Position numbers and translations under genes: made by a program. A stretch of DNA of 44,656 nucleotides from Candidatus Gastranaerophilales bacterium (GTDB taxonomy: Bacteria; Cyanobacteriota; Vampirovibrionia; Gastranaerophilales; Gastranaerophilaceae), in NCBI GenBank assembly GCA_944324425.1, contig CALUWE010000015.1:1-44656 (forward strand), in the 5' to 3' direction. How positions within the stretch are numbered: position 1 is the stretch's first letter; every line of letters begins with the position of its first letter. The notes under the pieces were generated by a model that searched no databases, was not told the origin of the DNA, and saw nothing but the letters and a program-made list of their open reading frames with translations. Below are positions 1 through 44,656 of this stretch, piece after piece.

Positions 1-35
1 TTTTAAATTAACTAAATAATATTTTTTATTTATTG

Positions 36-44
36 TGTTAAAAT
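36..44 (+). promoter_or_regulatory. extended -10 promoter, predicted leaderless start
   Basis: TGTTAAAAT reads as an extended -10 element (TG, one base, TAAAAT). It ends six bases before the ATG at 51, so the predicted transcription start is at or next to the start codon. No Shine-Dalgarno is visible before the gene. The same arrangement occurs at 1038, 39221(-), 43068(-), 43287 and 44434(-). Confidence 0.5.
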
Positions 45-50
45 TTTTTT

Positions 51-497
51 ATGAATATTGTTTACCAATTTTTATATTTTGTATTTGCCCTTTTGTTTTT
101 AATTTTTGCCGGTTTTATTTGCGGCAATTTTCAGTTTAAGTTTTTTGCCTTTTTAATTATTTCCTTTTTATTCTTTTGTGTTGTTCAAAAAATGTATAAA
201 AAAATAAAAATAAACATTGAAATAAAAAACACATTAAATAAATTTTCGGATATTTCCGCAATTTTGGGGGCATTTGTTTTTATTTGGCTTTGTTTTGTTT
301 ATTTTAAGATTGAATATGACCTTGAATTGTTATATCTTTTTGAATTCATTTTCGCTTTTTATTTATTTCAAGATATTTTAAAAAAACCCTTTTCGAAGTA
401 TAAAAGAAAATATCAAATTTTGATAAACATTTTTCTTGCGTTTTGCTTTATGTTTTTTATGAATATTGCAATATTTCAAATTTTTAAAACGGTTTAA
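51..497 (+). CDS. small multi-pass membrane protein, paralogue of the next cluster
   Basis: I do not recognise a family. The 148-residue product is almost entirely hydrophobic, with about four or five predicted membrane segments separated by short Lys-rich loops such as QKMYKK near residue 47. Its first nine codons and the FLFFCVxQKMYK segment match the gene at 1053. Its C-terminal two thirds resemble the product of 1378-1659, including a shared KxQIL-xx-IFL segment near the end. It looks like one member of a locally duplicated family that is single-piece here and split there. The ATG is chosen because the 1053 paralogue begins with the same codons and because an extended -10 box lies six bases upstream. 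Function unknown. Confidence 0.6.
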   Translation: MNIVYQFLYFVFALLFLIFAGFICGNFQFKFFAFLIISFLFFCVVQKMYKKIKINIEIKNTLNKFSDISAILGAFVFIWLCFVYFKIEYDLELLYLFEFIFAFYLFQDILKKPFSKYKRKYQILINIFLAFCFMFFMNIAIFQIFKTV

Positions 498-626
498 AAT
501 TTAATTTGTTTTGACACAGGCCTTCTAAAATTGATTTCTGTTTTAAAAATATAATCAAACATTTCTTTTTTGTTTTTATACCTAAATTGTTTGCCTATTT
601 TTCTGCCAATTTGGTTATTTTTTAAA

Positions 627-914
627 TCAAAACTGCTGTCTGTGAAGCTTAATTTTTTTACATATATCAACAATTTCTTTTAGTTGCCCCAAACAATTTA
701 CTATAATCTCCTCATACCCTTTTTGCACATATAATGCACTTGCTGCAATGTGCCTAAATCTGTTCATTTCATCGGGCGTCATATTAACTGTATCTTTTCT
801 GTTATAATTCCTTATTTCGTTCTCTATAGATTTATATTCCGATATGGCTTCCACTATTCTTTTTAGCACCATGATTAAAACAGCTACGCTGATATAGGCA
901 TAATTGACATTCAT
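627..914 (-). CDS. small hypothetical protein with N-terminal hydrophobic helix
   Basis: This encodes 95 residues of no recognised family. Residues 5-18 (YAYISVAVLIMVLK) form a short hydrophobic helix that could anchor the protein or pack in a bundle. The rest is charged and helical, ending in a segment with two Cys (NCLGQLKEIVDICKK). A GAAAGG ribosome binding site lies about seven bases upstream of the ATG on the minus strand, which supports a real gene. It sits opposite to and between two paralogous membrane-protein genes, so it may have been inserted when that family duplicated. The 498-626 stretch after its stop shows no gene. Confidence 0.55.
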   Translation of the reverse strand: MNVNYAYISVAVLIMVLKRIVEAISEYKSIENEIRNYNRKDTVNMTPDEMNRFRHIAASALYVQKGYEEIIVNCLGQLKEIVDICKKIKLHRQQF

Positions 915-1037
915 TTCAAAACCTTTCTTTTAGTATCATAATTTAATTATAATAGATTTTTATTTCGGCATAATAAAAATGCCCGAATTCACTTATAGTC
1001 AACATTTAAGATATAAATTTTACCATTATTTATAATG

Positions 1038-1046
1038 TGGTATAAT
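1038..1046 (+). promoter_or_regulatory. extended -10 promoter, predicted leaderless start
   Basis: TGGTATAAT is a perfect extended -10 box. It ends six bases before the ATG at 1053, and TTTACC at 1019-1024 could serve as a -35 with a 16-base spacer. There is no room for a Shine-Dalgarno between the predicted start site and the ATG. Confidence 0.55.
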
Positions 1047-1052
1047 TTCCAT

Positions 1053-1388
1053 ATGAATATTGTTTACCAATTTTTATATGGTGCTTTTGCGGTTTTATTT
1101 TTATCATTGATGCTTTTTGTTTCAGGCGGGGGCTTAACAAATTTTTTAGGATTTATTATTGTCGCATTTTTATTCTTTTGTGTTATTCAAAAAATGTATA
1201 AAAATCTTGAAATAAACCCTGTTTTTAAAAATATTCTAATTATTATTTTTGTTTATTTTTCAATTTTTATATTATATGATTTTGCGGTTTATAATATAAA
1301 TTCAAATTCGCTAAATTCGTTAACAGAAAACCATAATATTTTATATTCTATATTTAAATTTTTGAGGTATTTAAAATTTGGAAATTAA
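1053..1388 (+). CDS. small multi-pass membrane protein, paralogue of 51-497
   Basis: The 111-residue hydrophobic protein has three or four predicted membrane helices. The ATG at 1053 is preferred over an in-frame ATG at 1035 because the first 27 bases from 1053 are the same as those at 51-77, and because the -10 box at 1041 would lie inside the longer form. A second nearly identical patch encodes FLFFCVIQKMYKN. After residue 55 it diverges from the 51-497 product and ends early, overlapping the 1378 gene by 11 bases. The pair 1053 + 1378 therefore looks like a split or recombined version of the gene at 51. Function unknown. Confidence 0.55.
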   Translation: MNIVYQFLYGAFAVLFLSLMLFVSGGGLTNFLGFIIVAFLFFCVIQKMYKNLEINPVFKNILIIIFVYFSIFILYDFAVYNINSNSLNSLTENHNILYSIFKFLRYLKFGN

Positions 1389-1659
1389 TAAAAAAATATA
1401 TCAAATATTTGATATTATTGCAGACTTTATTGCCTATTTAGGGTTTGCACAATTCATATCTTTTTTGATTACTGTTCTTTTTGCAAATAAAAATGAACTT
1501 ATGCTGTTTTGCGATTTAATTTTATTTGCCGTTTTTTTATATATTTTGAACAAAAGAATAATCTTTGAAAGAAATCAAAAAATACAAATTTTGACAATTA
1601 TATTTTTAATTTCTTTAGGGATAATTATTATAAAATATTTATCATTCAGGGTTTTTTAA
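1378..1659 (+). CDS. small membrane protein, matches C-terminal part of 51-497
   Basis: This encodes 93 residues with three predicted membrane helices. It would start at TTG, ten bases after a GAGG ribosome binding site at 1364-1367 that lies inside the preceding gene. Its product aligns by eye along its whole length with the C-terminal two thirds of the 51-497 protein (similar spacing of helices, KxQIL near residue 68). It may be an independent small subunit made by translational coupling, or the remnant of a longer gene broken by recombination. The weak start codon lowers confidence. Confidence 0.45.
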   Translation: MEINKKIYQIFDIIADFIAYLGFAQFISFLITVLFANKNELMLFCDLILFAVFLYILNKRIIFERNQKIQILTIIFLISLGIIIIKYLSFRVF

Positions 1660-1674
1660 ATATTAACTGCAGTT

Positions 1675-2163
1675 ATGAATTATTATTTTAAATACAACTC
1701 TCCTTTGGGGGAAATTATAATGAAGGGGGATGAAATTGGGCTTTCATCTCTTCAATTTGAAGATTTTAACAATTCATTTGAATTAAAAGAAACAGAAATT
1801 TTTAAGAAAACAACAAAATGGCTAAACCTTTATTTTAAAGGAAAAGAACCCGATTTTAACATTCCCCTTAATTTATCCGAAACAAATTTTCAAAAAGAAG
1901 TAAGAGAAATTATTCAAAAAATTCCATTCGGAAAAACCTTAACCTATGGTGAAATTGCAGAAATTATAGCAAAAAAAAGAAACATTAAAAAAATGTCAAA
2001 TAGAGCTGTTGGGGCGGCACTTTCTAAAAACCCCGTTTTAATTATAATCCCTTGCCACAGGGTAATTGGCAAAAACGGTTCAATTACAGGGTATAGAGCA
2101 GGGGTTAAAATAAAAGAAGAATTGTTAAAACTTGAAAAAAACAAGGGTTTAGGGTTAAAATAG
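1675..2163 (+). CDS. ogt: methylated-DNA--[protein]-cysteine S-methyltransferase
   Basis: This suicide DNA repair protein transfers the alkyl group from O6-alkylguanine or O4-alkylthymine to its own cysteine. The diagnostic active site PCHRVIG is present, with Cys in IIPCHRV. The preceding helix-turn-helix region (GKTLTYGEIAEII, then NRAVGAALSKNP with the Arg finger) is also intact. At 162 residues it is the usual length for the single-domain Ogt type; there is no Ada N-terminal domain. It heads a plus-strand group with aroQ (22-base gap) and thiL. No strong Shine-Dalgarno is visible, so the exact start is slightly uncertain. Confidence 0.93.
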   Translation: MNYYFKYNSPLGEIIMKGDEIGLSSLQFEDFNNSFELKETEIFKKTTKWLNLYFKGKEPDFNIPLNLSETNFQKEVREIIQKIPFGKTLTYGEIAEIIAKKRNIKKMSNRAVGAALSKNPVLIIIPCHRVIGKNGSITGYRAGVKIKEELLKLEKNKGLGLK

Positions 2164-2185
2164 GAAAAAAATAAGGAAGTTTTTT

Positions 2186-2626
2186 ATGGAAATTCTTGTT
2201 ATAAACGGGCCAAATATTAATATGCTTGGAATTAGAGAGCCTGAAATATATGGTAACTTTACAATGGGCGACATTGAAGTTGAATTAATTGAATATGCAA
2301 GCCAATTTGAAGGTGTTCATTTGGAATTTTTTCAATCTAATTCAGAAGGCGAAATTGTTTCAAAAATTCAAGAAGCAATCGGCGAAAAAGACGGCATTAT
2401 AATAAACCCTGCCGCTTATACTCACACATCCGTTGCCATTTTAGATGCTATTAAAGCGGTGAAAATTCCAACGGTTGAAGTTCACCTTTCAAACCCTGAA
2501 ACAAGAGAAGAATTTAGAAAAACTTCTTTTATAACCTCTGCTTGCATTGGAAAAGTGGCAGGCTTTAAACAAGACGGCTACAAAATGGCACTTTTTGGGC
2601 TTTATAACTACTTAAAAAATGAATAA
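2186..2626 (+). CDS. aroQ: type II 3-dehydroquinate dehydratase
   Basis: This enzyme catalyses the third step of the shikimate pathway, 3-dehydroquinate to 3-dehydroshikimate, by trans elimination. The family signature NGPNINMLGIREPEIYG opens the protein and includes the catalytic Tyr of the lid loop. NPAAYTHTSVAILDA and VEVHLSNPETREEFRKTS supply the active-site Asn, His and Arg residues. Its 146 residues are typical of the dodecameric type II enzyme. An AAGGAAG ribosome binding site precedes the ATG. The thiL start overlaps its last codons, so the two are translationally coupled. Confidence 0.96.
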   Translation: MEILVINGPNINMLGIREPEIYGNFTMGDIEVELIEYASQFEGVHLEFFQSNSEGEIVSKIQEAIGEKDGIIINPAAYTHTSVAILDAIKAVKIPTVEVHLSNPETREEFRKTSFITSACIGKVAGFKQDGYKMALFGLYNYLKNE

Positions 2627-3509
2627 AGAAAAAATTTTTTTAGATATTATAAATAAAACAATCTCCGATAATTCTTATTTAGGGGATGATTGCGCCTATT
2701 TAAAAGAATTAGGGCTTTTAGTTTCAATGGATTCTTTAGTGGAAGATGTTCATTTTAAAACTTCATATTACACCCCCTATGAACTTGGCAAAAAAGCTGT
2801 TTTAGTAAACATTTCAGACATTTTAGCGGGGGGCGGCGTTCCTTTATACATTTTAATTTCGCTATCAGGCAAATTAAATGAAGATTTTATAAAAGAATTT
2901 TATAAAGGCGCAAATGCTATTTGCGACAAATACAACGTAAAAATTATAGGGGGCGACCTTGTTGGCGGCGATAAAATTTCAATTTCCATTGTTATTTTAG
3001 GAAGCGGTTTTAGGCGCAATTTATCATCACTTAAAAATGCAAAAACGGGGGATAATGTTTATATAAAAGGCTTCCATGGTAATAGCGCAAAAGGGTTGGA
3101 ACTTTTATTAAAAGGCGAAAAAGATAAAAACAATAAATTTATAAAAGCTCACCTTGAACCAAAACTGTTCCCTGAAACTTCTTTTTATATTTCAGAAAAC
3201 GTTAAAACAAAATATGCAATGACAGATACATCAGATGGCATCTATTACGGCTTAAAAAGAATAAGCGAAGAATCAAACGTCGGTTTTAACATAGATTTTA
3301 ATTTAATTCCAAAAGAAATTGATGATAAAAAGCTTGTCTTGTTTGGGGGCGAAGACTTTGGGCTTTTAATTTGTTTGGATAACAAAGAAGATTACATTGC
3401 TAAATATTTAGATTTAACCAAAATCGGCACGGTTGTTGACGGAAAAGAAATCAAAATTTTAAATTATGAAAATTTTGAAGATTTAACTTTTGAACACTTT
3501 AAAAATTAA
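2619..3509 (+). CDS. thiL: thiamine-monophosphate kinase
   Basis: ThiL phosphorylates thiamine monophosphate to thiamine diphosphate, the final step of cofactor synthesis. The product has the AIRS/PurM-type fold signatures in order: GDDCAYL near residue 22, SMDSLVEDVHF near residue 36, GGDLVGGDKISISI near residue 110, and TDTSDGI near residue 202. Most of these acidic clusters bind Mg-ATP. At 296 residues it is slightly shorter than the E. coli enzyme. It overlaps aroQ by eight bases. Its stop overlaps the stop of the convergent rpe gene by four bases, leaving no room for a terminator between them. Confidence 0.93.
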   Translation: MNKEKIFLDIINKTISDNSYLGDDCAYLKELGLLVSMDSLVEDVHFKTSYYTPYELGKKAVLVNISDILAGGGVPLYILISLSGKLNEDFIKEFYKGANAICDKYNVKIIGGDLVGGDKISISIVILGSGFRRNLSSLKNAKTGDNVYIKGFHGNSAKGLELLLKGEKDKNNKFIKAHLEPKLFPETSFYISENVKTKYAMTDTSDGIYYGLKRISEESNVGFNIDFNLIPKEIDDKKLVLFGGEDFGLLICLDNKEDYIAKYLDLTKIGTVVDGKEIKILNYENFEDLTFEHFKN

Positions 3510-4153
3510 ACATCCAAAATGCTTTTAACCGCAAGTTTTCTGTTATCCGATTTAAAAACGTAATTGCCGCAAACAAAACAGTTTGCACCCAAATTTTTGC
3601 AGGTTTTTGCCGTTTTATCGTTAATTCCGCCATCCACTTGAATATATTTTAAATTTGGCGCCAGTTTTTTAATTTCAGCAATTTTAGAAGCAGCTTTCGG
3701 CATAAAAATTTGCCCTGAAAATCCGGGTTCAACCGTCATCACAAGCACCATATCAACTTTATCTAAATAAGGAACAATTTCACTTACTTTTGTTTTCGGT
3801 TTAATTGAAATTCCCGCTAATAACCCCGCTTCTTTTATCATATCAATGCAAAGATTTGTTTTTGCTCTTGATGCTTCAATGTGAAATGTTATAACATCAC
3901 TCCCTGCTTGAATAAAATCGGGGATATATTTATCAGGGTTTTCTATCATAAGGTGAACATCCAAAATGGCATTAACCGCTTTTTTTAAAGATTTAACAAC
4001 AGGAGCGCCAATTGTAATATTCGGCACAAAATGCCCGTCCATAACATCTATATGAACCCATTTTGCACCAGATAAAGTTACGCTTTTTATTTCATCTTCC
4101 AAATTGGCAAAATCTGCCGATAATATGCTTGGTGAAACTATATTTTCTGCCAT
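3506..4153 (-). CDS. rpe: ribulose-phosphate 3-epimerase
   Basis: This pentose phosphate pathway enzyme interconverts ribulose 5-phosphate and xylulose 5-phosphate on a TIM barrel. Visible motifs are SILSADFANL at the N-terminus, the metal-binding HIDVMDGHFVPNIT, DVHLMIENPDKYI, MTVEPGFSGQIF and the phosphate-binding QVDGGIN. The length of 215 residues is normal. A GGAAG ribosome binding site overlaps the stop of rnc, from which it is separated by no intergenic bases. It is the last gene of the pyrH-frr-cdsA-rnc-rpe operon. Confidence 0.95.
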   Translation of the reverse strand: MAENIVSPSILSADFANLEDEIKSVTLSGAKWVHIDVMDGHFVPNITIGAPVVKSLKKAVNAILDVHLMIENPDKYIPDFIQAGSDVITFHIEASRAKTNLCIDMIKEAGLLAGISIKPKTKVSEIVPYLDKVDMVLVMTVEPGFSGQIFMPKAASKIAEIKKLAPNLKYIQVDGGINDKTAKTCKNLGANCFVCGNYVFKSDNRKLAVKSILDV

Positions 4154-4858
4154 TTAATCTTCCTTATAAATTTCTTTTAATTTGTCGTATGCTTTTTTTG
4201 CGGCTATAAATTCCGCTTCTTTTTTAGATTTTGCTTCGCCCTTTTCAATAAATTTATTTTCATAATATACGCCAATAGTAAAAATTCTATCATGTGCAGG
4301 GCCTTTTTCATCCATTACAACGTATTCGGGTAAATTATGGTTATATTTTTGGGTTAATTCCTGCAATTTTGCTTTAGGGTTAATGTAATCTATTTTTAAA
4401 ATTTCATCTTTAAAATTGGTTAATAAAAAACCTTCCGCTTTTTTATACCCTTTTTCTAAATATATTGCCCCCAATAATGCTTCAAAAGAACAAGCCAGAA
4501 TTGATTCTTTTTTATCATCCCCCTCGCATTTCCCAACCAAAATTAAATCATCTAACCCCAAAGTTTTTGCAAATTCCGCAATTGTTTTATCGGAAACAAT
4601 AATGGCCCTTTTTTCCGTTAATTTGCCTTCCATTGAATTTGGGTATGTATTATATAAAAGGTTGCTGATACTTAATTTTAAAACCGCATCACCTAAAAAT
4701 TCAAGCCTTTCGTAGCTTTCAATTCTATCTTTTTTTTCTTCAAAAATATATGATGTGTGCAAAAAAGCCTGATTTAAAAGCTCCAAATTTTTAAAATTCA
4801 ATTTGTATTTTTTATTAAATGAATTTAATTCTTTTTTGCGGTCAGATGATATTAACAT
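4154..4858 (-). CDS. rnc: ribonuclease III
   Basis: RNase III cleaves double-stranded RNA in rRNA and mRNA maturation. The catalytic signature ERLEFLGDAVLKL lies near residues 49-61, and the second acidic cluster SFEALLGAIYLEKGY lies near residues 124-138. The C-terminal third is a double-stranded-RNA-binding domain starting at NPKAKLQELTQ and ending with AKSKKEAEFIAAKKAY. Its 234 residues are standard. The gene overlaps cdsA by 17 bases and is immediately followed by rpe. Confidence 0.96.
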   Translation of the reverse strand: MLISSDRKKELNSFNKKYKLNFKNLELLNQAFLHTSYIFEEKKDRIESYERLEFLGDAVLKLSISNLLYNTYPNSMEGKLTEKRAIIVSDKTIAEFAKTLGLDDLILVGKCEGDDKKESILACSFEALLGAIYLEKGYKKAEGFLLTNFKDEILKIDYINPKAKLQELTQKYNHNLPEYVVMDEKGPAHDRIFTIGVYYENKFIEKGEAKSKKEAEFIAAKKAYDKLKEIYKED

Positions 4859-5753
4859 TTACCATGCTCTTAATGTATAAAATAAAATCGCTTATAAAAT
4901 TGTTTCCGTGGGTGAAATTTACAAAATAATAGTAAGCAACGGGAAGCGCAAAAATGTAGCTGTCGGTTCTGTCTAAAAAGCCGCCATGCCCCGGCAGAAT
5001 GTTGCTTGAATCTTTAACGCCTGCATCTCTTTTAATTAAAGATTCCGATAAATCGCCAAGTTGAGCAAAAACCGTTATTAAAAGCCCTGCAATCAGGCAT
5101 TCCCACCAATTAAGCCCCGTGTATAAAACACCCGTCAGAGAAAATAAAAGCGCCATTAAACTTCCGGCAACAGCTCCTTCAACCGTTTTTTTAGGGCTTA
5201 TAACCGCAGATAATTTATGCTTGCCGTATCTTGAACCGAAAAAGTATGCGGCAGTATCCGTTACAAGAATACAAAGGAAGGTAAACATTGTAAGGAAAAA
5301 GCCTTCAGACGGTTCATAAATTAAAAAGTTGCTTGTATTTGCATTAATTTCAATTTGTCTGATTAAAATTATATGGCAAGGCAACAGCGCCCCATACATA
5401 AAACCCATTGCAGTTGTTGCAACGTTTGCAATATAGGGTTGTCTGCCCATAAAAAGAACAATTAAAAATGAAAAAATTGTTCCCGTTGTTAAAATGGCAG
5501 GAATTAAATCAAGCCTGTTTATGGCGGTTGCCAAACACAATAAAATTCCGACAAATGCCATAATTGAAAAGCTCGGGTGAAAACCCTTTACTCTTAATAT
5601 ATGGGCATATTCTTTTGATGCAACCAAAATTACAATAAGCAATAAACCAAGCAGAAATATTCCGCCCAACAATATGCAAACTGCCGCAATAATTCCGATT
5701 GTAAAGCCTGTTAAATTCCTTTTAATAGAATTTTGCTTTTCTTTTTCTTCCAT
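4842..5753 (-). CDS. cdsA: phosphatidate cytidylyltransferase
   Basis: CdsA makes CDP-diacylglycerol from phosphatidic acid and CTP at the inner membrane, the branch point of phospholipid synthesis. The protein has about eight predicted membrane segments. It carries the C-terminal family signature S-x3-KR-x4-KD-x6-PGHGG-x2-DR-x-D (SLIKRDAGVKD, then LPGHGGFLDRTD). At 303 residues it is of usual size. It sits directly after frr, the order seen in many bacteria (pyrH-frr-(uppS)-cdsA). An uppS gene is absent from its common place between frr and cdsA, so that function must be encoded elsewhere. Confidence 0.94.
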   Translation of the reverse strand: MEEKEKQNSIKRNLTGFTIGIIAAVCILLGGIFLLGLLLIVILVASKEYAHILRVKGFHPSFSIMAFVGILLCLATAINRLDLIPAILTTGTIFSFLIVLFMGRQPYIANVATTAMGFMYGALLPCHIILIRQIEINANTSNFLIYEPSEGFFLTMFTFLCILVTDTAAYFFGSRYGKHKLSAVISPKKTVEGAVAGSLMALLFSLTGVLYTGLNWWECLIAGLLITVFAQLGDLSESLIKRDAGVKDSSNILPGHGGFLDRTDSYIFALPVAYYYFVNFTHGNNFISDFILYIKSMVNVNII

Positions 5754-5755
5754 TT

Positions 5756-6316
5756 TTATACGGTCATAACCTCTTTATCTTTTTCAGCAATTGTTTCATC
5801 AATTATTTTAATGTATTTATCTGTTGCTTTTTGAATTTTGTCTTGCCCGTCTTTAACTGTATCTTCAGGCAAGTTTTCAGCTTTTTCTGCTTTTTTAAGG
5901 TCATCTGTCATATCACGGCGAACGTTTCTGATTGCAACTTTGGAATTTTCGCCCATTGCTTTTACATCTTTTGTTAAAGCTTTTCTTCTTTCTTCCGTTA
6001 AAGGCGGAAAAGCAAGGCGGATAACAAGCCCGTCAGAGTTTGGATTAATGCCTAATTCCGCTTTAATTATTGCTTTTTCAATTTCTTTTATAATTGTTTT
6101 ATCAAAAGGTGCAATAACAAGTGTTGTGCCGTCTTGAACGGAAACTTGCGCCATTTGTCTTAGAGGGGTTGGGCAGCCGTAGTAATCAACCAAAACTTTG
6201 TCTAAAATCATGGGGTTTGCTCTGCCTGTCCTTATTGTTGCCAAATCTTTTTTTAATTGGGCAATGCATTTTTCCATTTTATCGCTGCCTGATTTTAAAA
6301 TTTCTTCTATCGACAT
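5756..6316 (-). CDS. frr: ribosome recycling factor
   Basis: RRF works with EF-G to split the post-termination ribosome. The 186-residue product shows the conserved blocks LATIRTGRANPMIL near residue 27, RQMAQVSVQDGTTLVIAPFD near residue 58, IRLAFPPLTEERR near residue 102, and RNVRRDMTDDLKK near residue 133. A GGAG ribosome binding site lies nine bases before the ATG. It is three bases downstream of pyrH and clearly co-transcribed with it. Confidence 0.97.
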   Translation of the reverse strand: MSIEEILKSGSDKMEKCIAQLKKDLATIRTGRANPMILDKVLVDYYGCPTPLRQMAQVSVQDGTTLVIAPFDKTIIKEIEKAIIKAELGINPNSDGLVIRLAFPPLTEERRKALTKDVKAMGENSKVAIRNVRRDMTDDLKKAEKAENLPEDTVKDGQDKIQKATDKYIKIIDETIAEKDKEVMTV

Positions 6317-6319
6317 CTT

Positions 6320-7039
6320 TTATTCTCCTACAAATGTTCCTATTTCTTCACCTTTTAATATCTTTGTTATACCGTCTTTTAAATCAAAATCAAATACCAC
6401 AATCGGGATATTATTTTGTTTACATAATGAACAGCTTGTTGTATCCATTACTTTTAAACCTTTAACAATAATATCGTCATAGGTGATTTTATCATATTTT
6501 TTAGCATTGGGGTTGGTTTTCGGGTCATCATCATAAATGCCGTCCACCCCGTTTTTTGCCATAAGCATAGCTTCAGCCCCAATTTCAGCCGCTCTTAGTG
6601 CTGCTGCCGTATCTGTTGTAAAGAAGGGGTTTCCTGTGCCTGCCGCAAAAATAACAACTCTGTTTTTTTCTAAGTGTCTGATTGCTTTAAATCTTATGTA
6701 AGGTTCTGCAATTTTGTTCATTGTTATTGCAGATTGAACCCTGCAAGATACACCTATTTTTCTTAATTCCGATTGAAGGGCGATTGCATTCATAACAGTT
6801 GCAAGCATGCCGACATAATCGCCGGAGGCTTGATCCATTCCGAGCTTTTTAGAATTTTTCATTCCTCTGAATATGTTGCCGCCGCCAACAACAACCGCAA
6901 TTTGAACACCCATTTCATGCGCTTTTTTAATTTCAAGAGCGATTTTTTCAACGGGAACAGGGTCAATGCCGAATTCTTGACTGCCCATAAGTGCTTCGCC
7001 GCTGATTTTCAGTAAAATTTTGTTGTACTTTAAATTCAT
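6320..7039 (-). CDS. pyrH: uridylate kinase (UMP kinase)
   Basis: PyrH phosphorylates UMP to UDP; in bacteria it is a hexamer of the amino-acid-kinase fold. Recognisable parts are KISGEALMG at the N-terminus (phosphate binding), VVVGGGNIFRG near residue 49, FAAGTGNPFFTTDTAAALRA near residue 130 and AKNGVDGIYDDDP near residue 161. Its 239 residues are typical. It is the first gene of the minus-strand operon and is transcribed divergently from the 7108 gene. Confidence 0.97.
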   Translation of the reverse strand: MNLKYNKILLKISGEALMGSQEFGIDPVPVEKIALEIKKAHEMGVQIAVVVGGGNIFRGMKNSKKLGMDQASGDYVGMLATVMNAIALQSELRKIGVSCRVQSAITMNKIAEPYIRFKAIRHLEKNRVVIFAAGTGNPFFTTDTAAALRAAEIGAEAMLMAKNGVDGIYDDDPKTNPNAKKYDKITYDDIIVKGLKVMDTTSCSLCKQNNIPIVVFDFDLKDGITKILKGEEIGTFVGE

Positions 7040-7069
7040 CTTTTTATTCTTTGTTAAATATTTATGATA

Positions 7070-7075
7070 ATTATA
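7070..7075 (-). promoter_or_regulatory. -10 box of the pyrH operon
   Basis: TATAAT on the minus strand lies about 30 bases upstream of the pyrH ATG in the short divergent region 7040-7107. I see no convincing -35 for it. It would drive pyrH-frr-cdsA-rnc-rpe, since the later genes have no intergenic space for another promoter. Confidence 0.4.
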
Positions 7076-7094
7076 CTAAAAAATCGTTATTATG

Positions 7095-7100
7095 TATAAT
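7095..7100 (+). promoter_or_regulatory. -10 box seven bases before the 7108 ATG
   Basis: TATAAT, preceded directly by TG, ends seven bases before the ATG at 7108. Transcription would start at or next to the start codon, and no Shine-Dalgarno is present. This is the same leaderless geometry seen before the genes at 51, 1053, 43302 and others. Confidence 0.45.
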
Positions 7101-7107
7101 ATTTATT

Positions 7108-8322
7108 ATGAATTTGGGAAATAAAACCTTAGATAATTTAATATCAAAAGATTTTAATACCGCAAGGTCTGCAGCTTCTTATATAACGGACAATTCAGAC
7201 GTTGAAGCTTTTTTGGCTTTGGTTATGAAATCTGAATTTTTGTTTGATTTTATTAAAGAAAAAATTTTAAAAAACTTAATAGGATCGGTAAACGAAAAAA
7301 ACTATAAAAACCTTTTCAATTTTTTAAAAATTTATTCGGATGACTTTAAAGGTTTTATTCTGACTCCTTTAATTCAATTCAAAACCCCTGAAGTTGAAGA
7401 TAAAATGCAAAAATTTCTTCTTGAAGGCTCCTTAGAAGAAAAAACTTATGCAACGGAATTTTTCACAATTTTAGGTGATAAAACAAAATATGAAATAATT
7501 AAACTTAACCTGAATGCCGATTTTGAACCCTTGAAAATTGCTTCAATAAATTATCTTTCAAATTTAGGCTTTAGGTTTGAATTTGAAGAAAACCTAAAAA
7601 TTTTAGAAGATAATTCAAAAGATAACTTTGAAAAATTAACCTCTGTTGAATTTTTGGCTTATTTTGGCGACAAAAGCGCATTTGAACCGATTTATAACTA
7701 TTTTATAAATGAAGATAATTCTTACACTGTTGCAAATTTTTTACTGGATTTAAAATCATTTTCAACATTAATTGAAGAAAACAAGGAAGATGAAATTTTA
7801 AACATTTTATCCTCTGTTATTTTAAATTTTCCTGACTCCGTCAGCTTTCAGGAAATTAATTATTACCTAAACGAAGGCTTATTTGAATTTTTGCTTGAAT
7901 CTGAAAATAATCTTGCAGCTTTAATTCTTTTTTATTTAAAAAATAAAACAGGGCTTATTTTAGATGATGAAAATTATTCAATTGATTTAACAAAAGAAAA
8001 TAAAAAAGAAGCAAATATCATAAATTCAAAGTTAAATAATGCAATTCAAATTTTTGATAAAATGGAAACCTTAACTTTGGGGTTAGATTCCGTTAATTAT
8101 TTTGAAAATGTTTTATCTTTAGAAATTATAAAAGAAGAAAACCTTGAAATTGTTGAACCCATTTATAATTTATTAGAAAAAACAACAAATAATGAAATTA
8201 TAATGGATATTTTATATTGCCTTCAAAGTCAAAACAAGCTTGATGAAGCCCTTATAAATAAAATTTTATTAAAAACAGAAAACGAGATTTTAAAAGCGCA
8301 AATTAAAAGTTTCCTCAATTAA
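7108..8322 (+). CDS. hypothetical all-helical protein, possible HEAT-like repeats
   Basis: This 404-residue protein has no enzyme motif that I recognise. It is predicted to be almost wholly alpha-helical, acidic and soluble. Recurrent 30-40 residue helix pairs, such as the stretches around LLEGSLEEKTYATEFFTILG and SVEFLAYFGDKSAFEPIYNY, suggest HEAT/armadillo-like repeats used for protein binding. The ATG at 7108 is chosen over an in-frame start at 7051 because the -10 box at 7095 would lie inside the longer form and the extra residues look non-coding. It is divergent from pyrH and is not in an operon. Confidence 0.7.
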   Translation: MNLGNKTLDNLISKDFNTARSAASYITDNSDVEAFLALVMKSEFLFDFIKEKILKNLIGSVNEKNYKNLFNFLKIYSDDFKGFILTPLIQFKTPEVEDKMQKFLLEGSLEEKTYATEFFTILGDKTKYEIIKLNLNADFEPLKIASINYLSNLGFRFEFEENLKILEDNSKDNFEKLTSVEFLAYFGDKSAFEPIYNYFINEDNSYTVANFLLDLKSFSTLIEENKEDEILNILSSVILNFPDSVSFQEINYYLNEGLFEFLLESENNLAALILFYLKNKTGLILDDENYSIDLTKENKKEANIINSKLNNAIQIFDKMETLTLGLDSVNYFENVLSLEIIKEENLEIVEPIYNLLEKTTNNEIIMDILYCLQSQNKLDEALINKILLKTENEILKAQIKSFLN

Positions 8323-8387
8323 ATTTTATACTTATTAAAATTGTATAAAGAACACTTGCAATTTTTGATTTTTGTTCTATCATGTTA

Positions 8388-8405
8388 TTGTGAAAATAAT
8401 CACGA
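8388..8405 (+). promoter_or_regulatory. Rex (NADH-sensing repressor) operator upstream of adhE
   Basis: The 18 bases read TTGTGA-AAATAA-TCACGA. The published Rex consensus is TTGTGAA-N4-TTCACAA, and 12 of its 14 specified positions match here. It lies 38 bases before the adhE ATG, between the likely core promoter and the ribosome binding site, where a bound repressor would block transcription. adhE is a classic Rex target: when NADH rises, Rex releases DNA and ethanol formation regenerates NAD+. The rex gene is not in this window. Confidence 0.65.
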
Positions 8406-8443
8406 ATTAAACCGAAGTTATATAAAAAGGAGAACAACAAATT

Positions 8444-11080
8444 ATGACAACTACTGTAGAAAAAGAACCGGTTGAACTTGTTGAAACCGCCGAACAGTTA
8501 GATGCCCTTGTTGACCGTGTAGTTGCAGCACAACAAGAATTTGCAACATTTACACAAGAACAAGTGGACAAAATCTTCAAAGCAGCTGCAACTGCAGCAG
8601 ACAAGGCTCGTATTCCCCTTGCACAAATGGCAAGAGAAGAATCAGGCATGGGCGTTGTTGAAGATAAAATCATCAAAAACCACTACGCAAGTGAATATAT
8701 TTACAACAAACACAAAAACACAAAAACTTGCGGTGTAATTGAAGAAGACAAAGCAAACGGAATTAAAATCGTGGCTGAACCTTTGGGTGTTTTAGCAGGT
8801 ATTGTTCCTACAACAAACCCAACTTCAACCGCTATTTTTAAATCTTTAATCGCATTGAAAACAAGAAACGGTATCATTTTCTCACCGCACCCGAGAGCTA
8901 AAAAATGTACAATTGCAGCTGCAAAATTAGTTTTAGACGCTGCAGTTAAAGCGGGTGCACCTAAAGACATTATCGGCTGGATTGATGTTCCTTCAATTGA
9001 GCTTTCAGGTCAATTAATGAAACACAAAAAAATCGCTTGCATTTTAGCAACAGGCGGCCCCGGTATGGTTATGGCAGCTTATTCATCAGGCAACCCCGCA
9101 CTTGGTGTTGGTCCCGGTAATACATCAGCCGTTATTGATGAAACAGCAGATATTCAAATGGCAGTTTCATCAATTCTTATGTCAAAAACATTTGATAACG
9201 GTATGATTTGCGCATCAGAACAATCAGTTATAGTAGTTGACAGCATATATGATGAAGTTAAAAAAGAATTTGCAAAAAGAGGCGCTCATATTATGACAGA
9301 AGCCGAAAAGCAAAAATTAATCGATTTTGGCTTTATCGATCCTAACCGCGGAACTGCTCATCCTAAAATCGTTGGTCAACCTGCAGGTGAAATTGCTAAA
9401 ATGGCAGGTTTTGAAGTTCCCGAAACAACAAAAGTTTTAATCGGCGAAAGAGAAACTCTTGATTGGGCTGACCCATTCTCAAGAGAAAAATTATCACCGA
9501 TTTTAGCTATGTATAAAGCAGGTTCATTTGAAGAAGCTGCTGATATGGCTTACTTCCTTGTTTCAAAAGGCGGCGCAGGCCACACATCAGTTTTATATAC
9601 AGATGAACGCAAAAAAGACAGAATTGACGCATATGCTAAGAAAATGCCGACTTGCCGTGTATTAATCAACCAACCTTCAAGCCAAGGCGGTATCGGCGAC
9701 CTTTATAACTTCCGTATGGAACCATCATTAACATTGGGCTGCGGCTCTTGGGGCAAAAACTCCGTTTCAGGAAACGTAGGCGTTGAAAACCTGTTAAACT
9801 ATAAGAGAGTTGCTGAAAGGAGAGAAAATATGCTTTGGTTTAAGGTTCCTCAAAAAGTTTACTTCAAAAGAGGTGCTACGGATTTAGCTTTAAGAGAATT
9901 AAAAGGAAGAAAGAAAGCATTTATCGTAACCGACAGATTCCTCTTTAATTCAGGTGCTGCAAACGGTATCATTAAAGTTTTGGATGAACTTGGCATTGAC
10001 CATGAAATCTTCTTTGATGTTAAACCGGATCCTACATTATCAACAATTGAAGAAGCATACACCATTATGAAACCTTTCGAACCTGATGTAATCATTGCAT
10101 TGGGCGGCGGTTCACCTATGGATGCTGCTAAAATCCTTTGGTTAAAATATGAACAACCTGATACAGTTTTTGAAGATATCGCAATGAGATTTATGGATAT
10201 CAGAAAAAGAATTTGCGAACTTCCTGAACTCGGCAAAAAAGCTCTTATGGTTGCAATTCCGACAACATCAGGTACAGGTTCTGAAGTAACACCGTTCTCA
10301 ATTATTACAGATGATAAAACAGGCGTTAAATATGCAATTGCAGACTATGCCTTAACACCTTCAATGGCAATTGTTGACCCGAATTTTGTTGACGGTATGC
10401 CAAAAGGCTTAACATCAGCTTCAGGTATCGACGCTTTAGTTCACGCTATTGAAGCTTATGTATCTTGCATGGCTACAAACTTCACCAATTCAAACGCTCT
10501 TGAAGCAGTGAAACTTGTATTCAAATATTTAAGCCGTTCATACCACGAAGGTGCTAATGATCCTCTTGCAAGAGAAAAAATGCACTATGCAGCAACAATT
10601 GCAGCTATGGCATTTGCGAACTCATTCTTAGGCTTATGCCACTCAATGGCACACAAATTGGGCGCAATGTTCCACGTTCCGCACGGTGTTGCTAACGCAT
10701 TATTAATCAGACAAGTAATCAGATTCAACGCAACAGACTGCCCGAAAAAACAAGCTACATTCCCGCAATACAAATATCCTTGCGCTATCGAAAGATATGC
10801 TCAAATTGCGGATGAATTAAAATTGGGCGGTTCATCCAACGAAGAAAAAACCGAACTTTTACTTAAAGCTATCGATGAATTGATGACAGATATCGAACTT
10901 CCGAAATCAATCAAAGAATGGTTAGAAAAGAACGGCAAAACAGAAGAAGACTTCTACGCTAAATTAGATGAAATGGTTGAACTTGCATTTGACGACCAAT
11001 GCACGGGCGCAAACCCTGTATATCCTTTAATGAGCGATATTAGAGCATTGTATATTAAAGCTTTCAACGGTGAATACTAA
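8444..11080 (+). CDS. adhE: bifunctional acetaldehyde-CoA / alcohol dehydrogenase
   Basis: AdhE reduces acetyl-CoA to acetaldehyde and then to ethanol, reoxidising two NADH; it forms spirosomes in the cytoplasm. Residues 1 to about 445 are the CoA-acylating aldehyde dehydrogenase with catalytic Cys256 in DNGMICASEQ. Residues from about 460 form the iron-dependent alcohol dehydrogenase with GGGSPMDAAK and the metal ligands in HAIEAY, GLCHSMAHKLG and MFHVPHG. At 878 residues it is full length for the fusion. A strong AAAAGGAG site precedes the ATG. The gene is monocistronic, with a Rex operator upstream and a strong terminator 22 bases after the stop. Codon use is richer in C-ending codons than in the neighbouring genes, as expected for a highly expressed protein. 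Confidence 0.98.
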   Translation: MTTTVEKEPVELVETAEQLDALVDRVVAAQQEFATFTQEQVDKIFKAAATAADKARIPLAQMAREESGMGVVEDKIIKNHYASEYIYNKHKNTKTCGVIEEDKANGIKIVAEPLGVLAGIVPTTNPTSTAIFKSLIALKTRNGIIFSPHPRAKKCTIAAAKLVLDAAVKAGAPKDIIGWIDVPSIELSGQLMKHKKIACILATGGPGMVMAAYSSGNPALGVGPGNTSAVIDETADIQMAVSSILMSKTFDNGMICASEQSVIVVDSIYDEVKKEFAKRGAHIMTEAEKQKLIDFGFIDPNRGTAHPKIVGQPAGEIAKMAGFEVPETTKVLIGERETLDWADPFSREKLSPILAMYKAGSFEEAADMAYFLVSKGGAGHTSVLYTDERKKDRIDAYAKKMPTCRVLINQPSSQGGIGDLYNFRMEPSLTLGCGSWGKNSVSGNVGVENLLNYKRVAERRENMLWFKVPQKVYFKRGATDLALRELKGRKKAFIVTDRFLFNSGAANGIIKVLDELGIDHEIFFDVKPDPTLSTIEEAYTIMKPFEPDVIIALGGGSPMDAAKILWLKYEQPDTVFEDIAMRFMDIRKRICELPELGKKALMVAIPTTSGTGSEVTPFSIITDDKTGVKYAIADYALTPSMAIVDPNFVDGMPKGLTSASGIDALVHAIEAYVSCMATNFTNSNALEAVKLVFKYLSRSYHEGANDPLAREKMHYAATIAAMAFANSFLGLCHSMAHKLGAMFHVPHGVANALLIRQVIRFNATDCPKKQATFPQYKYPCAIERYAQIADELKLGGSSNEEKTELLLKAIDELMTDIELPKSIKEWLEKNGKTEEDFYAKLDEMVELAFDDQCTGANPVYPLMSDIRALYIKAFNGEY

Positions 11081-11101
11081 TTGAATTCTTAATGCAAATC
11101 A

Positions 11102-11134
11102 AAAGCCCTAAAGAAATTCTTTAGGGCTTTTTTA
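11102..11134 (+). terminator. rho-independent terminator of adhE
   Basis: A 12-bp perfect stem (AAAGCCCTAAAG with CTTTAGGGCTTT) with a five-base loop is followed by a T run. It starts 22 bases after the adhE stop. Confidence 0.9.
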
Positions 11135-11141
11135 TAAATTA

Positions 11142-11173
11142 AAAAAGGCGAAAGTAAAAAACTCCGCCTTTTT
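11142..11173 (-). terminator. terminator of metK, bidirectional
   Basis: AAAAAGGCG at 11142-11150 pairs with CGCCTTTTT at 11165-11173 around a 14-base loop. Read on the minus strand it lies just after the metK stop and ends in a T run. It can also back up the adhE terminator on the plus strand. Confidence 0.75.
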
Positions 11174-11189
11174 ATATTTATTTTTTTAT

Positions 11190-12458
11190 TTAAACTGCAG
11201 CAAATTGTTTAGCAGCTTCCCTTAATTTATCTGCCATTTGAACTTCTTCCCAAGGAACATAGAAATCAGATCTTCCCATATGGCCGTATGCTGCCAATTT
11301 TTGGTAGAATTTACCGTTAAATTTTGAAGGAAGTTCACGGAGTTCAAATTGTTTGATAATGGCAGCAGGTCTTAAGTCAAAGTTAGCTTTAACAATTTTT
11401 GCCAATTCTTCATCGTCAATTTTACCTGTGCCAAATGTATCAACAAGTACAGAAACGGGTTCTGCTAAGCCAATAGCGTATGCAAGTTCAATTTCACATT
11501 GTTTTGCAAGACCTGCTGCAACAATATTTTTTGCAACCCATCTTGCAGCGTATGCTGCGGATCTGTCAACTTTCGTCGGGTCTTTGCCTGAAAATGCACC
11601 GCCGCCGTGGCGAGCATAGCCGCCATAAGTATCAACAATAATTTTTCTGCCTGTTAAGCCTGCATCACCTTGAGGGCCGCCAATTACAAACCTGCCTGAA
11701 GGGTTGATATAATATTTTGTGGTTGAATCGGGTTTAATTTTTTCATCTTTAAACACTTCTTCAACAACATATTTCATCATATCTTCTTTAATAATGGCTT
11801 GAATTTTTTGGTTGTCAGATTCACCGTTTATTTCGGGGTCATGTTGAGTTGAAATAACGATTGTATCTATTCTTTTGGGTTCGCCGTTTTCATATTCAAC
11901 GGTTACTTGGGTTTTGCCGTCCGGTCTTAAATAGTTAACAAGCCTTTCTTTTCTAACTTCAGCTAATCTGTAAGCTAACCTGTGGGCAAGTGAAATTGGA
12001 AGGGGCATAAATTCTTTTGTTTCATCACAAGCATAACCAAACATAATGCCTTGATCGCCAGCGCCTATATTTACGGTTTCAGTTGCAGAAGTTGAACTTA
12101 CATCGTTTCTTGTTTCAAGCGCTTTATTAACACCGCCTGCAATGTCTGTTGATTGTTCATCAATGCTTGTTAAAACAGCGCAGGTTTTATAATCAAAACC
12201 GCCGCCTTCTTCACCTTTGTAGCCTATTCTTTTAATTGTTTCTCTTACAACGGACGGGATATCAACATAACAAGATGAAGAAATTTCGCCTGAAACTAAA
12301 ACCATTCCTGTTGTTGCGGTTGTTTCGGCTGCAACACGGCTTGTGGGGTCTTTTGTTAAAAATACATCCAAAATTGCATCTGAAATTTGGTCGCAAACTT
12401 TATCAGGATGGCCTTCAGTTACAGATTCCGATGTAAATAAAAAATTTTTAAGTGCCAT
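11190..12458 (-). CDS. metK: S-adenosylmethionine synthetase
   Basis: MetK makes S-adenosylmethionine from methionine and ATP. Signatures are [20 protein letters not shown] at the N-terminus, [15 protein letters not shown] near residue 131 and [19 protein letters not shown] near residue 287. At 422 residues it is somewhat longer than the E. coli enzyme, which is within the range of the family. The start has an excellent AAGGAGAG ribosome binding site. It is transcribed alone from the region shared with aspS and has a leader of about 90 bases containing a hairpin. Confidence 0.97.
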
Positions 12459-12486
12459 AACTTTTCTCTCCTTAATTTATAACAAT

Positions 12487-12515
12487 ACCGGTAAGGTTTT
12501 TAATTCCAACCCGGT
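12487..12515 (-). promoter_or_regulatory. hairpin in the metK leader, function unknown
   Basis: On the minus strand ACCGG (12515-12511) pairs with CCGGT (12491-12487), and an inner GTT/AAC helix may extend it. The hairpin lies about 30 bases upstream of the metK ATG inside the predicted 5' leader. It does not match the SAM-I, SAM-II or SAM-III riboswitch consensus that I know, and it has no T run, so it is not a terminator. Regulation of metK by a short leader element is possible but unproven. Confidence 0.3.
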
Positions 12516-12543
12516 CTAATACATTTTATTACAAAGATATTAT

Positions 12544-12572
12544 TTGGTAAAATTATATTTTTATTTTATAAT
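12544..12572 (+). promoter_or_regulatory. aspS promoter
   Basis: TTGGTA at 12544-12549 and TATAAT at 12567-12572 are separated by 17 bases. The predicted start is near 12579, giving a leader of about 25 bases before the aspS ATG. A minus-strand TATAAT at 12552-12557 within this segment probably serves metK, so the two divergent promoters overlap. Confidence 0.55.
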
Positions 12573-12604
12573 TTAGCTAAAACACTAAAATAAAAGGAAT
12601 TGAA

Positions 12605-14380
12605 ATGGAATTAACATACAAAAAACAAAATTGCACAGAACTTAATGAAGGTTCAATTGGTTCTGAAGCTGTTCTTGCAGGCTGGGCTTCTACAATCAGA
12701 GATTTAGGCGGAATTATTTTTGTTGAATTAAGAGACAGATCCGGCCTTTTTCAAATTGTTGCAGACCCTAAAATTAACTTTCAGGTTTATGAAACCTTCC
12801 AAAAATTAAAATCGGAGTATGTTATTCAAGTTAAAGGCAAAGTTTCAAAACGCCCTGATGACACTATCAATGAAAAACTTCAAACAGGAACAATTGAAAT
12901 GTACCCTGATGAAATTAAAATTTTGTCAGCCGCAAAAACACTTCCTTTTATTATCGAAGATGAAGCTGTTTCAGAAGATATCAGATTAAAATATCGTTAT
13001 TTGGATTTGAGATCCGAAAAAATGCTTAAAAACTTAACTTTAAGGCACAAAATTGTAACAGCTATCAGAAACTATATGAACAGTTTGGATTTCCTTGAAG
13101 TTGAAACCCCAATTTTAATTAAAACAACACCTGAAGGCGCAAGAGATTATTTAGTTCCAAGCAGAGTTCAAGACGGCAAATTTTATGCTCTTCCCCAATC
13201 GCCGCAAGTGTTTAAACAGCTTTTAATGGTTGGCGGCATTGAAAAATATTATCAAATTGCAAAATGCTTTAGAGATGAAGACTTAAGAGCAGACAGACAG
13301 CCTGAATTTACCCAAGTTGACATTGAAATGAGCTTTGTTGAACAGGATGATGTTATTAAAATGACAGAAGGGCTTATTAAAGAAGCATTCAAAGCTGCAG
13401 GTGTTGAAGTTAACCCGCCATTTAAAAGGTTAACTTGGAAAGAAGCAATGGACAGGTTCGGTTCAGATAAACCCGACACCAGATTTGGTTTAGAGCTTTT
13501 TGATGTAACAGACATTATGGAAGCTTCAACCTTTGAAGCATTTAAAGCTGTAATTGCAGCAGGCGGCACGGTTAGAGCAATTAAAATTCCAAATATTGCA
13601 CATTATTCAAGAAAAGATATGGATGATGTCAGAAACCTTGCAATTAAATTCGGCGCAAAAGGCCTTGCATGGGTTACATATATGGAAGATGGCACGGTTA
13701 AATCACCTGTGTTTAAATTCTTAAATGAAGAACAAATAGCTGAAATTCAAAAAAGAGCAGATGCCAATAAAGGCGATATTGTTTTCTTTGTTGCAGACCA
13801 ACCGAAAGTTGTGTTTGATGTTTTAGGCAGATTCAGACTTTATTTTGGTGAAAAATTAGGTTTAATTGATAAATCCAAACACGACCTTTTATGGGTAGTT
13901 GATTTTCCTTTGTTTGAATATTCAGCTGAAGACAATAGGTTTGTTTCCGTTCACCACCCGTTTACAATGCCTGCTCTTGAAGATTTAGACAAACTTGAAA
14001 ATGATAAAGGAAATGTTAAATCAATAGCATATGACATTGTTTATAACGGATGTGAGCTTGGCGGCGGTTCAATCAGAATCCACGACAGTGAAGTTCAAGA
14101 AAGAGTGTTTAAAGCATTAGGCTTAACAGATGAAGATATTAAAGAAAAATTTGAATTTCTTGTTCAAGCATTTAAATATGGTACTCCTCCCCATGGCGGT
14201 TTAGCAATAGGTTTAGACAGGCTTGTTGCGCTTTTAACACGTTCTGAATCAATCAGAGATGTTATAGCGTTCCCGAAAAATTCTCAAGCAAAAGATTTAA
14301 TGTCTGATGCCCCTGGGGTTGCAAGCGAAGAACAATTAAGAGAATTGCATATAAAATTAAGAAATACACCGAAAGTTTAA
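12605..14380 (+). CDS. aspS: aspartate--tRNA ligase
   Basis: AspS charges tRNA-Asp (and tRNA-Asn in non-discriminating forms). Residues 1-115 form the OB-fold anticodon-binding domain. The class II catalytic core shows motif 2 in [17 protein letters not shown] and motif 3 in [14 protein letters not shown]. The bacterial GAD insertion lies between them. At 591 residues it is full-size bacterial type. An AAAAGGAATTG site precedes the ATG. A hairpin terminator follows. I cannot tell from sequence alone whether the enzyme is discriminating. Confidence 0.97.
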
Positions 14381-14385
14381 AATAT

Positions 14386-14413
14386 AAAGCGCCTTAAAAA
14401 AGGCGCTTTTTTA
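14386..14413 (+). terminator. rho-independent terminator of aspS
   Basis: AAAGCGCCTT pairs with AAGGCGCTTT around an AAAA loop, and a T run follows. It lies six bases after the aspS stop. Confidence 0.9.
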
Positions 14414-14511
14414 ATATCTAAAAACCGGTAAATTGGCCAGTTACGAATAATTTCCCGATATTATAACATTAATTCAAATCTGAACGGAATTAAGAAAAAA
14501 GGGAAATAAAA

Positions 14512-14742
14512 ATGGATAGCATATTAGAGCTTGAAAACCCGAAAAGTTTTTACGGGCTTACAAAAAGAGAACTGGAGGTTTTAAACCTTGTTATTAAGGG
14601 TTTATCAAACAGAGAAATTGCGGAGTTTTTGCATATTTCATCGCATACATCAAAAGCCCATGTTAGTGCAATTTTAACTAAATTAAACGTGCAATCAAGA
14701 ATGTTTGCAGTAATTAAAGCAATTAAAGAATTAGACCTATAA
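14512..14742 (+). CDS. single-domain LuxR/GerE-type DNA-binding protein
   Basis: The 76-residue protein is essentially only a LuxR-type helix-turn-helix: LTKRELEVLNLVIKGLSNRE, then IAEFLHISSHTSKAHVSAIL, then TKLNVQSRM. The usual receiver or ligand-binding N-terminus is absent. Such stand-alone GerE-like regulators (as in Bacillus GerE itself) act as dimers on promoters. It has a GGG-containing purine tract before the ATG and its own promoter region, because aspS is terminated upstream. It converges on nifS, whose stop lies four bases away. Its targets cannot be deduced. Confidence 0.85.
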   Translation: MDSILELENPKSFYGLTKRELEVLNLVIKGLSNREIAEFLHISSHTSKAHVSAILTKLNVQSRMFAVIKAIKELDL

Positions 14743-14745
14743 AAT

Positions 14746-15942
14746 TTATTTTAATATATTTGATAATTCTTTCTGGAAAGGCGAAATTTTAGCCAATTTT
14801 TTAATTACAAGAGGCATATTTTGAACAACAAAATCAATTTCTTCTTTTGTTGTATATCTGCTTAAAGAAAACCTGATACTCCCATGGAGAGATGTAAAGG
14901 GTGTTTTCATCGCTCTTAATACATGGCTTGGTTCTAAACTGCCGGATGTACAAGCAGAACCCGAACTTGCGCAAATTCCCAATTTATCCAAATGGAGAAG
15001 AATAAGTTCTCCTTCAATATATTCAAAGCCAATGTTTGTTGTGTTTGGAACTCTCATTTTTGTTCTTGAATTTAATTTTGCATTTTTAACGTTTTCTAAA
15101 ATGCCGCATTCAAGCCTGTCTCTTAATTCTTTTACCGTTTTATTTTCAAATTCTAATGCACTCATTGCAAGCTCAGCTGCACGAGCCATTCCCACAATAT
15201 ACGGAACATTTTCCGTTCCGCCTCTTAAGGCTCTTTCTTGGTGTCCGCCTGTCATATAGGGTTTTATTATTGTGCCTTTTTTAATATACATTGCACCAAC
15301 CCCTTTGGGTGCATGGAATTTGTGGCCTGAAATACCCATTAAATCCACTTTTGTGTTTTTAACATCAAGCTTAATTTTGCCTGCCGCCTGAACCGCATCA
15401 ATAAAAACTTTTATATTAGGGTTAATTGCCTTTACAATTTCTGCAGCTTCTTCATAAGGATAAATTGCGCCTGTTTCATTGTTTGCTGCCATTATTGCAA
15501 CAAGAGAAGTGTCATCATTAACCAAAGTTTTAAGTTCATCAATTAAAAGTTCGCCGTTTTCATCAACATTTAAATAATCAACTTTATACCCTTTTTCTTC
15601 ATATTCTTTAAATGTATTTAAAACGCAAGGATGTTCAACTTTTGTTGTTATAATGTGCCTTTTATTTGGGTTTGCTTCAATAACCCCTCTTATTGCCGTA
15701 TTTGCGCTTTCTGTACCGCAAGATGTAAAAATTATTTCTTTAGTATCGCCTGCGCCAAAAAATTCTTTAATAATTTCTCTCGAATTCTCTAAAGCACTGT
15801 GGGCTGTATGTGCCAATTCATAAATGCTTGAAGGGTTTCCAAATTCATTTGAAAAATAAGGAATCATAGCTTCAACAACTCTTTTATCCGTCATTGTTGT
15901 TGCATTGTTATCAAGATAAATTATATTTTTATTATCATTCAT
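14746..15942 (-). CDS. nifS: cysteine desulfurase, NifS type
   Basis: This PLP enzyme removes sulfur from cysteine and delivers it for Fe-S cluster assembly. Key parts are YLDNNATTMTD at the N-terminus, the PLP-Lys motif SGHKFHAPKGVGAMY, and the mobile-loop cysteine in SSGSACTSGSLEPSHVL, which is the NifS/IscS sequence form. The length of 398 residues is normal. It starts three bases after the NifU-like gene and is clearly co-transcribed with it, forming a minimal NIF-type system. No nitrogenase gene is nearby, so general Fe-S assembly is the likely role. Confidence 0.95.
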   Translation of the reverse strand: MNDNKNIIYLDNNATTMTDKRVVEAMIPYFSNEFGNPSSIYELAHTAHSALENSREIIKEFFGAGDTKEIIFTSCGTESANTAIRGVIEANPNKRHIITTKVEHPCVLNTFKEYEEKGYKVDYLNVDENGELLIDELKTLVNDDTSLVAIMAANNETGAIYPYEEAAEIVKAINPNIKVFIDAVQAAGKIKLDVKNTKVDLMGISGHKFHAPKGVGAMYIKKGTIIKPYMTGGHQERALRGGTENVPYIVGMARAAELAMSALEFENKTVKELRDRLECGILENVKNAKLNSRTKMRVPNTTNIGFEYIEGELILLHLDKLGICASSGSACTSGSLEPSHVLRAMKTPFTSLHGSIRFSLSRYTTKEEIDFVVQNMPLVIKKLAKISPFQKELSNILK

Positions 15943-15945
15943 TTT

Positions 15946-16758
15946 TTAGCCTTCTATAACGTTAATTTCATCGTCAATCAATTCTTTCAATTTCTTTTCA
16001 ATGAAATTTTTAACCGTGCTTGTTGCATTCGGGCAGCTTTCGCAAGTTCCTTTTAATTTTATATAAATATTTTTACCTTCAATATCAACAAGTTCTAAAC
16101 CGCCATTATCAAGCGCCAATTGGGGTGCAATTTCATTTTCTAAAATTGAATTAACTTTAAGCGCAAATTGAACGGGGGTAAGTTCTTTTTTGTCAATTTT
16201 TCTAGGGCCTAAAATTGAATCTATAATTTTTTGAATGTTTTCTTTGCACCTGCCGCAAGCGCCGCCGGCGTAGGTTAAATCTGTTATTTCTTTAACGGTT
16301 TTAGCACCTTGCTCAACCGCTTCTTTAATAACATTTTCTGTTACTGAAAAACAGTTGCAAATAATTTTTTCCGTTGATTTTTCGCCTATTTTATAGCCGT
16401 AATAATTATTTAGGGCATCTTCCAAAGCTTCTCTTCCCATAACTGAACAATGTGTTTTTTCAGGGGGAAGGCCGCCCAGCTTATCGATAATGTCTTTATT
16501 TGTAATTTTTTCAACTTCTTTTAATGATTTTCCTATAATCATCTCTGTTAGCATGCTTGATGATGCAACGGCAGAACCGCAGCCAAATGTTTGAAATTTA
16601 GCGTCTGTTATAATACCGTCTTTAATTTTTAAATAAAGCTTCAGAGCATCCCCGCAGGCAAGCGCGCCTGCTTCACCTATGGCGTCTGCATCTTCAATTG
16701 AACCCACATTTTTTGGGTTTGTATAATATTCTTTGACAGTTTCAGAATAGTCCCACAT
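15946..16758 (-). CDS. nifU: Fe-S cluster assembly scaffold NifU, three-domain
   Basis: NifU assembles Fe-S clusters using sulfur from NifS. The 270 residues contain all three NifU parts: an IscU-like N-terminal scaffold with Cys35 (ACGDALKL), Cys60 (FGCGSAVASSSM) and Cys104 (THCSVMG); a central BFD-like [2Fe-2S] domain with Cys in ICNCFSV and GGACGRCKENI; and a C-terminal NifU/Nfu domain with GTCESCPNATSTVKNF. The ATG at 16758 is preferred over an upstream in-frame start because AGAGGA lies eight bases before it and MWDYSETVKEYYTNPKNVG is the normal NifU N-terminus. It heads the operon with nifS. Confidence 0.95.
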   Translation of the reverse strand: MWDYSETVKEYYTNPKNVGSIEDADAIGEAGALACGDALKLYLKIKDGIITDAKFQTFGCGSAVASSSMLTEMIIGKSLKEVEKITNKDIIDKLGGLPPEKTHCSVMGREALEDALNNYYGYKIGEKSTEKIICNCFSVTENVIKEAVEQGAKTVKEITDLTYAGGACGRCKENIQKIIDSILGPRKIDKKELTPVQFALKVNSILENEIAPQLALDNGGLELVDIEGKNIYIKLKGTCESCPNATSTVKNFIEKKLKELIDDEINVIEG

Positions 16759-16847
16759 AGTTTTTCCTCTTTTACAAAGACAATTATAAATCAAAAATAC
16801 ATTATGCATATGGTGTTAAATATATTCAAATACACAATAATTATTAT

Positions 16848-17591
16848 ATGACGGAAAACTATCAAAAAAATTCGCTTTTAGGGCAACTTGAAAAAAGCGG
16901 AATTATAAATGATGAAAAAACTTCCATTCCCCAAACGGACAAAACCGATGAGGCAAATGGTGATTTTTTGCCGTTTGGAATTTTAACCGGCGGATTTGAA
17001 ACATCTCCTTTTAATTCAAATAAAATTGAAAACGAGCCCGACAAAGAAACCAAAATTGTTCAAAAAAGGCTCAATGACCTTGATTTAAATATTTTTCAGG
17101 AAGCAGGCTTTGTTGATATTTATGATGATGAATTAAGCCTGAATGAAAAAATTAAAAAAGTAAAACATTTAATCAAAAGAATTGAAGATAAAATTTTTAT
17201 GCTTGAAGATTCAGACGATGAAATGCTTTTAGAAAAATTAAAAGATGAAAAAGAAGCACTTTTGGAAACTTTAAAACTATTAGAAAAAGATGAAATTCAA
17301 AACCCCATTTCTCAAAACGCCAATGCCACCATAAAAAAAATTGAAAATAAAATTCACATAAAAGAAAAATTAAGAAAACTGGAAAAAATTATTTTAAAAT
17401 TTTGTCCCATACTTCATAAAAGTTTAATGGTCCGTCATGCTCTAAATAAACTTATAATGCTGAATGAAAGCGCCAAAGAATTAATGGCAAAAAAAATTCC
17501 TTATGGGGAACAAGAATTAAGATATAACGATTTTACGGCTTATTTAAGCTGTGCAAACGTTATTCATGCAAAATTGACAAAAAAAATGTAA
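16848..17591 (+). CDS. hypothetical acidic coiled-coil protein
   Basis: I do not recognise a family. The 247-residue protein has a polar, probably disordered N-terminus of about 85 residues (LGQLEKSGIIN, FLPFGILTGGFE). A Lys/Glu-rich predicted coiled coil follows from about residue 95 to 190 (KKVKHLIKRIEDKIFMLED, LRKLEKIILK). There is no signal peptide or membrane segment. It is divergent from nifU and convergent with the small gene at 17592, whose stop directly abuts its own. No Shine-Dalgarno is visible; an AATAAT lies six bases before the ATG, a weaker form of the leaderless pattern. Confidence 0.65.
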   Translation: MTENYQKNSLLGQLEKSGIINDEKTSIPQTDKTDEANGDFLPFGILTGGFETSPFNSNKIENEPDKETKIVQKRLNDLDLNIFQEAGFVDIYDDELSLNEKIKKVKHLIKRIEDKIFMLEDSDDEMLLEKLKDEKEALLETLKLLEKDEIQNPISQNANATIKKIENKIHIKEKLRKLEKIILKFCPILHKSLMVRHALNKLIMLNESAKELMAKKIPYGEQELRYNDFTAYLSCANVIHAKLTKKM

Positions 17592-17813
17592 TTATACGAT
17601 TTTGTGAAGCTTTTGACCGTCTTTTGAATTAGAATCAATAAAGCGTCTTAGGGAACGAGAGCTTGAGGAACTTGTACCTTGCTGGCGGGATAACGCTTGA
17701 ATATAAAGGTCATTTATTCTGCTTGCAATATATGCATGAGAATTATCTGAGCCTCTGCCTGTGCTCATAGCATTAAAACCTACATTCATATTTACAGGTC
17801 TTATACCCGACAT
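17592..17813 (-). CDS. small Ser-rich hypothetical protein
   Basis: The 73-residue product is polar, with a Ser run (TSSSSSRS) near residues 47-54 and a basic C-terminus. It has no membrane segment and matches no family I know. A strong GAAGAAGGA ribosome binding site lies just upstream of the ATG, which is the main reason to accept it. The 189 bases between it and ilvE contain the ilvE terminator and an imperfect long-loop hairpin, but no other gene. Confidence 0.6.
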   Translation of the reverse strand: MSGIRPVNMNVGFNAMSTGRGSDNSHAYIASRINDLYIQALSRQQGTSSSSSRSLRRFIDSNSKDGQKLHKIV

Positions 17814-17978
17814 TTTATTCCTTCTTCACATTTATGCCGTATTATTTCGCCATTTGCTTACCTAAAAAGCGAATATTTTCATTCTATCTAAAAAACCTGA
17901 AAAGTCAAAATTAACATGTGAATAACAGGTTTTTGAAAAATATTTACAATTTGTTACAATCAATTTTTAAATAAATAA

Positions 17979-17998
17979 GGGGGGTTTAAAACCCCCTT
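17979..17998 (-). terminator. terminator after ilvE
   Basis: G-run 17979-17984 and C-run 17992-17996 form a GC-rich stem with inner TTT/AAA pairs. On the minus strand it lies directly after the ilvE stop and is followed by a TTATTTATTT tail. Confidence 0.7.
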
Positions 17999-18002
17999 TG
18001 TT

Positions 18003-18920
18003 CTAGTATATCGGCATACACCATTTTTTATATTTTTCAACTTTGCCTCTAACGACATCATCGTATAATTTTTGAATTTCCAATGTCTTTTTGCCGATTT
18101 TACCATCACCAAATGGTCTGTGGTCAATCGAGCCGATTGGTGCAATTTGCGCGCCCGTTCCGCAGAAGAAGGCTTCATCTGCTATATATAATTCGGTTCT
18201 GTTTATTTCTCTTTCAACAACATCCATTTTTAGTTCTTCTTTTGCAAGCTCCATAATTGTATTTCTTGTAACACCTACTAAAATGTTGCTTGTGGCAGGA
18301 GTTGTTACTAAAGTATTTCCTTCAACCAAGAAAAAGTTCATGGCAGAACCTTCCGCCACCTTGCCGTCAGCTGAAATTGAAATTGCATCATCAAAGCCTG
18401 ACTTTTTGGCTTCGGTTATCATTAAAGCTGTATTTGCATAAGCCCCTGAAATTTTTGCTCTTGGGGGAATTGTGTTATCAGATAATCTGTTCCAGTTTGA
18501 AACACAAACTTTTAGAGGTTCATCCCCTTTAAAATAGTTACCCAATTTAATTGTGAAAATTAAAATTGAATCATCGCAATCATATAACCCGGGGCCGATT
18601 TTAATTGAGCTTTTATAAACTTCGGGGCGAATATAACAATTTTCTTTATAAGCATTTTTTTGAAGAAGTTTTTTTATGATGTCCAAGTATTCATCTAATG
18701 AATATTTAGCGTCCATAAACATTATTTTTGCGCTGTTAAACATTCTTTCAATATGTTCTTTTGCTCTAAAAACATATAGTTGGTTTTCCTGTTCGTTCCA
18801 ATAACCTCTGATTCCTTCAAAAACGCTTGTGCCATATAAAAAAGCGTGGCATCTGACAGGAATTTTAGCTTCAGATGACAGAACATAATTTCCATCCATA
18901 AAATAAAATTCTTCACTCAT
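18003..18920 (-). CDS. ilvE: branched-chain amino acid aminotransferase
   Basis: This class IV PLP transaminase catalyses the last step of Leu, Ile and Val synthesis. Typical parts are FLYGTSVFEGIRGYW near residue 27, YIRPEVYKSS near residue 97, ISGAYANTALMITEAKKSGF with the PLP-binding Lys region near residues 158-177, and EGSAMNFFLVEGNTLVTTP near residue 191. The 305-residue length is normal. A TTTTGGAG ribosome binding site precedes the ATG, and an extended -10 box lies about 40 bases upstream. It is transcribed alone. Confidence 0.93.
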   Translation of the reverse strand: MSEEFYFMDGNYVLSSEAKIPVRCHAFLYGTSVFEGIRGYWNEQENQLYVFRAKEHIERMFNSAKIMFMDAKYSLDEYLDIIKKLLQKNAYKENCYIRPEVYKSSIKIGPGLYDCDDSILIFTIKLGNYFKGDEPLKVCVSNWNRLSDNTIPPRAKISGAYANTALMITEAKKSGFDDAISISADGKVAEGSAMNFFLVEGNTLVTTPATSNILVGVTRNTIMELAKEELKMDVVEREINRTELYIADEAFFCGTGAQIAPIGSIDHRPFGDGKIGKKTLEIQKLYDDVVRGKVEKYKKWCMPIY

Positions 18921-18959
18921 TTTTTGTTTGCTCCAAAACTACATAATTAGTACAAAAAA

Positions 18960-18968
18960 ATTATAGCA
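18960..18968 (-). promoter_or_regulatory. extended -10 promoter of ilvE
   Basis: TGCTATAAT on the minus strand is a perfect extended -10 box. It predicts a leader of roughly 33 bases carrying the GGAG ribosome binding site of ilvE. Confidence 0.6.
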
Positions 18969-19022
18969 AAATAAGTTAAAAAATGCTGGATTTTTATAAT
19001 ATTTTTATTTAATATTTTTGGT

Positions 19023-20603
19023 ATGTTATCTTCAATACTGAATTTTATTTTATTTTTTGTATTTTTATACCTGATTATATACGGTATTTACCTTTTAACA
19101 ATCAATTTAAAGGCTTTGGTTTCGACCAGCTCTTATTTATCGGATAATTCACCCGAAAAATTAAAAAACGGAGAATTAAACAAAAATAAGCTTTGCGTTA
19201 TTATTTTTGCAAATTCAAAATCAAAACGGCTTGAACCGTTGTTGCAAGCATTAAATGACCAAACATACAACAAAGAAAATTACTCCGTTCACTGTGTTTT
19301 TGCAAAAGATTCAAATTCGCTTTTATATACGCCTGATTGCATTGCAGGGGCGCAAATTCATTGCATTGAAAACCCAGAATTTTTCAAAAAAAATAAAGCA
19401 TTAAACCTTTTTATAGAAAAACTTATTGTAAATTCAAAATTTGATGCCTATGTTTTCTTGGGTGCAGACAGATACGTTATGTCAGATTATTTGGAAAACA
19501 TTAATATTGCATTAAATGAACAATGCTCCCCCGTTATAACCGGCAAAACAACCGTTGTTCCCGAATTTAAAAATCACCTTGTAAGAGCAAAAGTTATTGA
19601 AGCAAAACAGGAATTTAAAAATAACACCGTAAACATTGCAAGAAGAATGTTTGACCTTGCAGGTGTTATAGATTCCGATAATTTGGTTGTAAGAGCGGAT
19701 ATTTTGGAAAAAACGGGCAGAATTTGTTTTGAAACAAGAGAAGATGAACTTAAATATTCTTTATTTTTAGCATCAAACGGCATAAAACCCGTTTATTCGC
19801 CTTTTATTGAAACAATAATAGAAGCAGAATGCTATAATCCGATGACTGCAGGTTTTGGCGTCAGGTTTGCATTATTTAAATATTATTCAAAACTTTTATT
19901 TAAAAAGCCTTGGTATTTTATTGAATTTGTTTTATCGATGCTGCAGCCAAATGTTGCGGTTGTTGTCGCATTTTACTTTATTCTTTTATATTCGTCATTC
20001 AATTTTATAAGCACAATCGGTTTTAAATATATTTTGCATTTGGGAGTATTTTATCTTATAGTTTGGGCCTTAGGCTTCATTGCTTCAAAATTAAATCCGA
20101 TAAAAGCGTTTTTATTCCTTTTATATCCTTTTTATTCATTTGCGTTTAACTTTAGAAAAATCACAAAGGATATTTCAAAACGCGCCCTTTTAAGAACCAT
20201 AGCCGAAGAAAAAAATGTTAAATCCGCCACAATGGATGCCTACGTTACAGACGGCAAGAAAAACGTTATGTGCAAAATGGATTTAATATCAGAAGATGGC
20301 ATGAGAAGGGTTATTTTAAGATTCAGAAAAAAAAGAATGATATCCGATGAATCAATAAGAATGTATGATGCCATTTCAAATATCTCTAAAAAAATGAATA
20401 TCCATGGGTATACTTTAAAAATATGCCAAAACTGCGTTCATTTTAAATCCGTTCAAGACGGCACGGTTGACCTTTTAAAGGGAAATTGCAACTGTATCGG
20501 AAACGAAAACGGGGAAGAATTTGAAACTTTAATTTGGAACAGATGCGATAATTTTAAAATTAAACCTGAAGAAAATATAATGGAAACTTTAAACAATAAT
20601 TAA
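19023..20603 (+). CDS. membrane glycosyltransferase-like protein with Cys-rich C-terminus
   Basis: The 526-residue protein has an N-terminal membrane helix (residues 5-28), then a GT-A-like domain (LCVIIFANSKSKRLEPLLQA, later FDAYVFLGADRYVMSDYL in the position of the family's DxD). Two or three more membrane helices lie at about residues 305-380. This resembles GT2 family membrane transferases such as those with cellulose-synthase-like layout, although the motifs are weak. From about residue 460 there is a separate tail with at least six Cys, including ICQNCVHF, NCNC and NRCDNF, suggesting a metal-binding module. It lies 41 bases upstream of PBP1A and may share its transcript, which hints at an envelope role. 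The substrate is unknown. Confidence 0.7.
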   Translation: MLSSILNFILFFVFLYLIIYGIYLLTINLKALVSTSSYLSDNSPEKLKNGELNKNKLCVIIFANSKSKRLEPLLQALNDQTYNKENYSVHCVFAKDSNSLLYTPDCIAGAQIHCIENPEFFKKNKALNLFIEKLIVNSKFDAYVFLGADRYVMSDYLENINIALNEQCSPVITGKTTVVPEFKNHLVRAKVIEAKQEFKNNTVNIARRMFDLAGVIDSDNLVVRADILEKTGRICFETREDELKYSLFLASNGIKPVYSPFIETIIEAECYNPMTAGFGVRFALFKYYSKLLFKKPWYFIEFVLSMLQPNVAVVVAFYFILLYSSFNFISTIGFKYILHLGVFYLIVWALGFIASKLNPIKAFLFLLYPFYSFAFNFRKITKDISKRALLRTIAEEKNVKSATMDAYVTDGKKNVMCKMDLISEDGMRRVILRFRKKRMISDESIRMYDAISNISKKMNIHGYTLKICQNCVHFKSVQDGTVDLLKGNCNCIGNENGEEFETLIWNRCDNFKIKPEENIMETLNNN

Positions 20604-20644
20604 ATTGTGGCATTATTATTGTTTATATTATAAAATACATAATT

Positions 20645-22858
20645 ATGACAAGAAAAATTAAAAGAGTTTCCATAAGAAGAAAAAACAATACCGGATGTAT
20701 ATCATATGTTTTGGTTGTTTTGTTTTCCGCATTTTTAGCGGTTATTGTTGCATTTAATCTATATCTTGCAAGTTTGAAGCCTATTGATAACTTTAAAGAA
20801 ATCAAACCGAATCCCGTTACTGCAATTTATTCCTCAGACGGCGAAAACATTAAAACTTTTACCGCATATAAATTTGAAAAGGTTTCGATAGATGATATCC
20901 CCGATAACTTAAAAAATGCGGTTATTGCAACGGAAGATAAAAATTTTTACCACCACAGAGGTTTTGACACCTTGGGTTTGGTTCGTTCGGTTTTAACAAA
21001 CATAAGAGCGGGTAAATTGAAACAAGGCGCAAGCACCATTACCCAGCAGCTGGCAAGAATTTTGTTCTTATCAAACGAAAGAACGTTTGACAGAAAAATT
21101 AAAGAATTAATTATAGCCCACAGAATTGAAAAAACAATTTCAAAAGATGAAATACTTGATATGTATCTGAATTCCGTTTATTTGGGTTCGGGAACTTACG
21201 GCGTATTATCAGCAAGCAAAACTTATTTTGATAAGAATTTAGATGAATTGACCTTGGCGGAAGCCGCCCTAATTGCAGGGCTGCCGCAGGCTCCAAGCGT
21301 ATATTCACCTTTTTCAAACCCTGATGCTGCAATAAACAGAAGAAATCAGGTTTTAAAAAGAATGTACAAAACGGGCTACATAAATAAAAAACAATATAAA
21401 CAAGCGCTTGATGAGCCTTTAAAGTTAAATCAAAAGCCTCGAATTTATTCTTTTAATAAAGCTCCCTATTTTATTGATTTCGTATTGAGGGAGCTAACTG
21501 ACATCGGATTCGATGAAACAGAAATCTCACAAGGCGGCTTGAAAATTTACACCACCTTAAATTATAAAGACCAAAAGGCGGCAGATGACGCAATTAATAA
21601 CGGTTTATCAAATGCCGGTTTAAAAGCCGATAAAACACAGATGTCGTTATTTGCCTTCAGCCCCACAACAGGCAAAATTTTAGCTTACGTCGGCGGTAAA
21701 AATTATGAAAAAAGCCAATACGACAGAATTGTAAATGCTATAAGGCCGCCGGGGTCATCATTTAAACCTTTTGTTTATGCAGCAGCACTGCAGCAAGGGT
21801 TTAGCGTGAATGACATTATGGAAGATAAACCGGTTCAATTTAATAAATGGGCGCCAAGAAATTATGGCGATAAATATAGAGGCAAAATGCCCTTATGGAA
21901 GGCTTTAGCGCTATCATCAAACGTCATTGCGGCAACTTTGATTGATAAAGTAGGAGTTGGCCCCGTTATTTCAATTGCAAGAGATTTGGGAATTACAACC
22001 CCCTTGCAGCCCGATTTAACTATTTCATTAGGTTCAAACGGTGTTAAACTTTATGATATGGTGGTTGCCTACGGCGCTTTTGCAAACGGCGGCTTCAGGG
22101 TTCGCCCGTATGCTGTTGAAAGAGTTGAAAATTCACGTGGTGTTGTAATTTATGAAGCAATGCCCACAAAAGTTATGAAAGTTATAAGCTATGATACGGC
22201 TGCCGGCATGACCTATATGTTGAAAAAAGTTGTGGAACAAGGCACAGGCAGAGGCGCTGCCGTTGGCAGAGAAGTAGCAGGCAAAACAGGCACAACGGAT
22301 GATTACCGTGATGCTTGGTTTATGGGCTATTCCCCCGATATTGTTGCAGGCGTTTGGCTTGGAAACGACGACAACTCAAGGCTCCCCGGAATTACGGGCG
22401 GCGGTTTACCCGCAAGAGTATGGGGCAACTTTATGAAGGTCGCACTTTCTGATTATCCTGAATCTGTTTTTGATTATCCCGATTTCACATCAAACGCTCA
22501 GTCTTCAAACTCTGAAGCAATTTATGTTGATGAGCATATTGAAGCTCCCAATCAGGATAACGCTATTATTATTGATGAAGATGCCGCAGAAGGCTTTAGC
22601 GAAGATGAAGATTTTGCGACAAGCACAAAAACAAATACAACAAATACGGTTCAAACAATTAATGTTCAACAAAAAGAACCTATAAAGGCTCAACCTCAAG
22701 CTATATTTAAAAATAAGACCGATAGTCTGCCGTCTTCCGCCAGCAAAGAAGCAACGGAAGCCAAAAACAGGACAATTCGCCCCGTTATGCAGTTTAAGCA
22801 GAATTTAGCACCTGCTCAAAACAACAATGCTGCACCACTGCCCGGGGGAGCAAACTAA
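20645..22858 (+). CDS. penicillin-binding protein 1A, bifunctional
   Basis: This class A PBP polymerises and cross-links peptidoglycan. After a short cytoplasmic tail and one membrane helix (about residues 20-42) comes the GT51 glycosyltransferase with catalytic Glu97 in IATEDKNFYHHRGFD and GASTITQQLARILFL. The transpeptidase follows with S371xxK in PPGSSFKPF, SSN in ALSSNVIA and KTG in GKTGTTDDYRDAWF. The C-terminal 110 residues are low-complexity and Asn/Gln/Glu-rich, probably a disordered periplasmic tail. At 737 residues it is within the usual range. Its end is 16 bases from the pyk start, so read-through into pyk is likely. Confidence 0.95.
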   Translation: MTRKIKRVSIRRKNNTGCISYVLVVLFSAFLAVIVAFNLYLASLKPIDNFKEIKPNPVTAIYSSDGENIKTFTAYKFEKVSIDDIPDNLKNAVIATEDKNFYHHRGFDTLGLVRSVLTNIRAGKLKQGASTITQQLARILFLSNERTFDRKIKELIIAHRIEKTISKDEILDMYLNSVYLGSGTYGVLSASKTYFDKNLDELTLAEAALIAGLPQAPSVYSPFSNPDAAINRRNQVLKRMYKTGYINKKQYKQALDEPLKLNQKPRIYSFNKAPYFIDFVLRELTDIGFDETEISQGGLKIYTTLNYKDQKAADDAINNGLSNAGLKADKTQMSLFAFSPTTGKILAYVGGKNYEKSQYDRIVNAIRPPGSSFKPFVYAAALQQGFSVNDIMEDKPVQFNKWAPRNYGDKYRGKMPLWKALALSSNVIAATLIDKVGVGPVISIARDLGITTPLQPDLTISLGSNGVKLYDMVVAYGAFANGGFRVRPYAVERVENSRGVVIYEAMPTKVMKVISYDTAAGMTYMLKKVVEQGTGRGAAVGREVAGKTGTTDDYRDAWFMGYSPDIVAGVWLGNDDNSRLPGITGGGLPARVWGNFMKVALSDYPESVFDYPDFTSNAQSSNSEAIYVDEHIEAPNQDNAIIIDEDAAEGFSEDEDFATSTKTNTTNTVQTINVQQKEPIKAQPQAIFKNKTDSLPSSASKEATEAKNRTIRPVMQFKQNLAPAQNNNAAPLPGGAN

Positions 22859-22874
22859 GGAGAAAAACAACAAA

Positions 22875-24305
22875 ATGACAATTAAAAAAAGAGCAAAAAT
22901 CGTTGTAACATTGGGCCCTGCAACAGACAGCGAAGAAAAAATTAAAGAATTAATAAAGGCAGGCGCAAATGTTTTCAGGTTTAATACATCCCATGGAAGT
23001 TCCGATTACCATAAAGAAAAAATTAGGCTTGTTAAAAAAATTGCAGACGATATGAAGGTTTTTGTTGCAACGCTTGTGGATTTGCAAGGACCAAAAATCA
23101 GAATTGGTGTTTTAGATAATGAAATTCCCCTTGAAAAAGGCCAAGAAATTATTTTGGAACATTATTCGGGCGAAAAAAAAGAAAATATTATTCCCGTTGA
23201 TTATAAAGGCATTGCAAATGACGTTGAAACAGGGGAAATCATTCTTGTTGATGACGGCAAAATTCAATTAAGAGTAAAAGAAATTAAAAATAACCAAGTA
23301 ATAACAAATGTGGTTGTTCCAAACGTTTTAAAATCAAGAAAAGGAATAAATATCCCGGGGTCTACTGCAAGCTTAAATGCAGTAACAGACAGGGATATAG
23401 ATTTTATTAAACTTGCAGTTGAAGAAGATGTTGATTTCTTGGCGCTTTCTTTTGTAAGAGAAAAAAATGATATTTTAACCGCAAAAGAATATGTTAAAAA
23501 GTTTAACGGCGATATTCCGATTGTTGCAAAATTAGAAAAGCCCCAATCAATAGAAAACCTTGATGAAATTGTTGAAGTTTCTGATGCCGTAATGGTTGCA
23601 AGGGGAGATTTGGGAATTGAATTGTCGCCTGTTGAGGTTCCTGTTTGTCAAAAGAAAATAATTAAAACCTGCAATAAATATAAAAAAGCGGTTATTGTAG
23701 CCACTCAAATGCTTGAATCTATGATAGATAACCCTATTCCGACCCGTGCAGAATCATCTGACGTTGCAAACGCTATTTTAGATGGTGCTGATGCCGTTAT
23801 GTTATCAGGGGAAACAAGTGTGGGCAAATATGCGGTTGAAGCTGTTAAAATGATGTCTGAAATTATTTTAGCAGCAGAAAATTCAGGGTTTTATGAATTT
23901 GATTATGATATAGAACCTGCTGATGATACATCCACAATGACACGCCATGCGGTTGTATATGGCGCAGATAAAATGATTAAATTTGTGGGCGCAAAAGTAA
24001 TTCTTTCTTTTTCTCATACGGGAAAATCAACAAGAATACTTTCAAAATTAAAACCGAAAGTGCCCATTGTTTTAATTTGCGATATGAAAAAAACCGCAAG
24101 AAGAATGGCTTTAAGCTGGGGTGTTTTTCCTTTTTATAAAAATTGGGATGAACCCATTACAAACGACATTTTATTAAAATTTGACGAATTTTTAATAAAT
24201 GAAATTAAACTAAAAAAAGGCGATTATGTAATAATAATCGGTTCGCAGCCAAATTTAATTACAAGCAGAACAAATTTTGTAAGAGTGCATAGAATCGGCG
24301 CTTAA
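22875..24305 (+). CDS. pyk: pyruvate kinase
   Basis: Pyruvate kinase makes pyruvate and ATP from phosphoenolpyruvate and ADP, the last step of glycolysis. Typical blocks are KIVVTLGPATDSEEKIKEL, NTSHGSSDYH, DLQGPKIRIG, the catalytic-Lys region PIVAKLEKPQSIEN, VMVARGDLGIELSP, ATQMLESMIDNPIPTRAE and DGADAVMLSGET. The ATG at 22875 is chosen because AAGGAG lies upstream and the family N-terminus starts there; a longer in-frame reading would overlap the PBP gene. Its 476 residues match the standard bacterial length without the extra PEP-utiliser domain. Confidence 0.97.
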   Translation: MTIKKRAKIVVTLGPATDSEEKIKELIKAGANVFRFNTSHGSSDYHKEKIRLVKKIADDMKVFVATLVDLQGPKIRIGVLDNEIPLEKGQEIILEHYSGEKKENIIPVDYKGIANDVETGEIILVDDGKIQLRVKEIKNNQVITNVVVPNVLKSRKGINIPGSTASLNAVTDRDIDFIKLAVEEDVDFLALSFVREKNDILTAKEYVKKFNGDIPIVAKLEKPQSIENLDEIVEVSDAVMVARGDLGIELSPVEVPVCQKKIIKTCNKYKKAVIVATQMLESMIDNPIPTRAESSDVANAILDGADAVMLSGETSVGKYAVEAVKMMSEIILAAENSGFYEFDYDIEPADDTSTMTRHAVVYGADKMIKFVGAKVILSFSHTGKSTRILSKLKPKVPIVLICDMKKTARRMALSWGVFPFYKNWDEPITNDILLKFDEFLINEIKLKKGDYVIIIGSQPNLITSRTNFVRVHRIGA

Positions 24306-24321
24306 AAAAGGGGGCTAAAAA

Positions 24322-25590
24322 ATGAAAAATGAAACAAAATGTCTACATTCAGGTTATACTCCTGTTAATGCAGGCCCAAGGGTAATGCCCATTTATCAAA
24401 GCACAACATACAGATACACTTCAACCGATGAAGTAGGTGCTGTTTTTAATGACCCTACAAGGTCGCACATTTATACAAGGTTTACAAACCCAACAGTTGA
24501 TGTGGTTGAAAAGAAAATTGCAGACTTAGAAGGCGGTGTTGCCGCAATGTGTACAAGTTCAGGGCAAATGGCATCAATGATGTCCATTTTAAATTTGTGC
24601 CATGCAGGGGATAGCTTTATTTCAACATCAACAATTTATGGCGGAACAGTTAACCTTTTTGCGGTTACTTTGAAAAAATTGGGCGTTGAATGTATTTTTG
24701 TTGACCCCGATGCAACGGAAGAAGAAATTTCAGCTAAAATTAAACCGAATACAAAAGCGGTTTTTGCGGAAACTTTGTCTAACCCTGCGGTTGTTGTTTT
24801 AGATATTGAAAAATTCGTTAAAATTGCACACAAACATAAAATTCCTTTAATTTTGGATAACACCTTCCCAACGCCTATTTTGTGCAGGCCTTTTGAATGG
24901 GGAGCAGATGTTGTAATCCATTCAACTTCAAAATATATGGATGGCCACGCCCTGCAAGTGGGCGGCGTTATAGTTGATTCAGGCAAATTTGATTTCACAA
25001 ACGGCAATTTCCCGGAATTTACGGAACCCGATGAATCATATCACGGAACAATTTATACAAGAGATTATGCCTTTGCCCCCTACATTATAAAAGCAAGAAT
25101 GCAATTAATGAGAGATTTTGGTGCATATCCTGCGGGACATTCAGGATTTTTATTGAATTTAGGCTTAGAAACTTTAGCTTTAAGAATGAAAAGATACTGC
25201 GAAAATGCAATGACAATGGCTGAATATTTTGTTTCAACCGGAATGTTTGAAGAAGTAAGATATCCGGGGCTAAAAGGCGATAAATATTATGATTTAGCTC
25301 AAAAATACTTGCCAAACGGTTGTTCAGGGGTAATTTCTTTAACCGTTAAAGGCGGAAAACAAGCTGCCGCTAAATTTATGGATGGGCTTAAAATGGCATC
25401 AAATGAGGTTCATGTGGCAGATATAAGAACTTGTGTTTTACACCCTGCAACAGCAACCCACAGGCAATTAACAGACGAACAATTAATAGCTTGCGGTATT
25501 AACCCGGGGCTTGTCAGATTCTCCGTAGGTCTTGAAAACGTAGATGATATAATCAATGATGTTGATAACAGCTTAAAAAATTTAAGATAA
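24322..25590 (+). CDS. metY: O-acetylhomoserine sulfhydrylase (MetY-like)
   Basis: This PLP enzyme of the Cys/Met metabolism family most likely converts O-acetylhomoserine and sulfide to homocysteine. Shared family parts are TRFTNPTVDVVEKKIADLEG, AMCTSSGQMASMMSIL and the PLP-Lys motif IHSTSKYMDGHALQVGG. The insert with PEFTEPDESYHG and the order of the C-terminal blocks (GLETLALRMKRYCENA) fit MetY rather than cystathionine or methionine gamma-lyases, as does the 422-residue length. A methionine gamma-lyase role cannot be excluded. It follows pyk by 16 bases and precedes a flavin reductase by 11, so all three may be one transcript. Confidence 0.88.
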   Translation: MKNETKCLHSGYTPVNAGPRVMPIYQSTTYRYTSTDEVGAVFNDPTRSHIYTRFTNPTVDVVEKKIADLEGGVAAMCTSSGQMASMMSILNLCHAGDSFISTSTIYGGTVNLFAVTLKKLGVECIFVDPDATEEEISAKIKPNTKAVFAETLSNPAVVVLDIEKFVKIAHKHKIPLILDNTFPTPILCRPFEWGADVVIHSTSKYMDGHALQVGGVIVDSGKFDFTNGNFPEFTEPDESYHGTIYTRDYAFAPYIIKARMQLMRDFGAYPAGHSGFLLNLGLETLALRMKRYCENAMTMAEYFVSTGMFEEVRYPGLKGDKYYDLAQKYLPNGCSGVISLTVKGGKQAAAKFMDGLKMASNEVHVADIRTCVLHPATATHRQLTDEQLIACGINPGLVRFSVGLENVDDIINDVDNSLKNLR

Positions 25591-25601
25591 AGGAATAAAA
25601 A

Positions 25602-26141
25602 ATGCTTAGAAAAATTCTTATTATTTCGACAAGTTCAAATAAAAACGGCAATTCTGCAAGAGTTGCAAGAGCATTTGAAAAAGGCGCAAAAGAAGCGGGA
25701 AACAACGTTGAAATTGTTGCCATAAGAGATAAAGACTTGAATTTTTGCAAAGGTTGTTTAACTTGCCAAAGAACAAGAAAATGCATTATTGAAGATGACG
25801 GTGTTGAAATTTTGGAAATGATGAAATATTCAGATGTAATTGTTTGGGCAACGCCTGTTTATTTCTATGATATGTCAGGGCAGATGAAAACAATGCTTGA
25901 TAGAACAAGCCCGCTTCATGGCGGCGATTATTTATTCAGAGATGTTTATTTAATTGTTACTGCGGCAGATTCAGCCGAAGACACCGCAGATAACACAATA
26001 AACAGTTTCAAAGGCTGGATTTCCTGTTTTGATAAAGTAAAACTTAAAGGTGTAGTAAAGGCGCTTGGGCTTGAAAAACCAATTGATTTAGACGGCCACC
26101 CTGCACTGCAAGAAGCTTATGAAATGGGAAAAAATGTTTAA
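25602..26141 (+). CDS. flavodoxin-fold NAD(P)H-dependent FMN oxidoreductase
   Basis: The 179-residue protein belongs to the NADPH-dependent FMN reductase / iron-sulfur flavoprotein superfamily. It has the FMN-phosphate loop STSSNKNGNSARVA near residues 9-22. The CKGCLTCQRTRKC segment near residues 49-61 has four Cys, in the region where iron-sulfur flavoproteins carry a compact Cys motif. WATPVYFYDMSGQMKTMLDR is the flavin-binding loop. It is probably a soluble redox protein; partners are unknown. The ribosome binding site is AAAGGA. It is the last gene before a terminator. Confidence 0.88.
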   Translation: MLRKILIISTSSNKNGNSARVARAFEKGAKEAGNNVEIVAIRDKDLNFCKGCLTCQRTRKCIIEDDGVEILEMMKYSDVIVWATPVYFYDMSGQMKTMLDRTSPLHGGDYLFRDVYLIVTAADSAEDTADNTINSFKGWISCFDKVKLKGVVKALGLEKPIDLDGHPALQEAYEMGKNV

Positions 26142-26148
26142 ATAAAAT

Positions 26149-26176
26149 AAGGGGCTAATTTCGCCCCTTTAATTTT
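26149..26176 (+). terminator. terminator between convergent genes
   Basis: AAGGGGC pairs with GCCCCTT around a seven-base loop, followed by TAATTTTTT. It lies seven bases after the flavin-reductase stop and can also serve the minus-strand LapA-like gene that ends at 26177. Confidence 0.85.
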
Positions 26177-26521
26177 TTATTTATTGTTAATTGCCTTATC
26201 AAGCGCAATTTCAAGAGTTTTTATTTTATTTTCCAAAACTTTTATTTTTTCTTCCGCATCGTCTGCACCAATGTTTGTTTTATCATATTGCTTTTTTAAT
26301 TTTGAATATCTTGAAGCAGTTTCAAAAAATGAACTCAACATTAAAAGCACCCCCGCCAAAATACCTAGGGCATAGGTTAAAAGGCAAATTGTGAGAAAAG
26401 AAAGTTTAAGAGAAATATCAGTGTACATTATTTGAATATTAACGGCAGTGTCATTATATTGTCCTGTCATTAAAACAAAAACGGTAACCAAAACCGCTAA
26501 AATAACGCAAATTGTACCCAT
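26177..26521 (-). CDS. LapA-like inner membrane protein
   Basis: The 114-residue protein has two membrane helices (about residues 4-22 and 40-65) followed by a coiled coil (AEEKIKVLENKIKTLEIALD). This matches the layout of LapA/YciS (DUF1049) proteins, which in proteobacteria help regulate lipopolysaccharide synthesis. Sequence-level support is only moderate. Its ATG abuts the stop of the RluD-type gene, so it is the last gene of the minus-strand group that includes lspA. Confidence 0.6.
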   Translation of the reverse strand: MGTICVILAVLVTVFVLMTGQYNDTAVNIQIMYTDISLKLSFLTICLLTYALGILAGVLLMLSSFFETASRYSKLKKQYDKTNIGADDAEEKIKVLENKIKTLEIALDKAINNK

Positions 26522-27480
26522 TAGCTTATACTCCTTAATAAATTCAGTGTTTTTATTAAATCGGGATGATAGTTTTTTTCATCCAATATAAATTCCATTA
26601 TCTCACCCCTTTTTGGATGTGTAAAGGATAAATAATATGACATTAAAACTTGCCCTTGAGTTTTAAGAGTCCTAAAAGCCCCCTTTTGAAACCCTTTTGC
26701 ACCGTACAGGTCATCCCCTATTATCGGGTGATTAATTGAAGATAAGTGGCACCTTATTTGGTGCGTTCTTCCTGTTTCCAATTGCAATTCTAAAAAAGTG
26801 GCTAAATTAAACCTTTCTATAACTCTATAATGGGTTATTGCCCTTTGCCCATTTTCTGCCGCATTCATTTTAACTGTTTTATTCAAATAATGAATTAAGG
26901 GTTTATCAATTGTTCCAAAATCATCTTCAATATTGCCATAGCAAACGGCCAAATATTTTCTTATTGTTTTTTTATCTTGAATATCTTTTTGAAGTTTAAT
27001 ATGGGCTTCATTGTTTTTAGCTACAAGCATTAAACCTGATGTATCTTTATCAAGCCTATGAACTATTCCTTGCCTTATTATTCCCCCTATATCGGATAAT
27101 TTTTTATTATGAAATAAAAGAGCAGAAACCAAACTGTCTTCTTCCATTTTGCTTGTAGGGTGCACAATAAGCCCTTTTTGCTTGTTTAGAACAATAAGGT
27201 CATCATCTTCAAAAATAATATCAAGTGGAATATTTTTTGGTTTTATTTTTATTTCTTCTTTTTCTTTTATTTTAAAATCAACAATATCATTTAATTTTAA
27301 TTTGTAAGAGGGCTTTTGAGGTTTTGAATTAACTTTAATTAGCCCTTCTATTATATTTTTTTGAACAATATTTCTTGTTAAAATTACTCCGGTTTGAATT
27401 TTATACTCATCAAAAAAAGCTTCCGTGATGAAATTATCAAGCCTTTTATTTATATCATTTTGTTCAATTTTTATTTGCAA
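26521..27480 (-). CDS. RluD/RluA-family 23S rRNA pseudouridine synthase
   Basis: The enzyme isomerises specific uridines in structured RNA. Residues 1-75 form an S4-like RNA-binding domain. The catalytic motif is HRLDKDTSGLMLVAKN with the essential Asp. LETGRTHQIRCHL and HPIIGDDLYG follow as in the RluA/RluC/RluD family. With an S4 domain and 319 residues, RluD (or the closely related YlyB type) is the best match, and the lspA-rluD pairing is common in bacteria. The start overlaps the end of lspA by ten bases. Confidence 0.92.
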   Translation of the reverse strand: MQIKIEQNDINKRLDNFITEAFFDEYKIQTGVILTRNIVQKNIIEGLIKVNSKPQKPSYKLKLNDIVDFKIKEKEEIKIKPKNIPLDIIFEDDDLIVLNKQKGLIVHPTSKMEEDSLVSALLFHNKKLSDIGGIIRQGIVHRLDKDTSGLMLVAKNNEAHIKLQKDIQDKKTIRKYLAVCYGNIEDDFGTIDKPLIHYLNKTVKMNAAENGQRAITHYRVIERFNLATFLELQLETGRTHQIRCHLSSINHPIIGDDLYGAKGFQKGAFRTLKTQGQVLMSYYLSFTHPKRGEIMEFILDEKNYHPDLIKTLNLLRSIS

Positions 27481-27959
27481 TTTTTTATCCTTTTTATAAT
27501 TTCTTCTCTAAAGCAAAAGAAAATATAAATAAAAACAGAAAAAGTAATCAAAATATCAAATAAATTAAAAACGGGAAAATTAACAAACGTAAGTTTTATA
27601 AAATCTGTTACATACCCGTCAGTTAACCTTTGAACGGTGTTGCCCAAAATTCCTGCGGTAAAAATTGCAGAGCATAAAATTTTTGTTTTATCAATAAAAG
27701 CAACATATTTAAAAACATAAATTAAGCATAATAAAATAACAACAACCCCTAAAAGCCCCAATATAAGAGAGCTGTCTTGAAACATTCCAAATGCTGCCCC
27801 TTTATTTTGAGTTTCCGTTATTAAAAAGAATGTCATGTCGTCATTTTTTTTAAAAAAGTGTTCGTTCATAAAAATTTTGGACAAACTAATCATTAATTGC
27901 CAAATGACAAGAGTTAAAAGAATATAAATTGTAAAAGCTTTTTTATCCTTTATTTTCAT
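27471..27959 (-). CDS. lspA: lipoprotein signal peptidase
   Basis: LspA is the membrane aspartyl protease that removes signal peptides from prolipoproteins. It has four membrane helices and conserved NKGAAFGMF. The catalytic pair is present: Asp in GYVTDFI and Asp in FNLFD, 18 residues apart as in E. coli. One family position differs: the usual GNLxDR motif reads GNTVQR, so a conserved non-catalytic Asp is replaced. Length is 162 residues. It overlaps rluD and the preceding exported-protein gene, so it is co-transcribed with both. Confidence 0.92.
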   Translation of the reverse strand: MKIKDKKAFTIYILLTLVIWQLMISLSKIFMNEHFFKKNDDMTFFLITETQNKGAAFGMFQDSSLILGLLGVVVILLCLIYVFKYVAFIDKTKILCSAIFTAGILGNTVQRLTDGYVTDFIKLTFVNFPVFNLFDILITFSVFIYIFFCFREEIIKRIKNCK

Positions 27960-28818
27960 TATTTGATTTTTCCATATTCATTCTCTGAACATAAAAGCCC
28001 ATGCCGGAAATTACCGCTCTGTATTTTTTTGCTTTTTTATCTTTTGTGTCAACGGTTTTTATAAAAGCATATGTGGCATTTGCATATTCATTTATATTTT
28101 TATCGTTTGCAATCATCACTCTTTCTAAAATTCCGGTTGAATCAATTGCTCTGTATGGGTCCCAATATTTTTCCGTCGGATAAACTATTTTATCATGGCC
28201 TATTGAGCCGACTGCAACCCTGTTTTCCGGAACAACAAGAGTGGTTTTAACGGTAAATTCTTCATTCGGCTTCAGGGTTTTTGGAGCTTCCATTTTAAAA
28301 TCAGCTTCCATTGCTTCACCGTATCTTATATCGGTTGCTTCTTCATAAATTTCATCCGCAACTACCATCCAATTATCATTTTCTTTTTTATATGTCATTG
28401 AATAATCAGCCACGCTTACCATTTTGCCTTTTATTTTGCCTTTTTCCGTATAGGCGGCGTCATCCCCTTTTACTAAAATTTTCGTGGTTGAAATTTCATC
28501 GATATAAATTTTAATTAAATCATCTTTTATATCCACTTTTTTAATGGTTTCTTTTGTTTTTGAGCTTGGGTAAAGTTTTCTTGCCGTTTCAAAAATTTCC
28601 AATATTTGGTCTTTATTATAGCCGTCAGCGCTTTTATAATTATCCGAATAATATTTCGAAATTCCTTCAATATCATTTTTGTCGGATAGTTTTCTTAATT
28701 TTTCGGTTATTTTAATAACCTCTTTTACGTCTTTTTCGGTAACATCGGCAAATGCGGCGCTATAACAAGCAAAATTGATAATCAACGCCGAAATTAAAAG
28801 AAAAGTGAATTTTTTCAT
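27943..28818 (-). CDS. exported protein with NTF2/SnoaL-like N-terminal region
   Basis: The 291-residue protein begins with a Sec signal peptide (about residues 1-24, probable cleavage after AFA). Residues 25-160 have the pattern of an NTF2-like fold: an amphipathic helix with KITEKLRKLSDKNDIEGISK, then strands ending in YSMTYKKENDNWMVVADEIYEE. The C-terminal half is beta-rich and of unknown type. It may act in the periplasm, but no catalytic residues can be named. It overlaps lspA by 17 bases. A Cys in the signal peptide does not fit a lipobox, so a soluble product is more likely than a lipoprotein. Confidence 0.7.
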   Translation of the reverse strand: MKKFTFLLISALIINFACYSAAFADVTEKDVKEVIKITEKLRKLSDKNDIEGISKYYSDNYKSADGYNKDQILEIFETARKLYPSSKTKETIKKVDIKDDLIKIYIDEISTTKILVKGDDAAYTEKGKIKGKMVSVADYSMTYKKENDNWMVVADEIYEEATDIRYGEAMEADFKMEAPKTLKPNEEFTVKTTLVVPENRVAVGSIGHDKIVYPTEKYWDPYRAIDSTGILERVMIANDKNINEYANATYAFIKTVDTKDKKAKKYRAVISGMGFYVQRMNMEKSNNENKG

Positions 28819-28826
28819 AAGACTTC

Positions 28827-29408
28827 CTATTTATCTTGTTTAAAAATCATAAAGTATTTGTTTGTTCCATAATACAATATAATTTGCCAAAATTCACCAT
28901 TTATATCGTTTATTTCCATATAAGTTTTAGGAATAGGTTTTCTTTGTGTTTTTTCGGGAAACATGGTACCCACAAAATCCGCCACTTTTGTTTTAAACCT
29001 TTTCCACTTTGTGGTTTTGGGTTTTGGAATATATTCATCGTAAAATTCTTCAGTTGTAAGGTCAACATTATAACAAGGCACCATATATTTAACACGGCCG
29101 TTTTCTTTAAACAAAACATATGTTCTGCCGTCTTTTTTTCTTGGCGTTAAAAGGTAAAACCCTGGCGGTATAACCGTTTCTTTAAAAATAAAATTAACGC
29201 CCGTTCTCATTAAAGGATACGGGGAAAACATATATTGCTTATATTCTTCCGCCTGATAAGGGTCAATTCCGAAAATATACTCAAAATTAGCGGGCTCTAA
29301 TTCATCATAAATTTTTTGAAAATCTTCTTCGGCATTTACCGGCTGAAAAACAGTAAACAATAAAACAATACAAACCGAAATTAAAAATTTTAAAATATCT
29401 ATTTTCAT
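28827..29408 (-). CDS. exported hypothetical protein
   Basis: The ATG at 29408 gives 193 residues with a clear signal peptide (MKIDILKFL, hydrophobic core, cleavage near VNAEE). Longer in-frame starts would place charged residues before the signal peptide and overlap the cheW gene. The mature part carries a basic stretch (KTTKWKRFKTKVADF) and short beta-rich segments such as GEFWQIILYYGTNKYF. I recognise no domain. It precedes the NTF2-like exported gene by eight bases, and the two likely act in the same compartment. Confidence 0.65.
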   Translation of the reverse strand: MKIDILKFLISVCIVLLFTVFQPVNAEEDFQKIYDELEPANFEYIFGIDPYQAEEYKQYMFSPYPLMRTGVNFIFKETVIPPGFYLLTPRKKDGRTYVLFKENGRVKYMVPCYNVDLTTEEFYDEYIPKPKTTKWKRFKTKVADFVGTMFPEKTQRKPIPKTYMEINDINGEFWQIILYYGTNKYFMIFKQDK

Positions 29409-29439
29409 ATTGTTCTTATTAATAATTTTTTTTATTAAA

Positions 29440-30447
29440 TCAACTGACATAAAGTTTTTCATCCCCGAACAATTTTTTAATATCAAGGAACAAATATATT
29501 GAATTATTTATAACACATTCATTCAGACAGCTTGTAATTGAGTCTTGTTTATAATTCACAAGATTTTCCGCTATATCGATTGTTTCGCCTATGGCGTCCG
29601 CTATTATGCCTATTTCATAGTCTTCGTATTCAACAACAATGATGCTTGTTTCTTTTGTAATTTCAACATTTCTGTTTTCTGTATATTTTAAAAGGTCAAT
29701 AACGGTTATATATCTGCCTTTTATACTGACTATACCCACAATAAAATCGGGCGTGCAGGGAACTTTTGTCAATTTAACATTTAAAAATTTATAAAAACCC
29801 GCCACATGAAGAATTTTTATACAACAGGTATTATTATCCAAAATAAAAGTAATGTATGTGTCTTGGCTTTTTATAATTTCGTTTGTTACTTCTTTTGTTT
29901 TTCTTGCATAATGAAGTCTTCTTCTGTGCAAAGTTTCTTTTGATGCAGTATCTTTTGGCAAAAATGTTGCCGCGCTGTTTTTACTGTCGCCCGTAAAACT
30001 GTATGGCGAATTAATTTTTCTTTCAATATTTTCAAGGTTTAAAATGGTAACGGAAAATTCCTTGTCCGTATAAATAGCTTCCAAATAAGATTTTTCGGTA
30101 TCATACGGGGGAATGTTCATAGACAGAGTATTTATACGGCGAATTTCTTTAACATCATCAATAATAATTCCGAATACATCATTTTTAGTTTTTACGATGA
30201 TAATTTTTGAATTCAAATTATAGGGGGCTGCCTCTAATTTTAAGATATTTCTTATATCAATAATTTTTATGATTTGGTTGTTATATTCCAAAAGCCCCGT
30301 TATAAAATCAGGCATGGATTCAGGGTATTCCAATTCCACAAGCTGCATAATATCAAGAACATACTTTGCACTAAATGCATAGTTAAATGTTCCTATTGAA
30401 AAAAATATATAACTTTCTTCTTTATAATCAACGATGGCGTTATTCAT
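29440..30447 (-). CDS. tandem CheW-domain coupling protein
   Basis: CheW proteins connect chemoreceptors to the CheA kinase. This 335-residue protein carries two CheW folds: residues about 10-140 (YIFFSIGTFNYAFSAKYVLD, then FITGLLEYNNQIIKIIDIRN) and about 195-330 (TYITFILDNNTCCIKILHVA, then FIVGIVSIKGRYITVIDLLK). The two are joined by a basic linker. Double-CheW proteins occur as CheV-like or array-structuring variants; here no receiver domain is attached. It overlaps the REC-GGDEF gene by eight bases and is probably translated with it. Confidence 0.88.
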   Translation of the reverse strand: MNNAIVDYKEESYIFFSIGTFNYAFSAKYVLDIMQLVELEYPESMPDFITGLLEYNNQIIKIIDIRNILKLEAAPYNLNSKIIIVKTKNDVFGIIIDDVKEIRRINTLSMNIPPYDTEKSYLEAIYTDKEFSVTILNLENIERKINSPYSFTGDSKNSAATFLPKDTASKETLHRRRLHYARKTKEVTNEIIKSQDTYITFILDNNTCCIKILHVAGFYKFLNVKLTKVPCTPDFIVGIVSIKGRYITVIDLLKYTENRNVEITKETSIIVVEYEDYEIGIIADAIGETIDIAENLVNYKQDSITSCLNECVINNSIYLFLDIKKLFGDEKLYVS

Positions 30448-31882
30448 TGTGTTCCATTACCACTTTGTTTTTGCCGCTTTTCTTGGCTTTATACAATGCG
30501 GCATCAGCTTTTTCAATAAGTTCGTTTGAATCTCTCATTTCTTTGCCGTAGGTTGAAGCACCAATAGAAACGGTTACATTCATTTTTTTGCCTTCAAAAA
30601 TAAAGTCTCTGTTTTCAATTGTTTTTCTTAATCTTTCTAAAGGGATATAAGCCTTATCAATCAAAGTTTCAGGCATTAAAATACAAATTTCTTCACCGCC
30701 GTATCTGTATACAAAATCAGTTTTTCTTAAAGTGTTTATAAATATTTTTGAAACTTCTTTCAAAACGTAATCGCCTGCCATATGGCCGTATTTATCGTTT
30801 ACCATTTTAAAATCGTCAATGTCTATCATGGCAACCGTTACAATTGTACCGTATCTTTTTGCCCTTTCAAATTCCTGTGCAAGAACCGATTTTAAATGAC
30901 GCCTTGTATATAATTGGGTTAGTTCGTCGGTTATTGAAAGGTAACAGGTTTTTGTGTAAAGATATTTAAGCCTTAGGAATAAATCCAATTCGGATTTTAC
31001 GGTTTGCATAAACCTCATTTTATTCCAGCGGATATTTTCTCTTGAATAAAAACATAATTTTCCTATTAAAATGTCATCATAATAGAAATCAAATTCTTTC
31101 TTCGACAAAAGATCGTCAATTGAATCAATTGATGTTTTTTCATTATCGTTTTCAATTTTTTCGGGCTTGAAATCGTTTATGCTGTCGGGCAGCAATTGGC
31201 GCCAAAGCTCAAGCATTAATTCATCCGTTAATGAAACATTTTCTTCGTCAAAAATAATTCTTTTTTGAACCGAATTATCGGGCGAATGGAAATAAATGCA
31301 GGCAACGTCATAATCCGTTATTGCGGATAAAATATCAAAAATTTGCCTTGCTAAAAATTTATCATCTTTCGTATAATCCGTTATGGTTCTGAACTTATTT
31401 GTTATGGTTGTTTTCATAAGTTCATCATCCAAAATTTTATTAATTTGAGTTATTATGGCATCTTCTTCAATTTCAAAAGTGGAAAGCTCCATTTTAACGG
31501 CATTTGAAACAGGCATTTTTTCGACAATTTCACCTGCAGCCTGAACAATTGTCGCCATATCAAAATCTTTTCTTAAAAATACATCCGCACCGGATTGGCT
31601 TGCCCAAAATTTATCAAGATTTTTGTCCAAGACAGTCAGCATAATAAACGGAATATCGTGAGTTTCTTTGTTGCTTTTTAAAAGTCTGCACAACTGAAAA
31701 CCGCCTAAGTGCGGCATTAAAACATCGGAAATTATAACATCGGGTGTGTTTTGATAAACTTTAACATACCCTTCAACACCGTTTTTAGCGGTTTCTACTT
31801 CCCAGCCTTCTCTTTTGAAAAAGATTTTCAAGCTTGTTAATTGTGTAACGGAATCATCTATAATTAATACTTTTTTTGCCAT
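30440..31882 (-). CDS. response regulator diguanylate cyclase (REC-GGDEF)
   Basis: The 480-residue protein has an N-terminal receiver domain with phospho-acceptor Asp53 in DVIISDVLMP and acidic residues at 9-10. A central region of about 170 residues is a possible GAF-like sensor. The C-terminal GGDEF domain has active site GGEE at 395-398 and the product-inhibition motif RKTD at 386-389. This predicts phosphorylation-dependent synthesis of cyclic-di-GMP with feedback inhibition. Layout and context recall WspR, although WspR lacks the middle region. It is divergent from the MCP-CheA operon and probably the output of that kinase. Confidence 0.9.
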   Translation of the reverse strand: MAKKVLIIDDSVTQLTSLKIFFKREGWEVETAKNGVEGYVKVYQNTPDVIISDVLMPHLGGFQLCRLLKSNKETHDIPFIMLTVLDKNLDKFWASQSGADVFLRKDFDMATIVQAAGEIVEKMPVSNAVKMELSTFEIEEDAIITQINKILDDELMKTTITNKFRTITDYTKDDKFLARQIFDILSAITDYDVACIYFHSPDNSVQKRIIFDEENVSLTDELMLELWRQLLPDSINDFKPEKIENDNEKTSIDSIDDLLSKKEFDFYYDDILIGKLCFYSRENIRWNKMRFMQTVKSELDLFLRLKYLYTKTCYLSITDELTQLYTRRHLKSVLAQEFERAKRYGTIVTVAMIDIDDFKMVNDKYGHMAGDYVLKEVSKIFINTLRKTDFVYRYGGEEICILMPETLIDKAYIPLERLRKTIENRDFIFEGKKMNVTVSIGASTYGKEMRDSNELIEKADAALYKAKKSGKNKVVMEHNE

Positions 31883-31947
31883 AAGTTGAGATATTTAATA
31901 TAATATACTTAGAATTATTATACATTATTTTTAAAAAAGGTGAAATC

Positions 31948-33000
31948 ATGTTAAAAGAGTACAAAAAGACAACCATAAACAAGCTTATAAACACCCAGCA
32001 GCTAATTGACACCCTCATTATTGCGCTCGGCATTTTGTTTGCGTGGGTTTTCGGCAGATATTCGGGAGAACTTGAACTTTTGGCAATTTTGGCGTTTGCG
32101 CTTGTGTTATTGGTGCTTTTACACTATGCCTTCTACATTAACAAAAGATGGTATAAAAGGGAATTAGACAGACTGATTTTTGATTCGATAGAACAAACGG
32201 ATGAAGAAACAAAAAATATTGAGGGTTTATCCAAAGAACAAAAAGAAGCCTTTAAAGATTCCTTTGATACTCTTAAAGATACATCTGAGGTTTTGTCTTC
32301 TTTAATTAAAGAATTGGGCTCGATGGATTGCATGATAAGCCAAACAAGAGATAAAACGGTAAACACTTTAGAACGTACAAATGAAGAACATTTAGCGGTT
32401 AAAGCAAACATTGAAAAAATGTTTGTCATAAGACACAAAATGCAGACAATTGCTGAATTAATTCTTGAATTATCGGAATTTATTCAATCTATAAGTTCAA
32501 CAATCGGCACGGTTGAAGATATAGCGGAACAAACAAACCTTCTTGCGCTGAATGCCGCAGTTGAAGCTGCAAGAGCAGGAGAACACGGCAAAGGGTTTGC
32601 GGTTGTTGCGGGTGAGATTAGAAAACTTGCGGATGAATCAAAACAAGCAACAACCAAAATTACATCTTTAATTACTGATATTCAGCAAACAACAAATTCA
32701 ACCGTTATTGCAACCGAAGAAGGTACAAAAGAAATTGAATCCGGTATAGATTTAGCTCACAATATAGGCTCAAACGTTGAAAGCTTAATCAATATAATAA
32801 ACGAAATTTCAACGGGCGTAGCCGAAATTGATAATATTTCAAAAACAATCAATAAAGGCACAAATGAAACGGACAGCTACATCAAAGGTTTAAACTCAAC
32901 CCTTGAAAATGCGAACAAAACTCTCGAAACAACCACAAAAAAACTTGATAATATTAATCAAATAAGCAAGGGCTTTAAAAATACCGTTGTCGGAGAATAA
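31948..33000 (+). CDS. methyl-accepting chemotaxis-type receptor, short form
   Basis: The 350-residue protein has two adjacent membrane helices (about residues 18-38 and 45-70) with almost no periplasmic loop, so it should sense something in or near the membrane. A HAMP domain is not evident. The cytoplasmic rod includes the highly conserved hairpin tip [20 protein letters not shown] with [15 protein letters not shown], which binds CheW and CheA. It lacks the C-terminal CheR-docking pentapeptide. A GGTG-containing site precedes the ATG. CheA follows 20 bases later. Confidence 0.9.
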
Positions 33001-33020
33001 AAAGGCAAAAATTAAATAAA

Positions 33021-36000
33021 ATGGAATTTCTTCAGGAAGAATTAGATGAAATATTAAATATTTTTGCTCAAGAAGGGGCTGAAATTCTCCAATCAATGGA
33101 CAAAAACCTTCTTTTGCTGGAAAAAAAGCCCAATGACATTGATGTTGCCATGCACTTGTTCAGAGATGCCCACAGCTTAAAGGGTTCTGCAAGAATGCTC
33201 GGGTTTAACGGCATTCAAAACATTGCGCATAAAATAGAAGATGTTTTGGGGTTAATCAGAGAAGGAAAACTTCAGGTTAACTCAAATATAACGGATACAA
33301 TTTCAGACGCACTGTCTTGTATAGACAAGCTGATTAAAAAAACCGTTGAGCAAAAGTCGGAATTTGTAAACGAAGAATCCGACATTCATATAAAAAAGCT
33401 TACCAATATATGCGAAAACCTCGATAAACAAAATGAAAATACGGAACAGATAAATAAAGAGGTTAAAAAAGAAGAAAATTTTTTTAAAATAAACTTTGAA
33501 AAATTTGAAGACCTTATCACAAGCATTATTTTCATTTATACAAAATGCGTTCAATATAACGATTTTGAGCAATTGCAAGACATAATTACATTAAGCGGCG
33601 AGCTTTCAAAATTATGCGAAGATGTTCAAATTGAAAAACTTTACGAAATTTCCAACACAATTTCCGATCTTACAGCCGAAAGTATAAGGGAAGGCAACAC
33701 AAACGGCGAAATTTTATATGAATTAAATGCTAAAATTAACGAATTTATTCAAATATTCGGCAAAATTGCGGCAGAAAACGGCTTGAGCACAAAAAATTAT
33801 TATGAAAGTGCATATAAAATTTCAACCGATAACAAACTGACAAATGAAGAAGAACTGAAGCACTCTCAAGACCAATTAAAAAACGCCGAATTGCTGGAAT
33901 TAATAAATAAAACGGCGGAAACCATTCCCGATATAAATAAAAACAGGCATTCTTTGGCCGAAGCAAAAAGCCTTTTAAATGAAATTGTTTCAAGGCTTCA
34001 AAATGACGATTTTAAAAAGATTTATCAAACAATTTTGGCCATTATTTTAAATTTTGAAAAAAGCAACGTAAAGCTTGAATCCGACGGCATTGAAGCCTTA
34101 AAAGAAATCTTGGAATCAACCGCAGGGATAGTTGAAGCAAGGTCATCCAAAAATGTTTATAACGATTTTATAGAAGAAGTTGAGCTTTTAAACCAAAAGG
34201 CGGTTATTATTGCTCAAATGATTAAATACGAGCTTGAAAACCCCGCCAAAATGCAAAGAACCCAAAAAACAATAAAGCCTGTCGACTGGGCGCAAAGCTT
34301 TGATACAACAGCCATTAAGACGTTGAGGGTTAATTCCGACAAATTGGATAAACTGGTCAGCCAAATCGGCAACCTTATTGTTACAAGAATTAAATCCCAT
34401 GAACATGTGGGAATGGTTAAATATATTCAGGATGAACTTATTGAATGGCAAAAACATTACCATAAAATAGGTTATTACATGAAGTTTTATGAAAAAAAAT
34501 ATATTCAGGACGCATTAACCGGAAATCAGGATTTATCGCAAAAAAAAGATTCATTTTTAGGATACAACAAACAGTTAATTGCTTTTCATAATGCAAACAC
34601 CGAAAAAATGAACTATATTCTAACCAATTTGAATATTTTAATTAAAGAGTTGCAGGAAAATAACATAAAATTAAATACCGCAACTTCTGAAATTGAAAAT
34701 ATGGTTAAATCAATGCGTATTTTGCCCTTGTCCACAGTTTTTAATTTGTTCCCGAGAATGGTTCACAACATCGCAAAAGACAAAGGCAAAGAAATTGAGC
34801 TTACAATAGACGGTGCGGAAACAAGCGCAGATAAAAAAATTATTGAAGATATTAAAATTCCCATTATGCACATTGTAAGAAACTCTATTGACCATGGAAT
34901 TGAACTTCCAAGGGACAGAGAGCGTTTGGGCAAACCCAAAACCGGAAATATCATTATAAAAGCGCTTCAAAAAGAAAATAAAATCGTAATCAGCATAAAA
35001 GACGACGGCAGAGGCATAAACATTGAAAAAATTAAACAAAAGGCTGTCGAAAAAGGTTTTGCCACTTTAGAAGCCGCTGAAAATATGTCTAAAGAACAAT
35101 TGGCAAACTTTATATTCTACCCCGGATTTTCAACGGGAGATTCTGTAACAGAACTTTCAGGAAGGGGCTTGGGGCTTGATATAGTTCATACAAAAATTTC
35201 TCAACTGAACGGCAGAATTGATGTATATAGTGAAGAAAACAAGGGCACGGTTGTTACAATGGAACTGCCGACAACAATGGCAACCATGAAGGCCTTTATT
35301 ATTATGGAAAACAACCAGCTCTTTGCAGTACCCGCAGGCAGCATTCAAACGGTTTTAAGAATCGGAAGCGATGAAATTAAAAACAGAGATAACAAATTTT
35401 ATTTCATTTACAACAACGAAGCAATTCCGATTTGCAGTTTATCTTCAATTTTGGGCAACAAGGAAGATGAAAACAAAAAAGATGATAAACACACTATTAT
35501 GGTTTTAAAATCGGAAAGCATTACAACAGGCATTATCATTCAAAAACTCGTGGGAGACGAAGAAATTCTTCATAAAAAACTGCCTGAACCTATGCTTAGA
35601 GTCAAAAACATTTCAGGCATTACAACCCTTGCAAACGGTGAAATGTGCCTTTTGTTAAACGTTGGCGATATTCTGAATTCAAATTCAATCAATCCGAGAG
35701 ATTTTGTTTCAACAAAATCTCTAACGCTGCAAGACAATTCAAAATATAAAATTCTTGTGGTGGATGATTCCATTACAACAAGAAGATTATTGAACAATGT
35801 GCTTGTTTCCAACGGTTACAGCGCAGATTTGGAATCAAGCGCAAAGAGCGCATTAAGAACGCTTGATAATACTCAATATGACCTTATTATTTCGGATTAT
35901 GAAATGCCGGATATGAGCGGTTTGGAATTTGTTCAAATTTTAAGGAACAGAGAAAAAACCAAAAATATTCCCGTTATTGTATTTACTTCCATTGAAAAAC

Positions 36001-36131
36001 CGGGGCTTAAAGAAGCATTTATGAAGGAAGGCATTGAAGAGTTTATGAAAAAAGAATATTTTGAACAAAATGCTTTCTTGAAAACAATTAATAAATACCT
36101 GAAATTTTCAATTGAACAAAAAGGCGAATAA
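33021..36131 (+). CDS. hybrid chemotaxis histidine kinase CheA-REC
   Basis: The 1036-residue kinase runs in this order. An HPt domain at residues 1-110 carries phospho-His51 in AHSLKGSARML. A long helical region at about 115-420 has no obvious second phospho-His. Then come the dimerisation helices (LRVNSDKLDKLVSQIGNLIV), an ATPase with N-box HIVRNSIDHGIEL and G-boxes DDGRGIN and GRGLGLDIVHTKI, a CheW-like domain, and a C-terminal receiver with Asp959 in IISDYEMPDMSG. A fused receiver is typical of Pil-Chp and Wsp-type CheA. It can act as a phosphate sink or relay toward the REC-GGDEF protein. Confidence 0.93.
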   Translation: MEFLQEELDEILNIFAQEGAEILQSMDKNLLLLEKKPNDIDVAMHLFRDAHSLKGSARMLGFNGIQNIAHKIEDVLGLIREGKLQVNSNITDTISDALSCIDKLIKKTVEQKSEFVNEESDIHIKKLTNICENLDKQNENTEQINKEVKKEENFFKINFEKFEDLITSIIFIYTKCVQYNDFEQLQDIITLSGELSKLCEDVQIEKLYEISNTISDLTAESIREGNTNGEILYELNAKINEFIQIFGKIAAENGLSTKNYYESAYKISTDNKLTNEEELKHSQDQLKNAELLELINKTAETIPDINKNRHSLAEAKSLLNEIVSRLQNDDFKKIYQTILAIILNFEKSNVKLESDGIEALKEILESTAGIVEARSSKNVYNDFIEEVELLNQKAVIIAQMIKYELENPAKMQRTQKTIKPVDWAQSFDTTAIKTLRVNSDKLDKLVSQIGNLIVTRIKSHEHVGMVKYIQDELIEWQKHYHKIGYYMKFYEKKYIQDALTGNQDLSQKKDSFLGYNKQLIAFHNANTEKMNYILTNLNILIKELQENNIKLNTATSEIENMVKSMRILPLSTVFNLFPRMVHNIAKDKGKEIELTIDGAETSADKKIIEDIKIPIMHIVRNSIDHGIELPRDRERLGKPKTGNIIIKALQKENKIVISIKDDGRGINIEKIKQKAVEKGFATLEAAENMSKEQLANFIFYPGFSTGDSVTELSGRGLGLDIVHTKISQLNGRIDVYSEENKGTVVTMELPTTMATMKAFIIMENNQLFAVPAGSIQTVLRIGSDEIKNRDNKFYFIYNNEAIPICSLSSILGNKEDENKKDDKHTIMVLKSESITTGIIIQKLVGDEEILHKKLPEPMLRVKNISGITTLANGEMCLLLNVGDILNSNSINPRDFVSTKSLTLQDNSKYKILVVDDSITTRRLLNNVLVSNGYSADLESSAKSALRTLDNTQYDLIISDYEMPDMSGLEFVQILRNREKTKNIPVIVFTSIEKPGLKEAFMKEGIEEFMKKEYFEQNAFLKTINKYLKFSIEQKGE

Positions 36132-36132
36132 A

Positions 36133-36735
36133 TTGAATACCGAGGAAATTTTAAAGCAATATTCAAAAGATGTTGAACACAGCGAAAATGTTCAAAAATA
36201 TTCTTTGATGTTGTTTGAAAAATTGAAAAATGTTTTTCCCGACATTCAAAAATATGATAACGAAATTGACCTTGAATTTTTAAAAAAGGGGGCAAGCCTG
36301 CATGATATAGGTGTTTATTTTGAAAAAATATACAATAAAGAACACAATAAAGCAGGTGCTAAATTTATTTTGGAAAATAAACCGGATGACATTCAAGAAA
36401 AAGATTTAATTTTTTTGTGCTGCCTTATAAGATACCACAGAAAAAGCCTTCCGAACCCCAAAAAACACAAACTTTATTCAAAATTAAACGACGAAGACAA
36501 AATAAAATTGAATTGTTTGGGCTCAATCATAAAACTTGCAGACGGTTTGGATTACGGACATTTGGGGCTTATTTCCGATTTGAATTTTGAATATAACAAA
36601 AAACTTAATGTTTTGACTTTGTTTTTATCGGGCAATATAATGTTAAATGCTTCGGTTTTAAAAGCCATAAGCAAGAAAAAAGATTTTTTTGAATTTGCCT
36701 ATCAAACAAAATTAAAGATTAAGGGGAGTCTTTAA
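36133..36735 (+). CDS. stand-alone HD-domain protein, Ppx/GppA C-terminal type
   Basis: The protein resembles the HD half of Ppx/GppA phosphatases without the actin-like phosphatase half. It shows EHSENVQKYSLMLFEKL, then LHDIGVYFEKIYNKEHNKAG with the HD metal pair, then LIRYHRKSLPNPKKH and IIKLADGLDYGH. Such domains bind divalent metal and hydrolyse phosphate bonds, here perhaps of a nucleotide. TTG at 36133 is preferred as start because AAAAAGGCG lies just before it and it follows the cheA stop by one base; this gives 200 residues. Its position inside a chemosensory operon is unusual. Confidence 0.78.
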   Translation: MNTEEILKQYSKDVEHSENVQKYSLMLFEKLKNVFPDIQKYDNEIDLEFLKKGASLHDIGVYFEKIYNKEHNKAGAKFILENKPDDIQEKDLIFLCCLIRYHRKSLPNPKKHKLYSKLNDEDKIKLNCLGSIIKLADGLDYGHLGLISDLNFEYNKKLNVLTLFLSGNIMLNASVLKAISKKKDFFEFAYQTKLKIKGSL

Positions 36736-36736
36736 A

Positions 36737-37453
36737 TTGAATAAAAAGTTTTTGATTTTTTGTTTAATTTTGCTGTCATTGCCTTCATTTGCAGATGATG
36801 TTATGAAGGGCGGAGTTACATACGATTACAACACTTCCATTAGAGCAAATGAAATTGAAAGCAAGCTTCCCGTTATTGAAAAAGATTTTGTTGACCTCAA
36901 TTATTCAATAGAGTTTAAGCCTTTAAATTTGTTGTCTGAAGATGAAATGGTAATCAAAAAACTGCCCAGCTTCCCTTCAATTAAAGGCGGCTCGAGGTAT
37001 ATACCCGACAATTATGAGGTTTCTTTGTCAACGGGGCGGGCAAAAGGCAATTATGATTCAAGTAAAAACATTGAATTTATGTTGAGACAAAACCCCAATA
37101 ACAATGAGCTTCTATACGCTTATGCAATTCAGCTGAAAAATGAAAAACAATTGGAAAAAGCCCTTTTTATCGTAAATAAAGCGCTTGAAAATAACCCCGA
37201 TTTTGCATTGGCACACTTTTTAAAAGGGGATATTTTGAGAAACATGGAAAAATATAAAGAAGCTGTGGATGAGTATCTTTATACAACTCAAATTAACCCA
37301 TACTGCGCAGATGCTTATTATAACATAGCAAAAATTTTAGAGCTTTTGGATGACAGAGAGCTTGCGCTTGACTATTATAAAACGGCATACCAAGTTAACC
37401 CGAATGATACCGAAATAAGGGATATTATTTTAGAACATTACATTGAATTATAA
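36737..37453 (+). CDS. exported TPR-repeat protein
   Basis: The 238-residue protein starts at TTG, with GGGGAG eight bases upstream, and has a signal peptide (residues 1-19, cleavage after SFA). After a linker of about 90 residues come three tetratricopeptide repeats from about residue 120 (NELLYAYAIQLKNEKQLEKA, then DFALAHFLKGDILRNMEKYK, then CADAYYNIAKILELLDDREL). TPRs are protein-binding scaffolds, here in the periplasm or on the outer membrane. It starts one base after the HD gene. Its end overlaps the convergent WYL gene by 16 bases. Confidence 0.82.
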   Translation: MNKKFLIFCLILLSLPSFADDVMKGGVTYDYNTSIRANEIESKLPVIEKDFVDLNYSIEFKPLNLLSEDEMVIKKLPSFPSIKGGSRYIPDNYEVSLSTGRAKGNYDSSKNIEFMLRQNPNNNELLYAYAIQLKNEKQLEKALFIVNKALENNPDFALAHFLKGDILRNMEKYKEAVDEYLYTTQINPYCADAYYNIAKILELLDDRELALDYYKTAYQVNPNDTEIRDIILEHYIEL

Positions 37454-38301
37454 TGTTCAATTAATTCTTTTACTTTTTTTTGAAAAAGGTCTCTTTCTTT
37501 TTTAGGAGAAACTATTTCGGCGTTTTTACCGTATTTTAAAAGTCTGGAGAATATTTCCTCTTTTTCTTCATAGGAATTTGTGATAATTGTTTCATCTTTA
37601 AAGTGATGTGCAATTTCACCCTTTTTTAAAATATAATTTTTTCTCAGCGTATTTTTTATTTTAAAGTTTATGCCGTTTTCGGGTTTAAATTTTGAAATTT
37701 TTGTTTTGTCCGGCTTTATGCTTTCAATATATTCCAATTTTAAGCAGGAAAAAGTTCTTTCCGTTTTATTCTTTGCACAAAGAAAAATTCCGTTTTTTGC
37801 AAATTTAATTTCTTTTATGCTTAGTTTTAATTTTTTACCTTTATATAAAACGTTAACTTCTTTTTTATCTTGTTTTATTAAATTATTCACTGTTTGAATG
37901 TTTTTTGTAATGTTTTCGGAAATTTTAAATTTTTCCTTAATCAGCTCATGCGTTTTTCTATTAATTTTTAAATTGAACATATTTTCAAATTTCGTTTTAA
38001 AGGGTTCATATTCAATATTGTTTTTGAAAAAATGTTCAATAATGCAAAAAATTATTTCCGCACCTTCAAAATTTTCTTTTGATTCAAACGGAGAAGATAA
38101 AACGTGAAATTTACCGTTTCGCTTTTCTGTTTGAAAGCCGAATTGTTTAATTGTTCTTAAATATTTTGAAACGGTTTTTTTATCAGCCTTGATACCTTGC
38201 TTGGAAAGTTTTTTGCAAATTTCTTCAATATTTTTCGGAGACTCAAACAAAATATCAAGAATTAAAAATATTTTCACTCCCGAATCTATTGAGCCTGACA
38301 T
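37438..38301 (-). CDS. HTH-WYL transcriptional regulator (second of pair)
   Basis: The 287-residue protein has an N-terminal winged helix (IFLILDILFESPKNIEEICK, then KKTVSKYLRTIKQFGF) and a C-terminal WYL-like sensor (KEVNVLYKGKKLKLSIKEIK, IEYSIKPD-type strand IESIKPDK). The canonical Trp-Tyr-Leu motif is degenerate. WYL proteins respond to ligands, often single-stranded nucleic acid, and control DNA damage or phage defence genes. The start overlaps the upstream WYL gene by 16 bases, as in pafB-pafC pairs, so the two probably form a heterodimer. Assignment to PafC specifically is not supported. Confidence 0.75.
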   Translation of the reverse strand: MSGSIDSGVKIFLILDILFESPKNIEEICKKLSKQGIKADKKTVSKYLRTIKQFGFQTEKRNGKFHVLSSPFESKENFEGAEIIFCIIEHFFKNNIEYEPFKTKFENMFNLKINRKTHELIKEKFKISENITKNIQTVNNLIKQDKKEVNVLYKGKKLKLSIKEIKFAKNGIFLCAKNKTERTFSCLKLEYIESIKPDKTKISKFKPENGINFKIKNTLRKNYILKKGEIAHHFKDETIITNSYEEKEEIFSRLLKYGKNAEIVSPKKERDLFQKKVKELIEHYNSM

Positions 38302-39206
38302 TTTTCATAAACTCCCAAGGTATCATTCAAAATTGTTATGATTTTTTCTTTCAGTCTGCAATCGGGTATTTTAACGCAGTTTTTCCCGATAAATAATAAT
38401 CTTTGAATAACAAAAAATTCATCATGTTCATAATTTTCTATTTCAACATATTTATCATCGGTTTTTGTAATTTTTTCCGATTTTAATATCGGATTATTGT
38501 CAAAAAAGCTTTTTGTAACCGTATATTTATACACATTTTCGTGCTTTTTTAAAGGCTTTGATACGGCACTTGCGGCTTCAATATTTTGAATTTTATCCGC
38601 CCTGAACGACAATTTGTTTCCAAACATATCATCATACAAACTTAAATATAATTTGTTGTTTCTTGTTGTAACTGCCTGAATATAGCCCATAAATTCTTTT
38701 CGGCCGTTTAGGGGTGAGGAGTAAATAATTCTTGCAGGCAGATTTTTTTGAATTAATTCATCAATTTTATCCATGGTTTTTTGATTTATTGAATTAAAAC
38801 CCTCAAAATCAAAAATTCCGCATTCGTTTGAAAAAAGCTCTTTATTTGAATTAAAAAAGTTTCTGACTGCCAAAATTTCTTTATAGTCTAAAACTTCAAG
38901 AACCGCATTTTTTATAAATTCCGCGGTTTCTGTTTCTTCTTTGTTAAATTTTAAAAATATCGGTTTTTTTAAAAGTTCATACCGAAAATTTTCTCTTGCC
39001 CCTGTTCTTTTAAGCTGAAACCCGCTTTTTATAAGGCTGTTAATGTCTAATTTAAGGGTTTCTTTTGAATAATTTTCGATTTTTGTTTTTTCTTTGACGT
39101 AATTTGAAACCTCTTTTTTTGATGCGCTTTTTTTGCTTAAAAGTTCCAAAATATATAAAAGCCTTAAGCCTGTTAACAATATTCCTTTTTGGTTGGCTTC
39201 ATTCAT
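38286..39206 (-). CDS. HTH-WYL transcriptional regulator (first of pair)
   Basis: The 306-residue protein has a winged-helix N-terminus (LRLLYILELLSKKSASKKEV, then TLKLDINSLIKSGFQLKR). A helical linker follows, then a WYL-like domain (ARIIYSSPLNGRKEFMGYIQ, then LYLSLYDDMFGNKLSFRADK). Family members dimerise and regulate by ligand binding to the WYL fold. The gene has no Shine-Dalgarno. An extended -10 box lies six bases before its ATG, predicting a leaderless mRNA that carries both regulators. It is divergent from the S1-protein gene. Confidence 0.78.
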   Translation of the reverse strand: MNEANQKGILLTGLRLLYILELLSKKSASKKEVSNYVKEKTKIENYSKETLKLDINSLIKSGFQLKRTGARENFRYELLKKPIFLKFNKEETETAEFIKNAVLEVLDYKEILAVRNFFNSNKELFSNECGIFDFEGFNSINQKTMDKIDELIQKNLPARIIYSSPLNGRKEFMGYIQAVTTRNNKLYLSLYDDMFGNKLSFRADKIQNIEAASAVSKPLKKHENVYKYTVTKSFFDNNPILKSEKITKTDDKYVEIENYEHDEFFVIQRLLFIGKNCVKIPDCRLKEKIITILNDTLGVYEKCQAQ

Positions 39207-39212
39207 TTGTCA

Positions 39213-39221
39213 ATTATTCCA
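39213..39221 (-). promoter_or_regulatory. extended -10 promoter, predicted leaderless start
   Basis: On the minus strand TGGAATAAT ends six bases before the ATG of the first WYL regulator at 39206. AATAAT differs from the consensus hexamer by one base. No ribosome binding site lies between it and the gene. Confidence 0.45.
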
Positions 39222-39359
39222 AGTAAAAAATGTTATTCATATATCACAAAAACAGTATAATTCAATATAAAATCTTAATATTTTTTGTAACAAATATATA
39301 CAAATGAGGAAGAAAATGCTATCATGGGGTATATACATTTTGGGAGCTTGTGTCAAATT

Positions 39360-40427
39360 ATGTCTGATAAACTAATTACCGATGAGCAGTATGAAGAATT
39401 ATTAAAAAAGTATGAGTATAACTTCAAAAAAGGCGATTTAGTTCAAGGCGTTGTTGAAGGTTATGACAGCGAAGGCGCTATAATTGACATAGGCGCAAAA
39501 TCAAATGCGATTTGTCCTGACAAAGAAGCCAAACTAAACAAAGAAGACGACATAAAAGAAGTTTTAAAATTAGGCGAAAAGTTTGAGTTTTTAATCATCA
39601 AAGAAGAAGATGAAGACGGCAGGCTCACGCTTTCCTACAAAAAAGTGGCAAGCGCTTACAATTGGAAACAATTGGAAGAAATTAAAGCCGAAGATAAAAT
39701 CATCGAAGGAACAGTTGTTCAGGTGGTTAAGGGCGGCGTTTTGGTTGAAGTTTTGGGTATCAAAGGCTTTGTTCCTTCATCTCATTTAAGATCAAAAGAA
39801 ACAGACACTATTGTAGGCTCTAAACTTGAACTGAAAATTTTATCAATAGACGTTCTGCAAAATAATTTCATATTATCAAACAGAAAAGTATACTCGGATT
39901 CTGTTGAAGAAGTTAAAAAAGACGTATTCGGGCAATTGGAAGTCGGACAAATTGTTAAAGGCGAAATTGTTCGAATTGCGGATTTCGGCGCATTCATTGA
40001 TATTGGCGGCGTGGATGGCTTGTTGCCTTTGTCTCAAATCAGCTGGCGCTGGGTAGATCATCCGGGCGATGTTCTTAAAATCGGTGAAAAAATTGATGTT
40101 GAAATAATCGGCATTGACCTTGACAAACAAAGAGTTTCATTAAGCCTTAAAAACTTAGAACCCGATCCTTGGGTTGAAGCCAAGGGCAAAATCCATGAAG
40201 GCGAAATTGTTAAAGGCAAAATTACAAGAATTAAACATTTCGGCGCTTTTGTCGAAGTTTATCCTTGTGTAGAAGCACTTTTGCCCCAAGTTGAAGTTAT
40301 GCAATATCAAAACGAACACAACACCATTTTAGATGTGGGCGAAGTGATAGATACTGTTATTTTGAAATTCAATCCTGATGATAAGAGAATTTCATTGAGC
40401 GTAAACATTAAAAATAAGGCAGAATAA
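39360..40427 (+). CDS. rpsA: S1 RNA-binding domain protein, ribosomal protein S1-like
   Basis: The 355-residue protein contains four S1 OB-folds, starting near residues 20 (KGDLVQGVVEGYDSEGAIID), 105 (IIEGTVVQVVKGGVLVEVLG), 190 (VGQIVKGEIVRIADFGAFID) and 275 (EGEIVKGKITRIKHFGAFVE). S1 proteins hold mRNA on the 30S subunit. A short four-repeat form opening with a DEQYEELLKKYEYNFKKGD-type segment is typical of cyanobacteria and relatives, unlike the six-repeat E. coli protein. The ATG at 39360 is preferred because the family N-terminus begins there. An in-frame ATG at 39324, also about 13 bases after a purine-rich site, would add 12 residues. Confidence 0.9.
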   Translation: MSDKLITDEQYEELLKKYEYNFKKGDLVQGVVEGYDSEGAIIDIGAKSNAICPDKEAKLNKEDDIKEVLKLGEKFEFLIIKEEDEDGRLTLSYKKVASAYNWKQLEEIKAEDKIIEGTVVQVVKGGVLVEVLGIKGFVPSSHLRSKETDTIVGSKLELKILSIDVLQNNFILSNRKVYSDSVEEVKKDVFGQLEVGQIVKGEIVRIADFGAFIDIGGVDGLLPLSQISWRWVDHPGDVLKIGEKIDVEIIGIDLDKQRVSLSLKNLEPDPWVEAKGKIHEGEIVKGKITRIKHFGAFVEVYPCVEALLPQVEVMQYQNEHNTILDVGEVIDTVILKFNPDDKRISLSVNIKNKAE

Positions 40428-40431
40428 ACGA

Positions 40432-40815
40432 ATGAATTGTCCCAATTGTGATGAAATCTTAATTGCGCTTGAAAAAAATAATATTGAGGTTGAATATTGT
40501 ATAAAATGTAAAGGGTTCTTTTTAGATGCCGATGAATGGTATCTTGTTAAGCATGAATTAAAACTTCCTTTTTTAATTGATGATTTAATGAATATCAACC
40601 CTTCTTCCAACACATTTAAAGAAAAGCCGAAAAAATGTCCAAAATGCGGTGAATATATGGAAAAAGTCGAAATAGACGGACTTGTTTTAGACAGATGCAT
40701 TAATCGCCACGGCATTTGGTTTGAAGCCGGTGAATTGTCCGAATATTTCAACAAACACAAAGAAGGCGCAAAAAATGAAGCGGTCTCATTTTTTGGCGAA
40801 ACGTTTTACAGATAG
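40432..40815 (+). CDS. zf-TFIIB zinc-finger protein
   Basis: The 127-residue protein holds two zinc-finger modules of the zf-TFIIB type. The first has MNCPNCDE and EYCIKCKGFFLDADEW; the second has KKCPKCGEYMEK and LDRCINRHGIWFEAGEL. Each thus supplies Cys pairs, or Cys-Cys plus Cys-His, followed by the conserved G-x-(W/F)-x-(D/E)-x-x-E(L/W) tail. The molecular role of these proteins is poorly known. It lies four bases after the S1 gene and 20 bases before lemA. The zf-TFIIB-LemA-M48 neighbourhood suggests a shared envelope-linked function. Confidence 0.85.
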   Translation: MNCPNCDEILIALEKNNIEVEYCIKCKGFFLDADEWYLVKHELKLPFLIDDLMNINPSSNTFKEKPKKCPKCGEYMEKVEIDGLVLDRCINRHGIWFEAGELSEYFNKHKEGAKNEAVSFFGETFYR

Positions 40816-40835
40816 TTTAGCATAGGAGTTAATAA

Positions 40836-41390
40836 ATGGTAGTTTCAATCATTTCAGCTGTTATTGTATTAGTAATCGTAGCAGGTATTGTTTCGGTATA
40901 TAACGGGCTTATCGCTTGCAAAAACGCAACTAAAAATGCTTGGGCGCAAATTGATACTCAATTAAAAAGAAGATATGACCTTATACCTAATTTAATCGAA
41001 TGTGTTAAAGGGTATATGGAACATGAAAAAACCACATTTGAAAATGTTATCAAAGCAAGAAGTTTAGCCATGCAGCAAACCGCAAGCATAAAAGAAAAAG
41101 CTGAAGCGGAAAATCAATTATCTTCAACTTTAAAAAGTTTGTTTGCTTTAAGCGAAAATTACCCTGACTTAAAAGCAAGTGAAAACTTTTTAGCCCTTCA
41201 GGAAGAATTATCTTCAACGGAAAATAAAATTGCATACGCAAGAGTTGCATACAACGATGCGGTTATGTTCTATCAAAACAAAAAAGAACAGTTCCCGTCA
41301 AATATTATTGCGGGTATGTTTAATTTTAAAGATATGGAATTTTTTGAAGCTGCAGACAATGAAAAAGAAGTTGTAAAGGTTAAATTTTAA
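40836..41390 (+). CDS. lemA: LemA family protein
   Basis: The 184-residue protein has one N-terminal membrane helix (about residues 3-24) and the LemA signature VYNGLIACKNATKNAWAQID followed by TQLKRRYDLIPNLIECVKGY. A long helical bundle follows (SENYPDLKASENFLALQEEL, then SSTENKIAYARVAYNDAV). Its biochemical role is unknown, but it is often encoded next to membrane proteases. Here its stop shares one base with the start of an M48 metalloprotease gene, so the two are coupled. AGGAG lies ten bases upstream. Confidence 0.93.
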   Translation: MVVSIISAVIVLVIVAGIVSVYNGLIACKNATKNAWAQIDTQLKRRYDLIPNLIECVKGYMEHEKTTFENVIKARSLAMQQTASIKEKAEAENQLSSTLKSLFALSENYPDLKASENFLALQEELSSTENKIAYARVAYNDAVMFYQNKKEQFPSNIIAGMFNFKDMEFFEAADNEKEVVKVKF

Positions 41391-42691
41391 TGTGGTTTAT
41401 AATTGAACAAAACAAAAGAAAAACAACGTTTTTTCTTATTATTTTAACGTTGTTTTTCTTGTTTTTCGGAAGCGCATTAGGCTTTTGTGTTTCATGTGAA
41501 ATATCCGACAAGTCATATTTCGGTACATACATAGGGCTTGGGATAAGTTTTATATGCCTTCTTGGGATAATCATATATACAAAATTTAACGCTTCAAAAT
41601 TCTTTTTAAATCAAGTAGGTGCAGTTCCTATTAAAAAAGAGGATTTGCCGGTTTTACACAATGCTGTCGAAGAAATGTCAATTTCGGCCTCTTTGGGGTT
41701 TATTCCTAAAATTTATATTATTGATTCAAATATTCCGAATGCATTCAGTGTGGGCATTAATGAAAAAAATGCAGCTGTTGCGGTTACAACAGGCTTATTA
41801 TCCTCCTTAAACAGGGATGAGCTCCAAGGCGTCATTGCCCATGAAATTGCTCATATTAAAAATCTTGATACATTGTATTTAATGTATGCCGGAGTTGTTT
41901 TCGGCCTTATTGTTTGTGTATCCAATGCGATTATCAGAGGTTTTATAGGCGGCCCAAGATCAAGAAGATACAGCAGTTCAAGAAGATCAGGAGACAGTGC
42001 CGGTGCCGCAATTTTAATTGCGTTGATTTTGGCTATAATTTCACCGATTTTAGTTAAACTTTTATATTTAACCGTTTCAAGAAAAAGAGAATATTTGGCT
42101 GATGCTTGTGCTTGCCAATATACAAGATACCCCTCAGGCCTTGCAAGCGCTTTAACTAAAATTTCTAATTTTTCTGTATCTTCGGATAAAAATAATGAAA
42201 AATATATTGAAAAAAATGAAAAAATGCACTCCGGAGAAGTGGTTTCCTGCATGTATATTCATAATTTTCTTCAAAAAGAAAATGCGGGATTTTGGGATGA
42301 ACTTTTTTCAACACACCCTTCAACCAAAAAAAGAATTTCTGTTTTAAAACAAATGGGAGCTTGTGATTTTGAAGAATATAATAAGGTATACAGAGCCGTT
42401 TTATCTGAAAAATCATTAGTAAATAAAAACAAATTATTAAAAATGAATTTGTCCCCGATTCCGATTGTGGCACCTGTTGCAAGTGCCGCTTCAGAAACGG
42501 CGGTTTCAGATAAAAATACGGATGAACAAAGAATAAATCGTCAAAGGGAAGCCAAAGACAGCTTCAAAAAAGCCAGCAATTACAAAATTATTAATTGCGA
42601 TTGCAATGTAAAATTAAAAATTCCGCCAGAGCTTAAAATTTCGGAAATTGCTTGCCCAAATTGCAACAGGGTGCATAAAATTTTAGGTTAA
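41390..42691 (+). CDS. M48 family zinc metalloprotease with C-terminal zinc ribbon
   Basis: The 433-residue membrane protease resembles HtpX and the LemA-linked M48 proteins. It has two N-terminal membrane helices, a zinc site H151EIAH (IAHEIAHIKNLD) with the third ligand in KREYLADACA, two more helices between them, and SRRSGD-rich basic segment. TH-PST-KRI-type motif FSTHPSTKKRISVL confirms the family. The last 50 residues form an added module, NCDCNVKLKIPPELKISEI then ACPNCNRVHKIL, with two CxC/CxxC pairs expected to bind zinc. It probably degrades damaged or misassembled membrane proteins. Confidence 0.93.
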   Translation: MWFIIEQNKRKTTFFLIILTLFFLFFGSALGFCVSCEISDKSYFGTYIGLGISFICLLGIIIYTKFNASKFFLNQVGAVPIKKEDLPVLHNAVEEMSISASLGFIPKIYIIDSNIPNAFSVGINEKNAAVAVTTGLLSSLNRDELQGVIAHEIAHIKNLDTLYLMYAGVVFGLIVCVSNAIIRGFIGGPRSRRYSSSRRSGDSAGAAILIALILAIISPILVKLLYLTVSRKREYLADACACQYTRYPSGLASALTKISNFSVSSDKNNEKYIEKNEKMHSGEVVSCMYIHNFLQKENAGFWDELFSTHPSTKKRISVLKQMGACDFEEYNKVYRAVLSEKSLVNKNKLLKMNLSPIPIVAPVASAASETAVSDKNTDEQRINRQREAKDSFKKASNYKIINCDCNVKLKIPPELKISEIACPNCNRVHKILG

Positions 42692-43053
42692 TTTTTAGTT
42701 TTGCAAACTTTTTGAATATCATCCCAAATAAAACCACTTTCAATGCAAGATTTGGCGTTGTTTATTTCTTTAATTAAAGGTAATTTATTTGTAATTTGAG
42801 GGAAAAAATAAATTAAAAATAAAAATATGAACCCAAAAATTATTTTCTGATAAAGTTTAATTTTTAAAAATGGCATTGTTAAAATAAAAATTGCCAAAAA
42901 CAGACCAATAAACAAAAACAAAAACAATTCCATATTAAAATTATTCAAAACAAAAGCATTTACCGTTATTATTGCCGTGTGAAAAAATAAAAATAAAAAA
43001 AGAAAACAGCAAAAAATTATAAAAACAGTATTTGTGATTTTATCTTTGTTCAT
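42688..43053 (-). CDS. small three-helix membrane protein with C-terminal Cys motif
   Basis: The 121-residue product has three predicted membrane helices (about residues 9-33, 42-62 and 67-85) and a short tail, NNAKSCIESGFIWDDIQKVC. The pattern C-x3-G-x-x-WD-x5-C is typical of small secreted or membrane proteins in which the two Cys may form a disulfide. I know no function. Its stop overlaps the M48 protease stop by four bases. There is no Shine-Dalgarno; an extended -10 box lies six bases before the ATG. It is divergent from the structured RNA locus. Confidence 0.6.
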   Translation of the reverse strand: MNKDKITNTVFIIFCCFLFLFLFFHTAIITVNAFVLNNFNMELFLFLFIGLFLAIFILTMPFLKIKLYQKIIFGFIFLFLIYFFPQITNKLPLIKEINNAKSCIESGFIWDDIQKVCKTKN

Positions 43054-43059
43054 TGTTAT

Positions 43060-43068
43060 ATTCTATCA
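43060..43068 (-). promoter_or_regulatory. extended -10 promoter, predicted leaderless start
   Basis: TGATAGAAT on the minus strand ends six bases before the ATG at 43053. No ribosome binding site intervenes. Confidence 0.5.
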
Positions 43069-43143
43069 TAAGTTAATGTTTATAATTTTAATTTAAAATA
43101 ACCTTTTAATTGTAGCAAATTTATAGACCTTGAATTTAATATA

Positions 43144-43172
43144 TTGAAGCCAAAAATTAGATATGATATAAT
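43144..43172 (+). promoter_or_regulatory. sigma-70-type promoter of the structured RNA
   Basis: TTGAAG (43144-43149) and a perfect TATAAT (43167-43172) are separated by exactly 17 bases. The predicted transcription start is at 43178-43180, at the very first bases of the RNA's closing stem. This is the best canonical promoter in the window. Confidence 0.75.
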
Positions 43173-43177
43173 AATAT

Positions 43178-43271
43178 TGTACCCTTGCTCTGTTGAGAAT
43201 GGGCATAGGCATGCAAGACATGTTCCCTAGGTACAAAAGCAGGCAAGTGCACGCAATTGCGTGCACTTTTT
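43178..43271 (+). ncRNA. structured small RNA, likely antitoxin RNA of an AbiF-like HEPN system
   Basis: The region between the promoter and a strong terminator has no reading frame but folds well. TTGTACC (43177-43183) pairs perfectly with GGTACAA (43230-43236). Inside, GGG (43201-43203) pairs with CCC (43225-43227) and CATG (43210-43213) with CATG (43219-43222), leaving loop CAAGA. CTTG (43184-43187) can pair with CAAG in that loop, making a pseudoknot. Known AbiF-type loci carry a structured RNA of this size directly upstream of the HEPN toxin gene, and that RNA acts as antitoxin. That this RNA belongs to the same class is inferred from layout and fold. It does not resemble SRP RNA, 6S RNA or tmRNA. 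Confidence 0.65.
43245..43271 (+). terminator. terminator between RNA and HEPN gene
   Basis: AAGTGCACGC and GCGTGCACTT form a perfect 10-bp stem with an AATT loop, followed by TTT. It ends 30 bases before the HEPN ORF, the position expected for attenuating toxin expression while the RNA is made in excess. Confidence 0.9.
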
Positions 43272-43286
43272 ACATGCCATAATTTT

Positions 43287-43295
43287 TGATAAAAT
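43287..43295 (+). promoter_or_regulatory. extended -10 promoter before the HEPN ORF
   Basis: TGATAAAAT ends six bases before the ATG at 43302, with no Shine-Dalgarno. This suggests that the HEPN gene has its own leaderless transcript in addition to read-through from the RNA promoter. Confidence 0.45.
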
Positions 43296-43301
43296 TACCA
43301 T

Positions 43302-44101
43302 ATGATTAAAAAATATTATTTTGAATTTTCAAAATTGTATTGTCGTTTAATGCGCCTTGAAATACTTATGAAAAAAGGCTTATTTCCTCACTTCTAAATT
43401 ATTACGGTGAAGATATTATTAAAGTATTTAAAAATTTTTTTAACAATAAAAACAGGCTTAAAAGGTATGATTATAGCAAAGGAAACAGCATTCTTGCAAT
43501 TTTAAAAAATCCGCAAATTGCAAAAGAAAGCCAAAAATTTGAAAAAATAATAAACATTTTATATTTGTCAGACATTTTATTTTTATTTCTTTGCTGTGAG
43601 CAATTTAGAAAAAGTGAAATATTAGAAAGGTTTTATCATAACATTCCTGAAAATTTTGCGGTTTTAAACCATTCAAGGAAAAATTTATTGAATTTAAGAA
43701 ATGCGATTGCACATTATAGTTTTAAAGATTTTGAATTGAATAAAAAAAGATATAAAGATGCAATCAATTTATTTGAATATCATTTAGGACACGATATTGC
43801 AGATATTAAAGAATTACCGAAATTTGACACAAAACCTTCTATAAAATCCATATTAATTGAAATCGAAAAACTTCGTCCTGATTTATTTAAAATTGATACT
43901 AAAAAAGATGATGAGATAGAATATTTTTATAATAAGCACAGGTTATTATTAGATTTATGTGATGAAATAGCAATATATAACGGCTATGAAACAAAAGAAC
44001 TTCCATCTCCATGGACAATTATAAGACAAATGTATGCTATAAATAAGGATAAAAGGAAATTTAATTTTAGTTTCTTACAACTAAGGTTATTTAATAAATA
44101 A
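43302..44101 (+). pseudogene. HEPN-domain toxin (AbiF/Abi-like), interrupted by a -1 frameshift
   Basis: The ATG at 43302 opens a frame that stops at 43395-43397 after 31 codons (MIKKYYFEFSKLYCRLMRLE, then ILMKKGLFPHF). The homologous continuation lies in the -1 frame, open from 43361 to the stop at 44101, and the two join at the A6 tract 43371-43376. One extra A would give a continuous protein of about 266 residues. The second part is helical and carries LLNLRNAIAHYSF, the R-x4-H motif of HEPN ribonucleases. The frame-2 part has no good start: only a TTG at 43565, inside the domain. The protein would be an RNA-cleaving toxin silenced by the upstream RNA. The break may be real decay, a slippage-controlled frameshift, or a sequence error in the homopolymer. 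Confidence 0.65.
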
Positions 44102-44106
44102 ATTAA

Positions 44107-44418
44107 TTAATTATTAACAGATTTTTCATCCTGTTTTATAAATTCACACATAACTTCTAAGCGCTTATCTTCCATAGCGTCTATTAATTCTTGAATATCT
44201 TTAAACTTATTTAATTTAAAACCCACTTCAGCTAAAACAACGCAATCGTTACAAAGCCTGTATTTGCCATATTGAATGCTGCCTGCCATTGTCTTATATT
44301 CGCCGCAGCAAGAGCAATCAAAATATTCGTTTTCAATTTCAGGGTCTTCTTCAATGTCATCTTTGTACATTTGAAGGGCAACTTCCTGCATTTCTTTTAC
44401 AATTTCATTATTATCCAT
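44107..44418 (-). CDS. small Cys-rich zinc-ribbon-like protein
   Basis: The 103-residue acidic protein carries DCSCCGEYKTM near residue 34 and RLCNDC near residue 54. The spaced Cys pairs could bind one zinc ion. The rest is helical (IVKEMQEVALQMYKDDIEED; ELIDAMEDKRLEVM). There is no signal peptide. I know no family. It converges with the HEPN gene, with five bases between their ends. An extended -10 box lies seven bases before the ATG, and only a weak CAGG intervenes. Confidence 0.6.
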   Translation of the reverse strand: MDNNEIVKEMQEVALQMYKDDIEEDPEIENEYFDCSCCGEYKTMAGSIQYGKYRLCNDCVVLAEVGFKLNKFKDIQELIDAMEDKRLEVMCEFIKQDEKSVNN

Positions 44419-44425
44419 AACCTGA

Positions 44426-44434
44426 ATTTTAGCA
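44426..44434 (-). promoter_or_regulatory. extended -10 promoter, predicted leaderless start
   Basis: TGCTAAAAT on the minus strand ends seven bases before the ATG at 44418, the same geometry as at 36, 1038, 39221, 43068 and 43287. Confidence 0.45.
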
Positions 44435-44541
44435 TAAAAAATATAATAAAGTTTAAACCAATGGGTTTAATCTTGCATAAAAATAGGCCCAACAAGCGCC
44501 AATAAATTAAATGAAATATATTTTTCAAAATAACAAAAATT

Positions 44542-44616
44542 TGTCCACGAGAGGATTCGAACCTCCGACATTCACCGTATTGAGGGTGACGTTCTATCCT
44601 GCTGAACTTCGTATAA
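44542..44616 (-). pseudogene. degenerate tRNA (tRNA-Arg-like)
   Basis: On the minus strand the 75 bases have a D-arm (GTTC, then AGCAGGATA, then GAAC), an anticodon stem TCACC/GGTGA, a five-base variable region and a T-arm with the invariant GGTTCGAATCC. Two parts are broken. The 5' acceptor strand (TTATACG) cannot pair with the 3' strand CGTGGAC, and the anticodon loop has eight bases (CTCAATAC) instead of seven. The body resembles tRNA-Arg of the CCT type, from which it may derive. It is unlikely to be charged, but it could be tRNA-derived repeat material or an integration site. Confidence 0.55.
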
Positions 44617-44621
44617 AAATT

Positions 44622-44656
44622 TGTCCACGAGAGGATTCGAACCTCCGACATTCACC
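44622..44656 (-). tRNA. 3' half of a further tRNA or tRNA-like copy, cut by the window edge
   Basis: The sequence is identical to the 3' half of the preceding tRNA-like unit: GGTGA, the T-arm with GGTTCGAATCC and acceptor CGTGGAC plus A. Whether this copy has an intact 5' acceptor strand (expected GTCCACG) and a normal anticodon loop lies outside the window. It could be the functional parent gene. Confidence 0.45.

Follow-up and report, generated by a model that had tools for sequence, protein, structure and literature searches.

A chemosensory module without adaptation enzymes in Candidatus Gastranaerophilales and its probable cyclic-di-GMP output

We analyzed a chemosensory module at positions 29440-37453 of a 44,656-nt stretch of DNA (the window) from a Candidatus Gastranaerophilales bacterium (GCA_944324425.1, contig CALUWE010000015.1), a gut-associated organism related to cyanobacteria. 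Judged from its sequence, the module is probably a chemosensory switch of the ACF (Wsp-like) type that is self-contained and does not adapt, and in this species it would raise cyclic-di-GMP (c-di-GMP). In the proposed mechanism, a membrane-hairpin receptor lacking a periplasmic sensor domain would form an array with the double CheW and the CheA-REC kinase. A putative membrane or intracellular cue would alter CheA activity, and phosphate would pass from CheA His51 to the REC domain of the divergently encoded REC-GAF-GGDEF protein, which, once phosphorylated, would make c-di-GMP for a putative downstream target, its own I-site limiting the output. The most likely task of the REC domain of CheA is to act as a phosphate sink that resets the signal. 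Because neither CheB, nor a linked CheR, nor methylation-type motifs were found, the output should track the absolute level of the cue and not its change.

Gene content and conservation of the module

The initial annotation placed an MCP, a double CheW, a CheA-REC and a REC-GGDEF protein together on divergent strands, and the open reading frames, their strands and their Pfam domains agree with this layout (Table 1). The cyclase gene overlaps the start of the double CheW gene by 8 bases. Two genes within the interval had not been named before, encoding an HD-domain protein and a TPR protein; the former overlaps the cheA stop. The annotation also held that CheR, CheB and flagellar or pilus genes are missing from the module, and Pfam searches over all genes of the interval returned no match to any of these families. 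In genome-wide profile searches, every CheW and MCP match of the window genome falls inside the module, so no CheV (CheW-REC) is encoded elsewhere in this genome.

Table 1. Features of the module, in window coordinates
Feature	Position	Strand	Basis
Double CheW adaptor, 335 aa	29440..30447	-	Pfam CheW, two stretches in a single chain
REC-GAF-like-GGDEF diguanylate cyclase (predicted), 480 aa	30440..31882	-	Pfam Response_reg and GGDEF
Cyclase GGDEF domain, signature GGEEI at residues 395-399	30464..30934	-	Pfam, residues 317-473
Cyclase REC domain, phospho-acceptor Asp53	31538..31870	-	Pfam, residues 5-115
Divergent intergenic region, 65 bases	31883..31947	.	Promoter-like sites on both strands, consensus matches only
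Chemoreceptor (MCP), 350 aa	31948..33000	+	Pfam MCPsignal; hydropathy; motif control
Receptor residues 115-135, N-terminal-leg motif region	32290..32352	+	No motif in the window receptor
Receptor signalling tip, residues 156-250	32413..32697	+	Segment identity among 39 MCPs
CheA-REC kinase: Hpt (His51), long P3 region, HATPase, CheW, C-terminal REC (Asp959)	33021..36131	+	Pfam Hpt, HATPase_c, CheW and Response_reg; residue counts, trees
Stand-alone HD-domain protein, 207 aa	36112..36735	+	Pfam; Ppx/GppA domain III-like
TPR protein, final gene of the rightward set	36737..37453	+	Pfam; locus comparison

In a family sample of 78 genomes spread over 41 genera, the MCP (above cut-off), CheW and the module CheA were all found in the same 40 genomes, which argues that their grouping is not due to chance; six more genomes with sub-cut-off MCP matches were left out of this count. 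The order <CheW-CheW, >MCP, >CheA was found in 40/40 loci as far as contig ends reach, the CheW gene being truncated in G023 (286 aa) and the kinase gene cut by the contig end in G004, G011, G019, G055 and G067. The double CheW is present in 39 of the 40 module genomes, and in the 40th (G060) the contig end cuts it off. Relatives of the TPR protein occupy the same position only in genera g1, g37 and g36. In a class-wide sample of 146 genomes, the only family-f1 genome among the matches listed at E<=1e-60 was the window's own, so that the apparent prevalence of the module depends on sampling.

All 41 CheA rows (39 from the module, together with L075 and L076) carry His51, and 34 of the 37 rows that have the CheA-REC Asp959 column carry this residue. 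One CheA tree was built after removal of the duplicates L097, L098 and L100. In another, with hand-picked outgroup rows, the module CheA forms a clade of its own, placed with support 98/93 beside CheA-REC rows that we take to be of the ACF/Tfp type; ACF, Tfp and flagellar-type are our own labels for tree rows. We also asked whether the module derives from the systems of family f2, which belongs to the same class; joining the module with f2 alone in a single clade was rejected (p-AU 2.8e-7).

Receptor motifs and the adaptation enzymes

Hydropathy analysis revealed two hydrophobic helices about 7 residues apart in the window receptor, in which neither a periplasmic domain nor a HAMP domain was found, in line with the earlier statement that it lacks a sizeable periplasmic domain. 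The same annotation noted the loss of the CheR docking tail; the receptor ends in ...NTVVGE, which, judged by the consensus, is presumably not a CheR-docking pentapeptide. Across 39 MCPs, the signalling tip has a mean pairwise identity of 0.78 versus 0.20-0.44 in other segments (L033 being left out of the per-column identity).

Motifs were compared with the classical methylation consensus. Relatives' canonical MCPs bear three motifs in the N-terminal leg, at offsets -84, -78 and -71 from the tip, and the window receptor has none at residues 115-135. The canonical set contained 31 motifs in nine MCPs, all at four canonical offsets (shuffled legs, 6.2 +/- 2.5), the offsets having been derived from these same MCPs before they were used for counting. 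These nine are the MCPs caught by the tip pattern; G032:C2:451367 (76.9 bits) and the fragmentary G023:C59 escaped it, and L086 and L087 are truncated. The 40 module MCPs yielded 18 methylation-type motifs versus 13.0 +/- 4.0 in shuffled legs, with a single one at the four canonical offsets. By these pattern counts, canonical methylation-type motifs are gone from the module receptors.

No CheB match was obtained in a profile search of the window genome; its assembly is 97.88% complete and cheB could sit in the unassembled part, but the relatives agree with its absence, with CheB in only 4/78 family genomes. In three of these four, CheB stands with a genuine CheR, CheW, MCP and a second CheA, as in the second system of G032 (CheY-CheX-CheX-CheA-CheW-MCP-CheR-CheB), the sole one of these checked by Pfam, in which CheA and MCP were assigned from separate searches and the remaining genes from Pfam. 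Genuine CheR (194-198 bits) was likewise found in 3/78 family genomes. G024 carries a weak CheR match (24.5 bits, below cut-off) about 10 kb from its module.

The window genome encodes three CheR-domain proteins away from the module, the best at 100 bits, and it is conceivable that such unlinked proteins methylate the module receptor, so that adaptation exists but is encoded elsewhere. We regard this as highly improbable. The matches of all three are confined to the SAM domain, no methylation-type motif occurs in the receptor, and there is no CheB match for an enzyme that would reverse the methyl mark. Moreover, orphan CheR-domain proteins, counted at E<=0.001 with a few matches below the curated cut-off, occur more often where the module is lacking (32/38 genomes) than where it is present (22/40; p=0.007), the wrong direction for a partner; on these counts, co-conservation of CheR with the module was rejected, and action of an orphan CheR-domain protein on the module receptor is unlikely. 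The earlier proposal that the circuit works without methylation-based adaptation is thus supported by the missing CheB match, the CheR distribution and the receptor motifs together.

A comparison with sister systems points the same way, as CheR and/or CheB were found nearby in 31 of 33 sampled sister CheA-REC systems versus none of 50 module rows; these rows include L075 and L076, several loci shortened by contig ends, and L097, L098 and L100, which duplicate the contigs of G036, G042 and G025. The outgroup models for CheR, CheB, MCP, GGDEF, CheW, CheA and CheY were self-built from few sequences (three for CheR, four for CheB), so that the outgroup CheR/CheB counts are lower bounds. Adaptation was probably lost in this lineage.

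Output of the array

In the window cyclase, the GGEEI signature, an RxxD I-site and REC residues Asp53, Thr83 and Lys105 are all intact; with a GG[DE]EF-type signature and an intact REC, it would qualify as a diguanylate cyclase. Asp53 is kept in 22 of 23 orthologues (E in L063) and both signature glycines in 20 of 23. The predicted cyclase structure (pLDDT 86.9, pTM only 0.55; the structure predictions rest on 16-21 sequences) matched PleD first among solved structures, followed by WspR (3bre, 3i5a). The middle domain is tentatively GAF-like because it aligns with phytochrome- and GAF-type cyclases; a separate GAF family was not among the VIA-align matches for this protein. On these grounds the module most likely makes c-di-GMP in this species.

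Over the 40 module genomes, the cyclase is active-looking in 20 (including L068, counted by eye because the script pattern excluded its GGEEM signature), degenerate in 3, absent in 16 and contig-cut in 1. The co-occurrence of the two divergent operons, examined by synteny, therefore holds for the double CheW but not for the cyclase. The cyclase gene occupies the same slot in 23 of 39 readable loci across the tree, including L103 and L104, which branch first, and was therefore probably part of the ancestral module. Relocation was considered for the 16 cyclase-less genomes using a REC-GAF-GGDEF profile (contig-cut G060 lying outside this comparison), and was rejected, as no receiver-plus-cyclase protein was present among the matches listed, down to about 94 bits. 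Since the cyclase is absent or degenerate in 19/40, c-di-GMP cannot be the clade-wide output, and the core works without the cyclase in those genomes. The window genome has one PilZ and seven GGDEF matches; PilZ (77/78), GGDEF (78/78) and T2SSE ATPases (78/78) are near-universal with or without the module and thus uninformative as discriminators.

These losses raise the question of whether the cyclase is peripheral, the conserved output running through an unlinked response regulator or the neighboring HD hydrolase, with c-di-GMP as a local branch. The HD gene follows cheA in 16/40 genomes, seven of them cyclase-less, and its 16 orthologues, including the window's, share invariant H23, H64-D65, H109 and D144. 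Its predicted structure (pLDDT 91.7) has the exopolyphosphatase/GppA fold as its match, covering only the domain III-like HD part of Ppx/GppA, with phosphatase domains I-II missing. Other HD-type proteins (HD_5 or HD) adjoin the module in L054 and L072, and in cyclase-less G021 the gene after cheA encodes a 441-aa protein whose receiver match is weak and below cut-off. We nevertheless find a peripheral cyclase quite unlikely, as the gene is probably ancestral and more widespread than the HD gene. The stand-alone receivers L178-L182 were also considered and rejected; four of the five belong to a single conserved locus separate from the module, and L181 to another.

Flagella suggest a different role. 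FliG_C was matched in 28/40 module genomes versus 3/38 others (Fisher p=1e-8), and by genera in 17/23 with versus 1/18 without the module (p=1.6e-5), both tests ignoring kinship. In G036 and G066, FliG, FliF, a rod protein and a FliI-type ATPase are encoded in one operon at a distance of a few kb from the module. A Bac_export_1 (FliR-type) gene adjoins the CheW gene in G069, and an MptE-like gene, which we take to belong to a motility-associated family, does so in G066 and G057. The module might therefore be the family's flagellar steering system, a leftover or re-wired to c-di-GMP in the window's non-flagellated genus. Helicobacter pylori offers a parallel, as the portions of the papers cited here describe a CheA with a C-terminal REC (PMC10542144) and the lack of CheR and CheB (PMC11237671). 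We nevertheless regard this reading as unlikely: 12/40 module genomes, the window's among them, have no FliG match, FliG_C is unmatched in all members of its genus in the sample (G000, G026 and G061), the constant core holds neither a flagellar gene nor CheY, and the neighbors scanned in relatives, a selection of genes, are mostly housekeeping (RuvB, glutamine synthetase, tRNA synthetase, EF-P, L9). In addition, the module CheA groups with the presumed ACF/Tfp-type CheA-REC, apart from rows that we label flagellar-type. A PilT-type ATPase adjoins the CheW gene in one relative (G055), and linked pil genes, a Pil-Chp feature, were not found in the window module by Pfam. The initially noted absence of flagellar genes from the module holds for the window, whose genome has no FliG match, but across the family the module is associated with flagella, with flagellar genes nearby in a few genera.

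The switch raising c-di-GMP thus remains our preferred reading for the window's species, although the core works without an intact cyclase in 19 genomes, and the flagellar association, with flagellar genes near the module in some relatives, suggests another role there. For the whole clade, one possible reading, which we hold tentatively, is that the array is a non-adapting sensor of absolute levels, in which the tip, CheW and CheA were kept while CheR, CheB, methylation sites and sensor domain disappeared. The cyclase would be dispensable, with repeated losses (5-6 changes along the CheA tree), and the array would accordingly signal through outputs differing by lineage, either flagellar steering or c-di-GMP-dependent attachment.

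Relation to known systems

Among the nearest CheA relatives are ACF/Tfp-type CheA-REC clusters, for example in family f2 (L214-L229), with CheW, CheR (about 500 aa), CheW, MCP, CheA-REC, CheB and RR, that is, the same kinds of components as the module plus the adaptation pair. From the 25 matching f2 genomes, 16 clusters were read; all 16 contain CheR and 15 contain CheB, whereas the module has neither.

With Wsp, the module shares a membrane MCP, two CheW units, a CheA-REC and a REC-GGDEF output, which makes the gene content a fair analogy. However, WspC (CheR) and WspF (CheB), part of the core in 794 analysed Wsp systems according to the cited portion of PMC8552884, have no counterpart in the module loci of the window or its relatives; moreover, the module receptor lacks a sensor domain and, by its sequence, canonical methylation-type motifs, the two CheWs are joined in one chain, the frequently missing cyclase contains a GAF-like domain, and the gene layout is divergent. 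Given the missing WspC and WspF counterparts and the separate CheA clade, the module is not a Wsp member; the Wsp-like c-di-GMP circuit proposed initially is retained for this species, not for the clade. The H-system WspH (e.g. Burkholderia cenocepacia) shows that a Wsp-type core can exchange its output, a histidine kinase there taking the place of the cyclase (PMC8552884), whereas among module genomes with a lost or degenerate cyclase no substitute was identified.

H. pylori differs in having CheV proteins, flagella and no c-di-GMP (cited portion of PMC11237671), while the window genome has neither a CheW domain outside the module nor a FliG match and its output would be a cyclase. A sink role is reported for the CheA receiver of H. 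pylori in the cited portion of PMC10542144. Fused CheWs with MCP and CheA-REC also occur in Methanoculleus (L119), Methanospirillum (L152) and Blastocatellia (L115), without CheR or CheB within the fetched stretch; unlike the module, these have large receptors (746-810 aa) and a distant CheA.

A few gut Melainabacteria genomes are described as lacking chemotaxis genes (cited portion of PMC3787301) and a termite genome as having them (cited portion of PMC5877343), and no title or abstract opening among the papers listed on Melainabacteria/Gastranaerophilales chemotaxis or Vampirovibrionia chemosensory systems concerned such a module. The core in 40/78 genomes, in a sample across 41 genera, adds to this literature. 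Enzymes and receptor motifs were probably lost together in one clade, and sister systems, as well as second systems in a few of its genomes, keep both, thereby providing a natural comparison between adapting and non-adapting arrays.

Anatomy and distribution of the module

The initial annotation had described an MCP receptor, a double CheW protein, a CheA-REC kinase and a REC-GGDEF protein encoded together as two divergent sets, an observation that Pfam domains and gene maps confirmed. The two sets are separated by 65 bases, and the double CheW and cyclase genes overlap by 8 bases.

Genes of the chemosensory module, with a pilus cluster of G000, a genome of the window's genus
Feature	Position	Strand (gene set, order)	Basis
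REC-GAF-like-GGDEF cyclase gene	30440-31882	- (leftward, first)	Pfam domains
Double CheW gene	29440-30447	- (leftward, second)	Pfam domains
Receptor (MCP) gene	31948-33000	+ (rightward, first)	Pfam domains
CheA-REC gene	33021-36131	+ (rightward, second)	Pfam domains
HD protein gene	overlaps cheA stop	+ (rightward, third)	
TPR protein gene	after HD gene	+ (rightward)	
Tad/Flp-type pilus cluster	5194-12148 of locus L088 (G000:C2:115500-134500)		

The window genome has a single MCP match and three matches to the CheW domain, all of them inside the module, and an MCP over the cut-off, CheW and the module CheA are encoded by the same 40 of 78 family genomes; the module is a self-contained unit. The window genome is a Gastranaerophilales assembly, as are most of the named relatives in which the module occurs. 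Leftward CheW-CheW, rightward MCP and rightward CheA keep this order in the mapped loci as far as contig ends allow (G060 is without the CheW end, CheW is truncated in G023, and the kinase gene is cut in G004, G011, G019, G055 and G067). G018 and G054 encode a short CheA-like kinase, with no MCP or CheW matches over the cut-off; these kinases (loci L076 and L075), which are 706-711 aa long and contain regions resembling Hpt and REC, form a very long branch on the CheA tree.

At E<=0.001, CheA-REC gave no match to Pfam H-kinase_dim; this is consistent with an excerpt of PMC10542144 that reports elongated dimerization regions in some CheAs. The HD protein conserves its HD residues and has the predicted fold of Ppx/GppA domain III; that it takes part in the pathway is our guess. 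Neither Pfam nor NCBIfam matched two proteins at window positions 27943-29486, whose relatives adjoin the module in the window's genus as well as in g37, g36 and g22. Other HD-type proteins adjoin the module in L054 (5304-6215 and 13086-13655) and L072 (12870-13643), as does, in L046 (13120-14445; cyclase-less G021), a protein of 441 aa that weakly matches a receiver; these loci belong to genomes lacking the window-type HD gene.

Adaptation enzymes and receptor

The claimed absence of CheR and CheB from the module held, with neither found within the stretch in 50 module-side rows, a set that also counts L075 and L076, three duplicated loci and several short ones cut by contig ends. CheB had no match in the window genome and matched in 4/78 family genomes. 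CheR-domain proteins do occur elsewhere, with three matches in the window genome; with genuine cheR set aside, such orphans were present in 54/78 genomes, comprising 22/40 with the module versus 32/38 others (Fisher p=0.007), a direction opposite to co-conservation. The orphans L001, L002 and L003 all have the CheR SAM domain; in L001 and L002 an F.G-like motif also lies in an N-terminal stretch. Genuine CheR (194-198 bits) was restricted to 3/78 genomes, each time beside CheB and a second CheA; G023 has CheB and no CheR match. Second chemotaxis clusters with CheR and CheB were found in G032 (L078; CheY, CheX, CheX, CheA, CheW, MCP, CheR, CheB), G004 (L079) and G011 (L080), and their CheAs are distant from the module CheA on the tree.

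On a midpoint-rooted tree with hand-chosen outgroups, 19 sampled module CheAs formed one clade (100/100), grouping (98/93) with 33 CheA-REC rows, which we take to be of ACF/Tfp type, apart from 15 other rows. CheR and/or CheB lay in the fetched stretch of 31 of these 33 sisters (exceptions L119 and L116) versus none of the module-side rows, so the lineage leading to the module has probably lost adaptation, together with a sensor domain and separate CheWs. Sixteen clusters were read from the 25 genomes with a match in family f2 of the same class; CheR was present in 16/16, CheB in 15/16, and the run CheR, CheW, MCP, CheA-REC was kept in 6/16. Derivation of the module from f2 clusters was rejected (p-AU 2.8e-7).

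Nine canonical MCPs from the CheR- or CheB-bearing genomes G004, G011, G023 and G032, used as internal control, held 31 methylation-type motifs, all at tip offsets -84, -78, -71 and +84, which were themselves taken from these nine receptors; shuffled legs gave 6.2 +/- 2.5 motifs, and 0/300 shuffles reached 31. The 40 module MCPs held 18, one at canonical offsets, with shuffled legs giving 13.0 +/- 4.0 and 39/300 shuffles reaching 18. Since the module receptor legs are long enough for sites, this motif loss is not truncation. Mean identity was 78% at the tip across 39 receptors and 20-44% in other segments. The receptor was also correctly described as lacking a sizeable periplasmic domain: 36/40 have a pair of hydrophobic helices joined by a loop of 2-13 residues, only one helix is above threshold in L055 and L071, L072 has three, the first two spaced further apart, and the L033 sequence is cut.

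Probable cyclase output and motility associations

The window cyclase has a GGEEI signature, an I-site and complete REC residues, and its predicted model (pLDDT 86.9, pTM 0.55) matches PleD, then WspR. A REC-GGDEF output is likely for the window's module but does not hold throughout the family: across the 40 module genomes the cyclase was active-looking in 20 (L068 by eye), had lost the GGDEF signature in 3, was absent in 16 and unreadable in 1. Degenerate cyclases retain the REC Asp and Lys; the L063 cyclase has Glu at the phospho-acceptor position. L041, L042, L044, L096 and L099, which keep the phospho-acceptor and have lost the GGDEF signature, are possibly receiver-only scaffolds. A profile search of the 16 cyclase-less genomes gave no relocated copy among the matches listed. 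Presence and absence required six changes on the CheA tree, with at least five absence changes forced by well-supported branches. Because L103 and L104, the first branches within the module clade on the outgroup-bearing tree, both have an active-looking cyclase, the simplest reading is an ancestral cyclase lost repeatedly.

With PilZ in 77/78 genomes (one match in the window genome) and GGDEF in 78/78 (seven matches), c-di-GMP signalling is a family background. The window's module has no flagellar gene, as first described, and FliG was found in 0/3 genomes of the window's genus, but in the wider family FliG occurred in 28/40 module genomes versus 3/38 others and in 17/23 module genera versus 1/18 others (counts taking no account of phylogeny). 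A flagellar role may therefore exist as an ancestral or parallel function, and genes near the module in some relatives also favor it: an operon with a rod protein, FliF, FliG and a FliI-type ATPase, adjoining an S1 gene, lies a few kb away in G036 and G066 (L177, L176), a FliR-type gene abuts the CheW gene in G069, and an MptE-like gene, presumably a flagellar/motility link, does so in G066 and G057. However, other scanned neighbors are mostly housekeeping genes, and the window's genus speaks against this role. A PilT-type ATPase abuts the CheW gene in G055. The TadA-type pilus ATPase class was present in 13/78 genomes, all with the module and cyclase gene in place, the cyclase being degenerate in 2/13. 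The L088 cluster encodes a SAF-domain CpaB-like protein, a secretin, a REC-ParA TadZ-like protein, a TadA-type ATPase, and a T2SSF protein with a similar neighbor.

Proposed pathway

In the best-supported reading, a cue from the membrane or cytoplasm would act on the receptor and through it on CheA, which would phosphorylate REC-GAF-GGDEF and thereby activate c-di-GMP production, with CheA-REC serving as a putative phosphate sink and signalling proceeding without methylation memory; the first steps are suggested by anatomy and conserved residues. The initial interpretation of a Wsp-like circuit without methylation-based adaptation is partly supported: the module would be Wsp-like in operation, yet is not a Wsp member. 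It is probably a variant of ACF/Wsp-type signalling.
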